Source: a virus. Taken from it: a stretch of 64,000 bases of DNA. A program made the position numbers and the translations under genes. Each line of letters opens with the position of its first letter. The stretch's first letter is position 1. The notes below the pieces were generated by a model. It had not been told where the DNA came from. It was given only the letters and a program-made list of their open reading frames with translations, and did no database searches. This document shows positions 1 through 64,000 of the stretch, piece after piece. The stretch lies in IMG/VR virus record IMGVR_UViG_3300035099_000047, positions 108,228 to 172,227 of that record; one strand, written 5' to 3'.

Positions 1-484
1 AGTGGTGGCGTATGCTACCTCTAATCCCTCCATGGAATACCAACTTGTTATTCTCATCTACAGTAGCCGACCTGTTTACGAATTCGGCTACTCGCTTGTG
101 AGTGAATTCCCACTTGTTTGCAGTGGGGTCGAGGAATTCTTCGTAACCATCGCAGTATCCATTTTCTTGCTTGGCAGACATCCTGCGGTACAAAGGCATC
201 AAGCTATCGCCTGGTTGTAAGTCCTTAGTTGCTTTGTATTCTCTATTTTTCATCAGCCACAAGTGATCAGGTGTAACTTTTTCGGACATTCCATTGTCCA
301 GAATCACCTTGAACACAGGCACATTGATCCCGCTTCTGAAAGGTTTCCCTGCCTTGCCTGGCACTATCTTTCGTCTCTGATGATCGTAACTGTAAAGCCA
401 GATTTGGCCTGCATAATCAAATAGTTCCTCAATTGTCCGCTCGGTACCATCTAGCAAAGGGATCTTTGTGTCTTTAGTCAAACA
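1..484 (-). mobile_element. Intein with start of an HNH-type homing endonuclease domain (partial)
   Basis: The intein starts at Cys139 of the host protein with block A CLTKDTKIPLLDGTERTI. This is clearly related to the first portal intein at 61984-62409 (CLTEDTKISLLNGTEKTI; both share PGK after the WxYSYD segment). A block B-like T-P-D-H follows. Instead of closing as a mini-intein it continues into ...WEFTHKRVAEF... and ...RGSIRHH, a layout typical of HNH endonuclease insertions in inteins. The window ends before the rest of the endonuclease and the C-terminal splicing blocks. The excised intein would be a mobile, self-splicing element. Confidence 0.85.
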
Positions 485-898
485 TTGGGGGGTTCCCGGG
501 CCTATACGATTTGCAGAAATTGTACCAGTTGTAAACGGAGAAGAGGTCAACAAACGTGATGTTAAATTGAAAATTGAAATATCGATAATAGGACTGTAAT
601 CTTTTGGGGGTAGGAATTCTACATCTGCAACTCCAAGCAAACCCTCTTCTGCACTTAGATCAATATAGCTACTTTCTGTTTGCAAACTTATTTCTCCACT
701 AGGGCTCCCCACATAAGCATATCGGCGTTCCTTCCGGTTCACGTACTGATTGAACAAGTCCAATGCCCGATCAATAGCTTCTTGGTAATGGTCAATGTTT
801 TCCCCACTACCACCGCTTTGCACCAGGGCCAAACACCGAGCCCCATAGCCCAGTCGAACCTTAATTTTCTGTGCAATTTGCCCAGCAGTTAGATTCAT
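1..898 (-). CDS. Virion structural protein (N-terminal part) interrupted by an intein; truncated at window edge
   Basis: The frame opens with ATG at 898, just after the stop of the upstream gene (TGA 902-900), and stays open for 299 codons to the left edge. The first 138 residues are the N-extein. It has a helical stretch (ALDLFNQYVNRKERR, about residues 45-59) of a kind seen in phage neck or tail proteins, but I do not recognise the exact family. Residue 139 is the first Cys of an intein, so host protein and intein share one frame. Its place next to head genes suggests a virion component. The C-extein lies outside the window. Confidence 0.8.
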   Translation of the reverse strand, partial: MNLTAGQIAQKIKVRLGYGARCLALVQSGGSGENIDHYQEAIDRALDLFNQYVNRKERRYAYVGSPSGEISLQTESSYIDLSAEEGLLGVADVEFLPPKDYSPIIDISIFNLTSRLLTSSPFTTGTISANRIGPGTPQCLTKDTKIPLLDGTERTIEELFDYAGQIWLYSYDHQRRKIVPGKAGKPFRSGINVPVFKVILDNGMSEKVTPDHLWLMKNREYKATKDLQPGDSLMPLYRRMSAKQENGYCDGYEEFLDPTANKWEFTHKRVAEFVNRSATVDENNKLVFHGGIRGSIRHH

Positions 899-899
899 A

Positions 900-2270
900 T
901 CAATCCAGTCTTTTCTTTGCCACATAAGTCTGATAACCCTCCCACAAACCTGGATCCGTTCTCAACAGCTTTTCGGCCTTTGGCCACCTTCCACCAATCA
1001 CGTGGCTAGCATATAGATAGCTAAAATCGACCGTAGTAAGTATGGCCGGTTCCCCCAACCGGAACCGCTTGTTTCCCAAGGGACCCCTAGCATAACGGTA
1101 GGCCGCTTCCGGATCTTTGGCCATAGCAGGTTCCCCCATAGGAAACGGCCCATGAAGCGTCTCCGATGCATACCCCAAGGCTATCTTAGCGTTCTTGGAC
1201 ATGGCTGGTTCACCAGCTGGGAATGGGCCAACGATCTCGGAGTAATCAAGAGAACTCTTACCGTTCCTGGCAATTTCGGGCTCCATCTCAGGCCAACCCT
1301 CGGATCCTATGAATTTACGTATGTATTCTATTAAGTGCTCACTTTTAGCAATGGCCGGTTCCCCCAGTGGAAATCGTCTGCCTAGCACTTCATGAGCATA
1401 CCTATAGGCAGCATCACCATCCTTGGCAATGGCCTCTTCACCTTCAGGCCATTCCCCTCCCACTATTCGCTTAGCATAACCAAATGCCTGATCACCACTT
1501 GGGTTAGGTGGAGGGGTCAGCAAACGATTCAACAAAGGCCCAGGCTCCATAGGCTGGTCCTGTACGTCCATCACTTGACTGTAATCAGGCGTGTATTGCA
1601 TGAAAGGAACTCCGTCCTTCAACACAACGTAGATGGCTCCAAAATCCTCCAAATAGCTGCGAGCCCAACTAGAATTAGCTCCACGAGTACACCACCTAGT
1701 GCCCTCCCCTAAAATCCCCAAGCTCCTTGGATCAGTAACACGCAAGGTGATATAAGGGCCGTCAACCTTATTCACTTCAACCCCTTCTAATCCAGATATC
1801 TTGCTTGCCACCTCCGCAGGCACCCGCAGCACCTCTGGCCTTTCTTGTTGCACAGCCCGTTGCAAATCACCGAAAGTAGGGTAACGGTGAATATCACGAT
1901 TCAACTGGCTAGAAGGCTTGCGTTTTAGTTCAGTGAAATGTTGCAAATACTCTTTGACTTTTTCCGCGTCTTCAGGCAGAATGACTTGATGAGTTACCCA
2001 TTGCCTCAAAATCCAACTGTCGTATTGTTTATCAGGTGTTGGATCTGCATCGTCAACCAACCGAGTAATGGTACCCACCGGCAAATCCAATACCCTGTGC
2101 GCTTTCTCCAACTGACTAGACTGTATGCCTTCTTGGAGCATTTGCCGAACCAAACGCGGGTATGGGATTCTATAGGTCATGTTCGTTTCTCGCCGAGGCC
2201 CCATCTCTTGAAAAGTAAAGGGGAACGATTTCTTCTTCATTTTGAAGCATTTTTGCGGGAACCCCACCAT
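900..2270 (-). CDS. WCTR-motif protein with six to seven GEPAIAK-type repeats
   Basis: This 456-residue protein has a helical N-terminal part, then a compact segment with LGEGTRWCTRG followed by YLEDFGAIYVVLKDG. The same segment occurs in the 602-residue protein at 58245-60053 and in degenerate form (WDTR) at 11583-12041. The second half is six to seven tandem units of about 25 residues with F/W-P-x-G-E-x-A-I-A-K and Y-x-Y-A, a repeat type I associate with large-phage proteins of unknown role. The start is uncertain: ATG 2270 is the longest choice, but alignment with the 602-residue paralogue favours ATG 2180 (MTYRIPYPRLV). No enzymatic function is claimed. Confidence 0.75.
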   Translation of the reverse strand: MVGFPQKCFKMKKKSFPFTFQEMGPRRETNMTYRIPYPRLVRQMLQEGIQSSQLEKAHRVLDLPVGTITRLVDDADPTPDKQYDSWILRQWVTHQVILPEDAEKVKEYLQHFTELKRKPSSQLNRDIHRYPTFGDLQRAVQQERPEVLRVPAEVASKISGLEGVEVNKVDGPYITLRVTDPRSLGILGEGTRWCTRGANSSWARSYLEDFGAIYVVLKDGVPFMQYTPDYSQVMDVQDQPMEPGPLLNRLLTPPPNPSGDQAFGYAKRIVGGEWPEGEEAIAKDGDAAYRYAHEVLGRRFPLGEPAIAKSEHLIEYIRKFIGSEGWPEMEPEIARNGKSSLDYSEIVGPFPAGEPAMSKNAKIALGYASETLHGPFPMGEPAMAKDPEAAYRYARGPLGNKRFRLGEPAILTTVDFSYLYASHVIGGRWPKAEKLLRTDPGLWEGYQTYVAKKRLD

Positions 2271-2290
2271 AAGGGACCCTTTTTACCCAC

Positions 2291-2318
2291 TCAGTCTCAA
2301 ATGGGCTAGCAAGACTGA
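2291..2318 (-). other. Short intergenic hairpin
   Basis: A 7-bp inverted repeat (TCAGTCT/AGACTGA, 14-nt loop) lies between the stop at 2353 and the start at 2270. It has no T-tract on the transcribed side, so I would not call it a terminator. It may be chance. Confidence 0.25.
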
Positions 2319-2352
2319 ATCCGGAGGAATTCACCATCACGCTCATTTCTGA

Positions 2353-2706
2353 TCAATGTCCAGCGATGTTTTTCTTTTGGGCTCGTTCATATCGCCTCAG
2401 GACCTTCCTCCCTTTTTCAGTGGTTTGGTAGACACTGTTTCCTGGGGGACCGAGTTTAATAAGCAATCCTTGATCTGTCACTGGTGTTCTCCCCCCACTC
2501 ACAATATAACCAGGCCAAATACCCAAAGCGTAAAGGTCTGTGTTCACATCCGTGAGTCTCGTGGAGGCTCCAACTGCTCTCCTAGCATCAACCAACTCTT
2601 TATAAATGCACCCCTTCAAAGCTGCTCTCAACATAGCAGCTTGACTGCTGGGTATTGTCCGCTTTGCCTCAACCAGTTGTTCAACCATACGCCGGAATCT
2701 TACCAT
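2353..2706 (-). CDS. Small winged-helix-like protein (VYQTTEKG family) with N-terminal FE-type tag
   Basis: This is a member of a tandem paralogue family. It has the N-terminal tag (MVRFRRMVEQLVEAK), then an A-A-L-K-G-C helix, and ends with G-P-P-G-N-S-V-Y-Q-T-T-E-K-G and L-R-R-Y-E. The C-terminal hairpin plus helix resembles the wing and last helix of MarR/PadR-like winged helix proteins, so DNA binding is plausible but inferred. I chose ATG 2706 because GGAG lies 9 nt upstream and it places the tag at the N-terminus. The longer frame begins with a TTG at 2757. Confidence 0.7.
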   Translation of the reverse strand: MVRFRRMVEQLVEAKRTIPSSQAAMLRAALKGCIYKELVDARRAVGASTRLTDVNTDLYALGIWPGYIVSGGRTPVTDQGLLIKLGPPGNSVYQTTEKGRKVLRRYERAQKKNIAGH

Positions 2707-2766
2707 TACCACCAACTCCAATCCTGAACTCTCCACCGTTCCAACCATCTTTTCCAAACCATTTCA

Positions 2767-3864
2767 TCACACTTCCCATCCTTCGTCTGGCTCTTCTGGC
2801 TCCCACTCTTCCTCTTCAGGTTCCCATTCTTCAATATCAAACTCCTCTGGTTCCTTCACCAATTCATTCAACAACTCAGCAGCTTCATCCGGCTCCCGTA
2901 TCACAGCATATACTATGCGGTGCAGGTCCACTGGGGTCTGGGTGGCCAAGGCGTAATATAAATCAGCCAAGGACAAATTGCGGGGCTTGACCGCCAGGAA
3001 CCGCCGCCACAACTCAGGTCCAATTTGAATCAACCATGGCTCATGCCGTATATCATCAGCCTTGCTCAACACTGCCTTGGCTGTAGGCTCGTCCATATGA
3101 GCCAAACCATGATGGCTGATCAACTCCGCCACCCCCTTACTCATCTCCTGAGCCAACACAGGGAAACAAGTCGCCCGGGCATCCACTACCGGGGTCTCCT
3201 CACCCTCTTCATCTGGTTCATACCTAACACGGGTAGACCCTGTAGCCATGTCGCCTAACATTGCTAACATAGCAGGTACATCTATTAACCAATGGTAATG
3301 GTGAGCTCCCGCTGTAAGTTTGTTATACAAGGGTAGCAACCGACGGTCAATTCGATTGATCTCCTGGTCCACCACGTGATGCATGGTCATCATGGCATGA
3401 ACGGCTGAACCGTGAGTCAAGGCGTTCATGGTCAAGCGCTTGTTGACCTCATCAGTCACCTCCAATCTCTCATCAGGCAATTCTTCCTCTTCTTCAAATT
3501 CACTACCAATTCCAACTTCTCCGGTCAACCTGCCTTCCAACATTTCTTCCGGCACACCCCATATTTGCATTGTAATGCGTTTAGCTAGATCAACCAGCTC
3601 TTGAGCATGGGCTCTCTCAATGCGTTGCACCTGCTGGTACAAGCTCATCAGCTCTCTCATATCCAATCCAGATTGTTGCACCCGCTGGCTGGTATATTCC
3701 CAACCGCCGCGGGACAACTCATGGCCAAAAGTTCTCAGGATGGGATGTTGGCTGAACTGGTGACCACCTTGCCGCAACCCTCGCCAAAAGCGGACAGTCT
3801 CAGGATGGGCCTCATCCTCATAAGCTTCATACAATTGGTCAACCAGATTTTCAAAGGTACCCAT
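2767..3864 (-). CDS. Tagged 365-residue protein of unknown function with acidic C-terminus
   Basis: It starts with the shared tag (MGTFENLVDQLYEAYEDE), which includes L-Y-E, a possible prohead-protease site. The middle is helical with several His residues (HHYHWLIDV). The last 35 residues are almost entirely acidic with W spacing (EEWEPEEEEWEPEEPDE). ATG 3864 overlaps the stop of the upstream paralogue by 14 nt and has GAGG just before it. I do not recognise the family. An internal head protein is the best contextual guess. Confidence 0.75.
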   Translation of the reverse strand: MGTFENLVDQLYEAYEDEAHPETVRFWRGLRQGGHQFSQHPILRTFGHELSRGGWEYTSQRVQQSGLDMRELMSLYQQVQRIERAHAQELVDLAKRITMQIWGVPEEMLEGRLTGEVGIGSEFEEEEELPDERLEVTDEVNKRLTMNALTHGSAVHAMMTMHHVVDQEINRIDRRLLPLYNKLTAGAHHYHWLIDVPAMLAMLGDMATGSTRVRYEPDEEGEETPVVDARATCFPVLAQEMSKGVAELISHHGLAHMDEPTAKAVLSKADDIRHEPWLIQIGPELWRRFLAVKPRNLSLADLYYALATQTPVDLHRIVYAVIREPDEAAELLNELVKEPEEFDIEEWEPEEEEWEPEEPDEGWEV

Positions 3865-4188
3865 ATTGCCTCAGGACCTCCTCCCCTTTTTCCGTAGTTT
3901 GATAAACCTCATTATCAGGACTACCGATCACCAGCAAGGAACCAGAAAGGTCTGGAGGCTCTCTACCAGCCCAAGGTAAATACGTAGTGTACCCTCTCAA
4001 CAATTCCCTGAACGCTTGGCTATCTCTAAAGGTGTCCTGTGTTCCCCCATCCTTTTGTATGTTTCTTGCATTTCCGCGGCACTGCAACCGCCCAGAGCGG
4101 CCTGCAATAAGCGCATTTGAAACGGAATCCATTCATCTTGCGGTTCATCTTCACAAAGTCGTTCAACGGCTTTTTCAAAGATACCCAT
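3851..4188 (-). pseudogene. Frameshifted VYQTTEKG-family gene with FE-type tag
   Basis: One frame (ATG 4188 down to a stop at 3997) encodes the tag and first half (MGIFEKAVERLCEDE, then AALGGC). A second frame carries the C-terminal half, ending in D-N-E-V-Y-Q-T-T-E-K-G and LRQYGYL at 3851. The halves join if one base is added near the run of five G at about 4044-4048 (minus strand ATGGGGGAA). This is a real one-base deletion, an assembly error in a homopolymer, or a programmed -1 event. The 14-nt overlaps with both neighbours (4175-4188 and 3851-3864) are intact, which speaks for a recent or artefactual shift. Confidence 0.65.
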
Positions 4189-4489
4189 ATTGCTTCAGAA
4201 TTTCCATCCCTTTTTCTGTGGTTTGATAAATATGTCTCTTACCCTTCACGCCTCCAAATCTAGTCATCCATCCTTTGCCAGCAGGGTGCCAGTCCCCTAA
4301 CAAATACAAATAGTTGTTCACACTCCACAAGCTCTTCCATTCTCCAGCAGCCTTATCCAAGTCATTCCAAAAGCAGCCTTTTTCAGCCGTTTTCAACAAA
4401 GCTAATGCAAGTGGAGACGGTTTTCTAACCCTTTGGGCTTCCACCAATTGGTGAACCACTTGCTCAAACCCACCTGCGTTCACGCTCAT
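4175..4489 (-). CDS. Small winged-helix-like protein (VYQTTEKG family), tagged
   Basis: This 104-residue paralogue begins MSVNAGGFEQVVHQLVEAQ (tag with L-V-E). It continues through T-A-E-K-G-C and a short L-Y-L-L-G strand and ends H-I-Y-Q-T-T-E-K-G with L-K-Q-Y. Its ATG 4489 overlaps the stop of the next gene by 26 nt, and its own stop lies 14 nt inside the next tagged gene. DNA binding is inferred only from the wing-like C-terminus. Confidence 0.75.
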   Translation of the reverse strand: MSVNAGGFEQVVHQLVEAQRVRKPSPLALALLKTAEKGCFWNDLDKAAGEWKSLWSVNNYLYLLGDWHPAGKGWMTRFGGVKGKRHIYQTTEKGMEILKQYGYL

Positions 4490-4760
4490 ACCTTTTCAAC
4501 GCTTCCAAACCTCTTTTGGTCGTTTGGAAAATCCGCCCTTCATGGTGACCAAAACGCACTATCCAACCAAACATCTCAAAGATTCCGATCCACTCCCCCA
4601 CGCGGGCTTGCTTAGGGATAAGGCGCAAATCCTGGCTAAGGCAACCCCCAACGCAAGCCCTTAACACTTTGATTCCATTTTCATCCAAATCCCGACGGAA
4701 AAATTCTTCTTCATCTGCATAAAAACGCATTTCACAAAGTCGGCCAACTTGATGATTCAC
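4464..4760 (-). CDS. Small winged-helix-like protein (VYQTTEKG family), GTG start
   Basis: This 98-residue paralogue has V-G-G-C in place of L-K-G-C and ends R-I-F-Q-T-T-K-R-G with A-L-K-R-Y-E. Its N-terminus NHQVGRLCE resembles AVERLCE of the neighbour, but the F-E part of the tag is missing. An ATG at 4773 with an out-of-frame M-E-E-F lies just upstream, so the tag may have been disrupted. GTG 4760 has GGAAG about 8 nt before it. Confidence 0.65.
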   Translation of the reverse strand: MNHQVGRLCEMRFYADEEEFFRRDLDENGIKVLRACVGGCLSQDLRLIPKQARVGEWIGIFEMFGWIVRFGHHEGRIFQTTKRGLEALKRYERERRWV

Positions 4761-4916
4761 TGAATTCTTCCATTTCCGGTTGAGACAAACCTTGCAAAGC
4801 TACTTTTAATAGCACCACAACATCACTGGACATGAAAGTTGCTTTGTCACCACTGCGGAAGTATACTTCGTGCAAATGATCAATGGCTTGCTCACCTACC
4901 CGAGCTTATTCTCCCA
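4732..4916 (-). pseudogene. Decaying copy of a VYQTTEKG-family gene (N-terminal half)
   Basis: From ATG 4916 the frame reads M-G-E, then TAA at 4908-4906, then on without further stops: GEQAIDHLHEVY (a tag remnant with L-H-E), a helix ending V-A-L-Q-G-L, and a stop at 4732. It matches the first half of the paralogues and has lost the wing half. The in-frame stop and the overlap with the next gene mark it as a relic. Confidence 0.55.
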
Positions 4917-4934
4917 TCCGCTATTCATACCTTC

Positions 4935-5123
4935 TCAAGGCTTCCAAGCCTTGGGAGTTGGGACCACCTTCGGTTTAGGAGGGTTGAACGGCCGGGGCTT
5001 CCCCGGCTTAGTAGGAGGCTGATAAGGCCTGCGCACCGGGACTCTCTTGGGGGGAGCTTTTGGAGGGGCGATTATAGGCTCTTCACTTAACAATTGCAAC
5101 ACAGCGCGTTCAAAACTGTTCAT
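4935..5123 (-). CDS. Tagged small Pro/Lys-rich protein; possible chimera of a VYQTTEKG-family gene
   Basis: ATG 5123 gives MNSFERAVLQLLSEEP (tag with L-S-E) followed by about 45 residues rich in Pro and Lys. Such a basic, unstructured protein would suit DNA condensation or a packaged internal protein. Just after its end, in another frame, the DNA still encodes QGLEALRRYE then TAG (4921), the typical C-terminus of the paralogue family. The gene therefore seems built on the remains of a family member, with the frame lost near 4945. The start overlaps the upstream stop by 14 nt. Confidence 0.65.
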   Translation of the reverse strand: MNSFERAVLQLLSEEPIIAPPKAPPKRVPVRRPYQPPTKPGKPRPFNPPKPKVVPTPKAWKP

Positions 5124-5433
5124 AGCGGTCCACCTGCATATCATAGAGTTTCATGGGGTCATCGGTCAAAAACAAATCATGCAACCTGGTAGTAGCCAAC
5201 TCGTGGAATGCCTGTTGTTTTTCTTCCTCTGAAGTGTCATCTATCCACTCGGCTTCATCATGATTCCAATAGCACTTATCCGGGAACATTTCAGCTAACT
5301 TTTCCATCAAATCGTCTGGGTCCACAAATACCTTACCAGTGAGGGTAGCCCAAGCATAATAATACCGGTTGCGGCGTCCCCGACTGTGATAATAGCTAAG
5401 AACATCATCCGCAGCTTCCTTGAACCCACCCAT
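5110..5433 (-). CDS. Hypothetical 107-residue protein with tag-like N-terminus
   Basis: It begins MGGFKEAADDVLSYY, which keeps M-x-x-F and the helix pattern of the tag but lacks an [L/I]-x-E site. The rest is mixed alpha/beta and acidic (WNHDEAEWIDDTSEEE). ATG 5433 is the only good start. The stop (5110) lies within the next gene's tag codons, a 14-nt overlap. I do not recognise the family. Confidence 0.65.
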   Translation of the reverse strand: MGGFKEAADDVLSYYHSRGRRNRYYYAWATLTGKVFVDPDDLMEKLAEMFPDKCYWNHDEAEWIDDTSEEEKQQAFHELATTRLHDLFLTDDPMKLYDMQVDRYEQF

Positions 5434-5460
5434 AAAAACCCTTTCAAACTAAATCTGTTT

Positions 5461-5757
5461 CTACTTGTTCCTTCCCGCCCTTTCCCAAAATCGGCTTCCA
5501 TCGTATCTTCTCAAGGCTTCCATACCTCTTTTGGTCGTTTGAAACACTCTACCTCCAACTGAACCCAAGACCGCAATCCAACCATCTTCTATAAGCCGAT
5601 ACATAATACTGAACAGCATCCCCCCAACAGCCTGGTCCAACTCGTCAGGTGTACATCCTTTCATTGCTACTCTCAAATAATCAGCTTCATCCGCAGTAGG
5701 AATCCTACCTACGTTGTCCTCACAAATCCGCTCAACTGCTTTTTCAAATCTGTTCAT
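5461..5757 (-). CDS. Small winged-helix-like protein (VYQTTEKG family), tagged
   Basis: ATG 5757 gives MNRFEKAVERICEDN (tag with I-C-E), then A-M-K-G-C-T-P-D-E-L, a strand W-I-A-V-L-G, then G-R-V-F-Q-T-T-K-R-G and A-L-R-R-Y. The sequence GGGAGGGAAGGGT just before ATG 5757 is a strong ribosome site and decides against the in-frame ATG at 5772. This is one of the best preserved copies of the family. Confidence 0.75.
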   Translation of the reverse strand: MNRFEKAVERICEDNVGRIPTADEADYLRVAMKGCTPDELDQAVGGMLFSIMYRLIEDGWIAVLGSVGGRVFQTTKRGMEALRRYDGSRFWERAGRNK

Positions 5758-5837
5758 ACCCTTCCCTCCCATTGCTCATACCTCCTCAAGGCTTCCAATC
5801 CCTTCAGGTGGTTGACCCTATCTTCAAACAACCCCAA
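5754..5837 (-). pseudogene. Deletion remnant joining the FE tag to the family C-terminus
   Basis: From TTG 5837 the short frame reads GLFEDRVNHL and then directly KGLEALRRYEQW. The N-terminal tag of a paralogue is thus fused to its last helix with the middle missing. It ends by a TGA overlapping the next ATG (5757). This looks like the scar of an internal deletion, though a 27-residue peptide could still be made. Confidence 0.5.
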
Positions 5838-5840
5838 AGC

Positions 5841-6623
5841 TTACTCTCCCGTCAATTGCTTCACATGTTCCAACATTTGAGCCCGCTTAGAACAGGAAAA
5901 CTCCAAATCCAATTTGCTAAGGTACGTAAGCTTGCCTTCCTTGGCCACAAACACGTAATAGGTTTGATCCTTAGTTACATCACTTCGAGTAAATCCATGA
6001 TGGGCCAACACCTCTTCAGTAGTGTGTGTTATTGGCTTAGGTTTCTCAACTTCAATAGTACCTACCTTGATAGGTTTGGCCTCAACCGATTGCTCTTCCT
6101 TGGTCAAGCTGGTTGATCGTGTAGAACTGACTGCAGGTATTGCCGGAGTGCTTATAACCGGCCGAAAGGAGCTAACCTCGGGCACCTGAGCAGGCGGTTC
6201 TGGACTGATATCAAACTCGACCACAGTCATACAAGCCTGTTCGCAAGCTGTGATGCAACTACCATCCTCACTTTGAGTATAAGGGTGAGTTGGCACCGGG
6301 CTCTTGAGACCCACCCGGGGAACAGACCGACTCGTTGGCCAATCGCGTTTGGCGAATTCGGCTGGTCGGACGGATACAGGCCGGGCAGGTCTAGCGGGTC
6401 TGGCTGGAACTGGGAGTTCGGCCGTGGGTGGTTGAAATAGGCCGTCTATAGCCACCCTTATCAAGCACTTATGTCCACTGGGCTTATCCCCTGGGTTGCG
6501 GGCATAGCGGGAGTAATAGGGGTCTGTTACACTTTGACCAGGGGCCAGGGCAATACGGCCCCCGCGTGGATCGCTCAAGAAAACGGTTTGGTCGCTAGCA
6601 TTTACAAATTTGAATTTGGTCAT
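5841..6623 (-). CDS. Hypothetical 260-residue protein, likely virion-associated
   Basis: The N-terminal 50 residues look like a small beta domain (FVNASDQTVFLSDPRGG, then APGQSVTDPYYSRYARN). A Pro/Ala/Arg-rich linker follows, then a Cys-containing patch (CITACEQACM), a second Pro-rich segment, and a compact C-terminus ending LEHVKQLTGE. The position just downstream of the major capsid gene suggests a head accessory or decoration protein, but I recognise no family. ATG 6623 has GGAG about 12 nt upstream. Confidence 0.65.
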   Translation of the reverse strand: MTKFKFVNASDQTVFLSDPRGGRIALAPGQSVTDPYYSRYARNPGDKPSGHKCLIRVAIDGLFQPPTAELPVPARPARPARPVSVRPAEFAKRDWPTSRSVPRVGLKSPVPTHPYTQSEDGSCITACEQACMTVVEFDISPEPPAQVPEVSSFRPVISTPAIPAVSSTRSTSLTKEEQSVEAKPIKVGTIEVEKPKPITHTTEEVLAHHGFTRSDVTKDQTYYVFVAKEGKLTYLSKLDLEFSCSKRAQMLEHVKQLTGE

Positions 6624-6653
6624 TTCCAGTTCTCCGGTTCGAGTTGAGTAACA

Positions 6654-6932
6654 CTAATCATCTTCATCCGATTCCTCAGCGCATGCTAGACGGTCAATTT
6701 CCACCATGTCAAACTTGGCCTTTTCCAGCATCCCCAAAGCACAACTTAAACAACAGCTACCGGCGATCACCAGCCTTTCTATCAAAAAGATGGCTGCTGA
6801 ACTTTGCATTTTGTCCGGTAATCTTTTGAACAAACAACCCAGGATTGCAGCTTCTTTTTCCACTTCCTCCCAAGTGGCGTTGGCCAAAGGTTCCTCTGAA
6901 TCTGGAGAAGAGTTGTGGTTCAAATCTGACAT
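6654..6932 (-). CDS. Hypothetical 92-residue acidic protein
   Basis: An acidic N-terminus and an acidic tail (AEESDEDD) flank a hydrophobic, Cys-containing core (SSAAIFLIERLVIAGSCCL). ATG 6932 follows a possible promoter at about 6981. I do not recognise it. It is the first gene after the longer non-coding gap behind the capsid gene. Confidence 0.6.
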   Translation of the reverse strand: MSDLNHNSSPDSEEPLANATWEEVEKEAAILGCLFKRLPDKMQSSAAIFLIERLVIAGSCCLSCALGMLEKAKFDMVEIDRLACAEESDEDD

Positions 6933-6980
6933 TGATAGGTTCCTTTCGCAGGTTGATGGTTGAGCAGCTCACCTAACGCT

Positions 6981-7010
6981 ATTATACAAGGCATCGGTGA
7001 TTCAGTGCCC
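6981..7010 (-). promoter_or_regulatory. Possible promoter (TATAAT) ahead of the genes at 6932 and below
   Basis: In the 241-nt gap 6933-7173, the minus strand carries a perfect TATAAT at 6986-6981, about 49 nt before ATG 6932. The -35 region is weak, so this rests on the -10 match and its position after a gap that may end the capsid transcript. The sigma-like factor at 28078-28782 could read different signals. Confidence 0.3.
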
Positions 7011-7021
7011 AGATTAGTTTT

Positions 7022-7073
7022 AAGGGGAGGTGAACTGGCCAACCTGCGAGTAAATGCCAATCCACCTCCCCTT
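7022..7073 (-). promoter_or_regulatory. Long hairpin downstream of the major capsid gene
   Basis: A perfect 11-bp inverted repeat, AAGGGGAGGTG (7022-7032 on the plus strand) and CACCTCCCCTT (7063-7073), encloses a 30-nt loop in the gap after the capsid stop. The loop holds CTCGCAGGTTGG (minus strand, 7050-7039), which recurs at 7158-7147 in the same gap. The stem is followed by only AAAA, not a T-run, on the minus strand. It may stop or process the capsid mRNA. Confidence 0.45.
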
Positions 7074-7173
7074 CAATTGGGTCATGTCTACTTTCCCACC
7101 CCTAACCGGGGACTGCCGTTGCCCGGGTTTGGAAGTGTAACCGATCCCAACCTGCGAGCAAGCCACAACCCCT

Positions 7174-8613
7174 TTACACTAAGGTCCCAACAGCGTAGAA
7201 CCTGTTGTTGATGACTTTTTGTGCTGAACGTGTCAAAAGTCCACGGCGGCTCACAAAGTCATCCAACGTGATGGTGGGCGTGCTGATCAATCCCTGATAC
7301 ACAGCATGCACATAGCCAGTATCCAGGAAGTTGCCTCCCTTGCCACCCATCAGCCACTCATTGGTTGGATACGCCGAATCCTTGTAAACCTCCCAATCTC
7401 CAAGGGTTCCAACCTTCCTAATACCTGCCACCCCACTCACAGGCGGACTCTTAACAAACGCAGGCACCAAGGTCTCGACGATGTTGGCCACATTCATGCC
7501 CACCACCAACCAGGAACCTTGCATCCGCTGAGTCTGTTGGAAAATCGTGTTCGACGTTTCAGTAAAAGCGTCGATCAAGATTTCCTTGTGGTCCTTATAG
7601 CTGACACCAACCGGCGGAGTCGGATCAAACGTCACTGGGCTGGCTGCATTGTATGCAATAGCCCGCAGGTGCCGAATGATCTTTTCGTTGATCTCCTGGC
7701 TGATACGATTGGTGGCCAGCGTGACCAACTCCGTTTCGGCCACAATGCCGTGGACAGCCAGCAGATCCTGTTCGGCTTCAAGGCTCCACCTGAACCTTAG
7801 TTTATTCGGCCTAGTGACTACCGGGCTGGAGGTCAGCTGGATCTCCAATTCCGGAATCAAGTCACTTGCCTCCATGTCATACTCATAGGTGGCTGTAACA
7901 GCGTCGCTATCACTATGACCTGCCGTGAATACCACAGCGTAAACACCTGTGGCATAGTTGACAGTATTGGTGTAAGTGGCATCTGGTGTGCCTACATTAC
8001 CAATCAAATTCCCGTTGCCATCATCCGTGATGTGATAGGTTCCATCGGTGATATCCACTGTGCCTGGCCTTACTGGGTAATAACTCAGTGTACCCTTAAT
8101 TTTGTCGGTGCTAGTAACACCCAGAGCCTCATTCTCCACCACCTCATCAGTGTAGTGGTAACTGCGCTCCGGGCCAGCCTGGGCATCATAGATCTTAGTG
8201 CCCTTGGTGAGTGTACCCTTAGTACGGCCAGCCACGGCGTCCATGTAAAAGACTAGGCCGGTCGGGGCAGGCAGGGGCTGCACGCTGACCAAATCGGCAG
8301 CCACCAGGTTAGCAAACACCATGCGGATGATGGGGAACACGTATTTTTCATACGTACCCACTTGCAAGGTGCGGGTGGCTTCATCCAATCGGTCATAGTA
8401 CCGCTTGGCATTTTCCAACAGAGTGGCCACCAATGCCCGACGATACGGGTCCTCAATACCTTCCATGAAGTTGATGGAGCCTTCCTTGCCCCAATGACGC
8501 AGCCGATTGGCGGGCATATTGCCCCAGCTCTCGGCCAACACCTGTCCTCGATTCAACATGTCCTCCCAAGTTTCGTACATCGAGGACTCTTCAATTGCAT
8601 GTCGATTACCCAT
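7174..8613 (-). CDS. Major capsid protein, T4 gp23-like
   Basis: This 479-residue protein forms the head shell. The N-terminal third contains E-D-P-Y-R-R-A-L-V-A-T-L-L-E-N and V-F-P-I-I-R-M-V-F-A-N-L, then P-A-P-T-G-L-V-F-Y-M-D-A, the pattern typical of gp23-type capsid proteins. A variable insertion with beta-rich repeats follows (about residues 150-240). It sits directly downstream of the prohead protease, as expected. ATG 8613 has GGAG 9 nt upstream. The longer frame starts at a TTG (8664) that lies inside a hairpin and has no ribosome site. The N-terminus is likely trimmed during maturation. Confidence 0.9.
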   Translation of the reverse strand: MGNRHAIEESSMYETWEDMLNRGQVLAESWGNMPANRLRHWGKEGSINFMEGIEDPYRRALVATLLENAKRYYDRLDEATRTLQVGTYEKYVFPIIRMVFANLVAADLVSVQPLPAPTGLVFYMDAVAGRTKGTLTKGTKIYDAQAGPERSYHYTDEVVENEALGVTSTDKIKGTLSYYPVRPGTVDITDGTYHITDDGNGNLIGNVGTPDATYTNTVNYATGVYAVVFTAGHSDSDAVTATYEYDMEASDLIPELEIQLTSSPVVTRPNKLRFRWSLEAEQDLLAVHGIVAETELVTLATNRISQEINEKIIRHLRAIAYNAASPVTFDPTPPVGVSYKDHKEILIDAFTETSNTIFQQTQRMQGSWLVVGMNVANIVETLVPAFVKSPPVSGVAGIRKVGTLGDWEVYKDSAYPTNEWLMGGKGGNFLDTGYVHAVYQGLISTPTITLDDFVSRRGLLTRSAQKVINNRFYAVGTLV

Positions 8614-8652
8614 GACTAAGATCTCCAACGAACGGTGCAGTTGATACCATGA

Positions 8653-8677
8653 GAGTTCGGTCAACGCAACCGAACCC
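8653..8677 (-). promoter_or_regulatory. Leader hairpin before the major capsid gene
   Basis: Between the protease stop (8696) and ATG 8613 the minus strand reads GGGTTCGGT, a 7-nt loop, then ACCGAACTC: a 9-bp stem with one G-T pair. The unusually long 82-nt gap and this structure suggest an untranslated leader that could stabilise the capsid mRNA or set its translation level. Confidence 0.5.
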
Positions 8678-8695
8678 CGACCCAGAAAGAGCCCG

Positions 8696-10258
8696 TTACT
8701 TGACTTTTCTAACCAGGCTCTCCATCAAATTGGTCGGCTTGGCAACACCCGCACGGGCTGGTCTCGCTGAGGAGCCTCTGGCTTCAGTCAGCGGGGGCAG
8801 GTCGGAGGGGTAGTCCTTGCGACCACTCATAATCGGCTGGATGAAACCTTCAACCAGCTGTTTGACTTGCTTAACCGTATGGCACTCACTCAATTGTTTC
8901 TCAATGGGCTTGAGAGCAGGGGCGTGGTTCATTAACGACTCCACGTATTGGGCCACCTGTTCACCTCGGTATCGCTTTACAGTGGCTTCTAACAGCTTCA
9001 AGCTGGCCTCAGCCCGCTTAAAAGCTTCAGCCAATTGACCCCTGAGCTGTTTAATAGTGCGCTCGGCCATTCGCTTGTTGGCCCTGCTCTTGGTCACCAG
9101 TGTCTCACCCAACTGAATGGCCACGTGATACCTTTCCTGCAGTGATCGGTCGCGGCGGTAGGCGCGCTCCATCACCCGAGCAGCTGCATCATCAGTTGGG
9201 GTGATGTCTTCCTTTTTCTCTTTTTCCTTTTTGGCTTTTTCCTCAGCCGCAATGCATTCCTCAGCTTCACGCATCCGGCGAATAGCTCGTGTGATTTCTT
9301 CTCCACGATTGGTCAGCTGACCCCGCAAGTGGGCCACATCCGAACTAAACTCACTTTCGGTAATGGAGCCCAACCCGGCCAACGTGTCATTGACCTTTTG
9401 AGCGTGCTCCAATAGCCCTTCCAATGTGATGTCCTTACCTCCCAGGTATTGACCTGAACTCTCCACAACCACTCGGGCCCGCGCAGTGCGGTCCGAAGAC
9501 TCTTTCAATTGAACCGGTGTAGTCATTGTCTTGTTCTCCAAAATGGGTACCAGAAATATCCTCGATCCGTTGTTGGTTTGTAGGCTTTCCACAGGGCGAG
9601 TTGTTGCTCCCATTACGCTTGGGATGTAAACGTGATCAAACGTGTCTAACACATAGTCGCTAGCCTCTACGATTTCGTCTCCGTTCTCGTTACGAGTGCT
9701 ACCAGAACCTCGGCTACTCACCGCAACAGGCACTCCAACGTCAAAATACTCCCTCAAAATTTGACCAGCTGGAGTATTGAAAATCAGATGGGTCACATAA
9801 ATCTTACCATCCTTGCGTTGAACATCTTCTACCAAGTGGCTTAGCCCCAAGTTGTTATGTCCGTGCAACTTGGTGTTGCCACTTTCAGGGTGCTCCAACT
9901 CCCCCAACACACTACGTTCCCGCAACCTGCGACGAAAGGTTCCATCCTCAGACAACACCCGATCCCACAAGGTTGAGGGATAAATGCGGCCATTCTGATT
10001 CTTGAGATTTTCCACTTGGCCTGGACCCGTCACCCGCAGCCGTTTGTTATGGCTCAATAGCTCTTGCAGGATCTGATCCTTGCTACCCCGCCAGTGTTCA
10101 ATCAGCTGTTCATTTTTCTCCTGCTCCAACAGCCGATTAAATTCCTCCCAACGGGGCATCAACACACTTTCCTTCAAACCCTCCGAAGTGACCCACTCCT
10201 TTTGCCACTGGTCTGGGGGTACTGTCATTGTTTCTATTAGCAATTTTCGTTCAGCCAT
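8696..10258 (-). CDS. Prohead protease (T4 gp21-like, family S77) fused to a scaffold-like coiled-coil region
   Basis: Residues about 75-230 match gp21-type maturation proteases: N-G-R-I-Y-P, then L-G-E-L-E-H-P with likely catalytic His123, then G-V-P-V-A-V-S-S-R-G-S-G with likely catalytic Ser171 or Ser172. T4 gp21 is about 212 residues. This protein has 520, with an N-terminal extension of about 70 residues and a C-terminal part rich in Lys/Glu/Arg predicted as coiled coil (about 300-500). That part is a good candidate scaffold, making this a protease-scaffold fusion. The family cuts after [L/I]-x-E, a motif common in the tagged proteins of this window. ATG 10258. Confidence 0.88.
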   Translation of the reverse strand: MAERKLLIETMTVPPDQWQKEWVTSEGLKESVLMPRWEEFNRLLEQEKNEQLIEHWRGSKDQILQELLSHNKRLRVTGPGQVENLKNQNGRIYPSTLWDRVLSEDGTFRRRLRERSVLGELEHPESGNTKLHGHNNLGLSHLVEDVQRKDGKIYVTHLIFNTPAGQILREYFDVGVPVAVSSRGSGSTRNENGDEIVEASDYVLDTFDHVYIPSVMGATTRPVESLQTNNGSRIFLVPILENKTMTTPVQLKESSDRTARARVVVESSGQYLGGKDITLEGLLEHAQKVNDTLAGLGSITESEFSSDVAHLRGQLTNRGEEITRAIRRMREAEECIAAEEKAKKEKEKKEDITPTDDAAARVMERAYRRDRSLQERYHVAIQLGETLVTKSRANKRMAERTIKQLRGQLAEAFKRAEASLKLLEATVKRYRGEQVAQYVESLMNHAPALKPIEKQLSECHTVKQVKQLVEGFIQPIMSGRKDYPSDLPPLTEARGSSARPARAGVAKPTNLMESLVRKVK

Positions 10259-10548
10259 TTGTTATCCTCCGAACGAAGGCCCCAACTTGAAGGTCCAGTT
10301 GGTTTGTCTACTGTGTAAGTGTGTTTCATCCATATGTGATACTTTTCCAACAGTTTCATCAACAATTCAAACTTGCCACGAGGTATAAACACCTCTCTGG
10401 CTGGCATTTCCGGGTGCACTCCCGTATTACGAATCAGGACACCAGATTTATAATCATGACTGGGCAAGTACAATTCCAATCCACCCTCGCGGGCGATCAA
10501 ATGATGCTCGTTTAACAATTGCTCAGCGGCTTCTTCAAAACAGTTCAT
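10237..10548 (-). CDS. Tagged hypothetical protein (103 residues)
   Basis: It begins MNCFEEAAEQLLNEHH, with the tag and L-N-E. The rest is a beta-rich segment (GGLELYLPSHDY, AREVFIPRGKFELLMKLLEKY). It lies next to the prohead protease, overlapping its start by 22 nt, and its own start overlaps the upstream stop by 14 nt. The family is unknown; it is a candidate packaged internal protein. Confidence 0.65.
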   Translation of the reverse strand: MNCFEEAAEQLLNEHHLIAREGGLELYLPSHDYKSGVLIRNTGVHPEMPAREVFIPRGKFELLMKLLEKYHIWMKHTYTVDKPTGPSSWGLRSEDNKWLNENC

Positions 10549-10864
10549 TCGTACCTAGAACCCAGGTGTACTGATCCAATGGCCCCACCAAATAACTAGT
10601 GTCTTCTGGCAAAGGTTCAATTGAGTAATTGTAACCACTCCTCAAATCAACTCGGATTGCATACGTATTCCATACTCGATCAAGTATCCTGTCAATCACG
10701 TGGGGCAACAGCTTCCAACACCTCAGCAGGCAACGGGCCTCATCCAACGTGACCAGGTAAGTATCTCCATTTGGATAACAAAGGGTCAAATCAACTTCAC
10801 GAACCCCACGGTAAATGTCAAGGGTACGCAGCTGCGGAATGTACGGTGGAGTTAGCTTGGGCAT
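10535..10864 (-). CDS. Hypothetical 109-residue protein
   Basis: An untagged, beta-rich small protein with two motifs worth noting: V-D-L-T-L-C-Y-P-N-G-D-T-Y and L-L-R-C-W-K-L-L-P-H-V-I-D-R-I. ATG 10864 overlaps the upstream stop by one base. It is packed within the tagged gene run, so co-translation with its neighbours is likely. No family recognised. Confidence 0.6.
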   Translation of the reverse strand: MPKLTPPYIPQLRTLDIYRGVREVDLTLCYPNGDTYLVTLDEARCLLRCWKLLPHVIDRILDRVWNTYAIRVDLRSGYNYSIEPLPEDTSYLVGPLDQYTWVLGTNELF

Positions 10865-11262
10865 CAGTCTTTCTTCCCGCCACCAAATATGCGCTTTTTG
10901 AGTTCCGCTTTGCTGAGTCCAGGAAACATGTGGCTGATGTGTTCCAACGTTTCTTCCTGCTCTTCCTTGCTAAATTCAATACCTTCCAATGGGGGAGTGA
11001 GCCATGGTAACGGTACGGTATCCACATCAGCCGTGGTCGTGGCTTCTTGCACACGTTCCAAGCTCTCACTCTTCCGCTTTTTCCTACGAGATTTATAGCC
11101 TTTGCTGCGCATCCACCACGCTAAAGCCCAAGGGTTATCAATTTCCCTGTGCCTTTTCATCCCTTTGACGGTTCCTTCCCAACCAGGTGGAGCCACCTCC
11201 ACAATCTGAACACCCTCACCAATCAACCGCTGGGCCACAGCATCAAAATCGGCTTTGTCCAT
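10864..11262 (-). CDS. Tagged basic protein with NPWALAWWM motif
   Basis: ATG 11262 has GAGGAG 9 nt upstream and gives MDKADFDAVAQRLIGEG, a shifted version of the tag with I-G-E. Then follows HREIDNPWALAWWM, a short motif I associate with large-phage proteins, and a Lys/Arg cluster (KSRRKKRKSE). The C-terminus ends FPGLSKAELKKRIFGGGKKD. The basic stretch suits nucleic-acid contact. The longer in-frame start at 11355 lacks such support. Confidence 0.65.
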   Translation of the reverse strand: MDKADFDAVAQRLIGEGVQIVEVAPPGWEGTVKGMKRHREIDNPWALAWWMRSKGYKSRRKKRKSESLERVQEATTTADVDTVPLPWLTPPLEGIEFSKEEQEETLEHISHMFPGLSKAELKKRIFGGGKKD

Positions 11263-11266
11263 ACCA

Positions 11267-11539
11267 TCAGCTCCTCTGGTAAATACCAGTATGGAATGCA
11301 CCCATGCCACTCTTACCTTTCTGAACAAGAGCCACTGCTTGCTCCAACTCGTCATCCGTCATCATCGACATCGCAGCGGAGTCAAAACCCTTCGACCTCA
11401 AAAACTCAACTGATCGCTTGCGTTGCCGCATAGCAGGAGACAGTTGACCCGGTGCTTGTGGCCCCGAGGCACGTTGCCCAGGAGGTGAACCTTGACCCTG
11501 ATTACTAAGTTGATTCACGGCTTCTTCAAAAGATCCCAT
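11267..11539 (-). CDS. Tagged hypothetical protein (90 residues)
   Basis: It starts MGSFEEAVNQLSNQGQ, a tag with no Glu at the usual cut position. A Gly/Pro/Gln-rich linker of about 20 residues follows, then a helical part (RQRKRSVEFLRSKGFDSAA, MMTDDELEQAVALVQKGK). ATG 11539. No family recognised. Confidence 0.6.
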   Translation of the reverse strand: MGSFEEAVNQLSNQGQGSPPGQRASGPQAPGQLSPAMRQRKRSVEFLRSKGFDSAAMSMMTDDELEQAVALVQKGKSGMGAFHTGIYQRS

Positions 11540-11582
11540 AAGTCACCTTCACAAACAGTTAGACAGACCCGCAACTAACCCC

Positions 11583-12041
11583 TTACCAACCACTCAAGGA
11601 CCACAGGAACTGTCGAACTTCCTCAGATTTCAACGCCCTATCATGGAGGTCAACCACTATTTTCAAATCCGGTGTAGCCTGAAGGTAGGGTTTACCATTT
11701 TTCAACACCACGTATATCACACCATAATGTTTAAGGTACGTATTAGCGTATTTCTCATCTCTGGTATCCCAATAAGTTCGCCTGCCTATCGTCGCCAAGC
11801 TCTCTGGATCAGTTACGTGTAAAAACACGTAGGGGCCCTTTTGCCTTTCCACCTTTACCCCGGGCAGAGTGGTCAAATCCTCTCTAGGAGCACCACGCCT
11901 TGGCAATCTTCTCGGCATGTTTTCTGGCTCATCAAGGGCTGGGCTGCTTTCAAATTCATCTTCAAACTCCGCGGGCTCAGGGGGTTCAAAAAACGGACCT
12001 GTTTCTAACAAACGGTCAACAGCTTGTTCAAAAATGTCCAT
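11583..12041 (-). CDS. Tagged WCTR-family protein with degenerate motif (WDTR)
   Basis: The tag is MDIFEQAVDRLLETG (L-L-E). Then comes an acidic linker PAEFEDEFESSPALDEPE, nearly the same as in the gene at 14988-15422. The conserved domain follows: L-A-T-I-G-R-R-T-Y-W-D-T-R, then Y-L-K-H-Y-G-V-I-Y-V-V-L-K-N-G-K-P. The Cys of W-C-T-R is replaced by Asp, so if that Cys matters this copy is inactive or changed. ATG 12041 has AAGGAGATAGAC before it. Confidence 0.7.
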   Translation of the reverse strand: MDIFEQAVDRLLETGPFFEPPEPAEFEDEFESSPALDEPENMPRRLPRRGAPREDLTTLPGVKVERQKGPYVFLHVTDPESLATIGRRTYWDTRDEKYANTYLKHYGVIYVVLKNGKPYLQATPDLKIVVDLHDRALKSEEVRQFLWSLSGW

Positions 12042-12075
12042 GTCTATCTCCTTGGACTAGTTGAGCAAATGGTAG

Positions 12076-12106
12076 AACCACCTAGCCTGGATCGGGCTAG
12101 GTGGTT
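12076..12106 (-). other. Strong intergenic hairpin (12-bp stem)
   Basis: AACCACCTAGCC and GGCTAGGTGGTT form a perfect 12-bp stem with a 7-nt loop in the 74-nt gap between the stop at 12116 and the start at 12041. On the transcribed strand the stem is preceded, not followed, by a T-run. It may be an imperfect terminator or an mRNA-processing or stabilising element. Confidence 0.55.
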
Positions 12107-12115
12107 AAAAATTCA

Positions 12116-12487
12116 TTATCGTTTCAAGCTATCACTTTCATCTACCAGCTCAATCTGGCCTTGGGTTTCTCCACCCACAGTCACTGCCTGAATGCGTACC
12201 AAAGTCTCGAGGCCCTGAATGTAACCACTCAAAACCGCTTGGCTGTGAGCTTTAACCGACGAGACTGTAGCCCGCGTGGTCCAAGCACCCACTTTAGTGT
12301 CTGGGTCCACTGAATACCCATCCAAAGTAATCGTAACCGGGTTTTCCCCAGTGTTGTAAATTAGCCCCTTAAACACCCGGGGGCCAACATCCACCTTCAA
12401 GTCATAGGCTTTGGCATTGCCTTGATAAATGGTGCTGATACTGGTCCCGGCACTGAAACGAATCGTTCTCGAAATCAGAGTCCCCAT
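12116..12487 (-). CDS. Small beta-rich virion structural protein
   Basis: About 123 residues, almost entirely short strands (LISRTIRFSAGTSISTIYQ, GLIYNTGENPVTITLDGY, VRIQAVTVGGETQGQIEL). The I-Y-N-T-G pattern suggests a jelly-roll or Ig-like decoration or fibre-tip protein; no specific family. ATG 12487 overlaps the upstream TGA (ATGA) and has AAGGAG 8 nt upstream, so it is preferred over GTG 12490. It is the last gene before a strong hairpin. Confidence 0.65.
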   Translation of the reverse strand: MGTLISRTIRFSAGTSISTIYQGNAKAYDLKVDVGPRVFKGLIYNTGENPVTITLDGYSVDPDTKVGAWTTRATVSSVKAHSQAVLSGYIQGLETLVRIQAVTVGGETQGQIELVDESDSLKR

Positions 12488-12762
12488 CACAATTCTCCTT
12501 CAATTAAAACAGAAACCAACTTGTTTAACATCACCTGATGTTCATACAGGTTAGCTGACTGAGCCACGAGCCCAGCCAACCGGTGAACTGGCTTGTTACT
12601 GTCAGGTTTGATCTGACCCGCTTCATACACACCAATAGCGTTCAACAGTATTCGACCTTCTGGACCCAATTGTTTGGCATAGCACTTGGCTTCTTGGAGT
12701 CCTTTGACACGAACTATCTCCAAAAACTCAGCAATCGTCGGCAATGACTTGAGTTCAACCAT
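12487..12762 (-). CDS. Hypothetical helical protein (91 residues)
   Basis: A mostly helical small protein (LPTIAEFLEIVRVKGLQEAK, then YEHQVMLNKLVSVLIEGEL). It lies between two beta-rich structural genes, which suggests a chaperone or assembly partner, but this is a guess from position. ATG 12762. The stop overlaps the next ATG. Confidence 0.6.
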   Translation of the reverse strand: MVELKSLPTIAEFLEIVRVKGLQEAKCYAKQLGPEGRILLNAIGVYEAGQIKPDSNKPVHRLAGLVAQSANLYEHQVMLNKLVSVLIEGEL

Positions 12763-12765
12763 TTG

Positions 12766-13170
12766 TTAGTGCCACCAAACTTTTGCAGTTCCAACTAAGG
12801 GGGTGGCCATCTGACACTCTGGAAGAGGGGCAAAACCTACCACGTTGATCCGCACAAACCCCGTGGTCAAGGCGGTACCCAACCGGAACCCAATGAACAC
12901 AGACACTTCATCATTGGACATCAATGGGTCCATTGTGGTTACTACCCGGCCCCCAGAAGACAGGCTAATAGGGCTGTCTGCCCCATAACCAATGATGTAA
13001 TAACCTTGCCTTTCTTGGCACCCCTCAATGTATACCAACGCATCCTCTTCACTATTGTTCTCCAAGAACAATGCAACCCCTGGCACAGCTACTTCCCAAG
13101 GGCCCATCACTATCCGGTGATCTCCCGTTTCACTGGCCAGGATTATGGAGCGTGTTTGCAAGCCTAACAT
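12766..13170 (-). CDS. Small beta-rich virion structural protein
   Basis: This 134-residue protein is predicted all-beta (SIILASETGDHRIVMGPWEV, LENNSEEDALVYIEG, FVRINVVGFAPLPE). It is similar in character to the proteins at 12116-12487 and 17196-17675. A capsid-decoration or neck role fits the head-module position. ATG 13170. Confidence 0.65.
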   Translation of the reverse strand: MLGLQTRSIILASETGDHRIVMGPWEVAVPGVALFLENNSEEDALVYIEGCQERQGYYIIGYGADSPISLSSGGRVVTTMDPLMSNDEVSVFIGFRLGTALTTGFVRINVVGFAPLPECQMATPLVGTAKVWWH

Positions 13171-13173
13171 TGA

Positions 13174-13563
13174 TTAGTCCTCTTCATCATCAAAGTAACC
13201 AGGTCGGTCCTTAGCCCAAGCCTCAAATGCTTCCCAAGCAGATTGCATTTCTGCTCTGAATTGTTCTTCTAACATAGCCACCATCTCCTCTGGTTTCAAC
13301 GAATCACTATATTCTGGATTGGTCCAATGTTCAAAGGAACTCTTCAGGCGCTCAAATACAATAAGAGACAGGCTCTCCTTTTCCATTGGACCACGAGGGT
13401 TCAAGCTGTTGTCAGGTCTCCCAAGGTGAACCCTCTTGTATTGAGGAGGCGGATGACCAAACTGCTTATAAAAATTATGAAAATGCTTGTAACGAGGATC
13501 ATCAGGATCCATAAACTTTGCTTCTGCTACTATCTTATTTACAGCCTGTTCAAACCGGTCCAT
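13174..13563 (-). CDS. Tagged hypothetical protein (about 129 residues)
   Basis: ATG 13563 overlaps the upstream TGA and gives MDRFEQAVNKIVAEAKF, a tag with V-A-E. The body is helical and charged (RYKHFHNFYKQFG, MEKESLSLIVFERLKSSFEHW) and ends DRPGYFDDEED. No family recognised; a candidate internal head protein. Confidence 0.65.
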   Translation of the reverse strand: MDRFEQAVNKIVAEAKFMDPDDPRYKHFHNFYKQFGHPPPQYKRVHLGRPDNSLNPRGPMEKESLSLIVFERLKSSFEHWTNPEYSDSLKPEEMVAMLEEQFRAEMQSAWEAFEAWAKDRPGYFDDEED

Positions 13564-14981
13564 CACCCAATCTCCAACAGGCGATCAATCAACTTATTGG
13601 CCTCGACCTCTAATGATTCCATTCCCCGCCTGCGCCGAAAGTATGCTGGCACACCTGGACCTTCAGGCTCCTCTTCCTCCATGCCTTCCGGTTCTTCAGG
13701 TTCCTCTCCACCTCCGGGCTCTTCCTCTTCACCTTCCTCAGGCTCTTCTGGTCCGTACTCACCCCAATCCTCTTCGCCCTCTTCGGGCTCTTCCTCACCC
13801 TCTTCAGGCGCAGGGATCTCAGCCCCGAACTCCTCACCTTCTTCGCCTTCTTCCCCCTCTTCACCAGGAGGTGGACCTTGACCGGGCACACTTACCAATT
13901 GACCCCCACCCCCAGGCAGACCGGTAGCCGGATTGATGCCTTGCATACCACCACCGCTCATGCCTCTTCCTCCACCGGCCCCGCCTGCAGCAGCCTGGGG
14001 TTCACCTGGGGATTGACCGGGCTGACCTGGCTGACCAGGCTGACCCGGTTGAGGCAGTCCCTCTGGCCCGTAGCCCGGTCCACCCGTACCCAACACATCA
14101 ATCTCTTGCTCCGTACTCAAAAACACCCAACAACCATCCTCAGGCCTTTGAATAACTTGGGCTCCAGGCATGATTTGACGAAAGCTGGCCAACAACCTCC
14201 CCGCTTTGTCTTCACCCATGCTGGGGTCAAAGAACACCAGAATGGCATCCAGATCTTGCTCAATTGACGCCGTCAAATAATAGTCCAACAAGTCCAACAC
14301 ATTGATACGCAATACCAAAGCGTTGAAGAACTCGTCCATAGATGGCCGGTACTTCAATGGTTGATTGTACGCCGCTGCCGTGGGATCGAGCAATCCAACC
14401 CCTTCTTGCATACGGGCTGTACCTTTTATCAGCCGGTCCACTAATTGTTCCACTGTAGGTGAAACACGGTTGATACGAGCAATCAAATAATCCAACGCTT
14501 GGTCAAAAGCTAGCCTCGAAGCTCGTGTCACATCGTCCAAAGCTATACCATACCATTTATGAATCGCCCTTTTAGCCTTTGCCCAATCCACTCCATAACT
14601 CTTTTCCCCAGTGAGCACAGCAACCTGTGCTTTCAAAGTCTCCAATTCTTCTGGATCCAATGCAACCCTTTTTTGCAAACTTTCTACTGGGCTACCACGC
14701 TCCACCGGTCGTGGAGGACTGGGATTAACTTGTTCTGGGGCTGGACGGGCTTCAGGCGGACGGCTTTCGTCTGGAGGGCTTTGCTTAGCTTGTTTAGCTT
14801 GCAACAGCTTTTCCTTGACCCGATGAGCCAAATCACTTTTCAAAAAGTCCTCAGCTGGTTGCAACCGACTCAACCGGTCCCGGCTCACAATAGCTGCTCG
14901 TTCCGGTCCCTCATCCCGCATGGGTGTGGGATCCGGTACCGGGGCCTCAGACAACAGGTGTTCGATGAGCTGGTTAATCAC
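13563..14981 (-). CDS. Acidic low-complexity head-core or scaffold-like protein, tag-like ends
   Basis: This 472-residue protein begins with a tag-like helix (MINQLIEHLLSEAP, L-I-E and L-S-E) and ends with another (LEVEANKLIDRLLEIG, L-L-E). Between them are a helical domain (about 110-270, including WAKAKRAIHKWYGIALDDV), a Pro-Gly-Gln linker (GQPGQPGQPGQ) and about 90 residues dominated by Glu and Gly. Such acidic, terminally tagged proteins would suit a prohead core. The start is GTG 14981 with AAGG nearby. The role is inferred. Confidence 0.65.
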   Translation of the reverse strand: MINQLIEHLLSEAPVPDPTPMRDEGPERAAIVSRDRLSRLQPAEDFLKSDLAHRVKEKLLQAKQAKQSPPDESRPPEARPAPEQVNPSPPRPVERGSPVESLQKRVALDPEELETLKAQVAVLTGEKSYGVDWAKAKRAIHKWYGIALDDVTRASRLAFDQALDYLIARINRVSPTVEQLVDRLIKGTARMQEGVGLLDPTAAAYNQPLKYRPSMDEFFNALVLRINVLDLLDYYLTASIEQDLDAILVFFDPSMGEDKAGRLLASFRQIMPGAQVIQRPEDGCWVFLSTEQEIDVLGTGGPGYGPEGLPQPGQPGQPGQPGQSPGEPQAAAGGAGGGRGMSGGGMQGINPATGLPGGGGQLVSVPGQGPPPGEEGEEGEEGEEFGAEIPAPEEGEEEPEEGEEDWGEYGPEEPEEGEEEEPGGGEEPEEPEGMEEEEPEGPGVPAYFRRRRGMESLEVEANKLIDRLLEIG

Positions 14982-14987
14982 AGCACC

Positions 14988-15422
14988 TTAATCCTTCCAA
15001 GGTTCTTCTTCATACAGATCAACATTAAGCAATTTCATCAATCTGGAGATCTTACCATAGTCTTTTGGTGAGTAGTAAAAAGTGTGCATACCATGAGAAT
15101 ACTCATATTTGTAACCCACATGATTGATCTGAAATGCCGTAGCTATCATTTGGGCATTCTTGCTACTTCCCACTCCGACATAACCCGGATCCAAAGCAAA
15201 CCTCTTAGGCAACTTGTCTGGAGTTGGTTCAGTCTCTGGCTCGTCAAGAGCTGGGTTGCTTTCAAATTCATCTTCAAACTCCGCGGGTTCAGGAGGTAAC
15301 GACCTCAAAGGTTGGTCTGGATCACGCCCAGGATAGCGCTTTCCTCCACTACCCCAACCCTCCATCTGTTCATCTATTGATTCATCCAATAGATGATGAA
15401 GAACTTTTTCAAACGGTCCCAC
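14988..15422 (-). CDS. Tagged hypothetical protein with acidic linker
   Basis: GTG 15422 gives MGPFEKVLHHLLDES (tag with L-D-E), parallel to the next gene's MGPFEQQVKHLLVE. A linker PAEFEDEFESNPALDEPE is shared, at DNA level too, with the gene at 11583-12041. The C-terminal domain (VGVGSSKNAQMIATAFQINH, MHTFYYSPKDYGKISRLMK) is unknown. The frame could extend to GTG 15431. Confidence 0.65.
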   Translation of the reverse strand: MGPFEKVLHHLLDESIDEQMEGWGSGGKRYPGRDPDQPLRSLPPEPAEFEDEFESNPALDEPETEPTPDKLPKRFALDPGYVGVGSSKNAQMIATAFQINHVGYKYEYSHGMHTFYYSPKDYGKISRLMKLLNVDLYEEEPWKD

Positions 15423-15424
15423 TG

Positions 15425-15655
15425 TTACCACCCTTGAGATTCAGCTTCCAACCGATCTAACCACTCCTCAGCTTCGGCTTTGCTTGCAAAAGTAGCATAG
15501 CAAAAACCACTTTCTTCCCCAAACACTCCCCAAGCTGCTGTATCAAAATCCCATTCCACGTACATTTCCTCACGGTATTTGGGATGGTCTGGATACTTGG
15601 GATCCATTGTATATTCAACCAACAGATGCTTTACCTGTTGCTCAAATGGTCCCAT
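15425..15655 (-). CDS. Tagged hypothetical protein (76 residues)
   Basis: MGPFEQQVKHLLVEYT (tag with L-V-E) is followed by Y-R-E-E-M-Y-V-E-W-D-F-D-T-A-A-W-G-V and G-F-C-Y-A-T-F-A-S-K-A-E-A-E-E-W-L. This is a compact alpha/beta fold. ATG 15655. No family recognised. Confidence 0.65.
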   Translation of the reverse strand: MGPFEQQVKHLLVEYTMDPKYPDHPKYREEMYVEWDFDTAAWGVFGEESGFCYATFASKAEAEEWLDRLEAESQGW

Positions 15656-15662
15656 ATCATCA

Positions 15663-15947
15663 CTAATCTGGAAAAGCCTTTTTCAACAAATCACGCTGGT
15701 GCTCTTTGGGCAACTCTCGGAAGAATTCCAAAGACTGATTTATGTAAGGGTTGGCCGATCGATATCTCCCTTTCATTACGATTTCCAAAACAAATGCTCT
15801 TTCATTCAAGGCCGAAGTTAAAGCACTAGAAGTACGGTCATAATAGGCCCAAACTCTTTTCAAAGACTCAACAACCCATTCTTCCCAACCCATGATAGGA
15901 TTGTTCCAAATGCTGAGATTTTCGACAGCTTCTTGAAACAAACCCAC
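15663..15947 (-). CDS. Tagged protein of the ELPxEHQ family
   Basis: GTG 15947 (GGGAG upstream) gives MGLFQEAVENLSIWN. A W-E-E-W-V-V-E-S-L-K-R-V-W helix follows, and the end is LEFFRELPKEHQRDLLKKAFPD. Four other genes in the window share this C-terminus (16629, 20193, 20534, 20856). All five are tagged, helical, near 100 residues, and of unknown role. The longer TTG start at 15962 is less likely. Confidence 0.65.
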   Translation of the reverse strand: MGLFQEAVENLSIWNNPIMGWEEWVVESLKRVWAYYDRTSSALTSALNERAFVLEIVMKGRYRSANPYINQSLEFFRELPKEHQRDLLKKAFPD

Positions 15948-15949
15948 CT

Positions 15950-16636
15950 TCACCACTCCCAAGCTTTGCGTTCTTCCTCCCTATCCAATATCTCTTCGCC
16001 CCACGCACGCCATATCTCATTGCCAACCAAGCTAGGCACCCGTCGACCTTCTACAGCAGCATAGTTGAACACCAACCCCTCCGTGTGAGGATTCACAGCA
16101 TAGTAAATCTCAATACGGGCATAATCTCCATCCACCACCTGGTCCAAAGTGCCTGCTACATCCGCTGGTATCTGAACATCCGCTTGCATACCCCGCTCTT
16201 CCCACCACACTCCATCTTCATCCCGGTATACATCTATCAAAAACTGATTTTCCAACTTGCCCAGATACCCACACACCAGCTGCTTAGGGTCTTGACCCTC
16301 CAACAACTCATCTACCAAAGCTTTTTCTCTTTGACCACCATCCACCAAACCATTCAAACGCTCCACCAAGTGGCGATACCTATCCACCAAGCTATCGGCC
16401 ACACTTGCGCCGTTGAAGAGCTTGGAGTATATTTGGTCTTGGCACTCGTGAATCCGCTTCAGCGTGCTGCAAAACAAATTGTTGCGAACGTAATCGTTGT
16501 TTGGCCTAATGAGTTGCTTTTCCACTGCAGCCTTCACTACAGCCTCATATACCTCCAAGTCCCGAGACAATTCAGGACGTGGACCCAACTGGGCCAATGC
16601 GTTGCGCCAAACAGGGAGTTGAACCGGTTCAGTCAT
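15950..16636 (-). CDS. Hypothetical 229-residue protein
   Basis: An untagged protein with a helical N-terminal half (LSRDLEVYEAVVKAAVEKQL, VDRYRHLVERLNGLVDGGQR) and a mixed C-terminal half (YARIEIYYAVNPHTEGLVF, VPSLVGNEIWRAWGEEILD). ATG 16636 has GGAG about 10 nt upstream and is preferred to TTG 16642. No family recognised. Confidence 0.6.
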   Translation of the reverse strand: MTEPVQLPVWRNALAQLGPRPELSRDLEVYEAVVKAAVEKQLIRPNNDYVRNNLFCSTLKRIHECQDQIYSKLFNGASVADSLVDRYRHLVERLNGLVDGGQREKALVDELLEGQDPKQLVCGYLGKLENQFLIDVYRDEDGVWWEERGMQADVQIPADVAGTLDQVVDGDYARIEIYYAVNPHTEGLVFNYAAVEGRRVPSLVGNEIWRAWGEEILDREEERKAWEW

Positions 16637-16949
16637 AATCAAACCACTCCGAAGGGATTGCCCTGTTCAATAACGAAACTTGGTGTCCTGGAGGCAACTC
16701 CCGGTAAAGTTGCAAAGCTTCCAAATCGGACGAAATTTTATCCATTTCCATCTTGGTAACCACATCATGAACCACTTTCCTAACTTTTTCAACTTTAGAA
16801 AGTTTATCTGATACGTGGTCCCAAGCATCTCCAACCATTATATCGTCAATGAGGCCCCAAACTTCTTGCAAAGCTCCAATCACTCGATCTTCCCAAAAAA
16901 ATTGTTGGGATTCCGCAAGCTGGTTTACACCTTGTTCAAAACTATTCAT
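16629..16949 (-). CDS. Tagged protein of the ELPxEHQ family
   Basis: ATG 16949 with GAGG upstream gives MNSFEQGVNQLAESQ (L-A-E). Then W-E-D-R-V-I-G-A-L-Q-E-V-W-G and the C-terminal signature LQLYRELPPGHQVSLLNRAIP. It shares the W-E-D-R helix with the copy at 20193-20531. Function unknown. Confidence 0.65.
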   Translation of the reverse strand: MNSFEQGVNQLAESQQFFWEDRVIGALQEVWGLIDDIMVGDAWDHVSDKLSKVEKVRKVVHDVVTKMEMDKISSDLEALQLYRELPPGHQVSLLNRAIPSEWFDYD

Positions 16950-16954
16950 ATTCC

Positions 16955-17266
16955 TCACTTGAACAATGGGCTCGCAGAAGCCCTGCGCACATGTTGCACT
17001 GCCCGCCTCAAATGATTTATCACTCGTTGACGTTCAAAGTCCCAAGCAGGCCCTACCTCTGGGTCTCGCATACGGCCAATCCGTTGTACCATCCCTTCAA
17101 TCTCATGCAACAATTCGTGAATATCATCCAACCTCGCTTCTTCAAGCGGTTGTCGAGCGCTAGGGCCCATCAGTTGCTCAACCAAATAGTGAATATCACT
17201 TGTTAATGCTAGCTTGGCCATACTTGGACCAAAACTTTCTGCTCCAAACAAAAACTGCTCCATCAT
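16955..17266 (-). CDS. Hypothetical protein with internal tag-like segment
   Basis: About 100 residues, helical throughout. The segment DIHYLVEQLMG (near residue 25) resembles the tag helix with L-V-E. If ATG 17221 (MAKLALTSDIHYLVEQ) is the true start, it would be near-terminal. From ATG 17266 the gene overlaps the end of the next gene by 71 nt in another frame. The C-terminus is basic (INHLRRAVQHVRRASAS). Confidence 0.55.
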   Translation of the reverse strand: MMEQFLFGAESFGPSMAKLALTSDIHYLVEQLMGPSARQPLEEARLDDIHELLHEIEGMVQRIGRMRDPEVGPAWDFERQRVINHLRRAVQHVRRASASPLFK

Positions 17267-17675
17267 TTATACTACTAGTATCTCGCTCTTTCAACACTCC
17301 AGCGGCACTATCACTAGGCGTCAACTCACCAGGCAGGATCTTGGTACCTGGGGTATCCACAGCAGCAAAATCGCTGCTCATAGCACTTACATCGGTTGGG
17401 GCACCTTGCTCCACCAAGTCATCCACATCTACATTTGAAAACACCACCCTAATAATGGCCGTACCACCATTCACAATGCGCTTGTCCCAGTTGCTTTTGA
17501 TCCCTGTGACTATGGTTTCTATAGGGCTACGATTTCCCGAAATATCCGTCAAAGTCAACTCCGTATACAGTGACGGTTGCTTAACTATGTCCACTCCAAC
17601 CCGCAAGAATCCATAGCCGAGCTCTACCACTCGGTCTATCAACTCACCAGCAACTGGAGTGCTCAAGCGAACCAT
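17196..17675 (-). CDS. Small beta-rich virion structural protein
   Basis: ATG 17675 has GGAGG 6 nt upstream. The protein is mostly strands (FLRVGVDIVKQPSLYTELTL, GGTAIIRVVFSNVDVDDLVE) and begins with a short helix, ELIDRVVELG, somewhat like the tag. A capsid accessory role is inferred from composition and neighbours. The last 24 codons overlap the next gene. Confidence 0.6.
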   Translation of the reverse strand: MVRLSTPVAGELIDRVVELGYGFLRVGVDIVKQPSLYTELTLTDISGNRSPIETIVTGIKSNWDKRIVNGGTAIIRVVFSNVDVDDLVEQGAPTDVSAMSSDFAAVDTPGTKILPGELTPSDSAAGVLKERDTSSINDGAVFVWSRKFWSKYGQASINK

Positions 17676-17697
17676 TACGAACCTCCAACGGTTCAAG

Positions 17698-17742
17698 CCT
17701 CAGCGCCCCGGTACCCCGCCAGGTAGACCTGAGGCGCTGAGG
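17698..17742 (-). other. Intergenic hairpin (10-bp stem)
   Basis: CCTCAGCGCC and GGCGCTGAGG form a perfect 10-bp stem in the 83-nt gap between the stop at 17759 and ATG 17675. No T-run follows on the minus strand. Together with the hairpins at 12076 and 8653, it sits beside a structural gene, suggesting a role in mRNA punctuation. Confidence 0.5.
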
Positions 17743-17758
17743 GAAACCGGAGAACCGC

Positions 17759-19039
17759 CTATCTGCTACCACAGAGCACACGAGCTGCCAACTTGTGAGG
17801 ATTGGCACCACGCTCAATCAACTTGACTGCCCGCTCCAAGTCTCGACGGATGTCCTCACGCACCTTCTCTCCAGTCAAACCCGCAGCAGGTGCAGGCCCA
17901 ACTCCCTTATCTGTGGTCTCATCCGTGGCTGAACCCTCCCGCTTAGTCACTTCTTCGGGGTGCCCTTCAATCTCATCCTTGGGCTTGCCCCCAGCCGGGG
18001 AGCTAGCGCTCGGATTAGTCAACTGGCTAGGGCTCTTTTCCTCCTTGGACTCCCCCTCACCGGTGCCACCTTCCTCACCAGGATTGGTTGGTTGTCCCAC
18101 TTGACTAACCGAACTGGCTTGGGGATTGGTAACTGATGGGTCTTTGACAGTTTGAGTTGGCTTCATATCTTGTTCATCCAAAAACTGTTTTATGTCCCTC
18201 CTGAGAGCCTCCTCAGCAGCCTTGGCCTCTGCAGCTTCTTCAGCTCCTTCGCCACCCTCAGCACTGTGCTTTTCAATCTCAAAATCCATCAGCTGATCAA
18301 TGGCATTTTGGATGTCAGCAACCAACTCTTGTTCCTCTTCAGGCACGGTAGCTGCAAAGTCCTTGACCAACTCCATCCGATCAGCTTCTTCGGCCTCAGC
18401 AGCTTCTTCAGGCTCCAACTCACCTTGCTCCGCCCATTCAGGCTCCGTGTCTTCCAAATCACTCAATGCCTGATCTGCAGCAGCTTCAATGTCCGCACCT
18501 ACGTCCTCTGCAGGCGATTCCTCTGCTGTAGGCCCTTCAACAGGTTCCTCAACAGGTTCATCTTCAACAGGTTCATCTTCAACTGGTTCATCCTCCATAG
18601 AGGTCTCATCATCATCCGAATCTTCCTGGAACCTACCCATGCCAAGCCCACGTCCCGGTGGCCCCATACCCATAGGCCCCCACCGCCTGCGACGGCGCAA
18701 TGTGCCGGGCCGACGATTGGCTTCAGGTGAAGGTCCCATCGGAAACTGTTCGTTCAATTCAGGATCGGTTTCAAGTAGCTTGTCCACCGCTTGGTCCTCC
18801 AAGGAATCTTGAATGTAATACTTGCCACTGGCCAAGTTAATGGTTTGGCGTCCACTGCCATCGCGGTTCATAACAACCACGGTGTTAGCCGTTGGATTGA
18901 TGTCATTCGGCTCGTTGCCCACATACTTGATTTCACCATTAGGCATGATGATTTTGGCAAACGGCCGGACATCCAGTGTGCGAGCAGTGCGTCGCGTGAC
19001 CGTGCTCTTGGCTTCTGTACGCTGATTGGTTCGACTCAT
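17759..19039 (-). CDS. Acidic low-complexity protein, scaffold or core candidate
   Basis: ATG 19039 overlaps the upstream TGA and has GGAG 8 nt before it, preferred to the longer frame from 19093. A basic N-terminus and small beta domain (about 20-75) are followed by DQAVDKLLETDPE, a tag-like helix with L-L-E. Then come an Arg/Gly-rich patch, tandem E-D-E-P-V units, long Glu/Ala helices and a Ser/Pro/Gly linker. It ends in a conserved-looking helix, REDIRRDLERAVKLIERG. Composition fits a prohead core protein cut by the protease; no family is recognised. Confidence 0.6.
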   Translation of the reverse strand: MSRTNQRTEAKSTVTRRTARTLDVRPFAKIIMPNGEIKYVGNEPNDINPTANTVVVMNRDGSGRQTINLASGKYYIQDSLEDQAVDKLLETDPELNEQFPMGPSPEANRRPGTLRRRRRWGPMGMGPPGRGLGMGRFQEDSDDDETSMEDEPVEDEPVEDEPVEEPVEGPTAEESPAEDVGADIEAAADQALSDLEDTEPEWAEQGELEPEEAAEAEEADRMELVKDFAATVPEEEQELVADIQNAIDQLMDFEIEKHSAEGGEGAEEAAEAKAAEEALRRDIKQFLDEQDMKPTQTVKDPSVTNPQASSVSQVGQPTNPGEEGGTGEGESKEEKSPSQLTNPSASSPAGGKPKDEIEGHPEEVTKREGSATDETTDKGVGPAPAAGLTGEKVREDIRRDLERAVKLIERGANPHKLAARVLCGSR

Positions 19040-19779
19040 GTCATTGCTCCAGTATTTGCTTGGTTTATCTTCCGCTTGATCTGAAGTGCACATTGATTCT
19101 GTTGATGTGCCCTACCATCGCTGCTCACGCTTTTGTCGTGCAATCGAAGGTAAGTCAATGGTTCAGCCAGCTGAGCAATACGATACTTTTGGGCAATCCG
19201 CCACCAATAGTCCCAATCTTGAGCATACGGGTAATGCTCATCATAACCACCAACAATATCTAAAACGCAACGACGGAACATAACAGACGAATGCGCCAAT
19301 TGGTTACGCTCCCTTAGCCCCTTAACTAGCTGCTCATGAGTGGTTAAAGTATTCCAGATTTCCTTGGTAGCCCGTTCACCTCGTATGATATGGACTGGAG
19401 TACCCAACAGGGCCACTTCAGGGTGTTCATTCAGGTAATGGACCTGTTTTGTGAATCGGCTAGGCTTGCTCCAATCATCAGCATCCAGCCTGGCTATGAA
19501 CTCACTATTAGCTCTACCTAGCCCGTGATTCAATGCCCGAGTAATCCCTGAATGGGGCATGCGATAGTAACCCAAGCGTCGGCTGAACGAGTGATGCTTT
19601 TGACGCAGGGCCAGGTAGGCATGAGGAGTTTGATCAGTGCTACCATCATCTACCAAGACAATTTCAATCGGGCCTACGTAGTCTTGATAAACGATTGACT
19701 CAATGGCTTGATGAAACCATTTCAGCTTCGGTGGTGAAGCCACATTCCATGCAGGGATAACTACACTGACCAGTTCCAT
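19036..19779 (-). CDS. Family 2 glycosyltransferase
   Basis: This 247-residue GT-A protein begins V-S-V-V-I-P-A-W-N with V-L-V-D-D-G-S-T-D, the nucleotide-sugar site, and has D-A-D-D as the metal-binding motif, then A-Q-D-W-D-Y-W-W-R, the usual acceptor-side signature. It transfers a sugar from an activated donor; donor and acceptor cannot be told. It lies apart from the main sugar cluster. ATG 19779. Confidence 0.88.
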   Translation of the reverse strand: MELVSVVIPAWNVASPPKLKWFHQAIESIVYQDYVGPIEIVLVDDGSTDQTPHAYLALRQKHHSFSRRLGYYRMPHSGITRALNHGLGRANSEFIARLDADDWSKPSRFTKQVHYLNEHPEVALLGTPVHIIRGERATKEIWNTLTTHEQLVKGLRERNQLAHSSVMFRRCVLDIVGGYDEHYPYAQDWDYWWRIAQKYRIAQLAEPLTYLRLHDKSVSSDGRAHQQNQCALQIKRKINQANTGAMT

Positions 19780-19786
19780 TCAGCCC

Positions 19787-20170
19787 TTAACTCACTAGCC
19801 GGAAGTTTGAACCTTTCAAATAAGCCCCACCCCTTGTGTCCAGGCGAAAATCCAACCAACGCCCTGGAGCCACATCATCAGGATGCAAATCTTCTATGGG
19901 AGCATGAAACTGTACAACAGCTCCGCCGTAACTTTGCTTGACGTGTTCAAAACTACTAGATGCATAAACACCATAACTGTCTGGAACACCTTCGGGAACT
20001 CTTAACTTCCCAGCCCTGACAATATCACAGGCGATTTCAGGCCTCGTAGCATGATAAAGAGTAATTGTACCATCTGGATTCAACTCACCCCCAGCAGACA
20101 AAAACTCCTCCAACCACGAAGGGTACCCGTCTTCCAACAACCAACGGGCTACCCAACTGAACCGGTCCAT
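19787..20170 (-). CDS. Tagged ADP-ribosyltransferase-fold protein (predicted)
   Basis: The tag is MDRFSWVARWLLEDG (L-L-E). After a short helix it reads T-I-T-L-Y-H-A-T-R-P-E-I-A-C-D-I-V-R-A-G, then G-V-Y-A-S-S-S-F-E-H-V-K-Q-S-Y-G and V-V-Q-F-H-A-P. The Y-H-A-T, A-x-x-I-x-x-x-G and G-V-Y-x-S elements in this order are typical of ADP-ribosyltransferase-like folds (H-Y type, as in KptA or PARP relatives). A third catalytic residue is not clear. T4 Alt is a packaged, injected ADP-ribosyltransferase, which makes the combination with a capsid-type tag suggestive. ATG 20170. Confidence 0.55.
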   Translation of the reverse strand: MDRFSWVARWLLEDGYPSWLEEFLSAGGELNPDGTITLYHATRPEIACDIVRAGKLRVPEGVPDSYGVYASSSFEHVKQSYGGAVVQFHAPIEDLHPDDVAPGRWLDFRLDTRGGAYLKGSNFRLVS

Positions 20171-20192
20171 AGTTCAACCCTCACCTTGCCGC

Positions 20193-20531
20193 TCAATACC
20201 AACCATCTGGGAATGCCTTTTTGAGCAGCGCTTGTTGGTGTTCCTTGGGTAATTCCCGAAAAAGTATCACAGCCCCTTGATCCTTAAATTTTGGATCACC
20301 TTCTGCAAACCCAATTTGCACGAACCACAATATCTTATTCCGAACCCTTTCTGCAGTCACTGCTGGTCTTTGTCTCTTAATAGCATGCCAACCAGTCCCC
20401 CAGAGCTCGTAAACATACTTCCCGAGCTGGTGCAAATACTCAATCATCCGATCTTCCCAAAACCGCTCATCAGAATGGGTCTGTGAGTCTTCTGTTAGAT
20501 TACAAACAGCTTGTTCAAACAACCGACCCAT
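20193..20531 (-). CDS. Tagged protein of the ELPxEHQ family
   Basis: MGRLFEQAVCNLTEDS (L-T-E), a W-E-D-R-M-I-E-Y-L helix, and a C-terminus VILFRELPKEHQQALLKKAFP that nearly repeats the copy at 15663. About 112 residues, helical. It is the first of three adjacent family members (20193, 20534, 20856). Unknown function. Confidence 0.65.
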   Translation of the reverse strand: MGRLFEQAVCNLTEDSQTHSDERFWEDRMIEYLHQLGKYVYELWGTGWHAIKRQRPAVTAERVRNKILWFVQIGFAEGDPKFKDQGAVILFRELPKEHQQALLKKAFPDGWY

Positions 20532-20533
20532 TA

Positions 20534-20851
20534 CTAATATCCTTTAGGAAAGTATTTCCCAGGAAAAGCTTGTCTCAATAACTCATCTCTTTGTTCTCCT
20601 GGCAACTCTTCAAAGAACTCCAAGGCTTCCATATCCAAACCCCACCTTTTCAGCGTTTCATCATCCAAGTAACTCAACTCATACTCCACTTCCCATCGCA
20701 CATAGTCAGCATCTACTTCAATACCTTGATATTGGGCACTGTCATATACCTGATCCGCTATTTTGTCCCAAACATCGTGCAAAGCCTCTACCACCCGGTC
20801 AAGAAATGAATCCTCCATCAGTCGTTGAACAGATTTTTCAAATCTACTCAT
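20534..20851 (-). CDS. Tagged protein of the ELPxEHQ family
   Basis: MSRFEKSVQRLMEDS (L-M-E), then D-R-V-V-E-A-L-H-D-V-W-D-K and an acidic middle (VDADYVRWEVEYELSYL). The end is EFFEELPGEQRDELLRQAFP. ATG 20851. Divergence from the neighbours suggests old duplications. Confidence 0.65.
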   Translation of the reverse strand: MSRFEKSVQRLMEDSFLDRVVEALHDVWDKIADQVYDSAQYQGIEVDADYVRWEVEYELSYLDDETLKRWGLDMEALEFFEELPGEQRDELLRQAFPGKYFPKGY

Positions 20852-20855
20852 TTTA

Positions 20856-21140
20856 TCACCCAGGGAAAAGTCGGCACAAAATGTCCCACCTTTGCTCAGC
20901 AGGCAACTCCACGTAAAACTTCAATGCATTCCTATCTGGTACTATGGGAAACCACTCTGGTTCAGCATCTTCTCGAGCCAATTTGTCCACGAACCTTTTC
21001 AACATATCAAATTCCATTGGAGTCTGTGGCTCTAACATTATCTGGGACCTCAACTGTTTCAATACTCGGTCCACCCTTCCAAGCCAATCAAAAGGCTGCT
21101 CCTTTGCCATACTCTCAACCAACTTCTCGAACTCCCCCAA
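20856..21140 (-). CDS. Tagged protein of the ELPxEHQ family, TTG start
   Basis: TTG 21140, with GGGAGG 8 nt upstream, gives MGEFEKLVESMAKEQ. This start lines up with the paralogues and falls right after the upstream stop (21142). ATG 21164 is in frame but would put eight extra residues before the tag. The C-terminus reads LKFYVELPAEQRWDILCRLFP. Confidence 0.65.
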   Translation of the reverse strand: MGEFEKLVESMAKEQPFDWLGRVDRVLKQLRSQIMLEPQTPMEFDMLKRFVDKLAREDAEPEWFPIVPDRNALKFYVELPAEQRWDILCRLFPG

Positions 21141-21141
21141 C

Positions 21142-21336
21142 TCACCGTCCTCCCAAATCCACATTACCCCCCTGGCTCTTGCCCACTTTACACAGTCCTA
21201 GCATCTCCAACACTTCCGCTTGTGTCCGTCCAGTCTGTTCGACCAATCGGTCCACTAACTCCAACGGGGCACTCCAATGGGTTGCCTTGTTGTAAACCCT
21301 CTCGCCATAGATTTCAGTGCCCTCTTGCGGTTTCAT
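21142..21336 (-). CDS. Hypothetical 64-residue protein
   Basis: A short protein with an internal helix PLELVDRLVEQTG (L-V-E) that resembles the tag but lies mid-protein, followed by Q-A-E-V-L-E-M-L-G-L-C. ATG 21336 has GGAG 8 nt before it and overlaps the upstream TGA. It could be a small helical adaptor; no family recognised. Confidence 0.55.
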   Translation of the reverse strand: MKPQEGTEIYGERVYNKATHWSAPLELVDRLVEQTGRTQAEVLEMLGLCKVGKSQGGNVDLGGR

Positions 21337-22007
21337 TCCTCGCCCTCCAATAAACGGTTGACTATTTGCTCAAATTCGCTTTCACTATAAGGCGGGTAAG
21401 CCTGACCTGTGACTTGCTTGAAACGTGTAACAAATGAATGAGGATCGTAACTCGGATCAAACCCCAAACCCAATACTTCCATAGCAGCTTGCTTCTCAAG
21501 CCCCCACAACAAGTGCAACTTTTGTAGCAACTTGGCCTTTTCCTTTGAGGTCAAGGGAATGCTACGAGGTCCAACTTTTCTCAATTGTTTAACAGGCAAT
21601 GTACCTTCATGAGAAACGGAAACCACTATGGGATAATCCGGATGAACTGTCCTCAATCTCTCAATGCTACCCCGAAGCCCATTGATGATCCTTCCTAAAT
21701 CTTGATACAATGGGTGTTCTAGGGGTTCTGGGTTCCAAAAACTAATCACAATCATCCCTCCACCCAAACCCAATCGGCCATACAAAACCGGAGTATCCCC
21801 ACGGCGAGTATAGTCCTCTAAATTCAATTCATCCGGATATTGGTTTATCAAGTATCCATGATTCCGATCACCAGGGCCAGTGAACAACTTGCGAGTTCGG
21901 GTGTCATAAGCAAACGTGACCGAGCGAGAGTCTTCAAGCAACCAGTCCGGTGTTATCCATTGCTCACGGTAGACTTTGAGCGGATCCCATTCCATTTCAT
22001 CACCCAT
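21333..22007 (-). CDS. Hypothetical 224-residue protein with C-terminal FE tag
   Basis: The N-terminal part is beta-rich (VTFAYDTRTRKLFTGPGD, TPVLYGRLGLGGGMIVISFW), followed by helices and Y-P-I-V-V-S-V-S-H-E-G. The last residues are SEFEQIVNRLLEGEE, an almost perfect copy of the tag (F-E-x-x-V-x-x-L-L-E) at the C-terminus instead of the N-terminus. ATG 22007. Family unknown. Confidence 0.65.
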   Translation of the reverse strand: MGDEMEWDPLKVYREQWITPDWLLEDSRSVTFAYDTRTRKLFTGPGDRNHGYLINQYPDELNLEDYTRRGDTPVLYGRLGLGGGMIVISFWNPEPLEHPLYQDLGRIINGLRGSIERLRTVHPDYPIVVSVSHEGTLPVKQLRKVGPRSIPLTSKEKAKLLQKLHLLWGLEKQAAMEVLGLGFDPSYDPHSFVTRFKQVTGQAYPPYSESEFEQIVNRLLEGEE

Positions 22008-22269
22008 TCAACAACCGCTCCACTGCCTGCTCAAACTTTCCACTCTCCTTGACTCTAGCAACTTCATTGGCATTCTTTTCCAGCCAATCCAAGAATTGCT
22101 CCTGGTCATATTGACAGCCAGTTGCCACTGCACGGACAAATTCCTGCATAGGCATCTTTTTAGGCACATATTCCTTCGGGATGCCGTTGATCTCAATGAT
22201 CAACCCCGTGCGACCCAAAGCAAAAGGCTTGGGTCGGCTTTCATGCATTCGACGTTTGGTACTGGCCAT
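22000..22269 (-). CDS. Hypothetical protein with C-terminal FE tag
   Basis: ATG 22269 gives a basic N-terminus (MASTKRRMHESRPKPFALG). A middle segment reads QEFVRAVATGCQYDQEQFLD. The protein ends GKFEQAVERLLNG, the shared tag sequence at the C-terminus, here without the final Glu. It overlaps the glycosyltransferase upstream by 29 nt. The longer frame to 22332 is less likely. Confidence 0.6.
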   Translation of the reverse strand: MASTKRRMHESRPKPFALGRTGLIIEINGIPKEYVPKKMPMQEFVRAVATGCQYDQEQFLDWLEKNANEVARVKESGKFEQAVERLLNG

Positions 22270-23071
22270 TGTAAACCCTTTCAAATAACTTTTTGTGCTC
22301 TTCAACCCAATAGTTTTCATTCCATTGAGCAACGCTCAACGCATAATTTTCACGCCGAATATACAAACCTCTCAGCTGCAAAACCAAATCGTCAAAGTCA
22401 TTTGGCTCATAAGCTATCACACCAGGGTGGGCTGCAAAGTCTTGTTGCAATCCCACTCCGCGACCGATCATTACCGGCACCCCACTCGCCAATCCTTCCA
22501 TTACCGATAACGGGCCAGCTTCATGAGTTGACGTAATTAGTACCACATCACTCTTGCGCATCATAGCATACAGTTCAAACGGAGTCAAATTACCCCCGCT
22601 TTCAAGCACCTCAACCCACTTGTATTGCCGCAAGCGGCTCACCCACTCATACCGCTTGCGGTTGTCATAACCAGGGGGGTGACGATGAGGCCACAACACT
22701 CGCAACGGCCGTGGGCTACAAAGCTGATGAACCGGGGGAAATATCAAACTGACTCTATTGTATCCCACCAACTGACCCACCTGTTGATAATACTTGCTAC
22801 TAAGGGTAACACAATGATCCACAGCTCGGGCTATGCGGTTGTAACGCTCTCCATGTTTACCCGGTAGGCTGTGGGTCATTAGAGCCACTATTGGTCTAGG
22901 TACCCTACCACAATGCTCGTATTCCAAATATGGTACAAAATAGGTGAGATCATATTTGGGTTGAGACCAACTTTTGGTGTTGTAATAAACCTCCACTCCA
23001 GGTATGTTCAGCAACAAGTCCGCAAGCCTTCGGCAAACCCAGCTTGACTCTGCAAACACTAGCACCTTCAT
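22241..23071 (-). CDS. Glycosyltransferase, GT-B fold (family 4-like)
   Basis: This 276-residue protein starts M-K-V-L-V-F-A-E-S-S-W. It carries the family 4 signature E-A-G-P-L-S-V-M-E-G-L-A-S-G-V-P-V near residue 200, with the E-x7-E pattern that holds the donor phosphate and sugar. It is shorter than typical (about 350-400) and its N-terminal domain looks reduced. It is the last gene of the sugar cluster in transcription order. ATG 23071. Confidence 0.85.
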   Translation of the reverse strand: MKVLVFAESSWVCRRLADLLLNIPGVEVYYNTKSWSQPKYDLTYFVPYLEYEHCGRVPRPIVALMTHSLPGKHGERYNRIARAVDHCVTLSSKYYQQVGQLVGYNRVSLIFPPVHQLCSPRPLRVLWPHRHPPGYDNRKRYEWVSRLRQYKWVEVLESGGNLTPFELYAMMRKSDVVLITSTHEAGPLSVMEGLASGVPVMIGRGVGLQQDFAAHPGVIAYEPNDFDDLVLQLRGLYIRRENYALSVAQWNENYWVEEHKKLFERVYNGQYQTSNA

Positions 23072-23895
23072 CTTCTGTGCTCACAAATCATACTTGGGTT
23101 AAGGTATATTCGGTCATGACCCCCAGCGGCCATTGCCTTGTGTAAACCAACATGCTCACACTCGGGACCACTATACTGATATGGTAACACACTGCTCATC
23201 CGATAAAATCCCAAACCTCCAAAACAGCTACTCACCCTCATCAAAGGAGAACCCCGCCGGAGTATCATGTTGGCAATTTCACGATCCGGGTGAGGTTCCG
23301 GATGATCCAGCTTGCGAAATGCCCAAGTGTCATAATGACGATAACGTGAGCCTAACTTGATCAGTCCCTGGCTACCCACCATGTCCCAATCCTCATAGTA
23401 AAACGTGGTAGCAATGCCATCCAAATCCCAATCATGCAAATCCAAGTCAACTACGCAGTAATAATCGAACTTAGAATAATATCGCCGCACTTCATCTAGC
23501 ACTCGGTTGCGAGCAGCAGCCATGTTATCCATCCGCTTAGTGCTGCGACTGTCTCGACCTGTGGAACCAAACTTCGCAGTGCCCAGCCTTTCAGAAATCA
23601 CAGACAGGTTAGGAAATCTATCCTCCAAAATCCGCAGATACTCTACGGTACGATCTACCGAATCATTTTCGTAAATGACCACTTGGTGTTTTTCAAAAAG
23701 CGACACCAAATCACTTAACCGTTGAGCAAATCCAGGTATGAATTTGGCTACGTCCCTACCTATGGCCCCAACTACAACGCTGCTCCGAAGCATACGGTCA
23801 TGGCCCTTACGAACCTGATCATGGTACTTCATCAAGGAATTGGGAGAATCCAACTGATCATTCACAATCCTAGTTTTGCTAACAATTGCTGCCAT
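23068..23895 (-). CDS. Glycosyltransferase, GT-A type
   Basis: It contains V-V-I-Y-E-N-D-S-V-D-R-T and F-D-Y-Y-C-V-V-D-L-D-L-H-D-W-D. D-L-D is the likely metal site, and M-A-A-A-R-N-R-V-L-D a donor-side helix. The E-N-D-S/D-L-D pattern is reminiscent of CAP59-like mannosyltransferases; donor and acceptor are unknown. It overlaps the next gene by 4 nt and the previous one by 34 nt, as in a co-translated operon. ATG 23895. Confidence 0.75.
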   Translation of the reverse strand: MAAIVSKTRIVNDQLDSPNSLMKYHDQVRKGHDRMLRSSVVVGAIGRDVAKFIPGFAQRLSDLVSLFEKHQVVIYENDSVDRTVEYLRILEDRFPNLSVISERLGTAKFGSTGRDSRSTKRMDNMAAARNRVLDEVRRYYSKFDYYCVVDLDLHDWDLDGIATTFYYEDWDMVGSQGLIKLGSRYRHYDTWAFRKLDHPEPHPDREIANMILRRGSPLMRVSSCFGGLGFYRMSSVLPYQYSGPECEHVGLHKAMAAGGHDRIYLNPSMICEHRR

Positions 23896-24896
23896 GATTG
23901 ATTAAACCTCAGCTGACGATTTTCTAACCCCTGAAACACCCGGTGCTTCAACTCGTTAAGATTGTCCAGTGCATATCGCAAAGCCCCCAAGTAACTTTGA
24001 TAAGCTACCTCATCTTGCTCCACCTCTGGCACTCCATCCCTAAACCAATGGAGTGAACATTTAGCCAATGAAGCATTGACCCCATGGGCTAAATACTCCC
24101 CCAATGGAGGCACGTCATAGGCAACCACAGGGGTACCAACCGCAATGGCCTCTAAACCCATGAGGCCAAGGCCCTCTCGTGTTGTAGGCCACAGAAACAA
24201 ATCAGCCATACGCAATGCATGATTATGAGTAACTGAATCTGGATTGGCCATCAGTTGTACCTCTGGCAACCTGTTCATTTCCAACCTGTCACGAGGTAGC
24301 AAGTGCCCTACATAGTGCACTGCCAACTCCAAATCCCTATCTTCCTTCAGCATTTGGTTCACAGCCCGAAACACGAAGTCCCCCCGCCGTCGGGGTTCTG
24401 GCAACCCTTGGGCAAATAGCAGCTTGATAGGTTTTCCATTTGAAGGTGGCTTGCTAGTATGAATTGGCACCATCCAGGGTATGTAAACTGTCTTGTTAGC
24501 ATATCCTCGATTTTGCAGCAATTGATAGCAACCAGCCGTAGGAGCTACCAACACATCGGCTATCCTAGCGCTCTTTTCATAATCTACAAACCGCTCCCAC
24601 ATCACCACGTACACACTTTTGACCCCCTGCTTGACATTTTCCTGAACTTGGTCTAAGGGGCAGTGGTGAATGAAAAATACAGCCTTGGGGCGGTGTTTGT
24701 TCAACCAGGTTGGATAAGCACAGTTGCGATCAATCCAATGCCGCTCCCGAGGGTGAACTCCATCCTCGTACTTTTCAAAAGGGCGAATGGTGGAAGGCAC
24801 CCTTTGATCAGCTAACATGTCAGCCATCTGGGCAGCCATGTAACTGATGCCCTGACGCCGCCACCAACAGCTGAAACCTACAGCCATTTCAATCAT
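23862..24896 (-). CDS. Glycosyltransferase, GT-B fold (family 4)
   Basis: This 344-residue protein has K-P-I-K-L-L-F-A-Q-G at the start of the C-terminal Rossmann domain and the donor-binding signature E-G-L-G-L-M-G-L-E-A-I-A-V-G-T-P-V-V-A-Y-D near residue 240. Length and layout are normal for the family. ATG 24896 overlaps the upstream TGA (ATGA). Confidence 0.88.
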   Translation of the reverse strand: MIEMAVGFSCWWRRQGISYMAAQMADMLADQRVPSTIRPFEKYEDGVHPRERHWIDRNCAYPTWLNKHRPKAVFFIHHCPLDQVQENVKQGVKSVYVVMWERFVDYEKSARIADVLVAPTAGCYQLLQNRGYANKTVYIPWMVPIHTSKPPSNGKPIKLLFAQGLPEPRRRGDFVFRAVNQMLKEDRDLELAVHYVGHLLPRDRLEMNRLPEVQLMANPDSVTHNHALRMADLFLWPTTREGLGLMGLEAIAVGTPVVAYDVPPLGEYLAHGVNASLAKCSLHWFRDGVPEVEQDEVAYQSYLGALRYALDNLNELKHRVFQGLENRQLRFNQSWQQLLAKLGL

Positions 24897-25426
24897 CCTT
24901 CAAATGCATATCCAAATCTTTCAATTTCCCATTCGCTATAGCTAGCAACCTTATCTATCAATTCTGGAGTATAATAGGTTGAATAATGATCACGATCCAG
25001 GTGGTTTAATCGTGGGTAATTATCAACAGAAATATGGAAACGGTCGGCTATGGGTACCAGCGATTGGGGCAATTTTTCATACATTCCTATGTAATCCACC
25101 AACGGAGAATTGTCCAAACATAACCAGTATTGTTGTCCAGGAGCAAAACCAAAGTGAAAATCTACAAACTCCTCAAAAGTCATGTGAGCCGGGATTAAAC
25201 TGCTTGCTTGATGATAAGAATATGCAGAAACCATTCTCTCCCATGGATTCCTAACAAATCCAAACTTGAAGGATTGGGCGAACAGCTGAGGACTTAACAC
25301 TGTGCGAATAACTGACGCGGCAACATGATAAGAACAACCTCTCAGCACATCCAAAATCCCATTATTTTTTAACCAACTACGCAAGCTACTCCCAGCCGTT
25401 CTAGGCACATGAACGAAAATGGCCAT
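24893..25426 (-). CDS. Sulfotransferase family protein
   Basis: H-V-P-R-T-A-G-S-S-L at the N-terminus is the 5'-phosphosulfate loop for PAPS, and F-V-R-N-P-W-E-R-M-V-S-A-Y the 3'-phosphate motif; both are intact. About 177 residues, short but complete for the Sulfotransfer_2 type. It would add sulfate to a sugar made by the surrounding enzymes, unusual in a phage. ATG 25426 is preferred over the longer start at 25450. Confidence 0.85.
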   Translation of the reverse strand: MAIFVHVPRTAGSSLRSWLKNNGILDVLRGCSYHVAASVIRTVLSPQLFAQSFKFGFVRNPWERMVSAYSYHQASSLIPAHMTFEEFVDFHFGFAPGQQYWLCLDNSPLVDYIGMYEKLPQSLVPIADRFHISVDNYPRLNHLDRDHYSTYYTPELIDKVASYSEWEIERFGYAFEG

Positions 25427-25486
25427 GATTGGTTCAAAAACTATCACCACACCAAAATCCTTCGATTTACACCATTCCCACCCCCA

Positions 25487-26440
25487 TCATTCCGCCTTAT
25501 CCAAAGTATATCCTACCACAGCTTTAACCTTAGGATCAGCTATCAACCAAGGCAAATCCAACTTTTCCCAATGATAGTATTCCCAAATAGACAACCCATT
25601 ACTCCAACGCAACCTTTCACTATTCACCCAATCCCTGGTTTTAGCTACTAAGCACCCTCCTCGACCATCCGGTCTGAATAAACTAACACCCATTTTGAGA
25701 GGCAAAATGGATACCCTTATTCCTAAGTTCCTAACAAATGCCCGAAACTGAGGCTCTGGCCCCAATCGGTAATCTTGTCCGCAGAAGGTTGCAGCCCCAT
25801 CCGACGAAGTATCATAGCTTCCTATGAAATTCACAAAATGGGACACCTTTGCCATGACTTCTGGACGACCATAGAAAAAGTTATCCATGCCATACCAACA
25901 TAGATCCCCATCCATCCAAGGAATCTTAGTATTCCAAAAGGTGTCCAACCTACCTCGTACCCAAACATCATAAGAACCCCACCGTTTCTCTGCTACAACA
26001 GCAGACAGAACCTCCAGCAAGAACCATTGATCCAAGTAGCGTCGGGCTGAAGGTTTCAATTGTTTTGCAACAGGGTCATACCACGCCACGGACTCCTTTG
26101 TAGGATTGAACCATCTAATTCGATTCTGGTAGTCTAATTCCAAAGCCCGAATTTTTTCATCATAACCGGGCAAGTGTTCAGTATACCCAAAATATACCAA
26201 CCTACGTCCCAAGGTTCTGCGTATAAGTTCTTCATCCTCCGGAGTCACTTCGTATCGCAAATATGAATGAGGTCCAACATCCTTCACAAAAGCGTGCATA
26301 TTATAGAAACTACCACCAATCACAAACACATCAGCATTAGTTTCCTTTATCAATTGCTCTACTAATGAAAACATACCTATCCGAAAGGCTTGAAAATTAC
26401 CAGGCAGCATCACTGCCCATCTTTGACTGCTCAACATCAT
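25487..26440 (-). CDS. Putative glycan-processing protein (glycosyltransferase-like)
   Basis: It reads W-A-V-M-L-P-G-N-F-Q-A-F near the start and Y-D-V-W-V-R-G-R-L-D-T-F-W in the middle, a pattern I associate with uncharacterised polysaccharide proteins in which a strand ends in R-x-D. It has no classical D-x-D followed by acceptor motif. It lies within the sugar cluster and overlaps the previous gene by 44 nt. Assignment is tentative. Confidence 0.5.
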   Translation of the reverse strand: MMLSSQRWAVMLPGNFQAFRIGMFSLVEQLIKETNADVFVIGGSFYNMHAFVKDVGPHSYLRYEVTPEDEELIRRTLGRRLVYFGYTEHLPGYDEKIRALELDYQNRIRWFNPTKESVAWYDPVAKQLKPSARRYLDQWFLLEVLSAVVAEKRWGSYDVWVRGRLDTFWNTKIPWMDGDLCWYGMDNFFYGRPEVMAKVSHFVNFIGSYDTSSDGAATFCGQDYRLGPEPQFRAFVRNLGIRVSILPLKMGVSLFRPDGRGGCLVAKTRDWVNSERLRWSNGLSIWEYYHWEKLDLPWLIADPKVKAVVGYTLDKAE

Positions 26441-28100
26441 AAAATCTCCTCAATTCGGCTGCCCTTCCATTGTCTAACCATTTAGCTAAATCCTGCCTGA
26501 AACGGTACACAGTACCCTCCTCCTCCTGTCTCAAGCCACATACTGCCGTATCCATCTCCATGATGTTTCTCGCCTCAAATAAACATTCCCAAGTGATAGG
26601 GTCCAAATACCGAGTTCCCTCCCAGTCCCGGCGATGAGCCAAAAACCACTCCTTAATAGCTGGCTTCCAACTACCCCATAATTGGTCATGTCTCAAATGC
26701 AAGCTTTTATGTACTTCCAATGGTAATCGTATGCAATTCGGAGCCAACCCTCGATGGTTTAATTCATTCCAAGCAGCTCCCAGCAAGTCATACACATCTT
26801 GGAAAGCCTGCCTTTTTGCTAAATCCAAAAAATGGATAGCTTCCAACCATCTTTTGCTCACAAAAAACTGATCTTCTTCCCACACAACGCTGTTATAATC
26901 AGGTTCTCGACCAAACCACACCCAATGAGACGTAGGTATGTTTTCCCCGGCTTCAGCTATGGCTTCCCAATTTTTAGAACCTAACACCTCTTCAAAGGCT
27001 GTAGAAGTTCCAAAATCGGAACGCACAGCTCTCCAATTCTTAACATTTTTACCAAATCTGCGCAAGTTGCCTAATGCAATCCACGGTCGCTTCATTCTCA
27101 AGAATTCCACGGTTTTCTTCAACCGATTTTTACACCAGAAGAACTCAGTATGTTCCACACTAAGATATTGACCTTTCAACAACCCCCACACCCGTCTCAA
27201 AGAATCACATACATCCCAAATCGGGTATCCGGCCACTACTTCATGCCTAGCATTAACAAAATCTATAGGAAACGGTTGCTGGCTAACCAGCTTCATAGCT
27301 CCCTGAGCATCTGGTCGCTGGGACACTACTATCAACTGGGTTCTGGACAAACCACCAGAATTCAATTCTCTCATGCTTGCCAGATAGTATTCCAGGTATT
27401 TCAAAGGCTTTTCAGAATCATCCACAACCACGATAGACAACAGAGGAGCTTTGCTTTCAACCGGCGTAATGACCATTGGCGGAGAGCAGACCGGTTCATT
27501 GAACAATTCTTGCTTAGTTACAACACAATCAGAATGAACCTTGTTCCCACAATTGTTGTAGCAAACCCATTTCAAGGGCACCCCCAACCTTTCTAATTGT
27601 TTTTTGAACACCAAGCTCCGATTAGGGCTAACCAAACTAGGTATGCAACCAGTTAGAACCTTGGAATCAGTGTGTACCACAACCTCTCGGATCCGACTAT
27701 TTGGCACCAAACCAATCACCCTTTCCAAAGACCACACGGAGGTACACTTAACCCCTTGGGACAACAACATATCCCGGTGCCAACAAGCTCCGCAGAAGAA
27801 ATTTTCGCCCCACTCGCTGTCGGCGGTAATGATTACTTCAGCGAGACTCAACTGATGCAACATTCCTTTGACGTCTTCACACTTCAATGGCCCCAAGCCT
27901 TTGTTTACCATCAATTGATAGTATTCTGAAAAAGGAGTGAGATAAACATCAAAACCAGACAGCTCCTGGCCATCCAACAATTTATCCACCACACAAACTC
28001 TTAACCCAAGCCCCAATTTTTGCAAAGCGGCTGGGCCTTGGCTTGTATAAACCACGTTCAAGGGCAGCGATCCCTGCTTATTGGATCCGACTCTGAGCAT
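26397..28100 (-). CDS. Large putative glycosyltransferase-like protein (567 residues)
   Basis: The N-terminal 190 residues have a Rossmann-like look (LRVCVVDKLLDG, LSLAEVIITADSEWGENFFC). From about residue 220, L-L-S-I-V-V-V-D-D-S-E-K-P-L-K-Y-L and R-T-Q-L-I-V-V-S-Q resemble a family 2 glycosyltransferase core, and the rest is helical. It may be a two-domain enzyme. ATG 28100. Its end overlaps the next gene and its start overlaps the sigma-like gene by 23 nt. Confidence 0.55.
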   Translation of the reverse strand: MLRVGSNKQGSLPLNVVYTSQGPAALQKLGLGLRVCVVDKLLDGQELSGFDVYLTPFSEYYQLMVNKGLGPLKCEDVKGMLHQLSLAEVIITADSEWGENFFCGACWHRDMLLSQGVKCTSVWSLERVIGLVPNSRIREVVVHTDSKVLTGCIPSLVSPNRSLVFKKQLERLGVPLKWVCYNNCGNKVHSDCVVTKQELFNEPVCSPPMVITPVESKAPLLSIVVVDDSEKPLKYLEYYLASMRELNSGGLSRTQLIVVSQRPDAQGAMKLVSQQPFPIDFVNARHEVVAGYPIWDVCDSLRRVWGLLKGQYLSVEHTEFFWCKNRLKKTVEFLRMKRPWIALGNLRRFGKNVKNWRAVRSDFGTSTAFEEVLGSKNWEAIAEAGENIPTSHWVWFGREPDYNSVVWEEDQFFVSKRWLEAIHFLDLAKRQAFQDVYDLLGAAWNELNHRGLAPNCIRLPLEVHKSLHLRHDQLWGSWKPAIKEWFLAHRRDWEGTRYLDPITWECLFEARNIMEMDTAVCGLRQEEEGTVYRFRQDLAKWLDNGRAAELRRFYDVEQSKMGSDAAW

Positions 28101-28782
28101 TCCTAAACCCTTGACCTCTCAAGTGCTGCATAGCCCGTGTATAGATCTGGTGGACCCGTTGACTACTCACCCCCATACTCTCACCAATGTCTTGATACGT
28201 CTCCCCGTTTAGATGATGCTCTATGACCTCCCATTCCCGCTTGGTGAGCATTACACTACGCCTTTTGATTGCCTGAAGCTCGTCTGAAACCTCTAGTAAA
28301 TCATGTTCACTTTCACTAGAAGGGTTCACCAAATCATCCAAGCTGCCTACTTGCAAAGCAGCGGATACATAACGAGCACGACCATTAGCCTTGCCCTGGA
28401 TATACTGGCACATGGTACCACGAGGTACCCGAATCAAATGATCGTTACTCAAAAAGTTCAGCACACAGCGATCAATCCAATAACTAACATAGGTGATGAA
28501 TTTGCACCCTTTCGATGAATCGTACTTTTTAACCGCAGTGCAGAACCCGAAAAAGCTCTCATTTATACATTCAGCCAACTTGCCATCCCCCGGGCGCAAT
28601 AACCGGCGGCAACATCGGACCACCCAAGGCAAATGATTCAAGAACAATGCATTCATGGCCTCTGTAGAACCCTGTTGGGCCAACCAAATGTGCTCCGCTT
28701 CCTCCCCGGAATTCATACGGGGTCGCCTACCCAAGTCGGACAGCATCTGAGATACCAAATCCAAACCACTTCGCCGTACCAT
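28078..28782 (-). CDS. Sigma-70 family RNA polymerase sigma factor
   Basis: About 234 residues. Region 2 is visible as A-E-C-I-N-E-S-F-F-G-F-C-T-A-V-K-K-Y-D, then F-I-T-Y-V-S-Y-W-I-D-R-C-V. Region 4 is L-T-K-R-E-W-E-V-I-E-H-H-L-N-G, then Y-Q-D-I-G-E-S-M-G-V-S-S-Q-R-V-H-Q-I, a clear helix-turn-helix for the -35 box. Region 1 is absent, as in alternative sigma factors. It would redirect host RNA polymerase, most likely to late phage genes. ATG 28782 has AGGTGG upstream; the longer frame from TTG 28830 has no ribosome site. Confidence 0.85.
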   Translation of the reverse strand: MVRRSGLDLVSQMLSDLGRRPRMNSGEEAEHIWLAQQGSTEAMNALFLNHLPWVVRCCRRLLRPGDGKLAECINESFFGFCTAVKKYDSSKGCKFITYVSYWIDRCVLNFLSNDHLIRVPRGTMCQYIQGKANGRARYVSAALQVGSLDDLVNPSSESEHDLLEVSDELQAIKRRSVMLTKREWEVIEHHLNGETYQDIGESMGVSSQRVHQIYTRAMQHLRGQGFRNAQSRIQ

Positions 28783-28836
28783 GACGTTTAATCCACCTAG
28801 TTTGTTGTCTAGCCAACGGGGAGGGGACAATTGGAC

Positions 28837-29502
28837 TTATCCCCCTATAGGCCACTCGAACATTATTCTACCAATGTCAACAGTTTGAGGAACAGTCCAG
28901 CCGTTCAATACGAACTTCAAATGCATGTGATACACAACATTCGGGTTCGACACTTTTTGCTTAGATACCCCATCGGAATCCAACACACAATGAGCCGTTA
29001 GGTTAGGGCATTGACCTACTATGTCATAATTCTGAATGAACCTCATACCCGGACGGAACAATCGAGGATGGGGGTCCATCAATTTCAATACGGGGTGTAA
29101 AGGCACCACCGCATAAGACGATGGACTGACCATAGGATAACAAGCCAACCAAACCAGGTCATCATGACATTTCAACAATTCTTGAGTGTCTTCCGAATAC
29201 AACTCGTCAGCGTCGCATTGTAACAACCATTCTGGGTGATATTGTTCTGCCAAATGAATGCAACAGTTGCGGGCTGCTATTTCGTTGAAACCCCCGATTT
29301 GAGGGGGATGATCAAAATCCCAACCAAAATCCCCCCAGTATTCTATAACCTTGTCCGAATCAACACTTAACTTAGGATCCTGCTTTTCGGTATGCAACAC
29401 TACAATATGGTCTACCCAATCATACCTAGACATAAACCTCATTGAGTAGTTTGTTATCTGGGTATCACGAGCGGTGACGCACCACACTACCAACTTGGTC
29501 AT
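28837..29502 (-). CDS. Glycosyltransferase, family 2-like (GT-A)
   Basis: It opens with a strand and T-A-R-D-T, then D-H-I-V-V-L-H-T. The metal-binding motif is C-D-A-D-E-L-Y preceded by W-L-L-Q, and N-E-I-A-A-R-N-C-C supplies the usual A-R-N donor contact. Its C-terminus is short. ATG 29502. Confidence 0.78.
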   Translation of the reverse strand: MTKLVVWCVTARDTQITNYSMRFMSRYDWVDHIVVLHTEKQDPKLSVDSDKVIEYWGDFGWDFDHPPQIGGFNEIAARNCCIHLAEQYHPEWLLQCDADELYSEDTQELLKCHDDLVWLACYPMVSPSSYAVVPLHPVLKLMDPHPRLFRPGMRFIQNYDIVGQCPNLTAHCVLDSDGVSKQKVSNPNVVYHMHLKFVLNGWTVPQTVDIGRIMFEWPIGG

Positions 29503-30205
29503 ACCGGTAGCCAAACCTTTTCCTGAGAGTCATCAAATCATTCAAGGTTCGGGCCCTTTGACTAACCACTACAGGATCCAACTCCCAACCCCCAATCTTA
29601 GAGGAACAGCGGCCACACCAATTGCCGCTAATGGATCCCAAGTGAAGCACTTCAAAGGGCAACCTAATCTTGTGATCCGCAGGCCATTTGTTTTGAAATT
29701 CCGTATCACATCCACTGGCATTATTCCAACCCGTTGGGTACCAAGGTCTTTGTTTCAACACCGGGTCATCTGTGTGAAACAATTGAAAATACCCAGCGAA
29801 CTCACAATCCCCAATCATGGGATACCGAGTCCAATCATCCTTGATGGTCCAAACTCGCGGGTCCTTTACCAGTCTCCTGTGGGGGGAATACAAATAGCCA
29901 GGCTCGACTTCTAGTTTCATTTCTTTAGGCATGAGAATATCTGCATCCCACAACAAAATCCATCCGCAATTGCCCAGTACCCTAAGAGCGAGTTCAATGG
30001 CTGCTCCCTTGTTAAAATAAGCCCCATTGCGATAGAATGCATCTGTTGTAAAAAGTCGGGCGTTGTCATACCGCTCGGCCACGGCTCTAGTACCCACATC
30101 CCCAGGAGAACTCACCACCAAAACTTGCTCAAAATGATGATGATTGTACCATAAGGTCAAGGCTAACAAATCCTCAAACTCTACGCTCACCACAACACCA
30201 TTCAC
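29465..30205 (-). CDS. Glycosyltransferase, GT-A type
   Basis: It contains F-E-Q-V-L-V-V-S-S-P-G-D, N-K-G-A-A-I-E-L-A-L and W-I-L-L-W-D-A-D-I-L-M-P, a D-A-D metal site after a hydrophobic strand, then several Trp-rich acceptor-side segments. It overlaps the next gene by 38 nt. The donor sugar cannot be predicted. Confidence 0.75.
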   Translation of the reverse strand: MNGVVVSVEFEDLLALTLWYNHHHFEQVLVVSSPGDVGTRAVAERYDNARLFTTDAFYRNGAYFNKGAAIELALRVLGNCGWILLWDADILMPKEMKLEVEPGYLYSPHRRLVKDPRVWTIKDDWTRYPMIGDCEFAGYFQLFHTDDPVLKQRPWYPTGWNNASGCDTEFQNKWPADHKIRLPFEVLHLGSISGNWCGRCSSKIGGWELDPVVVSQRARTLNDLMTLRKRFGYRYDQVGSVVRHRS

Positions 30206-30208
30206 TGT

Positions 30209-31015
30209 CTAGCTCCTTCCAAACAGCTGCTGATGCAACACTTTGGCTAAAGCCGTTTTTTCTCCCGGAGAACGGTTGTAATTACCTTCATTCATATCAA
30301 TGCCTACATAATGTTCGTATTCCAACCCCGGAACGATACTTAGGTAGTTACCAGCTTTGAGCCACTCCATATTAAATATGAGGCTATCACAAGCATCCCA
30401 CACCATACGCCACTTATGAGTAACCCGTTGTGCTTCCGGAGTGTTAAGATAATTGGGCATCATAAGGTCAAATCTCTTTGCTCGGTATTTACCAAACACT
30501 CGCATAAATGATTCACGACTAACTACTTGGTTGCCCGTGTTAATAAAACACCGAGAAGCAGGATGGGTACGAATTCGTTTGATGGATCCCCAATCGTATG
30601 TACCCACAATGCCTCGGTAATCAAAATGGGGCTTAGCGAAACAAGGACAATACCATATCTTAGGATCCTTATGAATTCCCACCACACGATCTATGTACTC
30701 TCTACTCATGAAGTTATCAGAATCACAAGTAATGACCCATTCCCCCCTAGCCCTGGCTATGGCCTCCAACTTGTTGCCAAATACCCCGCGATTGGTTTCG
30801 TTGCGGTACAACCGGATCTTGGGCAAACGGTCCAACTGAAGACCCATAGCTATGAACAATCTTGGGGCACTACAATCATCCACTACAACAATCTCACTGA
30901 TTGCTGAATGGCTCACTGGAGTGCTCAAACATTTCATCAATCGTTCTCCGTAGCCTCGCCTCGGACTCATGTCCTCGAAAGTTGTCACGGCAAACGAAAG
31001 GTCCATCAATTTCAC
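30209..31015 (-). CDS. Family 2 glycosyltransferase
   Basis: F-A-V-T-T-F-E-D-M-S-P-R-R-G-Y-G, then E-I-V-V-V-D-D-C-S-A-P (nucleotide site), N-R-G-V-F-G-N-K and T-C-D-S-D-N-F (metal site). The start is unclear: GTG 31015 or ATG 31006, neither with a good ribosome site. A strong site (GGAGGTGGTA) instead precedes ATG 31070 in another frame. Confidence 0.82.
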   Translation of the reverse strand: MKLMDLSFAVTTFEDMSPRRGYGERLMKCLSTPVSHSAISEIVVVDDCSAPRLFIAMGLQLDRLPKIRLYRNETNRGVFGNKLEAIARARGEWVITCDSDNFMSREYIDRVVGIHKDPKIWYCPCFAKPHFDYRGIVGTYDWGSIKRIRTHPASRCFINTGNQVVSRESFMRVFGKYRAKRFDLMMPNYLNTPEAQRVTHKWRMVWDACDSLIFNMEWLKAGNYLSIVPGLEYEHYVGIDMNEGNYNRSPGEKTALAKVLHQQLFGRS

Positions 31016-31070
31016 TTACCCACTTTTGAATAGATGTTTCACAATTTAACATTACTCTAATAGAAGTCAT
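30894..31070 (-). CDS. Possible short ORF overlapping the start of the glycosyltransferase gene
   Basis: ATG 31070 has a near-ideal GGAGGTGGTA ribosome site, unlike the overlapping glycosyltransferase. The 58-residue product (MTSIRVMLNCETSIQKWVSE at the start) resembles nothing I know. It may be a leader for translational coupling or mark a frameshift in the N-terminus of the larger gene. Confidence 0.3.
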   Translation of the reverse strand: MTSIRVMLNCETSIQKWVSEIDGPFVCRDNFRGHESEARLRRTIDEMFEHSSEPFSNQ

Positions 31071-31125
31071 TACCACCTCCAAAAAGGCCAACCTTCTCGA
31101 CCCACGTAAGGAACCTGCCTTTTCC

Positions 31126-31698
31126 TCAAAAATATAATACCATCACTCCAGTTTCCCCCCACCAAATGCACTTCCTGAATAGAATCCCCCCTACCAATAT
31201 GTCTGTAGTACGCTCGCGAATTACATCCAACACAGTCTTCTCACCCTTGGCAGTCCAGCACTGATCAAACAACGATTGACAGTCTTCAATAACGTACCAC
31301 AACTTAGTGTGTTGCCACAGTATATTAAATGTGGCTAAATGATCTGCTGCATGATGGCTACCATCATCTATAACTATATCAAAACAACCTACTTGTTCAA
31401 CTATTTTGGACAACAACGCTCCGTCGCTTTGATCTCCACAAAAAGTCTTGATGCGATTTTCCTCAAACATAGTAGAAGGATTGATATCCAAACCATAAAT
31501 TTCACCATCATGAAAATAATCCCTCCACATACGCAACGAAGCTCCATCCATTACCCCTATTTCAAACAATCGAATGAACGTACCCCTCAGTGCATCAAAA
31601 CGTTCTGCATAACGTGGCAAATATCCATGTTCTAACTTATCCGCTCCATACCTACGGCCCAAGCTTTCCAACAGAGATTCTGCAATTGGCTGGATCAT
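31126..31698 (-). CDS. Class I SAM-dependent methyltransferase (predicted)
   Basis: F-I-R-L-F-E-I-G-V-M-D-G-A-S-L is the SAM loop (motif I), G-E-I-Y-G-L-D-I-N-P holds the acidic ribose contact, and F-D-I-V-I-D-D-G-S-H-H-A is motif IV. The D-D-G-S-H-H pattern occurs in sugar and antibiotic O-methyltransferases. About 190 residues. ATG 31698 overlaps the epimerase stop (ATGA). Confidence 0.78.
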   Translation of the reverse strand: MIQPIAESLLESLGRRYGADKLEHGYLPRYAERFDALRGTFIRLFEIGVMDGASLRMWRDYFHDGEIYGLDINPSTMFEENRIKTFCGDQSDGALLSKIVEQVGCFDIVIDDGSHHAADHLATFNILWQHTKLWYVIEDCQSLFDQCWTAKGEKTVLDVIRERTTDILVGGILFRKCIWWGETGVMVLYF

Positions 31699-32612
31699 GA
31701 ATTGTCCATATACCATTGAATGGTACGTTTCAATCCGTCCCGAAGCGGAGTAACTGACACTTCGTTTCCCACCCAGGCCAGCAGTTTATCCAAACACAAC
31801 ACCTGTTCCGGTATCTCCTTGAACGTGGCCGGGCGGGCAACCACTTCCCATTCACTACTTTTGCCCATCAATTCACAAATTACTCCAATCAACTGACCCA
31901 CCCGCATGGATTCCCCCGAGCCAATATTGAAACTTTCTCCCCAAGGTTGCTTGGCCATCAAGGCAATAACATAATTCACCGCGTCAACCACATAGATGTA
32001 CTCTCTCAAAAACAGCTCAGCACCACACACAATCTGAGGTTTCTCCCCCCGATTCAAACGAGTAATGGTATTGGGTATCAGTCGGCTAAATTGCCTATCT
32101 CCTGGCCCATAAATGTTGGCTGAGCGAACACCAAACACAGGCACTCCATAGTTTTGGTAAAACCCCTGAATCACTTGACGCACACACGCTTTGCTAGCTT
32201 CATACACACTACCCGGTGACAATGTCTGGGTTTCCGTGTAGGGTAGTACCCCCGCTCCATAAGCCTTGTCACTCTCCATGCACATCACGCCTTTCACCCG
32301 TTCTGATTGACGTGTAGCTTCCAACACACAAACCGTGCCCATCACATTAGTATTAAAACACCCAATGGGGTCCACCCGGCAATTACGCACAATGGCCTTG
32401 GCAGCACAATGGTATACTTGGTCGATTTCCAAGTCCACTATTAAGGCGAACATGCGGGCATAGTCCGTAACATCCCCCCGTACCGGAGTCCAATCCACGT
32501 TGCCCATCAACCGCCGATCATGAACCAACCCATACACAGAATTGCCGTGGGTTAAACGGTCTGCCAAGTGGGACCCCAAAAATCCACTAGCCCCTGTCAC
32601 CAAAATGTTCAT
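31695..32612 (-). CDS. NAD-dependent epimerase/dehydratase (extended SDR)
   Basis: The N-terminus N-I-L-V-T-G-A-S-G-F-L-G-S-H is the Rossmann NAD(P) motif. Y-E-A-S-K-A supplies the Tyr and Lys of the active site, and G-P-G-D-R-Q-F-S-R follows. At 305 residues it is full length and resembles GDP-mannose 4,6-dehydratases and CDP-glucose dehydratases. It would make a modified nucleotide sugar for the glycosyltransferases here. Confidence 0.92.
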   Translation of the reverse strand: MNILVTGASGFLGSHLADRLTHGNSVYGLVHDRRLMGNVDWTPVRGDVTDYARMFALIVDLEIDQVYHCAAKAIVRNCRVDPIGCFNTNVMGTVCVLEATRQSERVKGVMCMESDKAYGAGVLPYTETQTLSPGSVYEASKACVRQVIQGFYQNYGVPVFGVRSANIYGPGDRQFSRLIPNTITRLNRGEKPQIVCGAELFLREYIYVVDAVNYVIALMAKQPWGESFNIGSGESMRVGQLIGVICELMGKSSEWEVVARPATFKEIPEQVLCLDKLLAWVGNEVSVTPLRDGLKRTIQWYMDNS

Positions 32613-33379
32613 AATCGGCCTTCAGCCCAATTGTACTTATCATAATCAAAATCTTCCAATCTACGGCACCAAACATAAGGTCCCAAGCTCTTCAAGAAAT
32701 GGCTGAACACAGTAATCTGACGTTTACCATGCTCCCCCACAGCAATGTCACTAGGGCCATCAATCTGAAACACCATACCCGGCGTGAAACTAAAACATTG
32801 CAAAGAAGGCTGATACTGTATCATTATGTGATCACTACCACGGGCTTCAGCCATGTGGTCCCTGAGTATGTTCACAATTTTGGGGGCGCTGTCGCTGTTA
32901 ACCAAGTAGCCTTGATTGCTAAACGCTCCATACACCCGATGGATGTACTTGATACCAGTCAACTCAAAATCCTTACCCAAATCATCCTTGTGCCAAACGG
33001 GGGGATTGACGTGATAAGTAGCCCCCAAATAGAACACATCCCATTCACGATCAAAACGCTGTTGAATGTACTGTAACCGCTGCCAAAAGTCATCACACAA
33101 CAAAGCATCATCTTCTAGCACCCCAATGACCTTGCCACCCACAGCCTTGCTCACTACTTCCATGTGACTCATATAGTTGCCTATAGTACCAGGCGTATGC
33201 ATCATATTAGCTATTAGTTCTTTGGGACCCTTGTAATCAACAAACGTATAAGCGTTGAACCGTTGAGCTGTAATGCCTGCTTTGCCCAGCTCTGCTCGAA
33301 TATGATCCAGGCGGTCTTTGCGATCAGCCCTGTTAATGAACCACCACTCGATGTCTCGCCAACGCAATCCCTTCATCAT
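32609..33379 (-). CDS. Glycosyltransferase family 25 (LPS-type)
   Basis: W-W-F-I-N-R-A-D-R-K-D-R near the start, R-F-N-A-Y-T-F, G-N-Y-M-S-H-M-E and V-L-E-D-D-A-L are the usual GT25 landmarks, in the right order. 256 residues, full length. These enzymes commonly add galactose or glucose to lipooligosaccharide. The product overlaps both neighbours by a few bases. Confidence 0.85.
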   Translation of the reverse strand: MMKGLRWRDIEWWFINRADRKDRLDHIRAELGKAGITAQRFNAYTFVDYKGPKELIANMMHTPGTIGNYMSHMEVVSKAVGGKVIGVLEDDALLCDDFWQRLQYIQQRFDREWDVFYLGATYHVNPPVWHKDDLGKDFELTGIKYIHRVYGAFSNQGYLVNSDSAPKIVNILRDHMAEARGSDHIMIQYQPSLQCFSFTPGMVFQIDGPSDIAVGEHGKRQITVFSHFLKSLGPYVWCRRLEDFDYDKYNWAEGRL

Positions 33380-34044
33380 TACCCCGTTCGTTGGAACAAT
33401 GCGTTCATTCCACCATAGGTAGCTACCAACTGAAATCCAGGCAATGCTTCTTTGATCTGTTCCAAACTGGGTTGACCTTCGTACTGAGGCTCATTGTAGT
33501 ATTCAGTATACAAGTACCTGGTGATACCCAACGCTTCAGAAGCCCCCTTGATGAATTTCATTTCGGCACCTTGAAGGTCAGCCCAAATGAAATCAATGCG
33601 ATCTCCCACCAAGCCATGTATACGGGCACCTTTCAACCAAGTATCTAAACGCACTGCTGACACCTGCATTCCACCAGCAAAGGTGATCTCTGGTGATCTT
33701 TTCAAATGACCGGTGGGTCGGCATATGCTACCACTTTTGTTCCATTCTCCTGGCCCACTGCAATCTGGTATTCCTCCACTGCTCCACCAATTCGCCCAAC
33801 CATCCTTGTCCGATATGGCATCTCCAAACAATCGGACTTGAGGGCTGTTAACCCGTTCCTTGAACAACAATTGAGCTCTGGCATCGGGTTCAAAACAAAA
33901 CAATTGAACATTGGGGATAGCCGCTAGAAATTTGAGAGTGTCCGAGCCGTCATTGCATCCCAACTCCAACATGACGGGGCATTCCACTCCAGATAGCAAA
34001 TCCATGATTTCTTCAGCACCCAACTCATGGGGGTAAACCTTCAT
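33379..34044 (-). CDS. FkbM-type methyltransferase
   Basis: V-M-L-E-L-G-C-N-D-G-S-D-T is the SAM loop, F-C-F-E-P-D-A the ribose-binding acidic strand, and R-L-D-T-W-L plus F-I-W-A-D-L-Q-G-A-E-M-K-F the FkbM signature. These enzymes O-methylate sugars or polyketides; here a sugar is more likely. ATG 34044 overlaps the deacetylase stop. Confidence 0.85.
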   Translation of the reverse strand: MKVYPHELGAEEIMDLLSGVECPVMLELGCNDGSDTLKFLAAIPNVQLFCFEPDARAQLLFKERVNSPQVRLFGDAISDKDGWANWWSSGGIPDCSGPGEWNKSGSICRPTGHLKRSPEITFAGGMQVSAVRLDTWLKGARIHGLVGDRIDFIWADLQGAEMKFIKGASEALGITRYLYTEYYNEPQYEGQPSLEQIKEALPGFQLVATYGGMNALFQRTG

Positions 34045-34691
34045 GCTCGACTGCCCCCTTCATGCTCCAAATCCCAGAACTGATTACAAGTTAGATTCCT
34101 AACAGGGCTGTTTACCACTCGGCAACAAAAATCATCAAATTGCCGCCAAATCCCTTGTTCTTCCAATTCACTGCTGTGACCCCAAACATGAAACAGCCGA
34201 TGCTTGGGATATCTCAGGAATTCCTCGAATCGGGAATTCCCAAATTGAACATGACAAGTAGGCCTCCACAAATGCCAATCCCTGACGCTGTTATAATTCC
34301 CATTGTTTGTACTAGTACCTCGGGCATAGGCGAACTCCGATTTCACTACCAACAGCATAACAGCATCCCATTCACCGTGGGGGTAGCTAAATCCCCTCAC
34401 ACTTTTACCACATAACTTTTCCAACACCATCCGGTCATTGACCACTTCCCACCTAATTTCCTCTGCATTCCATCCCTTCATATGATAGTGATGGGTCGAA
34501 TGAGAAGCCACCTCATGTTGATCATATAGTTCAGCTATCTCGTTTGGATCAACGTGAGTCCCTCCACCTAAGACACCACTATTAAGAAAGAACGTGGCCC
34601 TCAATCCGTAGAAGTCCAGAATCTTCACCAGCTTACGATCGTAAACTGTACCATCATCGAAACTCATCACCACAATCTTCCCCGACCCCAT
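34041..34691 (-). CDS. Polysaccharide deacetylase (NodB homology, CE4)
   Basis: The metal site is visible: S-F-D-D-G-T (first Asp pair) and E-V-A-S-H-S-T-H-H-Y-H (H-x3-H). G-F-S-Y-P-H-G and F-H-V-W-G-H follow as the later motifs. No signal peptide, so it acts in the cytoplasm on a precursor or is released by lysis. It would remove acetyl groups from an N-acetyl sugar. Confidence 0.88.
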   Translation of the reverse strand: MGSGKIVVMSFDDGTVYDRKLVKILDFYGLRATFFLNSGVLGGGTHVDPNEIAELYDQHEVASHSTHHYHMKGWNAEEIRWEVVNDRMVLEKLCGKSVRGFSYPHGEWDAVMLLVVKSEFAYARGTSTNNGNYNSVRDWHLWRPTCHVQFGNSRFEEFLRYPKHRLFHVWGHSSELEEQGIWRQFDDFCCRVVNSPVRNLTCNQFWDLEHEGGSRA

Positions 34692-34695
34692 AATC

Positions 34696-35601
34696 CTACC
34701 ACCAAGGATTGGTGTGGCATTTTATACCAGCCACATCCGGGTAATCTTCCACAAGAAAATGAGTGATTGGTGTCGTATCCCAAACATCTTCTTGAATGAA
34801 ACTTTGAGTAGGCAAGTGGCTGCGCCAGAACTCCTTAAGATTGGGGTTCATCATAGCGGCTGTGAAACTGAACGTGCTCGTGGGAGTGACCAATACATCG
34901 CACTTGCTCAACAAATACCAGTCTGGGAAGAAGTCCATTTGGTGGGGCTCCCCCCGACGATAGTCATAATTCAAATAGGCATAACCCTTCAATGGACGGG
35001 ACTTCAAATCAACGCCTAAAAACTCTGGTGTAGTAGGATGATACCTCCGAAACTCCCAAAACAGCCGTCGATCCTCTGCGGCTATAAACAACACAGGGTC
35101 CTCAAACCTATTCCAATGTTGTTCCAACCAACCTAAATACCAACTGATCGGTGTAATATAGAACATACCACGGCCAAAGTCTCCACGGCGTATATGCAAC
35201 CCTATGTGAATCCTACCTGACTCGGTAAGACCTTGCTCAGCATTGTTCAATCGCTCAGCCACCGGGGCCACTGGATGGAACAGCTGGCGGATATAGGCTT
35301 GATGAGGCCGGTAGTAGCTGGTGCGATACTGAGCATAACCCAAGAAGTCCTTGCCACACAACTCCGAACCGGTCGGGGGTATCGCTGGAGAAGTCAACCG
35401 ACCGCGTTCATACTTCTCAACATACGGAGGCAAGGCTCGACCGTGAGGAGGACGCTCCCGGGTACCAAACAATTTGCAGCCTACCCAGTAGGGCAGCCTC
35501 AATTCCTGATCATATTCACGGGCGTAAATACGCAAAAAAGCGTACTCAATCAACTGATTGCCAAATCGTCCCCATTGGCCAAGTTGGGTCATAGAAATCA
35601 C
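34696..35601 (-). CDS. Glycosyltransferase family 11-like (alpha-1,2-fucosyltransferase-like)
   Basis: G-R-F-G-N-Q-L-I-E-Y-A-F near the start and I-G-L-H-I-R-R-G-D-F in the middle match the G-N-Q and H-x-R-R-G-D motifs of GDP-fucose enzymes. S-T-F-S-F-T-A-A near the end matches the last motif. GTG 35601 with GGAG 7 nt upstream is the best start; ATG 35592 and the longer 35619 are alternatives. Confidence 0.75.
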   Translation of the reverse strand: MISMTQLGQWGRFGNQLIEYAFLRIYAREYDQELRLPYWVGCKLFGTRERPPHGRALPPYVEKYERGRLTSPAIPPTGSELCGKDFLGYAQYRTSYYRPHQAYIRQLFHPVAPVAERLNNAEQGLTESGRIHIGLHIRRGDFGRGMFYITPISWYLGWLEQHWNRFEDPVLFIAAEDRRLFWEFRRYHPTTPEFLGVDLKSRPLKGYAYLNYDYRRGEPHQMDFFPDWYLLSKCDVLVTPTSTFSFTAAMMNPNLKEFWRSHLPTQSFIQEDVWDTTPITHFLVEDYPDVAGIKCHTNPWW

Positions 35602-35628
35602 TGCCAATCTCCAACCCAACCCCGCACA

Positions 35629-36201
35629 TCAGTCAGGCATGGCCTTGAACAACCCATAGAACTTGTTGATCTGTTCTTGGGTCAAGCGGCCCATCCCACG
35701 GCACAAATCTTCCCATTCAGGGGAGCCTGCTGCGTCGAGGGAATCCTCTAGTTGTTTGAACGCTTCAGAGAACTGCTGGCGGTTAGCCTCATTGGCGTAC
35801 TTGCGCACCACGGTGCTAATCATCAAAGGGATGCTAGCAGCTGAGGTGCTGCAATCCTCCCGTTGAGTCTTGTGATCCTCAGCAATATACCGGCCGGTGG
35901 TGTCCCAGTAAACTACTCGCCTCACACCTGACAACCCGAGCAACCGCTCAGTCAGTTTACTGTTCACCACCGGCCTAGACCCCGACGCTACGATACCGTT
36001 GTGCACTATACCCCACCCTTCAGCTAGATTGATGCGCAATTCCAAACCGCCCTGGTAAGGGCTAACCACTACGCAGTCAGCTTGGATCCCACATTCCCCT
36101 AAAATGCGGTGAGCTTCGGGTACCAATCTAACGGACGAATCGCCCAGGGTTTCTTCGGCCTTGCCAAACATTTCTGACAGTTGGTATTGGAGAGATTTCA
36201 T
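35629..36201 (-). CDS. Hypothetical 190-residue protein
   Basis: Two parts: an alpha/beta half (ECGIQADCVVVSPYQGGLEL, GWGIVHNGIVASGSRPVV, VRRVVYWDTTGRYIAEDH) and a helical half (VVRKYANEANRQQFSEAFKQ, LTQEQINKFYGLFKAMPD). No tag and no recognised family. It separates the sugar cluster from the envelope-protein genes. ATG 36201. Confidence 0.6.
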   Translation of the reverse strand: MKSLQYQLSEMFGKAEETLGDSSVRLVPEAHRILGECGIQADCVVVSPYQGGLELRINLAEGWGIVHNGIVASGSRPVVNSKLTERLLGLSGVRRVVYWDTTGRYIAEDHKTQREDCSTSAASIPLMISTVVRKYANEANRQQFSEAFKQLEDSLDAAGSPEWEDLCRGMGRLTQEQINKFYGLFKAMPD

Positions 36202-36216
36202 TTTGTTGGTTTCCTA

Positions 36217-36684
36217 TCAAGATTGATCCTTGTGAGATAACTGATGCTCTACATTAAGATGTGCCCGTTCAGCATCTTGATGTGCCCGTTCAGCTTCCTT
36301 CGCGGCAGTTGCCTCCATGAAGGTTTGAGACTTAGCACAGTGGGCTACTGTTTCTCTGAGCACAGTTTGTAGGTTCTCATGGTCTTCATGTCGAACCTGT
36401 TCCCATCCATCCCATCGGTCGGTAATCCGATCCAAAAGTTTTTCAAAGCTCGTCTGTTGTCTTTCCAAAAATTTACCGAACGCAACTTGCTGTTCTTGGT
36501 TTTGTCGCCGCATAGCCGGAATTTCAACACGAAGCAGCCAGGCGAACGCAGCAATCAAAGCCCCCAATGCTGAAAGTTCCGACACCACCTTTACCCAAGA
36601 CCAGGCAGATAACTCGCTAGCTAAATTATCGGACACTGCAAGCAGACCAAAACCAACCAGGAACAAGACTACAGTTCGCATCAT
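36217..36684 (-). CDS. Small membrane protein with coiled-coil tail
   Basis: Two hydrophobic segments, about residues 3-20 (VVLFLVGFGLLAV) and 36-52 (LSALGALIAAFAWLL), are followed by a long charged helix with A-E-R-A-H repeats (the codons for two copies are also repeated in DNA near 36264-36297). This topology fits a holin, a spanin-like or another membrane scaffold. Its place beside exported hydrolases favours a lysis or envelope role, but that is inference. GGAGG precedes the two ATG codons at 36684 and 36681. Confidence 0.6.
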   Translation of the reverse strand: MMRTVVLFLVGFGLLAVSDNLASELSAWSWVKVVSELSALGALIAAFAWLLRVEIPAMRRQNQEQQVAFGKFLERQQTSFEKLLDRITDRWDGWEQVRHEDHENLQTVLRETVAHCAKSQTFMEATAAKEAERAHQDAERAHLNVEHQLSHKDQS

Positions 36685-36779
36685 TTTGCCTCCATAAAGT
36701 TGAAAATCCGGGGCGAGTCCGGCAGATGGCCTCGTGAATAACAGGCATCTTCACTTTGGGGGATTGCTGATTTCTGCTT

Positions 36780-37139
36780 TCATCTCTTTCTATGATTACC
36801 TATCCATGCTCTCAACCGTTTTTCATCCATTCCTCCCACCTCACGACCAATAAGCCTATCACCCCGAAGCAACAGCAAAGTGGGATACGCTCGCACCTCA
36901 TAATAGTTCACCCAAGGCTGGTTGGCCTGAGACTCTGCATCTATCCACCAAGCTTCCCAACCAAGCCGGTTGCGCTTTGGAGCTATCCGCTCCACAACTG
37001 TCCACAGTGCATGGCACGGCCCACACCATTCAGCCCCTACAATGTAGAGAACAAAGGGAGCTTCAGATTTGGAGCCCTTATTCGGGGAAGGAACCCCAGA
37101 AACAGGAACAGACGGGGCACAAACCTTGCAAGGGCCCAA
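36780..37139 (-). CDS. Thioredoxin-fold protein, apparently cut off from its signal peptide by a TGA codon
   Basis: The catalytic W-C-G-P-C follows L-Y-I-V-G-A-E, and V-R-A-Y-P-T-L-L-L-L holds the cis-Pro, so the fold is complete. The only start in this part is TTG 37139. The same frame continues upstream through TGA (37148-37146) into a signal-peptide-like ORF with a strong ribosome site. The gene was probably one exported thioredoxin. See the adjacent entry. Confidence 0.75.
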   Translation of the reverse strand: MGPCKVCAPSVPVSGVPSPNKGSKSEAPFVLYIVGAEWCGPCHALWTVVERIAPKRNRLGWEAWWIDAESQANQPWVNYYEVRAYPTLLLLRGDRLIGREVGGMDEKRLRAWIGNHRKR

Positions 37140-37145
37140 CCTGTC

Positions 37146-37247
37146 TCACGGCATGCCAAACACCGGGCCTGGCCAAAACACACAAAGTACAAATATGCAC
37201 ATCAGTATGCACAACAACAGAAACAAATTGAGCTTGTGTTTACACAT
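37146..37247 (-). pseudogene. Signal-peptide ORF in frame with the thioredoxin gene, ended by TGA
   Basis: ATG 37247 (GGAG 10 nt upstream) encodes a Lys/His-containing start, a 20-residue hydrophobic core (LFLLLCILMCIFVLCV) and then P-G-P-V-F-G-M-P, a reasonable signal peptide end, followed by TGA. The next codons continue into the thioredoxin in the same frame. It is a nonsense change, an error, or a separate leader peptide. Confidence 0.5.
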
Positions 37248-37306
37248 AATCACCAATCTCCTTTCATCCCTAAAAGGTTTAATGCACAAATCGAGGGTAT
37301 TCGCTA

Positions 37307-38863
37307 CTAACAAGCCAATGTTACATTGTTGTTTACAGTACGGGGCCTCTCCAGTCTAGCACCCTTCATCATCAACACCGCTTGAGCATCGTCTGGAGTG
37401 CCTCGCTGACTACCGTGTCCTTCTGGCATCTTGAAGAAGCCATTATCTCCATAATCAGCTCCCCAGCTGTTGCGAAAGATTCCATACACCTTGCCGTTGC
37501 TATCAATGTCTACCCCCACCATTATGATTGCGTGTCCCCACCAATCAAAACTGACGGCACACGTGCCTCCCAGAAGATTGACGGTTACACACTCAGCAAA
37601 TATGTCCCCAGTGGAACCCAAATCCGCAATCACACTGGAGATCATGTGACGAGGGTAATCAGCTTTGACCTCGGGCTTGCTTGCATAAGACCGATTCAAG
37701 GCATTCTCAGGCCAATACTTGGTGCCTACAGCACCAGTTTGCTGGATGAATCGCACAGCATCCGCTGGCCAACCTCCCTCATTCTGGTAATTAGTCAGCG
37801 GGCCTCCAACACTCACAGCGCTCAACTCATAAATACCCATTCCCATGGTATACCATTGAGTTTGGGCTGAGTTCTTAGCACTGTGCACCCAGCAATATCC
37901 GAGACCGTTTTGGTCTGAGCATGGCACCTCACCATAGGTCAGGGGCATGACTCCTGCATTGGCCTTTTTCAACGCAGCTAACCGGGCAGGCCACTCTTTG
38001 CGGGGTATCACATCAACCCCAGCAGCCTTCAAAGTAACCATACCCGGGGCGGCACCATAGGGGTACTTTTTCTTGTCACGTGGTTTGGCTGTGAAGTATC
38101 TCCACTGACCGTTCACTAAAGCTTTCCTACCATCTCCCAAAAATTCCTTCCATTGTTCAGCAGTGAACACCGGAGGATTACAGACCGGGGCCTTGGGAAG
38201 CGTAAACGTTGCACCCGAGAAATCGGCCACCGCCTTCATAGCTGCAGCAGTGTCAGCAGGCAAATCCACCACCGATTGTTTATCCCCCAACTTCATTACC
38301 ATCACACACTTATCTGCCGGGGCGGCATCAAACATGGCCTTCCAATTGGCATCAGCTGCTCCAACCCCCACATTTTTGGTGAAGATACGCAGTTCAGCCT
38401 TGGCCGTATCCAAGTAATCTCGGAAAGTGCGGCTGGTGAGAATGGCTGCTTGGTCCGGCGTCAGCTGGCGGGTGCTACGCACGTCAGGCCCACTCAACAA
38501 CAACCTCAACCCCGTAACTGGCGGCGGAGGCGGCGGAGGCGGAGGCGGCGGGGGAGGAGGTGGAGGAGGGACTGGCTTCTTAACTGTCACTGTAGCACTC
38601 ACAGGGCCAGTTTGCCTGCGCTTACCCTTAACCACTAGGGTTTTAGTAGTGGTTGTTTGAACCACTTGAGTCACGCTACCAGAGGGATCCACTTGTTCAT
38701 TGTCCAAAAACGCCACGCCATTGGCTGTAACCCAAGACCATGTGGCTTTTCCTCCAGCAGCAACTTCAGCTGGATCCACTGAAAAGCTGAGGATCTTCGG
38801 TCGATTCCACGGCCACAATAACCCTACAGCCAACACAGACACCACCGAAACATAACGTCTCAT
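37307..38863 (-). CDS. Exported papain-like cysteine protease with poly-proline linker
   Basis: A signal peptide (MRRYVSVVSVLAVGLLWPW) is followed by an Ig-like beta domain (about 25-95), seventeen prolines in a row (99-115), an alpha/beta middle part and a C1-type protease domain. Catalytic Cys324 lies in G-L-G-Y-C-W-V-H-S-A, His in W-W-G-H-A-I-I-M-V-G and Asn in F-R-N-S-W-G-A-D-Y-G-D-N-G-F-F. All three motifs are intact. An exported papain-like protease is unusual in a phage; it might open host surface protein layers. Confidence 0.88.
   Translation of the reverse strand: MRRYVSVVSVLAVGLLWPWNRPKILSFSVDPAEVAAGGKATWSWVTANGVAFLDNEQVDPSGSVTQVVQTTTTKTLVVKGKRRQTGPVSATVTVKKPVPPPPPPPPPPPPPPPPPVTGLRLLLSGPDVRSTRQLTPDQAAILTSRTFRDYLDTAKAELRIFTKNVGVGAADANWKAMFDAAPADKCVMVMKLGDKQSVVDLPADTAAAMKAVADFSGATFTLPKAPVCNPPVFTAEQWKEFLGDGRKALVNGQWRYFTAKPRDKKKYPYGAAPGMVTLKAAGVDVIPRKEWPARLAALKKANAGVMPLTYGEVPCSDQNGLGYCWVHSAKNSAQTQWYTMGMGIYELSAVSVGGPLTNYQNEGGWPADAVRFIQQTGAVGTKYWPENALNRSYASKPEVKADYPRHMISSVIADLGSTGDIFAECVTVNLLGGTCAVSFDWWGHAIIMVGVDIDSNGKVYGIFRNSWGADYGDNGFFKMPEGHGSQRGTPDDAQAVLMMKGARLERPRTVNNNVTLAC
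38521..38570 (-). repeat. GGCGGA-type microsatellite coding for poly-proline
   Basis: A run of GGC, GGA and GGG triplets on the plus strand encodes seventeen consecutive prolines in the protease gene. Mixed codons show selection for the protein rather than simple DNA slippage, although length variation is likely. Confidence 0.8.
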
Positions 38864-38875
38864 GGTTTCTTCTCC

Positions 38876-39370
38876 TTACTTAGTTAAAGTGGAATTGAAC
38901 TCAACCAAGGCCAACTGCCTCAGTTTACTAGCACTAATTTGCCAAGGCACCACATCCATGAAATGCTTATCCATTTGACAAGCTTCTACCACACTCTCTG
39001 AGCAGTATTCCTTACCCTCTACCTGCTTTCCAAACAAATATCCTCGCCAATTGTACCCATCGTTCAAATGACCTTCGTACCAACTGTGAACAACATCCTC
39101 ATGAGACTTCGTCAAGTGAGTTTCCACCCAGTCGTAATACTCTGGATGAGCCAAGCGGACAAACTGCACCCCTCCCCTCGGCAGGCTGGTACCACAACTG
39201 CCGTCCCCAAATCCACAAACCGAATGCACATACTTTTCTTTGCTCATGAATCCAAAAACAACTTGCTTAGTTTCTTCATGAGTCATTCCCTCTACAGTCA
39301 ACAACTCCTCCATTTGGTAGACAAACAGATTGGAATGCTTCTTGCGCAAAAAACCCAGCCGCAAGCCCAT
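38876..39370 (-). CDS. Putative NlpC/P60-like (permuted, YiiX/YebB-type) hydrolase
   Basis: The order of key residues fits the permuted form of the fold: K-Y-V-H-S-V with an early His, and later K-E-Y-C-S-E-S-V-V-E-A-C with the catalytic Cys. About 164 residues from ATG 39370. It may act on peptidoglycan or an amide or ester bond. A second protein with the same H...C-S-E order lies at 39656-40318. Confidence 0.5.
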   Translation of the reverse strand: MGLRLGFLRKKHSNLFVYQMEELLTVEGMTHEETKQVVFGFMSKEKYVHSVCGFGDGSCGTSLPRGGVQFVRLAHPEYYDWVETHLTKSHEDVVHSWYEGHLNDGYNWRGYLFGKQVEGKEYCSESVVEACQMDKHFMDVVPWQISASKLRQLALVEFNSTLTK

Positions 39371-39380
39371 AACCTTCACC

Positions 39381-39659
39381 TTAACCAAACAAACTCAGTA
39401 TGATAGGCAGCAGCACTATCATCAACTGAATCAGCAAGTCCAACGTTGCAGGGTCTATCTTCATAGAACCTGCGGTTGCTTGGACGTCAAAGCGGTTAGA
39501 AACCAACGTCGCCACAAAACTCTTAACAAATGCTGCATCCAACCCGCTGTCGTTGATAGCATCTTGACACTTATCAAGCACCCGTTCCAACTGCTCTCCT
39601 TTTTGGAGTCGATCAAACAACCTACCGAACAAATCCCGGGACTCTTCAATCTCACTCAT
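39381..39659 (-). CDS. Small tail-anchored membrane protein
   Basis: ATG 39659 has AGGAG 8 nt upstream. Acidic helices (EIEESRDLFGRLFDRLQKGE) are followed by a C-terminal hydrophobic segment (LLIQLMIVLLPIILSLF) ending two residues before the stop. This is a single membrane anchor with a cytoplasmic head. It may be a pinholin- or anti-holin-like partner of the nearby hydrolases; the role is inferred from position. Confidence 0.55.
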   Translation of the reverse strand: MSEIEESRDLFGRLFDRLQKGEQLERVLDKCQDAINDSGLDAAFVKSFVATLVSNRFDVQATAGSMKIDPATLDLLIQLMIVLLPIILSLFG

Positions 39660-40318
39660 TCCAATTCTCCTATTTTGTAAGGGGTCCATAAGTATTCGGC
39701 CATCCTGTCGTCTGCAAATCCGCGAAACCTTGGCAATCCACTAGCCGGAAACACCAAATAATTCCACTCACTAAACGGTATCATGCCACTGGTTTTATAA
39801 GCCCAATAACCAGCTTCACTGCAAGTACGAGGCACTTCCTGCTTGTCATCCTGATTGGGTATGGGATCAATCACCTTGCCAGTGGCTATTGCTAACAGGT
39901 CATGAGTAATATGGCTTTCAGGATAGTCTTGACCACAAAAGTGATTCATCTGCCACCAGGCTTTATCAAAATCAATCGAGCCCATTTCTGGTCGCAATCG
40001 GTAGATGTCCACACAGCTCGTGGGTTGTCCATCCACCACCGAAGTCAAATTGCGCACTCGGAAGCGCAGAGAGGTCAAACGGCTATCTGGTGTATAGCTC
40101 TCCCCCAACATCAAGGAATCATAGTCGTGATTTTTATGGGCCAAATTCCAACCAAGCATGAAGAAATGACTGTAATCACTCTTTGTCCAATACTGCACAC
40201 TACCTCCAACGCTCAAGGCATCTTCCGAATGCTGCAAACCAAACCAACCGGTCTCAACCAGAGGCCTAAAATCCTCGTAAGATATCAACTTCAGTTCTTT
40301 TGGTCGCCGGCCTGTCAT
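39656..40318 (-). CDS. Putative YiiX/YebB-like cysteine hydrolase (NlpC/P60 permuted)
   Basis: K-S-D-Y-S-H-F-F-M-L-G-W gives the His strand and P-R-T-C-S-E-A-G-Y-W-A the nucleophile Cys, with a D-I-Y-R-L-R strand between. 220 residues; no signal peptide. Similar to the gene at 38876 in layout. The substrate is unknown. Confidence 0.55.
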   Translation of the reverse strand: MTGRRPKELKLISYEDFRPLVETGWFGLQHSEDALSVGGSVQYWTKSDYSHFFMLGWNLAHKNHDYDSLMLGESYTPDSRLTSLRFRVRNLTSVVDGQPTSCVDIYRLRPEMGSIDFDKAWWQMNHFCGQDYPESHITHDLLAIATGKVIDPIPNQDDKQEVPRTCSEAGYWAYKTSGMIPFSEWNYLVFPASGLPRFRGFADDRMAEYLWTPYKIGELE

Positions 40319-40362
40319 TCACAAACTCCAATAAACAATCCCGCCTCCTTAAACGCCCATGT

Positions 40363-40797
40363 TCAACCATCCCCACCAACAAGCTTCTCAATCGCAGCCA
40401 AAGCAGCCCGGTAAGCTTGCTTTGGTTTCTTAAAATCCTTGGGGCGCAAGGTGACTGCCTTATCATCTACATAAGCACTGGCAGCTGGCTTGCCTGGACC
40501 AGAATGAATTTCATGATACTTGAGACCATGCGAGTCGAAGAACTTAGCCATGCGAGCTTTGCTAACTTCTGGATCACCATTCAGACTACTAGTACGAGTG
40601 GAATGCAAACATATATCTGCAATCTCACTCAACTCTCTAAGAAAGTCTGCAGCTCCTTCAAATGGTTCACCAAAGTGTTCTGAACCTTGCCAACCATCAT
40701 ATTGCAAAATAGTATCATCAACGTCGATACATACCCGTTTACGCTTGGGTTTGCCCGTGAGCATCAAAGCATTGACTGCATCGGAAAATTCACCCAT
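40363..40797 (-). CDS. Tagged HAD-superfamily hydrolase
   Basis: The tag-like start MGEFSDAVNALMLTG is followed by V-C-I-D-V-D-D-T-I-L (D-x-D-x-T, the nucleophile loop), I-C-L-H-S-T-R (motif II) and Y-V-D-D-K-A (acidic metal motif). The small size (144 residues) suggests no cap domain. A phosphatase for a small phosphorylated molecule is likely. The tag here lacks Glu at the usual cut site. Confidence 0.75.
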   Translation of the reverse strand: MGEFSDAVNALMLTGKPKRKRVCIDVDDTILQYDGWQGSEHFGEPFEGAADFLRELSEIADICLHSTRTSSLNGDPEVSKARMAKFFDSHGLKYHEIHSGPGKPAASAYVDDKAVTLRPKDFKKPKQAYRAALAAIEKLVGGDG

Positions 40798-41293
40798 CTT
40801 GTGTCACCAACATTCCCACGCCTTCGTTAGTGTATATCTCCAAAAGAGTGGAGTGCTTAACGCTTCCATCAATCAAATGAACTTTGTCAACCAAACCCTG
40901 CTCCAACAATTGCATAGCCGGGGCCAATCGGGAAGCCAAATCACTATTTATCTGGTGAGAATCCACCATAACCTTGAATTCATTCAAACTCATTGATCCG
41001 AACCCTATTGGATCGAGTGTACCCAACAACACCACCAACTTGTCAAGGTGCAACCCCTCTACCACCCGCTTCAAGTACCTTTGACATTCCCCCCGAATCA
41101 ATGTGGTCTTGACTCCCAACATCTCCAGCATCATGATGTCTTGCATCAAGGTGCTGGACCCTTCACCTTCTTCGGTCAGGCTTTCATCCACTATAACCCC
41201 CAAATGGGAGCCTCGGTGAGTGCGAATCCAATACAAGCTTTCAATCAGAATGTCAGCTTTAAGCTGTGCATCGCTGATTTCTGCTATCTCCAT
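40790..41293 (-). CDS. Miniature N-acetylglutamate-kinase-like (amino acid kinase fold) protein
   Basis: Its N-terminal part (ILIESLYWIRTHRGSHLGVI, then D-I-M-M-L-E-M-L-G-V-K-T-T-L-I-R-G-E) aligns with the start of ArgB enzymes. Its C-terminal part (APAMQLLEQGLVDKVHLIDG, H-S-T-L-L-E-I-Y-T-N-E-G-V-G) aligns with their characteristic end. Bacterial ArgB is near 290 residues; this has 167, with most of the middle missing and the G-G-G-P loop replaced. Catalysis is doubtful. It could bind arginine, acetylglutamate or PII, or be a decoy. No FE tag. ATG 41293. Confidence 0.65.
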   Translation of the reverse strand: MEIAEISDAQLKADILIESLYWIRTHRGSHLGVIVDESLTEEGEGSSTLMQDIMMLEMLGVKTTLIRGECQRYLKRVVEGLHLDKLVVLLGTLDPIGFGSMSLNEFKVMVDSHQINSDLASRLAPAMQLLEQGLVDKVHLIDGSVKHSTLLEIYTNEGVGMLVTQDG

Positions 41294-41865
41294 ATTTCAT
41301 CCAATAAGTCATTGATCAAACTGATTTGGTGCTTGTTGAAATGCCACCGCTTGTTTATGTTCTTATCAGCCCAATCATAAGGATCAGTGCCTCTTTCTTC
41401 TGCCACTGCACACCAATCACAAACCATTTCTGCAATGTCCAAGTCAGGCATGGCCGTTGCATCCACCATCCTACTGGGCTTGTCTCGATCTGTTTTACTA
41501 ATACCAGTTTCTCCCGCAAAGAACTCAGCATGATGGCGGTTGTGAAGCACGTGATGGTCAGTGGCTTGGCGCATCTGCTCTTCCATATCTTCATCAGGCT
41601 CGTACGGTTTGCCCAACCTCTTCATACGATACTGCCAGGTTATATGGATGTATGGGGTCCTTTCGGGCTCTTCAAACTTGCTTCGGTCATGAATACGGGA
41701 TCGTTCCAAAATGCCAGCAAATCGTTCCGGGTCATATTCATACACCCGATGGCAATACTTACGCACTCGCTCAATGTGCTCGCGAGTGCGATGTTCAAAC
41801 CAATCTTCCATTTCCTTGGAAACTTCCTCAACCAGCAGATTCACCATTTGTTCAAACCCCATCAT
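41284..41865 (-). CDS. Tagged DUF5662-family protein
   Basis: Tag MGFEQMVNLLVEEV (L-V-E), then the family pattern: R-S-R-I-H-D-R-S-K-F-E-E-P-E, Y-I-H-I-T-W, T-D-H-H-V-L-H-N-R-H-H-A-E-F and D-W-C-A-V-A-E-E-R. The His and Asp residues look like an HD-type metal site, so a hydrolase is plausible though the family is uncharacterised. ATG 41865 or 41862. Confidence 0.72.
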   Translation of the reverse strand: MMGFEQMVNLLVEEVSKEMEDWFEHRTREHIERVRKYCHRVYEYDPERFAGILERSRIHDRSKFEEPERTPYIHITWQYRMKRLGKPYEPDEDMEEQMRQATDHHVLHNRHHAEFFAGETGISKTDRDKPSRMVDATAMPDLDIAEMVCDWCAVAEERGTDPYDWADKNINKRWHFNKHQISLINDLLDEIWR

Positions 41866-42275
41866 TTCAACCCTACCAAATAATCTGCAAACACTTCATT
41901 GCACAAAGCTCCTGGCCTGCGTTCACGAATGTAATCAATTAGGGCTTGACCTTTTGCTATTCCCAATTTGAACAAAATCACACCTGAGACCAAAGACGCT
42001 CGATTTATCCCAACAGCACAATGAACCAACACTTTTTTATTTCCATTAACCAAACCCATACCCAAATTGCCTACCGCCTGGAGCATCACCAAATTGGGCA
42101 ACTCATCATGATCTTCAATTGGCCAAAACAAATAACCTTGCCAATCACCTGCACCCGTGTCGATACCTCCCTCCAAATCTATTATTAAATCCAACTTTAG
42201 ATCATTCACACGTTGTGGTTCATCTATTGCAGATGACTGCCACAAGTGACCTAGCACCATCTCAAAAACTTCCAT
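41862..42275 (-). CDS. Dual-specificity protein phosphatase, tag-like N-terminus
   Basis: V-L-V-H-C-A-V-G-I-N-R-A-S is the C-x5-R active-site loop, with I-E-D-H-D-E-L providing the likely general acid. The start MEVFEMVLGHLWQSS partly matches the tag (M-x-x-F-E) and runs into the normal first strand of the domain. At 137 residues it is a minimal phosphatase. The substrate could be phosphoprotein or RNA. Confidence 0.82.
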   Translation of the reverse strand: MEVFEMVLGHLWQSSAIDEPQRVNDLKLDLIIDLEGGIDTGAGDWQGYLFWPIEDHDELPNLVMLQAVGNLGMGLVNGNKKVLVHCAVGINRASLVSGVILFKLGIAKGQALIDYIRERRPGALCNEVFADYLVGLK

Positions 42276-42550
42276 TAAACCACCATTTCGTATGGCGAAA
42301 ATGAATCGACAGCTCTCATCTTCTGAGCACTTTTAATAGCTTGAATGCGGCTCCTGTATAGACGAGCATGCTCCTTCTTGAACGTGACTCCAAACCGACC
42401 AGGCTCTTCATCACCAGCAGCACTTACATAGCGATATGGTTCATCTGCTGACCTCAAAACCCACACCTTGCTCTTAATCTGGTCGAGATCCTGCTCGTCT
42501 TCCATTCCTTGCTCAACCAGTTGATTTACTGCTTGCTCAAATTGTCCCAT
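42275..42550 (-). CDS. Tagged hypothetical protein (91 residues)
   Basis: MGQFEQAVNQLVEQGME is the closest match to the tag consensus (L-V-E). The body reads KVWVLRSADEPYRYVSAAGD, then F-G-V-T-F-K-K-E-H-A-R-L-Y and a helix. ATG 42550. No family recognised. Confidence 0.65.
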   Translation of the reverse strand: MGQFEQAVNQLVEQGMEDEQDLDQIKSKVWVLRSADEPYRYVSAAGDEEPGRFGVTFKKEHARLYRSRIQAIKSAQKMRAVDSFSPYEMVV

Positions 42551-42562
42551 GATTGTCCCCCT

Positions 42563-43924
42563 TCAAAAGGGAATTCCCACCTTTTCCCCTTGCTTAATTT
42601 GTTCATCCGCCTTCTCAAATGCGTCCAAATCCCAATACACTTCATCACCCGAATCCAACTTCTCTGCAGCATTGAGGGCCATTGCTTGGGCGCTTTTGAT
42701 TAATGGTCCCCAACCAACAGCTCCACCTACAATAGTTTCCTGTTCGCCTGGCAAGGGCAAATAATAGTATTGGTGATCCAAGCAGGCAAGATTACGAAAC
42801 TTCAAGTTGCGGGTCAAATCAGGTGGAAAATCCAAAGGCAACGGATCGGTGACAGTTTCACGAGCCTTGAGCACCAATTGGGCCCAATAAGTAGCCCTCG
42901 GGCGAGGTTCCAATTCCTCCCCTTCAGCCACAGCCATCATCAATGGACCCATATTCAAATAAGCTTCGCTTAGCACTTCGCCTGGAGGTGAACCAAAGCG
43001 CATGCACGGATCTATGAAATATCTCTTGGAACCATCTTTGCTCACCCGCAGTTCAATACTCAATGCACCACGCACCAGGTAATGATGATACACAGGTAAG
43101 AACTTGTCCATCACCACTTTCAGTGCCTTGGGTACCTCGTCCAAATCACAAACCAACCCACAATAGGCCGAATTTTTGATCTCGTACCCATACATCCCTC
43201 GGGGCAAATAACCAGTCTTGGTAAAGAACCACTCACAGCCTATTTCAACCGAACTCTCTAATGGATCTTCAACAATGAATTCCACCGATTTATCCAACAC
43301 CCCCAGGGTATGAGCCATTTTGTTTAGTTGAGCCTTGGAGTGCTTGTAATTTTTATGGTAAAACGTTTCACACACTCCACGATACTTGGAAATCTTGATG
43401 TATTTGTCTGTTGAGCGTTCCAATTCCTTTCGCAAAGCATCAATTCCCACCACCACTTTATAAGGAGGCACAGGCAAGCCCACCTGCTTGAGCACTCGAC
43501 GTAACATGGACCGATCAAATTCCAACACCTCACCCTTGCTGGTACCAAACACGTTGAAACCCCGGCTGCGCAGGTCTTCTTGGAGATCTGAGTGCCCCAC
43601 ATCCGGAAAGACCACCAAATCGGGCTTGTACTGGTTCAGCGTGTCCCAAAAGCTGGAAACCTTGGTCACTCCAGGTACACCAGAACCCAAGTGATCCATC
43701 ACAGGTACTGGCAATGACCCCTCCCACGGGTGAAAATAATAGACATCATCAAAGTGCTCAGCCAATCGCTGAGCTATGTACAAAAACATCCCGTAATCAT
43801 AAAGCAATACACTCTTACCTGTGCGAGCATGCCTTTTGAAAGAACGAGCAGGCCGGTCCTGTTCTTCAGGTTCCGGTGCTTGTTCGTCTAACAATTGATC
43901 AACTGCTATGGAGAACGTATCCAA
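42563..43924 (-). CDS. Tagged ATP-grasp-like ligase
   Basis: TTG 43924, 5 nt after the TnpB stop and with AAAGG upstream, gives MDTFSIAVDQLLDEQ (tag with L-D-E). After an acidic linker the enzyme part has a pre-ATP-grasp Rossmann domain (KSVLLYDYGMFLYIAQRLAE), then F-D-R-S-M-L-R-R-V-L-K-Q-V-G-L-P-V-P-P, the typical ATP-grasp entry, K-Y-I-K-I-S-K-Y-R-G, and C-M-R-F-G-S-P-P-G-E near the magnesium site. It resembles PurD or carboxylase-type ligases. About 453 residues; the substrate is unknown. Confidence 0.75.
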   Translation of the reverse strand: MDTFSIAVDQLLDEQAPEPEEQDRPARSFKRHARTGKSVLLYDYGMFLYIAQRLAEHFDDVYYFHPWEGSLPVPVMDHLGSGVPGVTKVSSFWDTLNQYKPDLVVFPDVGHSDLQEDLRSRGFNVFGTSKGEVLEFDRSMLRRVLKQVGLPVPPYKVVVGIDALRKELERSTDKYIKISKYRGVCETFYHKNYKHSKAQLNKMAHTLGVLDKSVEFIVEDPLESSVEIGCEWFFTKTGYLPRGMYGYEIKNSAYCGLVCDLDEVPKALKVVMDKFLPVYHHYLVRGALSIELRVSKDGSKRYFIDPCMRFGSPPGEVLSEAYLNMGPLMMAVAEGEELEPRPRATYWAQLVLKARETVTDPLPLDFPPDLTRNLKFRNLACLDHQYYYLPLPGEQETIVGGAVGWGPLIKSAQAMALNAAEKLDSGDEVYWDLDAFEKADEQIKQGEKVGIPF

Positions 43925-43928
43925 GGAA

Positions 43929-45113
43929 TTATGCCTTTGCAAAGGGCATTACGCGGTTCAACCGGCCAACTTGATGAGCAGCAACGAGCAGTTCATCAGA
44001 GGTTGGGTCCGTCCCCGCGCGAGTCGCCCTTGATTCCCCAAGGGCGCGAGCGAGAATCACCTGCGCTGCTGCATGGTCACGCTCACACTCGCAACCACAC
44101 TCGCAAGAGTGCCACCGCTCGGATAGTTCTTTCGGCTTGACTCGACCGCAATTTGGGCAGGTCTGTGAAGTGCCATGGGGATCGACTGCAACAGCCGACC
44201 GCCCGGCCCATTCTGCCTTGACGGAAAGTTGATTGCAGAAGGTTCCCCATGCAGCATCAAGGATGGACTTAGCAAAGCGCGTTCGAGCCAATCCCTTGAT
44301 GTTCAAGTTCTCATAAGCAATCAGGTCATACTTTTGGACAAGAATACTCGTATGTTCATGGCAGAAGCATCTCCGTTGGGCAGCTATACGCTCATGTTGC
44401 CTCTGAAGGGCCTTGACCGCCTTGCGGCGTCGTTTGCTTCCCTTTTGCCTCCTTGATACCCGCCGCTGCAAGGCCCGCAGCTTGTGCGCTGATCTCTGGC
44501 CCCATCGTGGGTTATCAATGAAAGTGCCGTCACTGAGGGCTGCAAAGTGAGTCAATCCCAAATCAATTCCAATAGCTAACTTGACAGGCCGCATGGTAGG
44601 GGGTTGCTGTCCATCGTCTAAAACGATCTGGGCATACCAGCCACTTGCCCGGCGGATGATTCGCAACACCCGCTGTTGCCCTTCAGGCAAAAGCCGGCCA
44701 CGGCAGCGGATGCGCCCCATGTTGGGAACGCGGATGCGGTCGCCAACCAGATAGTTTCCAACAGCTGCATATTCCAACGAGTTGTAACGATGCCGTGATC
44801 GGAAACGGGGGAATCCTGGCCTCTCCCCAGTTTTCAAGCGTCGGAAAAATGCCTTCATGCCCAAGTCTACCCGTCGCACCGCATCCCGCAGAAAGCCAAG
44901 CGGCACGGCTCGAATCCAATCCATCCGCCCACGCCACTCAGTCAAGAAAGTGTATTGATTGTAAAGACTGACCTGCTCCCCTCGCCGCTTGTATGCTTTG
45001 ATCCGCATCTCCAAGGCTTTGTTGTAAACCCAACAACACACCCCAAGCCAACGGTCCAAAACTTGAACTTGGCTTTTGTTGGGATACAGCTTGTACTCAA
45101 AAGTGCGAATCAT
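43929..45113 (-). CDS. tnpB: TnpB-type RNA-guided nuclease (IS200/IS605 family)
   Basis: 394 residues with the N-terminal helix-turn-helix domain. The RuvC motifs are G-I-D-L-G-L (Asp184), A-Y-E-N-L (Glu268) and C-E-R-D-H-A-A-A (Asp346). A four-Cys zinc ribbon (Cys319, 322, 337, 339) sits before the last. All catalytic residues are present. No TnpA lies nearby and the usual left and right ends are not obvious: the upstream stop and downstream start are 6 and 5 nt away. It may be a resident homing-type gene. Confidence 0.92.
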   Translation of the reverse strand: MIRTFEYKLYPNKSQVQVLDRWLGVCCWVYNKALEMRIKAYKRRGEQVSLYNQYTFLTEWRGRMDWIRAVPLGFLRDAVRRVDLGMKAFFRRLKTGERPGFPRFRSRHRYNSLEYAAVGNYLVGDRIRVPNMGRIRCRGRLLPEGQQRVLRIIRRASGWYAQIVLDDGQQPPTMRPVKLAIGIDLGLTHFAALSDGTFIDNPRWGQRSAHKLRALQRRVSRRQKGSKRRRKAVKALQRQHERIAAQRRCFCHEHTSILVQKYDLIAYENLNIKGLARTRFAKSILDAAWGTFCNQLSVKAEWAGRSAVAVDPHGTSQTCPNCGRVKPKELSERWHSCECGCECERDHAAAQVILARALGESRATRAGTDPTSDELLVAAHQVGRLNRVMPFAKA

Positions 45114-45119
45114 ACTGCT

Positions 45120-45608
45120 CTAGTATTCTTTCACCGATTTCGCAACATCATAACGATGCAACGCTTCTTCACCCTTTTTAGTGATTTGATACACATACCG
45201 ACCAGGGGGACCAAAACGAGTTATCCAACCCAATGGCCTAACCACTCGGATCCGTCTCCCAAGAAGCCCAACCCGAGTTCCAGCCCGTGATTTATACTCA
45301 GGATCATACCAATCACCAAGCCTGAGCAAGGATCCAGAAAGGGTTAAGTCGGACCTCCTCGCCTGCTCCCTCTTGTATCCATAAGGTCCTGAACACGCAG
45401 GAAATTCAGGATATTTACGGCGAATCTTTTCACATCTACGGCGCATCTCTTCCCAAACAGCCCTGTGATAAGCCCGGCGCAGTTCGTCCCAAGTACACCC
45501 TTTCAAAGCCACCCGTAACAATGCGGCTTGGTAGTCCGTAGGAAATGGGTCCATGCGGGAACCTTCAAGCAGTTGGTCTACCAACTGTTGGATCACAGGG
45601 ACGCTCAC
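45120..45608 (-). CDS. Winged-helix-like protein (VYQTTEKG family), largest copy, tagged
   Basis: GTG 45608 (AGGTGG upstream) gives MSVPVIQQLVDQLLEGS (tag-like, L-L-E). It carries the full family set: V-A-L-K-G-C-T-W-D-E-L-R-R-A, a basic insert (RRRCEKIRRKYPE), S-L-L-R-L-G-D-W, I-T-R-F-G-P-P-G-R-Y-V-Y-Q-I-T-K-K-G-E-E-A-L-H-R-Y. About 162 residues. It lies 40 kb from the tandem group at 2.3-5.8 kb, so the family has spread. Confidence 0.7.
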   Translation of the reverse strand: MSVPVIQQLVDQLLEGSRMDPFPTDYQAALLRVALKGCTWDELRRAYHRAVWEEMRRRCEKIRRKYPEFPACSGPYGYKREQARRSDLTLSGSLLRLGDWYDPEYKSRAGTRVGLLGRRIRVVRPLGWITRFGPPGRYVYQITKKGEEALHRYDVAKSVKEY

Positions 45609-45645
45609 GTTTAACCCACCTAGCTGGCCGTTTAACAAGCGATAG

Positions 45646-46056
45646 TTACCCAGTCGGAGCTTTACTACCTACCTCCAACAAATCAGCGGGAACGGCTTGT
45701 ACAGCATATAGCCAAGGGTGATTGGGTAACCATTCAGCTGTGTTAGTAATACGGTACTGACCTGGGCCTAACTCTTCAACCATACTCACATGCATCGAAT
45801 CCCCCCGCTGCCATCCTAGCAAGTAAACCACCTTTTTAGCTCCTCCAGCAGTCTGTTCAACTCGATGGCGGTATAGAACCCTCATGCCAGGCTTGTAAAA
45901 CTGGGTCAATATGGCCTTGCCTTGCTCATCAACCAAATCAATTAAACTCAATCGACTACGATCAATTTCCTCTGAAGAACGCTCTACACCGGTGAATGGA
46001 TCAAATTGGTGAAACACAGTGTTGTCTGTGTACTCTGCCATCCAACGAAGTTCCAT
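45646..46056 (-). CDS. Hypothetical 136-residue protein
   Basis: Mixed alpha/beta: TVFHQFDPFTGVERSSEEID, then I-D-L-V-D-E-Q-G-K-A-I-L-T-Q-F-Y and K-K-V-V-Y-L-L-G-W-Q-R-G. ATG 46056 has GGAG 8 nt upstream and is preferred to ATG 46062. No tag, no recognised family. It separates the structural genes from the enzyme cluster. Confidence 0.6.
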   Translation of the reverse strand: MELRWMAEYTDNTVFHQFDPFTGVERSSEEIDRSRLSLIDLVDEQGKAILTQFYKPGMRVLYRHRVEQTAGGAKKVVYLLGWQRGDSMHVSMVEELGPGQYRITNTAEWLPNHPWLYAVQAVPADLLEVGSKAPTG

Positions 46057-46086
46057 AATCATTCTCCGGTTTATATCATTAACAGG

Positions 46087-46647
46087 TTAGGTTTCATCAT
46101 ATTTCCAGGTTAGCGTTTCTCCAGGCGTGGCTCCAGGACTCGCTGTCGCACCTACAACCACTTGATAAACAACCAGATTCCCAAAATCTCCGGTATTTGG
46201 ACCTTTAATCTCCCCATCCACGCTCATAGGGGACGCACTCGTGAAACTAAAAGCGTCTTTCACGTAAACACCACTACCCAAGTCAATCAATCCGGCGTGG
46301 TTAGCATGGGACAACTCAGTACCAGTCACCCCTGGTGTACCAGTGGCCTGAACATAGCTACTCGCCTGACCCACCACACAACTCACTCCAGTACCAAACG
46401 AGTTGACACCATCGGTATACCAGCGGATATTGTTGATAGTACCCGACGGTGGGTAACCAGTAACCACATACAATCTGGTCGTTACCCAATAGCTGTAATT
46501 GGAGCCAGAAGATGGAATCTGAATGGGATTGGTGGTACCCATTTCACTGTGGGCATCTTCTGCATTGGCTCGGGTGTTTTTACCCGTGATGTCTGTGTAG
46601 CTAGGGGTCGTTCCCGTCCAGCGACGAATTTGAACTGTAGCTGACAT
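46087..46647 (-). CDS. Virion structural protein (beta-rich)
   Basis: ATG 46647 has GGAG 7 nt upstream. About 186 residues, nearly all strands with Thr, Ser and Gly-rich turns (ATVQIRRWTGTTPSYTDITG, YWVTTRLYVVTGYPPSGTIN, VVYQVVVGATASPG). It is typical of tail, neck or fibre proteins; no specific family. Part of a run of structural genes up to 50.7 kb. Confidence 0.65.
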   Translation of the reverse strand: MSATVQIRRWTGTTPSYTDITGKNTRANAEDAHSEMGTTNPIQIPSSGSNYSYWVTTRLYVVTGYPPSGTINNIRWYTDGVNSFGTGVSCVVGQASSYVQATGTPGVTGTELSHANHAGLIDLGSGVYVKDAFSFTSASPMSVDGEIKGPNTGDFGNLVVYQVVVGATASPGATPGETLTWKYDET

Positions 46648-46706
46648 TGGCAATCTCCTTTATGGGTTTTGTCCGGTTTCTACTTGAGCAACGAAGTCAA
46701 TTTCAA

Positions 46707-46868
46707 TTACCCTTCCATTTCAGAATCCAAGTCCAAGGTTTCCGTTACATCGGAAGTCAATTTCAAAACATCCAATATCTCAGAATCCAAGAGGAGTTTT
46801 ACAACTCCAATTATTGGACCTTTTTCCGCAAACGGTGGCCATAGGTTGACAATTCTCACCAGCTTCAT
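46707..46868 (-). CDS. Small protein (53 residues), short ORF
   Basis: ATG 46868 overlaps the upstream TGA (ATGA) and has GGAG 7 nt upstream, so it is very likely translated. The product is MKLVRIVNLWPPFAEKGP, then a run of hydrophobic and acidic residues (KLLLDSEILDVLKLTSDV), ending S-E-M-E-G. On the plus strand the DNA shows two approximate copies of a motif (GAAGTCAATTTCAA and CAGAATCCAAG) about 60 nt apart. Confidence 0.6.
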   Translation of the reverse strand: MKLVRIVNLWPPFAEKGPIIGVVKLLLDSEILDVLKLTSDVTETLDLDSEMEG

Positions 46869-47530
46869 GACGGCGCTCCAAGGCTTTCCCTCCCGGCACC
46901 GTCATCACTGATGGCCTGGGTTGTAACCGTGGCCCCCGCCTCGGTCTTAACGGTGATCGCGCTTGGCGTCTTGTCGGCTCGGCGGAAGCGCTGCACAAGC
47001 CACATCAGCCATCCGGGGAATGTCGTCGGCTTGGCAGTTGGCTCGGTCGCAGTGATTGCATCTAAGCCAGTTGGAGCAAGTGAGTACCCCGCTTTACTAT
47101 TGTCTGCAACAACTGCTCCGACCAAACCTGCATACTCACCTTCACCCATCTGCACTCCATTATTGTCGTTCATGGCCACAATAAAACCTTCGGCTTTTCC
47201 CGGTGCTGCCCGGCATTTCAACGAGCGTCCCGTCCCAGGTACGTGCAAGTTTCCGCTTTCCTCCAAGTGTTCACGGTAAAGTATTCCATGGACAAAGGGC
47301 GATACTGTCAGGTCAATTTCCCAATTGCCGTCGTCGTCATGAGTCATCGCATTGCCGGTCTTGGCAACCTGCCAAGTCTGATCTGAATTGCGCCAATACT
47401 TACCAGCGTTGACCCCACTCTTGGCTCGTAGATAGTAGTTCACCGTCCCACTCGTGATGGGTGAGCCGTCTGCGCGAGCGACGCAAGGCAACTCACGATG
47501 CGTTTCACCAGCATCGATGTACTCGTACAT
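46865..47530 (-). CDS. Tail or fibre-like structural protein, GC-rich
   Basis: 221 residues: a beta domain (GETHRELPCVARADGSPITS, W-E-I-D-L-T-V-S-P) followed by a linker and a C-terminal helix-strand unit (FPGWLMWLVQRFRRADKT, A-I-T-V-K-T-E-A-G-A-T-V-T-T-Q). I associate such C-termini with tail proteins of temperate phages. Base composition is richer in GC than the flanking genes, suggesting acquisition. ATG 47530. Confidence 0.6.
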   Translation of the reverse strand: MYEYIDAGETHRELPCVARADGSPITSGTVNYYLRAKSGVNAGKYWRNSDQTWQVAKTGNAMTHDDDGNWEIDLTVSPFVHGILYREHLEESGNLHVPGTGRSLKCRAAPGKAEGFIVAMNDNNGVQMGEGEYAGLVGAVVADNSKAGYSLAPTGLDAITATEPTAKPTTFPGWLMWLVQRFRRADKTPSAITVKTEAGATVTTQAISDDGAGRESLGAPS

Positions 47531-47532
47531 AG

Positions 47533-48822
47533 CTACAGCCCCGGTGTATCCAAAAGGGTCTGAGTTGCAGCAGGTTTTTCCGCAGTAACCACCATCTCGT
47601 AACTCATCGCCGGATCATCGCGGTAAGTCTTAATCTGCACGTTGACCAGACCCGCAGCTTCAGCAAGCGACTTCGCAACCGCTGGAGTAAACCCGAACAG
47701 GTGCAAGTTCAATTTCCTTGGACACTCAGGATTCTCTTGAGCCCCAAATAACACGTTGTACACATCCCCATCAACGTGTCCATCAAGGATATGCCCGGCA
47801 GCCCATTCAAGATTGGGCAAAATATGTTCTACACAACCTCCCGGCTTGAGAATGCGAGTAATTTCTCCCCATACACGTTCCTGGTCCCAACGGCCTATAT
47901 GCTCCAAATGATGGCTACTTGCCACCATATCAAAAGTGTCATCCGGAAAATTGAGCAGCCTAGTGTCCATCACATAATCAGGTTTCACTTCCTGCCGCAA
48001 GTCAGTCGTGACTGTCTTGTAGCCATCCCATTCTCGACGCTTAGAACCGGCTCCCAAATCCAAGACAGTTTTCAGCTTGGACTCCCTAGCCTTCTTCTCC
48101 TGCATCCAATGGCATCGCTGAATCGGTGGCGAGTCGTCTGGTAACCCATAGATCATCCCGGTGGAATGGTCAATATGCCCACACAAGACGGATGTATCTA
48201 CAAGTATCTTCGCGTTCGCTTCTTCCACGGCACGGCGGCAGAAGTACAGGTCTTCAGTTCCGCGGTGCTTGGTAAAACAATCACCACTGATCTTGAACTC
48301 ACACGTTGTTTTGTACCACGGGTTGTCCGAAGAATAAGGCAGCCGATCAAAAAGGCTTAGCTTTACCAGCGTCATGCCGGAGTGCAGTGCCTTAATGTTG
48401 AAAAGCAGATCTCCCAGCGCCCAGTCCCAATAAGGGCCAATGCCGAACTCTGTGTAGATCAATGGCTCAGGCGGGCTGGACTTTGAGCAGTAAACCCCGG
48501 CTACAATGTCCATTTCAGGGAAGCAAGACGCTCGGTACCACAGTTTCGTCAGGGCATCCCAGTAAGGTATGGTGTCGTAATCCAAAAAACAGATATACTC
48601 AGGACGAGGCTTATGTTCTCTAGCAAACTGGACAGCCTTGTTCCTGGCTTCATCTACCTCCATACCATCGGCTAGAATCTCGAAGCTGTTGAAATTAGTG
48701 GGAGTTGCCAGTGACATGCGGGCTCGATGCCATTCCACGGTAACTGGCTCTAGCCGCAGCCCATTCGGCCCCGGAATCTTAGGTATTGGAGTGCAAATAG
48801 CACAGCCAATCTTGCCAGACAT
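47533..48822 (-). CDS. Bifunctional glycosyltransferase (GT-A) and SAM methyltransferase
   Basis: The N-terminal half has Y-I-C-F-L-D-Y-D-T-I-P (D-x-D) after a long helix and ends in a C-x-H-containing strand. The C-terminal half starts T-V-L-D-L-G-A-G-S (SAM loop), has T-T-D-L-R at the ribose site and F-D-M-V-A-S-S-H-H-L-E-H as motif IV with I-L-K-P-G-G. It would transfer and methylate a sugar, perhaps on a virion protein. It lies between structural genes, away from the main sugar cluster. Confidence 0.78.
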   Translation of the reverse strand: MSGKIGCAICTPIPKIPGPNGLRLEPVTVEWHRARMSLATPTNFNSFEILADGMEVDEARNKAVQFAREHKPRPEYICFLDYDTIPYWDALTKLWYRASCFPEMDIVAGVYCSKSSPPEPLIYTEFGIGPYWDWALGDLLFNIKALHSGMTLVKLSLFDRLPYSSDNPWYKTTCEFKISGDCFTKHRGTEDLYFCRRAVEEANAKILVDTSVLCGHIDHSTGMIYGLPDDSPPIQRCHWMQEKKARESKLKTVLDLGAGSKRREWDGYKTVTTDLRQEVKPDYVMDTRLLNFPDDTFDMVASSHHLEHIGRWDQERVWGEITRILKPGGCVEHILPNLEWAAGHILDGHVDGDVYNVLFGAQENPECPRKLNLHLFGFTPAVAKSLAEAAGLVNVQIKTYRDDPAMSYEMVVTAEKPAATQTLLDTPGL

Positions 48823-48843
48823 CACACTTTTTCCTTCCCTTGG

Positions 48844-49380
48844 TTACGCCGTTTGTGGGATGATCGAATAGGTCAAGTTGAACGTATCGGAGGCACCCTT
48901 GTTGATTGAGGCTGTGCCAAGAACTTTGCGAGCGATCATTGAGCCCGTATAGGTGTTGGTCTGGAAAATACCCACCTCATTGATAACACATGCGTTCCCG
49001 TCACTGGCAAATGAGGCTAGGTAGTTCAAGCTAGCTCCACTTGTCGCCCGGGAAAAAGTACCACAAACCTGGGTGGAAGCGCCAAGCGATGCGTCGTTGC
49101 TCGCCACAGCAGTTGTACTAGTTCCCACCACACAAGTATTTGCGTAAGCCGACGCACCACCAGCATCGGTTGCCAGCATCTTGATAAGCCGATCCAGGCC
49201 GTAGCTGACCACCATATTGCCCCTTGAAAAACCCTTAGCCTTACTCTCTCCATCAGGGCCAAACTGTTCCCACTGCACTGAGTTAGACAAGACAATGTTC
49301 CTGTGTGGAGCTGGGTTGCATTGCTCGCCTTCCCGAACAATCGGCTTGCGAGTGATACCTTCAAGTAACGAAACGCTCAT
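48844..49380 (-). CDS. Virion structural protein
   Basis: ATG 49380 follows GGGAGAGGAAC. The protein has MSVSLLEGITRKPIVREGEQ, then a Thr, Ala and Ser-rich beta region (CVVGTSTTAVASNDASLGAS) and ends D-T-F-N-L-T-Y-S-I-I-P-Q. Composition and neighbours fit a tail or fibre protein. The start overlaps the previous stop by 20 nt. Confidence 0.62.
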   Translation of the reverse strand: MSVSLLEGITRKPIVREGEQCNPAPHRNIVLSNSVQWEQFGPDGESKAKGFSRGNMVVSYGLDRLIKMLATDAGGASAYANTCVVGTSTTAVASNDASLGASTQVCGTFSRATSGASLNYLASFASDGNACVINEVGIFQTNTYTGSMIARKVLGTASINKGASDTFNLTYSIIPQTA

Positions 49381-49591
49381 GTTCCTCTCCCTTTTGATTG
49401 ACGTGAATTTGAACACTGTCACCAAATCCTATTGAACTACTAGTCGGTTGGCCCTTTTTCATTCTGCTGGATTCAATGAGATCGAGTGCATTGGAAATCG
49501 CCTCAATATCGCGATCCGAACACTCGTCCAAGATCGAAAGCAGCCGATTGGTCAATTCACTTTTCCGGTTTGTATTTTCCCACTCAAACAT
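49361..49591 (-). CDS. Hypothetical 76-residue protein
   Basis: A short helical protein (LTNRLLSILDECSDRDIEAI) with a small beta end (SVQIHVNQKGEEHE). ATG 49591 overlaps the upstream stop. It may be a chaperone for the repeat protein upstream, judged only from adjacency. No tag. Confidence 0.55.
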   Translation of the reverse strand: MFEWENTNRKSELTNRLLSILDECSDRDIEAISNALDLIESSRMKKGQPTSSSIGFGDSVQIHVNQKGEEHERFVT

Positions 49592-50750
49592 TCATCAGCA
49601 CCCTTTGCAAGATAAAAGAGTAAGGAACTCGCCCAAGCGCAGCTATAAGCACAATAGCTGAATCACTCAATCCCAAACTGTCCGCCACTGCTCGTCGCAC
49701 AGCAACAGAGCGCAATACAGCATCCCCTATTGCAACACTGTCACTCACTAAAAGCATAAAGGCAACAGTCCTTGTCACAGAGTCAGAAAAAGGCATGTTA
49801 TCAAAAACAGACCGCTTAGCAACAGCTTCCCGAGCGGATACATCCCCTACAATCAAATTGTCACTTGTGAACCTCTTAGCAGCAGCTTCCCGAGTGGAAG
49901 TATCCCACAAAGCGAGGCTTTCTCCCACTAAGCGTCTATAGGCAGCAGTCCTCAACGTGGTATCAGAGAGTCCAAAAAGGTCGCTTGTAACAATTGAATG
50001 AACCCCGGCACCAATGAGCTGGACAATAAGATCTTCGGCCAGACCCACATTGTCCATAATTGCCCGGAGCGACTTAGCCACTTTCGTGGCGCTATCAGCC
50101 AACCCAAGATTTTCAACCAACAACCGCAAATAAGCAACTTTCTGCAATAGGCCATCGCTCATTGCCACGCCATCACTCACAACCCTCAGAGATGCCGCCG
50201 TCTTATAAGCAGCATCCAATACCGTCAAATTGTCACTCGCTACACGTTTGCAAAGAGCATCCCTGCTTACAGAATCGGAAAAAAGTACACTATCGAAGGC
50301 AGACCGCCTAGCGGTGACAACCTTAGCACACAAATCAGCCAACCCAAGAAAGTCAAGGATGGCAAGCACCTTGGCTGCAATAGTAGACACAGAATCGGTT
50401 AGAGCAAGATCGTCGCTCGCTATACGCAACGAAACGGCTTTCTTGCTGAACATGTCACTCAACCCCAAACCATCGGATGATACCCGTTGGCCAACCACAA
50501 CTCGATCTAGTGTTTCAACCATTGCAAGTACATCAGATATACCCCTGGAGGATGTGAGCACCCTGACCAAATCCTCTGCTAGACCCACAGAGTCGCTCAC
50601 GGTGCGATTATATGCTGTGCCACCTGCCACTATTACAACTGGAAGTGCCCAGGCTGTTGTTACCCAATCATCAAGTGACACAGCTCCTGTTGCAATGACC
50701 GGTGGTCCTTGCGAAGAACTAACCCAGTTGTCTAAAGCTCCAATACCCAT
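49584..50750 (-). CDS. Repeat protein of about sixteen 20-residue units
   Basis: After a 50-residue lead the chain is built of about sixteen units of R-x-x-S-D-x-L-x-L-x-D-x-x-x-x-x-A-x-x, for example RVSSDGLGLSDMFSKKAVSL and RIASDDLALTDSVSTIAAKV. The regular D-x-L-x-L-x-D spacing with Arg at the unit edge suggests a stacked, rod-like fold, probably a virion fibre or spike. The C-terminus (VPYSFILQRVLMN) is not repetitive. ATG 50750 is preferred over TTG 50756. Confidence 0.7.
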   Translation of the reverse strand: MGIGALDNWVSSSQGPPVIATGAVSLDDWVTTAWALPVVIVAGGTAYNRTVSDSVGLAEDLVRVLTSSRGISDVLAMVETLDRVVVGQRVSSDGLGLSDMFSKKAVSLRIASDDLALTDSVSTIAAKVLAILDFLGLADLCAKVVTARRSAFDSVLFSDSVSRDALCKRVASDNLTVLDAAYKTAASLRVVSDGVAMSDGLLQKVAYLRLLVENLGLADSATKVAKSLRAIMDNVGLAEDLIVQLIGAGVHSIVTSDLFGLSDTTLRTAAYRRLVGESLALWDTSTREAAAKRFTSDNLIVGDVSAREAVAKRSVFDNMPFSDSVTRTVAFMLLVSDSVAIGDAVLRSVAVRRAVADSLGLSDSAIVLIAALGRVPYSFILQRVLMNV

Positions 50751-50752
50751 AG

Positions 50753-53698
50753 TCAAGCGTAAGCAATGTCATCAATGTAGACCGCATCGTCTATCGCATG
50801 TGTCCCTTGCTCAACTTCAATGCGAACGAGACAGAACCCAGTTGCCGTAGGTGTAACAGGCGTAGCAGTAAATTGATGATAACTGCCGTCATCTGTTAGC
50901 GTTACGGTTTCACTGTTATTTTTTATAGTTGTTTGATCCGTATCATAAATCGTACATTTCAAAGATCCATTGAACCCAGTAGCAATTTTGTGATAAAAAC
51001 TCAAGGTAAAAGGAATGGATGCTGTCGTTGGAACCAAAAAATACCAGTAACCGTAATTGTTAGTGCTCGAAGGCACCAATTTAGCACACGTCCCCGACCC
51101 ACCACGAGCGTTGGCTCCTGTTTCCTTTGATAAGGTTAAGGGACCAGAAGCCTGACCCAGAGTATTTTGAACTTCGATCACCTGCCACCAATACATTTGC
51201 CCCGTGCCGGTCCCTCCCGTATTGCCTCCGCAACCCCGCACTCGCACCACGAGTGGACGGTCGTAAGTTACATCATAGCTGGCCGTGTCGGTGTGCCAGG
51301 CGGTATCCGCAATGGAGAACGCGGAACTCGACGCCAATAACTCACCGCTCGCCTTCCAGTTTTTGTTGGGATCGCAAATCTCAATACGCGGGGCAGTCAC
51401 CCAGCCGCTTGTGGTCGTGACTTTGTGGTACACCGTCACCGTGAGCGTCTTGCCGGCTTTGCCCATCACCGGGAACTCAACCCAGAAGTCTCGATCAGAG
51501 TCCTCGGCAGTTGAAACGTGAACATAAGTAAGCGAAACAGGTGGAGTGCCGTGAACCCCGACATCCCACGCCGCCGTCTTTGTGAACCCTCCTGGGCACC
51601 ACCAGCCTACGTTGCCTGGTAGGATAGCGTGAGTGACTGGATCACAGAGGTCAGTGATGCCAACAACGACTTCGCCGTAATCGGGAACGTCGAAACTGGA
51701 CTGCTTATAATAGGCCACCTGTGTCACATCTTGCAGCGACACTCCCCAGCCCTCGATATGGCTGCCGCTGAGGCTAATGTCGGTGCCGTTGCCGGAAAAT
51801 ACGGTGCCTCTGAACCGGCCGGAGCAACCGTAGGTGCCGGTGCCGCACCCACTGACTATAGAGACTGTGTTGTAGTTGCTGCCGTAGAGGCCGTTGCCGC
51901 ACCCACTGACTATAGAGACTGTATTGTAGTGGCTGCTGGTGGTGCCGTTGCTGCACCCACTGACTATAGAGACTGTGTTGTAGTGGCTGCTGTAGAGGCC
52001 GGCGCTGCACCCACAGACTATAGAGACTGTATTGTAGTTGGTGTTGTAGACGCCACGACTGCAGCCACAGACTGTGGAGACTGTATTGTAGCTACCGCTA
52101 CTGAGGCCATAACCGTAGAATGTCGTACCCGTTCCCGCCGTCACGCGAATCTCGCCGAAGATGCCACCCACCTTATTTGTTGCATCAACAACGGCCTGCG
52201 TACTGCTCCCGCAACTGGACTGAATCGAGGCGTTGCGGGACATCAGCCAAATGCGGGCGTTCGGATACTGGTAGGAGTTCACCGCTTCGCTCAGCGTCAT
52301 CGTGCTAGCGGTAATCGCAGCAATAGCTAACCGCTGTATGTCGTAGGTCTGCGGTCCCTCGTTCGCCAACACTGCGGCATTGAGTAAGTTCGTGGAAGCC
52401 CACGTGCCCTCACCTGGCTCCCACGCCGAGTCGCCCGTTACGTCATCCAGCACGTTGACCATCGTGCTCGTATAGGGGTTCGTTCCGCCAGTCCCCGGAG
52501 CCGCACCCGTCGAACCCGCGTACACGTCCAGCGTCCCGCTCGGACTGCCGCCTAACGTCAAGGCAGTCCCGCCAGATGTGAGAGCTAGCGAGATCGCATT
52601 GGCCGTCGAGGAAACGACGTAATACAGCGTATCCGCGGCCAGCGGAGTCGGCAGCGTGCCGCTCGACCGAACCATAACCGCCACGCCATTGGTCAGGCCG
52701 TGGTTGGTCTTGGTCAGCGTATTCCCAGATATGCCCCAATTCGCATACCAGCCGGTATGAACGTTAACCGGGCCACCGCTGCCGAGCAAAACGGGACTGC
52801 CATTGTACGTAGTAGACAATTGAATCGTGGCTCCCCCGCCCCCGCCAACAACCCAGTAGTCTATGCCCGCAGATAGGTTAGTGCCCTCTAGGCTGCCAGA
52901 AACCCGCACGATCTTACCATTCGGAATTGCGGCAGAAAGCCCGGTTTTCGTGAGGGTATTAGTCGGGTCGGGTTGGACAGTGCAGCCATCGAATATCTGC
53001 CCATAAGTCCGCACACCCTTAGTCGTCGGCTCCGCACAGTACATCGCCACGTCGAGGTATTGCGTAACCACCTGGGCCGTCGTCTGCAGCATGATAGTGG
53101 CACGGTTTGCCACGGGGAGAGGACGGACCACGAGAGACCAGGAGGTGACGTTTGTGCCGGGATCGGGGCCTGTCGCTAGTGTTGCCGCCGTAGCCGTGTT
53201 GCTATTGATCGTGTAAGTGCTCCCGTTAATCGTCATGGACTCGCCACTCAGGGCATTCGTTACCCATGACGGAGAGACACTCGGCGTGAAAATCCGCGTT
53301 CCGCCGCCTCCGTCGGTGACTGTTCCGCCGGTTCCGCTCTGCGACTGCACGAACTTGGAGGAGTCACTAGAGACTGTCCACAAGCCGGAGTAGTTGGCGA
53401 GCAGGCGGCCCTTGTTGGCGAGGTTCGTCCCGATGATCTTTCCACCGGCTGGAATGATGAGCTTCCCCGTCGCGCCATTCATCCAGTACAGGCAACCTGG
53501 GGTGCTCCCGGCCGCCGCGGAATTGATCGTCAACGAGTTGCCCGTCGCTAGGCCATAAACTTGAGTCACGTCCATTTTGACTGCCACGCCAGCATTGATG
53601 ACGACCAGGGCCGTGTTGTCATCGGGCGGGGGACTCCCCACATCCCACGTCCCGTTCGCGGACCAGTTGCCGGAAGTTGTAGCGGTGTACGTCGCCAT
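50753..53698 (-). CDS. Large fibre or adhesin-like virion protein with 18-residue beta-helix repeats
   Basis: 981 residues. The N-terminal part is beta-rich (TYTATTSGNWSANGTWDVGS). A central array of about seven 18-residue units of Y-N-T-V-S-I-V-x-G-C-x-x-G follows (near residues 535-625), fitting one turn of a right-handed beta-helix per unit. The C-terminal region has two carbohydrate-binding-module-like beta domains (for example FTLSFYHKIATGFNGSLKCT). A 60-residue Gly/Thr-rich block shared with 55794-56489 occurs near residue 350. It is a likely receptor-binding fibre. Confidence 0.75.
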   Translation of the reverse strand: MATYTATTSGNWSANGTWDVGSPPPDDNTALVVINAGVAVKMDVTQVYGLATGNSLTINSAAAGSTPGCLYWMNGATGKLIIPAGGKIIGTNLANKGRLLANYSGLWTVSSDSSKFVQSQSGTGGTVTDGGGGTRIFTPSVSPSWVTNALSGESMTINGSTYTINSNTATAATLATGPDPGTNVTSWSLVVRPLPVANRATIMLQTTAQVVTQYLDVAMYCAEPTTKGVRTYGQIFDGCTVQPDPTNTLTKTGLSAAIPNGKIVRVSGSLEGTNLSAGIDYWVVGGGGGATIQLSTTYNGSPVLLGSGGPVNVHTGWYANWGISGNTLTKTNHGLTNGVAVMVRSSGTLPTPLAADTLYYVVSSTANAISLALTSGGTALTLGGSPSGTLDVYAGSTGAAPGTGGTNPYTSTMVNVLDDVTGDSAWEPGEGTWASTNLLNAAVLANEGPQTYDIQRLAIAAITASTMTLSEAVNSYQYPNARIWLMSRNASIQSSCGSSTQAVVDATNKVGGIFGEIRVTAGTGTTFYGYGLSSGSYNTVSTVCGCSRGVYNTNYNTVSIVCGCSAGLYSSHYNTVSIVSGCSNGTTSSHYNTVSIVSGCGNGLYGSNYNTVSIVSGCGTGTYGCSGRFRGTVFSGNGTDISLSGSHIEGWGVSLQDVTQVAYYKQSSFDVPDYGEVVVGITDLCDPVTHAILPGNVGWWCPGGFTKTAAWDVGVHGTPPVSLTYVHVSTAEDSDRDFWVEFPVMGKAGKTLTVTVYHKVTTTSGWVTAPRIEICDPNKNWKASGELLASSSAFSIADTAWHTDTASYDVTYDRPLVVRVRGCGGNTGGTGTGQMYWWQVIEVQNTLGQASGPLTLSKETGANARGGSGTCAKLVPSSTNNYGYWYFLVPTTASIPFTLSFYHKIATGFNGSLKCTIYDTDQTTIKNNSETVTLTDDGSYHQFTATPVTPTATGFCLVRIEVEQGTHAIDDAVYIDDIAYA
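51830..52090 (-). repeat. Tandem 54-bp coding repeats
   Basis: Consecutive 54-bp copies, each containing the core GACTATAGAGACTGT, encode the 18-residue units of the fibre-like protein. Copies differ mostly at variable positions of the protein unit, as expected for a tandem array under selection. The unit length is a multiple of three throughout. Confidence 0.8.
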
Positions 53699-53940
53699 TA
53701 TTCACCCGTATCCGCTTCGATGTCGGTCAGGTGTTTCGCCTTCGCCTGCAACCGTGCCTTAAGGGCCGTGACCTGCCCAGTCGTCAGATCAAATGCCCCT
53801 TTGATCTGGGCATCGGTCAGGTTCGCCAGCATCCACCGGGCGATCCTGGCGGCAGTCACTCCATTGGCACCGCGGAACCGCTCACGCAAAGCTGCGATGT
53901 TCTGTGCTGGCGTCGAATAGCGAAAAGTCAAGTCAGCCAT
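53698..53940 (-). CDS. Small phage protein, hypothetical (80 residues)
   Basis: ATG 53940 gives MADLTFRYSTPAQNIAALRE, then helices (ARIARWMLANLTDAQIKGAF, VTALKARLQAKAKHLTDIE). I associate this gene type with tail-region genes of temperate phages. GC-rich like its neighbours. The longer frame from 53997 lacks support. Confidence 0.62.
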   Translation of the reverse strand: MADLTFRYSTPAQNIAALRERFRGANGVTAARIARWMLANLTDAQIKGAFDLTTGQVTALKARLQAKAKHLTDIEADTGE

Positions 53941-54136
53941 TGGTCTGGATGATCTCCATGTTCGCGGCAATCTCGTCCGCCGCCCTCTGCGCGGCAAGTT
54001 GGACTAGGAAATTGGCGATCGCGGCGTCCAGATCGCTTGGCTTGCTCGTGAAATGGAGCACGTGCGTCTCATTGCTGTCGAGAATATGCACGTCATACCC
54101 ATCGCACGTCTTGGCCTGGAGGAGAACCGTTGCCAT
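53933..54136 (-). CDS. Small phage protein, hypothetical (67 residues)
   Basis: MATVLLQAKTCDGYDVHILD begins a beta-strand pair, followed by a helix (FLVQLAAQRAADEIAANMEI). It appears as a set with the preceding and following genes. Its stop lies within the next start. No family recognised. Confidence 0.6.
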   Translation of the reverse strand: MATVLLQAKTCDGYDVHILDSNETHVLHFTSKPSDLDAAIANFLVQLAAQRAADEIAANMEIIQTNG

Positions 54137-54139
54137 TGT

Positions 54140-54328
54140 TCATTCTCCCGCCGCCTTTGCGGCACCTTGTTCACCCTTGTCCCCTGGGTCGTCAGCCAGC
54201 CGCTCCACCGCCGCCTCCAGGAAGGCAAGCCGCTCCGTGTGCCTCACGCAAACCGGGCCCTCGCCTCGGAACAGGTCTTCCAATCGGCCATTCAATCGCT
54301 TGAAGCCGTCTGCCAGGTCCGCAATCAT
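54140..54328 (-). CDS. Small coiled-coil protein, hypothetical (62 residues)
   Basis: MIADLADGFKRLNGRLEDLF forms a helix; V-C-V-R-H-T-E-R-L-A-F-L-E-A-A-V-E-R-L is a second heptad-like helix. It resembles the short coiled-coil proteins near phage tail or lysis genes. ATG 54328. GC-rich block. Confidence 0.58.
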   Translation of the reverse strand: MIADLADGFKRLNGRLEDLFRGEGPVCVRHTERLAFLEAAVERLADDPGDKGEQGAAKAAGE

Positions 54329-54334
54329 CCCAAT

Positions 54335-54631
54335 CTACTGACTCCGCTCAAACCTTTCCTTAACCTCAAACGCAGCAGCCTTACCCAATCGGCTCTGCTG
54401 CCCTTCAATAACTGCACGAGCATGAATCACATACACCCCAGCTTGATCCAAATCCCCGCTTTTAATCATATACTCCATCCTGGTATGATCAGCAGCATCT
54501 AAATCCGCTATCCATTCCACTTGAGTTCCATTAGGCTTCTCCACTAACAAACTCAAATCATAGCTGGACACATCCATCCCAGTATTTGCTACAACCGTCA
54601 CTCCATATTCCCCCACAATGAGTGATTGCAT
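54335..54631 (-). CDS. Small beta-rich structural protein
   Basis: ATG 54631 gives MQSLIVGEYGVTVVANTGMD, followed by S-S-Y-D-L-S-L-L-V-E-K-P-N-G and V-Y-V-I-H-A-R-A-V-I-E-G, an Ig-like strand order. It is likely a virion accessory protein. Base composition returns to the average of the window from here. Confidence 0.6.
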   Translation of the reverse strand: MQSLIVGEYGVTVVANTGMDVSSYDLSLLVEKPNGTQVEWIADLDAADHTRMEYMIKSGDLDQAGVYVIHARAVIEGQQSRLGKAAAFEVKERFERSQ

Positions 54632-54632
54632 A

Positions 54633-54893
54633 TTAGGCAACTCTTTGAATATAATCCAAGCTCAACCGCTCCCGATTACGCTTAACGTTATCTGCATACA
54701 CTCGCTTCAACCGAGCTATCCGCTTACTGTCCCTATGACCTACATGATCAACTGCCGGCGGCACTGAATAGTTCCACTCCGCATCCCACATCAAACTTGG
54801 TACGCGCAACAAGTCCAATTCCACATCCACATTCACACCCGTGGTATTGTGGGTTAGTGTGATCTTGTTGTCACCAAATTGGGTAAGGCTCAT
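54633..54893 (-). CDS. Small structural protein (86 residues)
   Basis: MSLTQFGDNKITLTHNTTGV and V-D-V-E-L-D-L-L-R-V-P-S-L-M form a beta part; the C-terminal half is helical and basic (DSKRIARLKRVYADNVKRNR). It may bind DNA or sit at a protein interface. ATG 54893 is clear. Confidence 0.58.
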   Translation of the reverse strand: MSLTQFGDNKITLTHNTTGVNVDVELDLLRVPSLMWDAEWNYSVPPAVDHVGHRDSKRIARLKRVYADNVKRNRERLSLDYIQRVA

Positions 54894-54894
54894 A

Positions 54895-55797
54895 TCACAT
54901 CATTGCATCCAAAGGACAAGCCTTTTCAGGCAAACCATCCATTGTCAACGATTCTTGACCCCTCAACCCCCGGAAGTAATTGCGACACTCCAACTCCCGC
55001 TTCACACTCCAAGGCTCATTGCCTGGCACTGCCTTTGTGGGATGAAACCAATAACTGCCACGCTTGGGTATATTGTGGTAGTCCTCTTGCAACTGCCAGA
55101 CTATGAATGCTTCGTCAGGCCCCCCCATATCTGCCATTTTGTAGCCACTAGCAGCTACAAAAAACCCCAACAACGGGTCGTCGCTTAGGGGCACTCTATC
55201 ACTAATGTCACTCAAGGGGGGCTTCAGGAACCCATCGTGATACATTTGAAGCACGCAATCCCTCTTCAAGATATTGCCTGCCCCACTCGTGTGGTCGCCT
55301 GAACTGTATCCCATCGGAAACGGCTTTTTCGCCATCCGCAACGCCCCTAACAGCTTATTCATATGCTGACGAGTCTTGCGTTTCCAATGGGCAGAACCAT
55401 TGTTTACCTTGCCCACCAACCCTATATTAGGGTGGGTAAATCGGGGCAAAAAGTGGACATCAGCCTCTTGCCTAGTGAATATCAAGTCATAGTCCATATT
55501 GATCAAGTAATCAAATGGCCTACCACTTTCCACTAACCATCGAACAGCCTCACAAAACAACCGGTACATACCAGGCCCCCAACCGCAACGCTTGGTACAC
55601 ACGTAGGCCAAAGTACCGGGTCGCTCTCGTTGAACGTAATCGGCCAATTCTTGGTTGCGATCTACCGTCACCACTATAGTTGGGTCGCTCACCGAGTAAT
55701 GAGTGATGCTGTCGATGGTGTCAACAACAAAAGGACCCAACGTGTGGCATCTCACGAACACCACTATCTTGGGATACCCGTTGTCCAAGACCATCAC
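54895..55797 (-). CDS. Glycosyltransferase-like protein (GT-A)
   Basis: P-K-I-V-V-F-V-R-C-H-T-L, then P-T-I-V-V-T-V-D-R-N and Y-L-I-N-M-D-Y-D-L-I-F (D-Y-D metal site). The rest includes V-P-L-S-D-D-P-L-L-G-F-F and P-D-E-A-F-I-V-W-Q, like the acceptor side of family 2 enzymes. 300 residues, placed among structural genes, so it may glycosylate a virion protein. Confidence 0.68.
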   Translation of the reverse strand: MMVLDNGYPKIVVFVRCHTLGPFVVDTIDSITHYSVSDPTIVVTVDRNQELADYVQRERPGTLAYVCTKRCGWGPGMYRLFCEAVRWLVESGRPFDYLINMDYDLIFTRQEADVHFLPRFTHPNIGLVGKVNNGSAHWKRKTRQHMNKLLGALRMAKKPFPMGYSSGDHTSGAGNILKRDCVLQMYHDGFLKPPLSDISDRVPLSDDPLLGFFVAASGYKMADMGGPDEAFIVWQLQEDYHNIPKRGSYWFHPTKAVPGNEPWSVKRELECRNYFRGLRGQESLTMDGLPEKACPLDAMM

Positions 55798-56489
55798 ATA
55801 CCCGCATCGTAAACTTCTAGCGTGCCAGACCAGCTTGTGCCCAAAGTCAAAGCAGTGCCACCAGCTGTTTGCGCCAATTGGAAAGTCAAAGCGCTAGAAT
55901 TGGCTCCAACCAAGAAGTAAACCACATTGGGCAACAGCCCCGTCGGGTAAGTTCCACTAGAGAGTACAAGCACCGCTGAACCACTCTTCCAAAGCGGAGA
56001 ATCCGGCCAAGGAGCATTGATAGTAATGGTATTGCTTGCAATAGAGGCCACCACTGCGGGTGGGTTATTGCTGCGAGGATACTCAAACCACATGCTTTGT
56101 GCCTGGGGTGCCGTGTACTCACCATCCGTGCTGCAGAAAGCTTCCTTAGCACTGACTTCTTCAACACTAATAGTACCATCAACAAGGCTGATACTACCGC
56201 TAGCCAAACCCCGGGCCTCTACAATCAAGCAGTCTAAATCCCAGCTGATCGTACCCATATCCACCCCACCAGCCACCGGAGCCAAAGTAGCCCCATATAT
56301 GCTCACTCCATTGACATTAAAATTCTGGTCCGGCGATTGACGGGCTCGAATGCTAACTGTAACAGCAGTGCGGTTATTGCCAATCAAGTGCATCAAGCGG
56401 TGCCGTCGACCCACAATGCGGAACACTTCATTCCATTCCCCATCTGCAGTGATTTTTCCGAGATGTTCTTGTTTAAGCGAAACTGGCAT
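55794..56489 (-). CDS. Virion structural protein with C-terminal domain shared with the 981-residue fibre
   Basis: The N-terminal domain (QEHLGKITADGEWNEVFRIV, A-V-T-V-S-I-R-A-R-Q) is beta. The last 60 residues include SSGTYPTGLLPNVVYFLVGA and G-G-T-A-L-T-L-G, which match a block in the fibre protein at 50753 (SSGTLPTPLAADTLYYVVSS; G-G-T-A-L-T-L-G). ATG 56489. Confidence 0.65.
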   Translation of the reverse strand: MPVSLKQEHLGKITADGEWNEVFRIVGRRHRLMHLIGNNRTAVTVSIRARQSPDQNFNVNGVSIYGATLAPVAGGVDMGTISWDLDCLIVEARGLASGSISLVDGTISVEEVSAKEAFCSTDGEYTAPQAQSMWFEYPRSNNPPAVVASIASNTITINAPWPDSPLWKSGSAVLVLSSGTYPTGLLPNVVYFLVGANSSALTFQLAQTAGGTALTLGTSWSGTLEVYDAGM

Positions 56490-56528
56490 GATTCTTCTCC
56501 CTTGTTGGTGAAACCGGATTTTGGACCA

Positions 56529-56711
56529 CTAACAATAGTCTTCAGCAAAAGCGCGATATCGCTTTTCGCAACAATACTTGAACTTTTCCCCACTACCACA
56601 GGGACAACGGTCATTCCTGCCCGGCAGCTTCATCGCTTTCATTGGAGTGCCCGGCGTCATCCGCTTGCGCTGTGGCTTGTCCTTGGGACGGATGGACCTC
56701 AACTTTGCCAT
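56529..56711 (-). CDS. Small SEC-C-motif zinc-binding protein, overlapping the next gene
   Basis: ATG 56711 with GGAG 9 nt upstream yields about 60 residues ending P-G-R-N-D-R-C-P-C-G-S-G-E-K-F-K-Y-C-C, the SEC-C zinc motif found at the C-terminus of SecA and other proteins. A basic N-terminus (KLRSIRPKDKPQRKR) precedes it. The first 100 nt also code, in another frame, for the end of the membrane protein gene at 56611. Confidence 0.65.
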   Translation of the reverse strand: MAKLRSIRPKDKPQRKRMTPGTPMKAMKLPGRNDRCPCGSGEKFKYCCEKRYRAFAEDYC

Positions 56712-57171
56712 CTCCATCCACTCCCCTCGCTGTAACTTGAACATTACGGTCCTCTCTAGCCTTAAACTGGCGAGCGAACTTCCTTGCCTCCACATATTCC
56801 TTTTGCCGCCGCGTGCGTTCCAACTCTTCAGCCTTCTCGCGAGGACTCTTTTCACGTACTGGAGCCTTAGCAGAACGGGCCTCCTTCATCATCAAACTAA
56901 TCACGCGACGCTGAAAAAACTGATAATATATCTCTTGCAACACAGCCAAAGTCAAAAAGGACACAAACGCAAACATCACCACACACGATGCTACAGCCAA
57001 TGCTCCAGTCAACACTCCAAATGTGGCTCGAAACACCAAACCAAACTGCTCAGCTGGAGACTGAACCACCAAATTGGCAATCCAATCCCCCAGCAAGCCA
57101 TGGGATGCATATCCCACAGCGAACACAAGTGCAATTGCACACATCAATATCAGAGTCTGAATTACTTTCAT
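56611..57171 (-). CDS. Membrane protein with cytoplasmic charged tail
   Basis: Hydrophobic segments at residues 5-22 (QTLILMCAIALVFAVGY) and about 48-80 (FGVLTGALAVASCVVMFAFV and on) are followed by a long charged coiled-coil region (SPREKAEELERTRRQKEYVE). The tail end (residues about 152-186) overlaps the SEC-C gene. The topology is compatible with a holin or membrane scaffold. ATG 57171 overlaps the upstream stop (ATGA). Confidence 0.6.
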   Translation of the reverse strand: MKVIQTLILMCAIALVFAVGYASHGLLGDWIANLVVQSPAEQFGLVFRATFGVLTGALAVASCVVMFAFVSFLTLAVLQEIYYQFFQRRVISLMMKEARSAKAPVREKSPREKAEELERTRRQKEYVEARKFARQFKAREDRNVQVTARGVDGDGKVEVHPSQGQATAQADDAGHSNESDEAAGQE

Positions 57172-57503
57172 ACACTTTCCCTAACGTTCGGAGCAGAAGA
57201 AGGTGGGTTGGTATTTGGTGATTTTTCTTCAGGGAACGTATCCCCTATCAATCGGGGTTCCATTTGCTCTACCGAAGGTCTGGGCCCCATTGGACCCCTG
57301 CGGCCTCGCCCAGCCATAGTGGTGCACTGGGTACCTTTGATATTACCCAGGCGCAAAGCAGCCACCACCAGGGCATTGCCCACATGATAAGCCCCTTCCG
57401 CTGTCAAACCCACAGTCCAAGGGTGTCCTTGGCTCGGATCACCATCCACTATCAAACTCACCTGACCACGATCCCTATTATCTTGCACTCGAACTGTAGG
57501 CAT
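57168..57503 (-). CDS. Hypothetical 111-residue protein
   Basis: ATG 57503 has GGAG 9 nt upstream. It begins MPTVRVQDNRDRGQVSLIVD, then W-T-V-G-L-T-A-E-G-A-Y-H-V-G-N-A-L-V-V-A-A, with a basic and Pro-rich C-terminus. No family recognised. Confidence 0.55.
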   Translation of the reverse strand: MPTVRVQDNRDRGQVSLIVDGDPSQGHPWTVGLTAEGAYHVGNALVVAALRLGNIKGTQCTTMAGRGRRGPMGPRPSVEQMEPRLIGDTFPEEKSPNTNPPSSAPNVRESV

Positions 57504-57518
57504 TTTCAACAACTCCTG

Positions 57519-57731
57519 TTACAAACGACGTTTGAACTGTTCTATCATCAAGTGGGCAGCCTTGACCCGAGCCAATCGGCGTTTCATCAACTCCTCAAAA
57601 TCATCCGCTCCAGTGCGGTCACTAACTGGTTCAAAATTGCACACCAACTCAAGCAATGGCAAATTGGTCAGCAACTTTTGAACTTCTTCTTCTGCACGAC
57701 TGGGATTGCTTGGAGATTTCGGAGGAGACAT
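57519..57731 (-). CDS. Hypothetical 70-residue helical protein
   Basis: MSPPKSPSNPSRAEEEVQKL leads into helices (LLTNLPLLELVCNF, DDFEELMKRRLARVKAAHLM). It lies between two other small genes and may be a regulatory or structural adaptor. ATG 57731. No family recognised. Confidence 0.55.
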   Translation of the reverse strand: MSPPKSPSNPSRAEEEVQKLLTNLPLLELVCNFEPVSDRTGADDFEELMKRRLARVKAAHLMIEQFKRRL

Positions 57732-57736
57732 GCTCT

Positions 57737-57940
57737 TTAACTTTCCATCAACAACTTCTTGCCCCCGCTACTTTCTTGAATTTTAGCCTTGGGGTATTCG
57801 GAAACTTGCTTGGTAACAGTGTCCAACACCTGGACTTTACCATCCGCAGTCTCACCAATTTTCTGAAACCTTTGTTGCCCCTGATCCGGCAACCCGCTGC
57901 TGGGCAGGTCCTCCCGCAAGGTCTTTTTCATCAATAACAT
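57737..57940 (-). CDS. Hypothetical 67-residue protein overlapping the HU-like gene
   Basis: ATG 57940 follows AAGGAGATTGACT, a strong ribosome site inside the HU-like gene. The product is MLLMKKTLREDLPSSGLPDQ and a basic C-terminus. The 89-nt overlap is in a different frame from the HU-like coding region. The longer frame from 57958 has no support. Confidence 0.55.
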   Translation of the reverse strand: MLLMKKTLREDLPSSGLPDQGQQRFQKIGETADGKVQVLDTVTKQVSEYPKAKIQESSGGKKLLMES

Positions 57941-58244
57941 AGTCAATCTCCTTTTCAATTCGATCCCGTATAGAACTCAACTCCACCAATTCTAGCTTGT
58001 TACGGTAGTATTGGTGAAACTCAACATCTATCAGAGTATCCGTCAACTCTTTTTTTGTACGGCGATGGACCTGCTTGCGACGCAGATGGCTTACCAACTT
58101 GCCAAAATGTTCCAGCTTGACTTCATCTCCCACTGCCATTGCACGCTTAATAATATCTAGCAAACAGTCTAAATAAACCTCTGATTCTGCCAGCGTGATG
58201 CCCAATTTCTTGGACACTCGATTCACCAGTTCGTTGTAAGTCAT
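57852..58244 (-). CDS. HU/IHF-like DNA-binding protein with C-terminal extension
   Basis: The first 55 residues follow the HU pattern: L-V-N-R-V-S-K-K-L-G-I-T, then D-C-L-L-D-I-I-K-R-A-M and G-D-E-V-K-L-E-H-F-G-K-L. The DNA-binding arm region R-R-K-Q-V-H-R-R follows. An added C-terminal helix (about 80-130) ends in SGATKVSENW. HU-like proteins bend and compact DNA. ATG 58244. Only about half of this protein resembles HU, so confidence is moderate. Confidence 0.68.
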   Translation of the reverse strand: MTYNELVNRVSKKLGITLAESEVYLDCLLDIIKRAMAVGDEVKLEHFGKLVSHLRRKQVHRRTKKELTDTLIDVEFHQYYRNKLELVELSSIRDRIEKEIDYVIDEKDLAGGPAQQRVAGSGATKVSENW

Positions 58245-60053
58245 TTATCCAACCACCAACTGGTTCACCAAGCTATCCAAGTTGACATTTGATTCAGATT
58301 TGTTAAGCCCACCTTTGGAATACCTGGGGACCACCAATTCCTGAAACAAACGACGGGCTACAGTCAAAAAGGTATCAAAATGGTTATCCAGGTACTCGAT
58401 AAACTCAATTGCATCCCGAACTTGGTTCTCATTCTGCCCTAAATTAAGGGAAAAACTCATCTCCATGAATACATTGTCTCTTCTGTCCGTCCTAAAAGAA
58501 AAATACGGTTTGATATCAAACTTGCCAGAAAACCGTTTCTGGTGCAGCTCCGGCTCACCCCAAAACAATCGCTGTCTACGGGCTTGAATAGTGTAGTTTC
58601 GGGCCTGACGCTCCGCCTGCTCATTCAGTGATGGCAACAATTCATCCACAAATTCCTTGAACCCAGGATCTGTGTCGCGTATGGGTACAGCGTACCCTCC
58701 ACGGTGGAAATAATCTCGCGGCAATTCTCCCACCAACACTGGTTCAACAGTCCAAACCTCTATTGCATGAGTACTCCTAAACCCACGAGTGGCATCTCTG
58801 TACCAATTGAAATGCTTAAACTGGTCTTCGTCCCATGCTTCTTCTGTTCTACCATATCCCATTGCTTTGCTAACAGGGTGAGTAACCTCAGCATACTCAT
58901 TCTCTATCAAAATAGCACGAACTCCAGCTATGAAAGCCTCCCGGTTATCCTCCACATCCCTTGCCAACCAAGCTGCAAAATCCCTAAACTGGTCTGGTTC
59001 ACCACGCATGTCTTCGTCTCGCAAATCGACTACAACTCTTACACCAGTTACCATCCCCCTTTCTACAGTCTCTAGAATCTCAACCTGTTCCACCCCCCAA
59101 ATGTCCAAATCATGACACAAATCCTCAATAGTCCGTTCCAACGCTCTCCTATCCAGACTTCGCCAATCTAGGAATTCCTCCTTCATTTCCATCGGTATGT
59201 CTGCCGCAACACCCCCAGAATACCACACGTAAGGTTCATTCTCTCCAATATCCTCAATTTCATAACTGGCGAAAGCAAAATGCAAATCTCTCAAATAGTC
59301 ATTTTCAACCCGTGCACACTCCTCTTCATATGCATCCCACTTATCTTCACCTCCAATCCAATCCTCCCACTGTTTCAAACGTTTTTCGTCCTCTTCACTA
59401 GGCTTGATCAGCTCGGCTATTCTATTTTCTGGGTTTCTTACCTCACTGTTATCCGCTCTCCTGACTTCGTTAAAGTCTGCGGTAAACTGAATGAAAGGTT
59501 TACCATTCTTCATCACGATATAAAGGGCCCCATAATCGTGCAAGTAATCCTCTGCCTTACAACCCCTTGGATAGCTCCTGCGCGTGCACCAGCTAGTACC
59601 TTCTCCCAATGATTTCAAACTTTCTGCATCAGTAACCTTCAAAAGCACGTAAGGAGGGTCCCGCCTGACCACCTCTACCCCAGGCATTTGGCTGTACCCA
59701 ACGGCGCCAATAGCATCCACCAAATCTGCAAAATTAGGATACCGATGAATGTCAGGACTGATCTTAACCCCTCGCTCTCTCTTCAACTCGGTGAAACGAT
59801 GCAACAATTGTTTTACCTTGTCTTTGTCCTCCGGCAAGCTGATTTGTTTATTCACCCATTGTTTCAAAACCCACACATCGTATTTATGACCCAACGTGGG
59901 ATCAGCATCACTGATAGCTTGAACAATATCCTGCTCCGACAAACCCAACACCCGTTGAGCCTTGGCCATCATTCCTGGCTGAATGGCCTCCCCCAGCAAA
60001 TGACTTACCAAGTCATTCAATTGCTCTCGTTTCAAGGCCATGCCGTTACCCAT
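58245..60053 (-). CDS. Large WCTR-motif protein with tag-like ends
   Basis: 602 residues. The N-terminal 150 align with the protein at 900-2270 (ADPTLGHKYDVWVLKQWVNK versus ADPTPDKQYDSWILRQWVTH). Then S-L-G-E-G-T-S-W-C-T-R-R-S and Y-L-H-D-Y-G-A-L-Y-I-V-M-K-N-G-K follow. Its own large middle region is acidic and His/Tyr-containing. The N-terminus QLNDLVSHLLGEA and C-terminus LDSLVNQLVVG resemble the tag. ATG 60053 or 60041. Confidence 0.72.
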   Translation of the reverse strand: MGNGMALKREQLNDLVSHLLGEAIQPGMMAKAQRVLGLSEQDIVQAISDADPTLGHKYDVWVLKQWVNKQISLPEDKDKVKQLLHRFTELKRERGVKISPDIHRYPNFADLVDAIGAVGYSQMPGVEVVRRDPPYVLLKVTDAESLKSLGEGTSWCTRRSYPRGCKAEDYLHDYGALYIVMKNGKPFIQFTADFNEVRRADNSEVRNPENRIAELIKPSEEDEKRLKQWEDWIGGEDKWDAYEEECARVENDYLRDLHFAFASYEIEDIGENEPYVWYSGGVAADIPMEMKEEFLDWRSLDRRALERTIEDLCHDLDIWGVEQVEILETVERGMVTGVRVVVDLRDEDMRGEPDQFRDFAAWLARDVEDNREAFIAGVRAILIENEYAEVTHPVSKAMGYGRTEEAWDEDQFKHFNWYRDATRGFRSTHAIEVWTVEPVLVGELPRDYFHRGGYAVPIRDTDPGFKEFVDELLPSLNEQAERQARNYTIQARRQRLFWGEPELHQKRFSGKFDIKPYFSFRTDRRDNVFMEMSFSLNLGQNENQVRDAIEFIEYLDNHFDTFLTVARRLFQELVVPRYSKGGLNKSESNVNLDSLVNQLVVG

Positions 60054-60117
60054 TGAGGTGAAGCCATATCACACTTGCGCACTACCCGGCCAAAAACCAA
60101 GAGCCCACTAACATAAA

Positions 60118-62598
60118 TCACTCCATCGCTGGTAACAATTCATTCACTGCGCTACTACGAGTATTTTGATCCACAGACTCGGCCAGCAACTTCACCTGGC
60201 TCAAGAACTCTGGACCCAACGCTGTGATCAAAGTTTCCTCTTCAGTGGGAGTCAGTGGTTCCCCTTCCATACCAGGCACCCCAGGTACAGGCTCCCCTTC
60301 TTCAGGTGGCGGAGCACCTTGTTTGGGTAATTGCAATGGAGCGTTTTGGTCAATAAACTGATCCAGAAAGTTTTTACTCAATCCGCCAAACTTCCAGAGC
60401 AGCCAACTGACCCAACGCTTTTTATCCAATCCCTCCACATCCGTAAGCACCCGACTGATGGAGTCGATGGCCCGACTGCGAAGGTCAAACACTTCCAGGC
60501 GTTCCATCTCGTCCAGGTACGAGATGGGAGCCATGCAGACCTCGAACTCATTGGCAGGGTCCGTTGGATCAATACCCTTGAGAGCCATGTGGACTTGACA
60601 AAGGCGAACTAGCCCTCGTGTTGCAGCTTTCTGGCCAGCTTTTCCGGATCTGGCCCAACGGATGTCTTGACGCCCTAGAGTTTTGCCGTTATCAATGACC
60701 GCTCCACCTTCTTCTTTCATACCGAAATAGCTGGGAGGTGCTCTAAGGGCAGCAAAAAGCCTCTTGACCAAAAGTTCATAGTCATGAATTTCGCCGATAT
60801 TTGCACTTCCAGCTTGTTTTTCAATACGACTGTTGGATCCCTCTTTAGTAGGCCAGAAAAAATCTTGGTCTACTGAATTGCCTGTAAACACTTCAGATAC
60901 CTCGCCGCCCCGTTCACAACGCACAGCAAAGTTGTGATAACCGACCACGCTTAAACAATGAACTTCAGCAACCACCCCCAAGTATTCAACAGAAACCACC
61001 TTATGATCCACTCCGGCAGGCCATGATTCAAAACTGTCACCAGGTTGCAACCCAATAGCTTTCCGTTTAACCCCACCCTTCAAAATCCATTCATGGTTAG
61101 ATGTGCAATCATAGAATGATCCATCATCCAAAGTCACCCGGTACACTGGGCAACCAGTACCAACCACTCCCAAGTGAGTAGCTTCACCCTCCACAATGCA
61201 ATTGTTCCGTTTGTCAAACGAGTACACAGAAAATGACCTGTTTGTACCGTACTCATCCAATATCTGTTGCAAGGTCAAATTGCGACCATCTACCAATGGA
61301 ACGATGGTATTTGGAGTGAGACACCAGGGATTGTAATCCACTCTCAACCGTCCTTGATCCGGCTGGTACAACACCTGCTTTTTGAGCGCCCTGCGCCACA
61401 TGCGCAGGATTTCCACGGATTCGCTGGCTGATGCTTCACCACAATCCACGTAGAATATGAAACGGTCAGGGGCCATCTTGAGCCTGTACATGATAATGCT
61501 GTCTTCAACCATTTGCAGCTTACGCCACAACCTACGTGCTGGCCTGCAAAGGGAATCCCCATAAGTCTGATCCGGCCGTAACCTCCCAATAGCCCGAAAG
61601 AAATGAATGAAATCCCATGGATTGTACAGTATACTTTCACTGCGCATTTCCAATGTACTGTCAATAGTAAAACCTCGCATTCGGCCTTTCTCTTCAACTC
61701 GAAACACCCGCTGGGGCTCATAGTATTCCAATGCAATTATCCCTTCACCCCGACGGTACCAATTCCTCAAAAAGCAATCTCCATACTTGGCTGCTTCACG
61801 AATGATACTAGCTACTCGATCCTCAATCTCCAACTTGTCAAACAACTTGGTCAACAGTTTTACCACGTCTTGATTCTCACTGGAAATCCAAACAATTCGG
61901 CCACTGATCATGTCTGGCTGGGTGCAATCTTCTGCCATGGCATCCAACACCGCACTCACTAAATCATCGAAATCCATTTCTGTATTCTTCACAAACACAC
62001 CAGCAGACAAAGCAAAATTGTGATATTTGTCCACGGTAATGTTGTAAATATCTGCAAGGCCAGCTGGTTCCACAGAAATGACCTTGTGATTAGTTGGTTG
62101 CAAGTATCCGGACCCAATTGGCATCAAGCTGTCACCTGCTTGCAGCTGATCTGCTCGTCTGTATTCCCCTTCTTTGAACAAAAATGGATGATTTGGAGTG
62201 CAACGGATTGACTCTCCATTATCCAAAGTAACCTTGACAATGGGTCGGTTGATTCCGGTTTTGTATAACCTTATTACCTTGCCTGGCACCACTTTCCGTG
62301 TTTTCAAATCATAAGAATAAACCCAAATATCTCCATCCAAATCAAACAATTCTCCTATGGTTTTTTCCGTCCCGTTCAACAGGGAAATTTTGGTGTCTTC
62401 GGTCAGGCAATAATCCCTATAAGCCTCCAGCCTTTCCCTAGTGATTTGAACCTTATTCCTGTAAAACTCCCAAATACTAGGGGTGCTCGGGCTTTCCCTT
62501 TCAAACCTCGCGGGATCAATTCCATACCGCTCTGGCCGTCTGGGGGCAGCAAACACCTTGCTAAGCAAACCGACTGGATTCAATTGCAAGAAGTCCAT
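60118..62598 (-). CDS. Portal protein, T4 gp20-like, with two mini-inteins
   Basis: The portal ring through which DNA enters and leaves the head. The exteins sum to 535 residues, close to T4 gp20 (524). Landmarks are F-Y-R-N-K, Y-G-D-C-F-L-R-N-W-Y, Y-N-P-W-D-F-I-H-F-F-R and F-F-W-P-T-K-E-G. Two inteins split it at residues 64-205 and 426-574, counted from ATG 62598. ATG 62598 has GGGAG 9 nt upstream and is preferred to TTG 62607. The C-terminal tail is Pro/Glu-rich. It lies far from the capsid genes (about 52 kb), unlike in T4. Confidence 0.9.
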   Translation of the reverse strand: MDFLQLNPVGLLSKVFAAPRRPERYGIDPARFERESPSTPSIWEFYRNKVQITRERLEAYRDYCLTEDTKISLLNGTEKTIGELFDLDGDIWVYSYDLKTRKVVPGKVIRLYKTGINRPIVKVTLDNGESIRCTPNHPFLFKEGEYRRADQLQAGDSLMPIGSGYLQPTNHKVISVEPAGLADIYNITVDKYHNFALSAGVFVKNTEMDFDDLVSAVLDAMAEDCTQPDMISGRIVWISSENQDVVKLLTKLFDKLEIEDRVASIIREAAKYGDCFLRNWYRRGEGIIALEYYEPQRVFRVEEKGRMRGFTIDSTLEMRSESILYNPWDFIHFFRAIGRLRPDQTYGDSLCRPARRLWRKLQMVEDSIIMYRLKMAPDRFIFYVDCGEASASESVEILRMWRRALKKQVLYQPDQGRLRVDYNPWCLTPNTIVPLVDGRNLTLQQILDEYGTNRSFSVYSFDKRNNCIVEGEATHLGVVGTGCPVYRVTLDDGSFYDCTSNHEWILKGGVKRKAIGLQPGDSFESWPAGVDHKVVSVEYLGVVAEVHCLSVVGYHNFAVRCERGGEVSEVFTGNSVDQDFFWPTKEGSNSRIEKQAGSANIGEIHDYELLVKRLFAALRAPPSYFGMKEEGGAVIDNGKTLGRQDIRWARSGKAGQKAATRGLVRLCQVHMALKGIDPTDPANEFEVCMAPISYLDEMERLEVFDLRSRAIDSISRVLTDVEGLDKKRWVSWLLWKFGGLSKNFLDQFIDQNAPLQLPKQGAPPPEEGEPVPGVPGMEGEPLTPTEEETLITALGPEFLSQVKLLAESVDQNTRSSAVNELLPAME
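60877..61323 (-). mobile_element. Mini-intein 2 in the portal gene
   Basis: 149 residues from Cys (CLTPNTIVPLVDGRNLTLQQ, block A) through block B-like C-T-S-N-H-E-W, V-D-H-K-V-V-S-V-E-Y, and the C-terminal end Y-H-N-F-A-V-R-C-E-R-G-G-E, closing G-N then Ser of the extein. The usual His before the last Asn is Gly here. No endonuclease domain. The C-extein begins S-V-D-Q-D-F-F-W, a conserved portal stretch. Confidence 0.88.
61984..62409 (-). mobile_element. Mini-intein 1 in the portal gene
   Basis: 142 residues from Cys (CLTEDTKISLLNGTEKTIGE) through T-P-N-H-P-F-L-F (block B), N-H-K-V-I-S-V-E and the end K-Y-H-N-F-A-L-S-A-G-V-F-V-K-N, then Thr of the extein. It is clearly related to the endonuclease-bearing intein at 1-484 and has probably lost its endonuclease. 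The insertion point is in the N-terminal part of the portal. Confidence 0.9.
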
Positions 62599-62599
62599 A

Positions 62600-62845
62600 T
62601 CACTCAACTCCCACTAGCAAACCGTTCAGTTTGCCCCCCAGATACTTACTCAAAGCAATCAAGTGATCCAAAGTCAAATCGGACTCTGTTTGTTGCAATT
62701 CACAAGGGTCATCGCAGTGTTTACCCAAACAGCCAATTCTTTGCTTGCGAGGGTAGTCAGATTCACATTCTCCACTCTCACCTATGCAATCCCGGCGACA
62801 ACGATTGCAAACAAAAGAATGACGCAACTTGTACTCTACCTTCAT
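62600..62845 (-). CDS. Small Cys-rich zinc-ribbon-like protein
   Basis: ATG 62845 overlaps the upstream stop (ATGA). The 81-residue protein holds C-N-R-C-R-R-D-C, G-E-C, G-C-L-G-K-H-C and P-C, enough for one or two zinc sites, then a helical end (LDHLIALSKYLGGKLNGLL). Zinc-binding proteins flank the portal start on this side too. The role is unknown. Confidence 0.6.
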   Translation of the reverse strand: MKVEYKLRHSFVCNRCRRDCIGESGECESDYPRKQRIGCLGKHCDDPCELQQTESDLTLDHLIALSKYLGGKLNGLLVGVE

Positions 62846-63321
62846 GGCCAATTACCCATCAAATCCCAAACCCTCAATTGCTGATCCCCCCTTAACAAAG
62901 CGGAAATAAACCTACCTACCCCAAACACTATCTCCCCATTTATTCTCACAGATGGACTAGCTGTACCTCCAGAAAACTGCTTGGCCACCTTCTCAAACCT
63001 GCTAGGATCTGGATCATAAACCTCACCTGGAACCACATTCAATCCCCACTGTCGATTTATCCGTTCCACCACGTTACTAGGACATCTAGCTATAGAATCC
63101 AAATTACCTTGATTTTTCAACAATTCTAACATTTTCACTGGTACCGGGTTGGGATTCAACAATTTCCAAGATTTCACCCAATCCAAGTCTTCTTTAGTAA
63201 ACTGAGGCCTCTCTATCACTATTTCCTTTTGCAACTCCGGGGGGAAACGGTCCAGGTTTCGTGTCCATTCTTCCTGGTCTTGATCCCGGATAATTTGATC
63301 CACGGCTTCTTCAAATCGCAT
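62842..63321 (-). CDS. Tagged ParB-like protein
   Basis: The start MRFEEAVDQIIRDQDQ fits the tag (F-E-E-A-V) without a clear cut site. The C-terminal half has S-P-S-V-R-I-N-G-E-I-V-F-G-V-G-R-F-I-S-A-L-L-R-G-D-Q-Q-L-R-V-W-D, close to the ParB nuclease or Noc-like pattern of a strand, then G-x-x-R, a helix and a strand. It could bind DNA and be packaged with it. ATG 63321. Confidence 0.6.
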   Translation of the reverse strand: MRFEEAVDQIIRDQDQEEWTRNLDRFPPELQKEIVIERPQFTKEDLDWVKSWKLLNPNPVPVKMLELLKNQGNLDSIARCPSNVVERINRQWGLNVVPGEVYDPDPSRFEKVAKQFSGGTASPSVRINGEIVFGVGRFISALLRGDQQLRVWDLMGNWP

Positions 63322-63332
63322 CCCAACTCACC

Positions 63333-63344
63333 TCACAATTCCAT
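63333..63344 (-). other. Minimal ORF (M-E-L-stop) with a perfect ribosome site
   Basis: AAGGAGG lies 8 nt before ATG 63344, followed by GAA TTG and TGA. It is one of two such tiny ORFs in the 91-nt gap before ATG 63321. It may be a leader or a start-site remnant. Confidence 0.45.
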
Positions 63345-63381
63345 TACAGCAACCTCCTTACTGCTTGCCAAACTACAAACT

Positions 63382-63390
63382 TCAAATCAT
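63382..63390 (-). other. Minimal ORF (M-I-stop) with a good ribosome site
   Basis: GGAGG lies 7 nt before ATG 63390, then ATT and TGA. With the one at 63333-63344 it forms a pair of minimal ORFs between the zinc protein and the ParB-like gene. Confidence 0.45.
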
Positions 63391-63412
63391 TGATCGTCCT
63401 CCGGATACAGCT

Positions 63413-63841
63413 TCAATCTATATCAAACTTCTTTTGTTTGCACTTAGGACAAGTTGCCCTTTTTCTGGCTTTTTTCCATGAGGCATAGGTCCACCACCTT
63501 TGCTGCACAAACAACTTCCATTCCTTCACAACTTCCAACCACAACCACTGCCACGAGAACACGCCCGTCGCACCCTTGCTGCTTTGTTCATAAGCAGATA
63601 CAGGTTTAAGCGACCAAGCAACGTCCTTGTTATATCGTTGAGGTGTAAATGCAGCCCTGCGCCGGTAAATCGCCACACCTGTATATTTGACTAGATCGTC
63701 TATCAACCAACCATCCAGTTCCATCCAGCGAGGGCGAATCAGCCACTTAGCACAATCCCAAAGTTTGGTCAGCGGATTGTACCGCCAATTCCAAAAATCG
63801 TCTTGAGACCAACCGCAGGCATGACAATGCAGATAGGCCAT
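63413..63841 (-). CDS. Hypothetical zinc-binding protein (142 residues)
   Basis: ATG 63841 overlaps the upstream TAA (TAATG). It begins MAYLHCHACGWSQDDFWNWR, with C-x2-C. A second C-P-K-C pair sits at the end (ATCPKCKQKKFDID). In between is a Trp-rich region (FSWQWLWLEVVKEWKLFVQQ). Two C-x2-C pairs could form one zinc site. The frame stays open further upstream, but the overlap supports this start. Confidence 0.62.
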   Translation of the reverse strand: MAYLHCHACGWSQDDFWNWRYNPLTKLWDCAKWLIRPRWMELDGWLIDDLVKYTGVAIYRRRAAFTPQRYNKDVAWSLKPVSAYEQSSKGATGVFSWQWLWLEVVKEWKLFVQQRWWTYASWKKARKRATCPKCKQKKFDID

Positions 63842-63999
63842 TAGCCTTGCCCCCTTTCTGAACACGGGCACTCCGAAACCACTGGCGACAGACATCGCCC
63901 GCACTTCGGACAAATCCAACCCGGAAATGTCCTTGCCGGATCGCAGTGCGGACAGTACGGGCCCGAGCCGTTCACGAATACGCCACCGTTTATCGGCAG
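63841..63999 (-). CDS. Zinc-ribbon protein, C-terminal part (truncated at window edge)
   Basis: The frame is open from the right edge to TAA 63841. The visible 52 residues hold Y-C-P-H-C, W-I-C-P-K-C-G-R-C and E-C-P-C, a dense zinc-ribbon pattern. The stop overlaps the next ATG (TAATG), so the two are translated together. The N-terminus lies outside the window. Confidence 0.65.
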   Translation of the reverse strand: MPINGGVFVNGSGPYCPHCDPARTFPGWICPKCGRCLSPVVSECPCSERGQG

Positions 64000-64000
64000 C

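What the first reader, a model, noticed from the sequence alone, without database searches (positions are those of the whole stretch)
19787..20170. A tagged, predicted ADP-ribosyltransferase: possible counterpart of T4 Alt
The protein combines the tag (MDRFSWVARWLLEDG) with Y-H-A-T, A-x-x-I-x-x-x-G and G-V-Y-x-S elements of ADP-ribosyltransferase folds. In T4, Alt is packaged, cut and injected to modify host RNA polymerase. A similar strategy here would be convergent, since the sequence is far shorter (127 residues).
Basis: partly seen in the sequence, partly recalled or inferred. Interest (0 to 1): 0.72.

Follow-up and report, generated by a model that had tools for sequence, protein, structure and literature searches.

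The report
Tagged mini-ADP-ribosyltransferase-like protein of T4-like phage
A small gene of a T4-like phage encodes a protein with the fold of an enzyme that attaches a piece of NAD to other molecules, behind a short, weakly conserved tag that probably loads it into the virus head so that it is injected with the DNA; such injected enzymes are known, but this compact, PARP-like, tagged version differs from T4's Alt.

Summary
No curated model matches it directly, but a chain of searches found relatives: 43% identity to a protein encoded between portal and major head protein in another phage, and domains inside giant phage proteins, some also carrying GNAT, 2H-phosphoesterase or a second ADP-ribosyltransferase (ART) domain. 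A profile built without the query scores it at 43 bits (best decoy 7). AlphaFold2 gives a confident model (pLDDT 85). The solved structures it resembles are mainly ARTs of the H-Y-E (diphtheria/PARP) clade. His40 is invariant and Tyr69 is in place, but the acidic residue at the start of strand 5, present in 13 of 16 relatives, is Trp here, so activity is not assured.

T4 Alt belongs to the other (R-S-E) clade, so this is an analogue, not a homologue. The phage has gp20-, gp21- and gp23-like genes, and about 30 ORFs carry a terminal F-E-x-x-V-x-x-L-x-E tag ending in a gp21-type L-x-E site. The query's tag is a degenerate copy (shuffle p = 0.007). Packaging and injection are therefore likely but inferred. 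Verdict: a new variant of a known kind, head-packaged phage ARTs.

The parts
19787..20170 (-). gene of the finding: 127-aa protein with N-terminal tag and ART-like domain
   Evidence: single copy in the record
20179..20186 (-). ribosome-binding-like AGGTGAGG, 8 nt before the ATG
   Evidence: upstream sequence read directly
20132..20170 (-). degenerate capsid-targeting-like tag, residues 1-13 (MDRFSWVARWLLE), predicted helix; possible gp21-type cut after L-L-E13
   Evidence: L/I-x-E rule of gp21 from PMC9026906
19793..20083 (-). ART-like domain, residues 30-126
20051..20053 (-). His40, strand 1, invariant in 16 of 16 relatives; expected NAD-binding His
19964..19966 (-). Tyr69, strand 2, Y or F in all 16; expected nicotinamide-stacking residue
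19856..19858 (-). Trp105 at the start of strand 5, where 13 of 16 relatives have E or D; Asp107 (19850-19852) is the nearest acid
20193..20531 (-). neighbour with N-terminal tag (FEQAVCNLTED)
20534..20851 (-). neighbour with N-terminal tag (FEKSVQRLMED)
20856..21164 (-). neighbour with N-terminal tag (FEKLVESMAKE)
21333..22007 (-). neighbour with the tag at its C-terminus (FEQIVNRLLEGEE)
22000..22332 (-). neighbour with the tag at its C-terminus (FEQAVERLLNG)
8696..10258 (-). prohead protease, gp21-like (Peptidase_S77); LIE at residues 7-9
7174..8664 (-). major capsid protein, gp23-like
60118..62607 (-). portal protein, gp20-like, interrupted by an intein-like splicing domain

Best explanation
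The gene makes a minimal ART-fold effector of the H-Y-E (diphtheria toxin/PARP) side of the superfamily, carried as head cargo by a T4-like phage. Proposed steps: (1) the N-terminal helix F4...L11-x-E13 attaches the protein to the prohead core, as the capsid-targeting sequence (CTS) of T4 internal proteins does [inferred]; (2) the phage's gp21-type protease cuts after L-L-E13, freeing a protein of about 114 residues that stays in the head [inferred]; (3) it enters the cell with the DNA [inferred]; (4) its ART domain binds NAD with His40 and Tyr69 [fold shown by prediction, binding inferred] and mono-ADP-ribosylates a host macromolecule early in infection [inferred]. Since the usual acid at the start of strand 5 is Trp105, catalysis would have to use Asp107 or an acid of the substrate, as in mono-ADP-ribosylating PARPs. 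The target is unknown.
For: Fold and family: leave-query-out profile 43.2 bits against 7.0 for the best decoy. Closest relative L024 is 43% identical in a pairwise alignment. Model pLDDT 85.3, pTM 0.80; a second model, of the relative, has pLDDT 86.1. Better PDB matches are mainly ARTs: TreTu, RhsP2, exotoxin A and PARP10/2/1 for the query; exotoxin A, diphtheria toxin, cholix, TreTu and PARP10/12/14/15 for the relative. A viral model match is a mycobacteriophage protein named ADP-ribosyltransferase, E 5.5e-4. The relatives' profile weakly aligns with KptA structures, itself an ART-superfamily enzyme. Delivery: gp20/gp21/gp23-like genes; a tag pattern at N-termini of 22 minus-strand against 3 plus-strand ORFs, with [LI]xE in 28 of 33 tagged ORFs against 32 of 138 others; ORFs just upstream carry the tag at one end; the closest relative is encoded between portal and major head protein; other relatives sit in phage proteins of about 1,200-3,150 aa, one with GNAT and 2H domains and one with a second ART. 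Phage ARTs are reported to be often head-packaged (PMC9503650; PMC5512222).
Against: The query's tag is degenerate (p = 0.007, rank 45). The strand-5 acid is missing, so the domain could be inactive. Foldseek matches to solved structures are moderate (E 0.005 at best, TM about 0.5), and non-ART folds also appear in the lists. No Pfam ART model reaches the protein or the record. The TATAAATA motif of T4 late promoters is absent from the window. No virion, activity or target data exist.
Confidence: 0.6

Rival explanations
1. It is a packaged, injected but catalytically dead ART-fold protein that binds NAD, ADP-ribosylated targets or host ARTs (a decoy, sponge or inhibitor), like the inactive PARP9 and PARP13.
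For: Trp105 stands where 13 of 16 relatives have E or D; PARP9 and PARP13 show that such domains can lose activity (PMC4695847).
Against: His40 and Tyr69, the NAD-contacting residues, are kept; mono-ADP-ribosylating PARPs lack the Glu and are active; Asp107 is close by in sequence.
Confidence: 0.2
2. It is an ART-fold enzyme made in the infected cell and never packaged; the tag resemblance is chance or decay.
For: The tag scores weakly (p = 0.007). Stand-alone relatives in mycobacteriophages lie among tRNA genes beside a nuclease, not head genes.
Against: It sits at the end of a run of tagged ORFs; F4 and L-x-E13 fall at exactly the canonical positions; its closest relative is a portal-capsid gap gene.
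Confidence: 0.2
3. It acts on RNA rather than protein: an RNA-ADP-ribosylating enzyme like RhsP2, or a KptA-like RNA repair enzyme. (This overlaps with the best explanation, which leaves the target open.)
For: RhsP2 is among the best structural matches; KptA is among the profile's few, non-significant sequence matches in the PDB (E 0.5) and 3 of 16 relatives weakly hit the KptA model; a relative is fused to a 2H domain of the 2'-5' RNA ligase superfamily.
Against: All sequence matches to KptA are far below its cut-off; the domain is shorter than the KptA model (177 positions); TreTu, a protein-targeting ART (own knowledge), matches as well as RhsP2 does.
Confidence: 0.2
4. It is a direct homologue of T4 Alt (R-S-E clade, Alt/VIP2 family), reduced in size.
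For: Same presumed life style: T4-like phage, N-terminal peptide with a gp21-type site.
Against: No R-S-E residues; H-Y arrangement; structural matches are mainly to H-Y-E enzymes; the ADPrib_exo_Tox model finds nothing in the record.
Confidence: 0.02

Closest known systems
ART domains of phage and plasmid polyvalent proteins (Tox-ART-HYD2 / HY-[EDQ] clade; PMC5512222, PMC9503650)
   Same: H in strand 1, Y in strand 2; relatives of the query occur inside giant phage proteins and next to GNAT, 2H and second ART domains; presumed injection.
   Different: Stand-alone 127 aa with its own N-terminal tag; Trp at the usual acid position; not reached by the Pfam ART-PolyVal model.
T4 Alt, packaged and injected ART
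   Same: T4-like phage with a gp21-type protease; N-terminal peptide with an L-x-E cut site; presumed early action.
   Different: Alt is an R-S-E (Alt/VIP2) enzyme and much larger; this is an H-Y type minimal domain. Analogy, not homology.
[quoted passage not shown]
   Same: Short N-terminal propeptide ending in L/I-x-E; small, variable cargo.
   Different: Different tag sequence (F-E-x-x-V-x-x-L-x-E); about 30 tagged ORFs; some tags at the C-terminus.
phrog_6170, mycobacteriophage family (Silverleaf member named ADP-ribosyltransferase in UniProt)
   Same: Same domain family, shared LYHxT, YG and VV features.
   Different: No tag; gene lies among tRNA genes; 22% identity in the structural alignment.
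TreTu and RhsP2 Rhs toxin domains
   Same: Minimal ART fold of about 112-143 residues, best or near-best structural matches.
   Different: Delivered as C-terminal toxin domains of Rhs proteins between bacteria; RhsP2 has an R-Y-E triad; 12-16% identity to the query.

Membership tests
ART superfamily, H-Y-[EDQ] clade | ART fold | tested here: met
   Models at pLDDT 85-86; Foldseek matches mainly ARTs; moderate scores
ART superfamily, H-Y-[EDQ] clade | His in strand 1 | tested here: met
   His40 in strand 35-42, invariant in 16 of 16
ART superfamily, H-Y-[EDQ] clade | Tyr in strand 2 | tested here: met
   Tyr69 in strand 68-71; Y or F in relatives
ART superfamily, H-Y-[EDQ] clade | E, D or Q in strand 5 | tested here: inconclusive
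   Trp105 where 13 of 16 have E/D; Asp107 lies in strand 105-110; geometry not examined
ART superfamily, H-Y-[EDQ] clade | NAD-dependent transfer | not testable with these tools
   needs an assay
Pfam ART-PolyVal (PF18760) | match above cut-off | tested here: not met
   no match at E <= 1 in the record
T4 Alt (Alt/VIP2, R-S-E clade) | R-S-E catalytic residues | tested here: not met
   His40 and Tyr69 instead; no PF03496 match
T4-type CTS-bearing internal head protein | short N-terminal peptide with L/I-x-E cleavage motif | tested here: met
   L11-L12-E13
T4-type CTS-bearing internal head protein | gp21-type protease in the same phage | tested here: met
   Peptidase_S77, E 1.9e-9
T4-type CTS-bearing internal head protein | tag agrees with that of the phage's other tagged proteins | tested here: inconclusive
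   rank 45 of 2,236 termini, p = 0.007; fails the strict pattern
T4-type CTS-bearing internal head protein | present and cleaved in the virion | not testable with these tools
   needs virion proteomics
KptA/Tpt1 RNA 2'-phosphotransferase | match to PF01885 above cut-off | tested here: not met
   no match in the record; only weak hits (best E 0.021) in 3 relatives

The most novel reading that the evidence does not exclude
A T4-like phage uses one short cleavable address tag, placed at either end, to load some thirty different small proteins into its head as an injected arsenal, and one of these is a roughly 114-residue PARP-like mono-ADP-ribosyltransferase that takes the place of Alt: an independent origin of head-injected ADP-ribosylation in the T4 superfamily.
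Probability: 0.4. Interest if true: 0.68.

Novelty: new variant of a known kind. Interest (0 to 1): 0.48.

Why it matters
If true, T4-like phages have acquired head-injected ADP-ribosylation at least twice with different ART clades, which would make the delivery route rather than the particular enzyme the conserved idea. It also gives a very small ART domain to study, names a family of unknown function (phrog_6170 and relatives) as ART-like, and points to a set of about 30 tagged candidate injected proteins that a single virion mass-spectrometry experiment could test.

Tried and rejected
Direct matches to Pfam, NCBIfam, PHROGs and PDB sequences gave nothing usable. A single-sequence scan of viral contigs found nothing. 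Of the weak tblastn hits, Erwinia phage Bue1 (a VWA protein), the Tistrella RHS protein and Microbacterium phage Pumpernickel were rejected as chance. Stenotrophomonas phage Moby's PARP domain aligns the H and Y motifs in register but only at E 7, so it was not used. Alignment A1 was too diverse to scan with, and A7 found no relative in genome contigs. Direct descent from Alt was rejected on the residue pattern. No structured RNA was found near the gene, and the sigma-70 and terminator patterns are at about chance level.

Full report
What was checked. The ORF 19787-20170 on the minus strand is exactly as described. It encodes 127 residues, has AGGTGAGG 8 nt before its ATG, and has positive codon preference only in its own frame. 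It is present once in the 172,227-base virus record that holds the window. The motifs Y39-H-A-T42, A47-x-x-I50-x-x-x-G54 and G67-V-Y-x-S71 are read directly from the sequence.

The phage. The window carries a gp20-like portal gene (Portal_T4, E 2.9e-38, interrupted by an intein-splicing domain), a gp21-like protease (Peptidase_S77, E 1.9e-9) and a gp23-like major capsid protein (Gp23, E 1.8e-46). The nearest capsid relatives in the phage collection are Bacillus phage SP-15 and Listeria phage LIS04 at about 34% identity, so this is a distant member of the T4 superfamily. The host is unknown.

Finding the family. The protein itself has no match in Pfam or NCBIfam, only chance-level ones in PHROGs and the PDB, and a direct scan of viral contigs found nothing. 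Weak tblastn hits were inspected one by one. A plasmid protein of Miniimonas (L011) aligned over the core and led, through L020 and further scans, to 10 viral contigs in addition to L020/L022 and to 8 loci in bacterial genomes; mycobacteriophage proteins of phrog_6170 belong too. The closest relative, in L024, is 43% identical in a pairwise alignment. As control, a profile built from 15 relatives without the query scores the query at 43.2 bits, against at most 7.0 bits for 1,117 other ORFs and 3,000 shuffles; leaving out L024 as well it is 36.6 bits.

Context of the relatives. In L024 the domain is the C-terminal part of a 303-aa protein encoded between a portal gene and a major head protein gene, after the terminase. 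In L022, L023, L026-L029 it lies inside proteins of about 1,200 to 3,150 residues, the architecture of polyvalent proteins (PMC5512222). L031 combines a GNAT, this domain and a 2H (2'-5' RNA ligase-like) domain; L032 combines an ADPrib_exo_Tox ART with it. Not all relatives fit a packaging context: the mycobacteriophage genes lie among tRNA genes, and several bacterial and plasmid copies are small stand-alone proteins.

Fold. AlphaFold2 on 16 aligned sequences gives mean pLDDT 85.3 and pTM 0.80. The best-scoring solved structures are the Rhs ART toxin domains TreTu and RhsP2 (E 0.024 to 0.066, probability 0.97-0.99), followed among others by exotoxin A and PARP10, PARP2, PARP1, PARP16 and PARP4. 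A separate model of the L024 domain (pLDDT 86.1), built on the same set of sequences, matches exotoxin A (E 0.005), diphtheria toxin, cholix, TreTu and PARP10/12/14/15. Other folds also appear (an AMPK sensor with probability 0.07, CNFy fragments, Agrobacterium 6b). No PDB match reaches E 0.001 and TM-scores are near 0.5, so the fold assignment rests on the consistency of the hits together with homology. In the viral library, three matches are below 0.001, one of them the phage Silverleaf protein named ADP-ribosyltransferase.

Active site. PMC9503650 divides ARTs into H-H-h, H-Y-[EDQ] and R-S-E clades; PMC5512222 gives H (strand 1), Y (strand 2) and D (strand 5) for the polyvalent ARTs and R-S-E for Alt. 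Here His40 (strand 35-42) is invariant and position 69 (strand 68-71) is Tyr in half and Phe in half of 16 sequences. The column at the start of strand 5 holds E or D in 13 of 16 but Trp105 in the query, a gap in L024 and Gly in L025; Asp107 lies in the same strand. Mono-ADP-ribosylating PARPs lack the Glu and use an acid of the substrate, while PARP9 and PARP13 are inactive (PMC4695847). So activity is plausible but not shown. No other ART of four Pfam families tested was found in the record.

The tag. A strict pattern F-[polar]-x(1,2)-[aliphatic]-x-[polar]-[LI]-x-[acidic or polar] occurs within the first residues of 22 minus-strand ORFs but only 3 plus-strand ORFs of the whole record, and at the C-termini of three. 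A position matrix ranks about 32 ORFs clearly above background, though its top ranks are its own training set. In 28 of 33 tagged ORFs an [LI]xE lies within residues 6-30, against 32 of 138 untagged minus-strand ORFs of 120 aa or more; the tag pattern itself favours this, so the comparison is not independent. In T4, gp21 cuts after L/I-x-E, and 10-residue N-terminal capsid-targeting sequences suffice to bring proteins into the head; for IPIII, residues 4 and 7 matter for targeting and 8 and 10 for processing (PMC9026906). The query keeps F4, L11-x-E13 and D14 but scores only 7.7 against about 15-32 for clear members (p = 0.007 by shuffling). It is therefore a degenerate tag whose credibility comes from position and neighbourhood: 20193-20531, 20534-20851 and 20856-21164 carry it at the N-terminus, 21333-22007 and 22000-22332 at the C-terminus.

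Judgement. ART fold: about 0.93. Head packaging and injection: about 0.65. Active transferase given the fold: about 0.65. Head-packaged phage ARTs are an established theme (about 44% of phage ARTs are in contexts suggesting packaging, PMC9503650), so the novelty is in the combination of a minimal H-Y type ART with a T4-like tag.

Noticed in passing
window 2767-63321 (- strand, scattered) and record 99827-106844, 4055-4962: About 32 ORFs carry a terminal F-E-x-x-V-x-x-L-x-E tag, mostly N-terminal; two have it at the C-terminus (21333-22007, 22000-22332), and 13563-14981 and 58245-60053 have diverged copies at both ends. It looks like a greatly expanded capsid-targeting sequence.
   Followed up: partly
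window 60118-62607 (-): The gp20-like portal gene carries an intein-splicing domain (PF14890, E 3.2e-24, residues 74-163).
   Followed up: no
window 43929-45113 (-): An IS605-type OrfB/TnpB gene lies beside tagged ORFs.
   Followed up: no
window 15663-15962, 16629-16958, 20193-20531, 20534-20851, 20856-21164 (-): A group of small tagged ORFs with similar C-termini (for example F-R-E-L-P-K-E-H-Q-x-x-L-L-K-K-A-F-P), apparently paralogues. The one tested (20534-20851) has no convincing relative in the phage collection.
   Followed up: partly
window 2353-2757, 3851-4132, 4175-4489, 4464-4760, 45120-45638 (-): Second apparent paralogue group with similar C-termini (T-T-E-K-G-x-E-x-L-x-x-Y), several of them tagged.
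   Followed up: no
window 8696-10258 (-): The protease ORF has LIE at residues 7-9 and LME near its C-terminus, reminiscent of the LIE-9 noted for T4 gp21 in PMC9026906.
   Followed up: no
L003:5178-8786: Stenotrophomonas phage Moby has a 1,202-aa protein with a PARP-like domain whose H and Y motifs align in register with the query, but only at E 7.
   Followed up: partly
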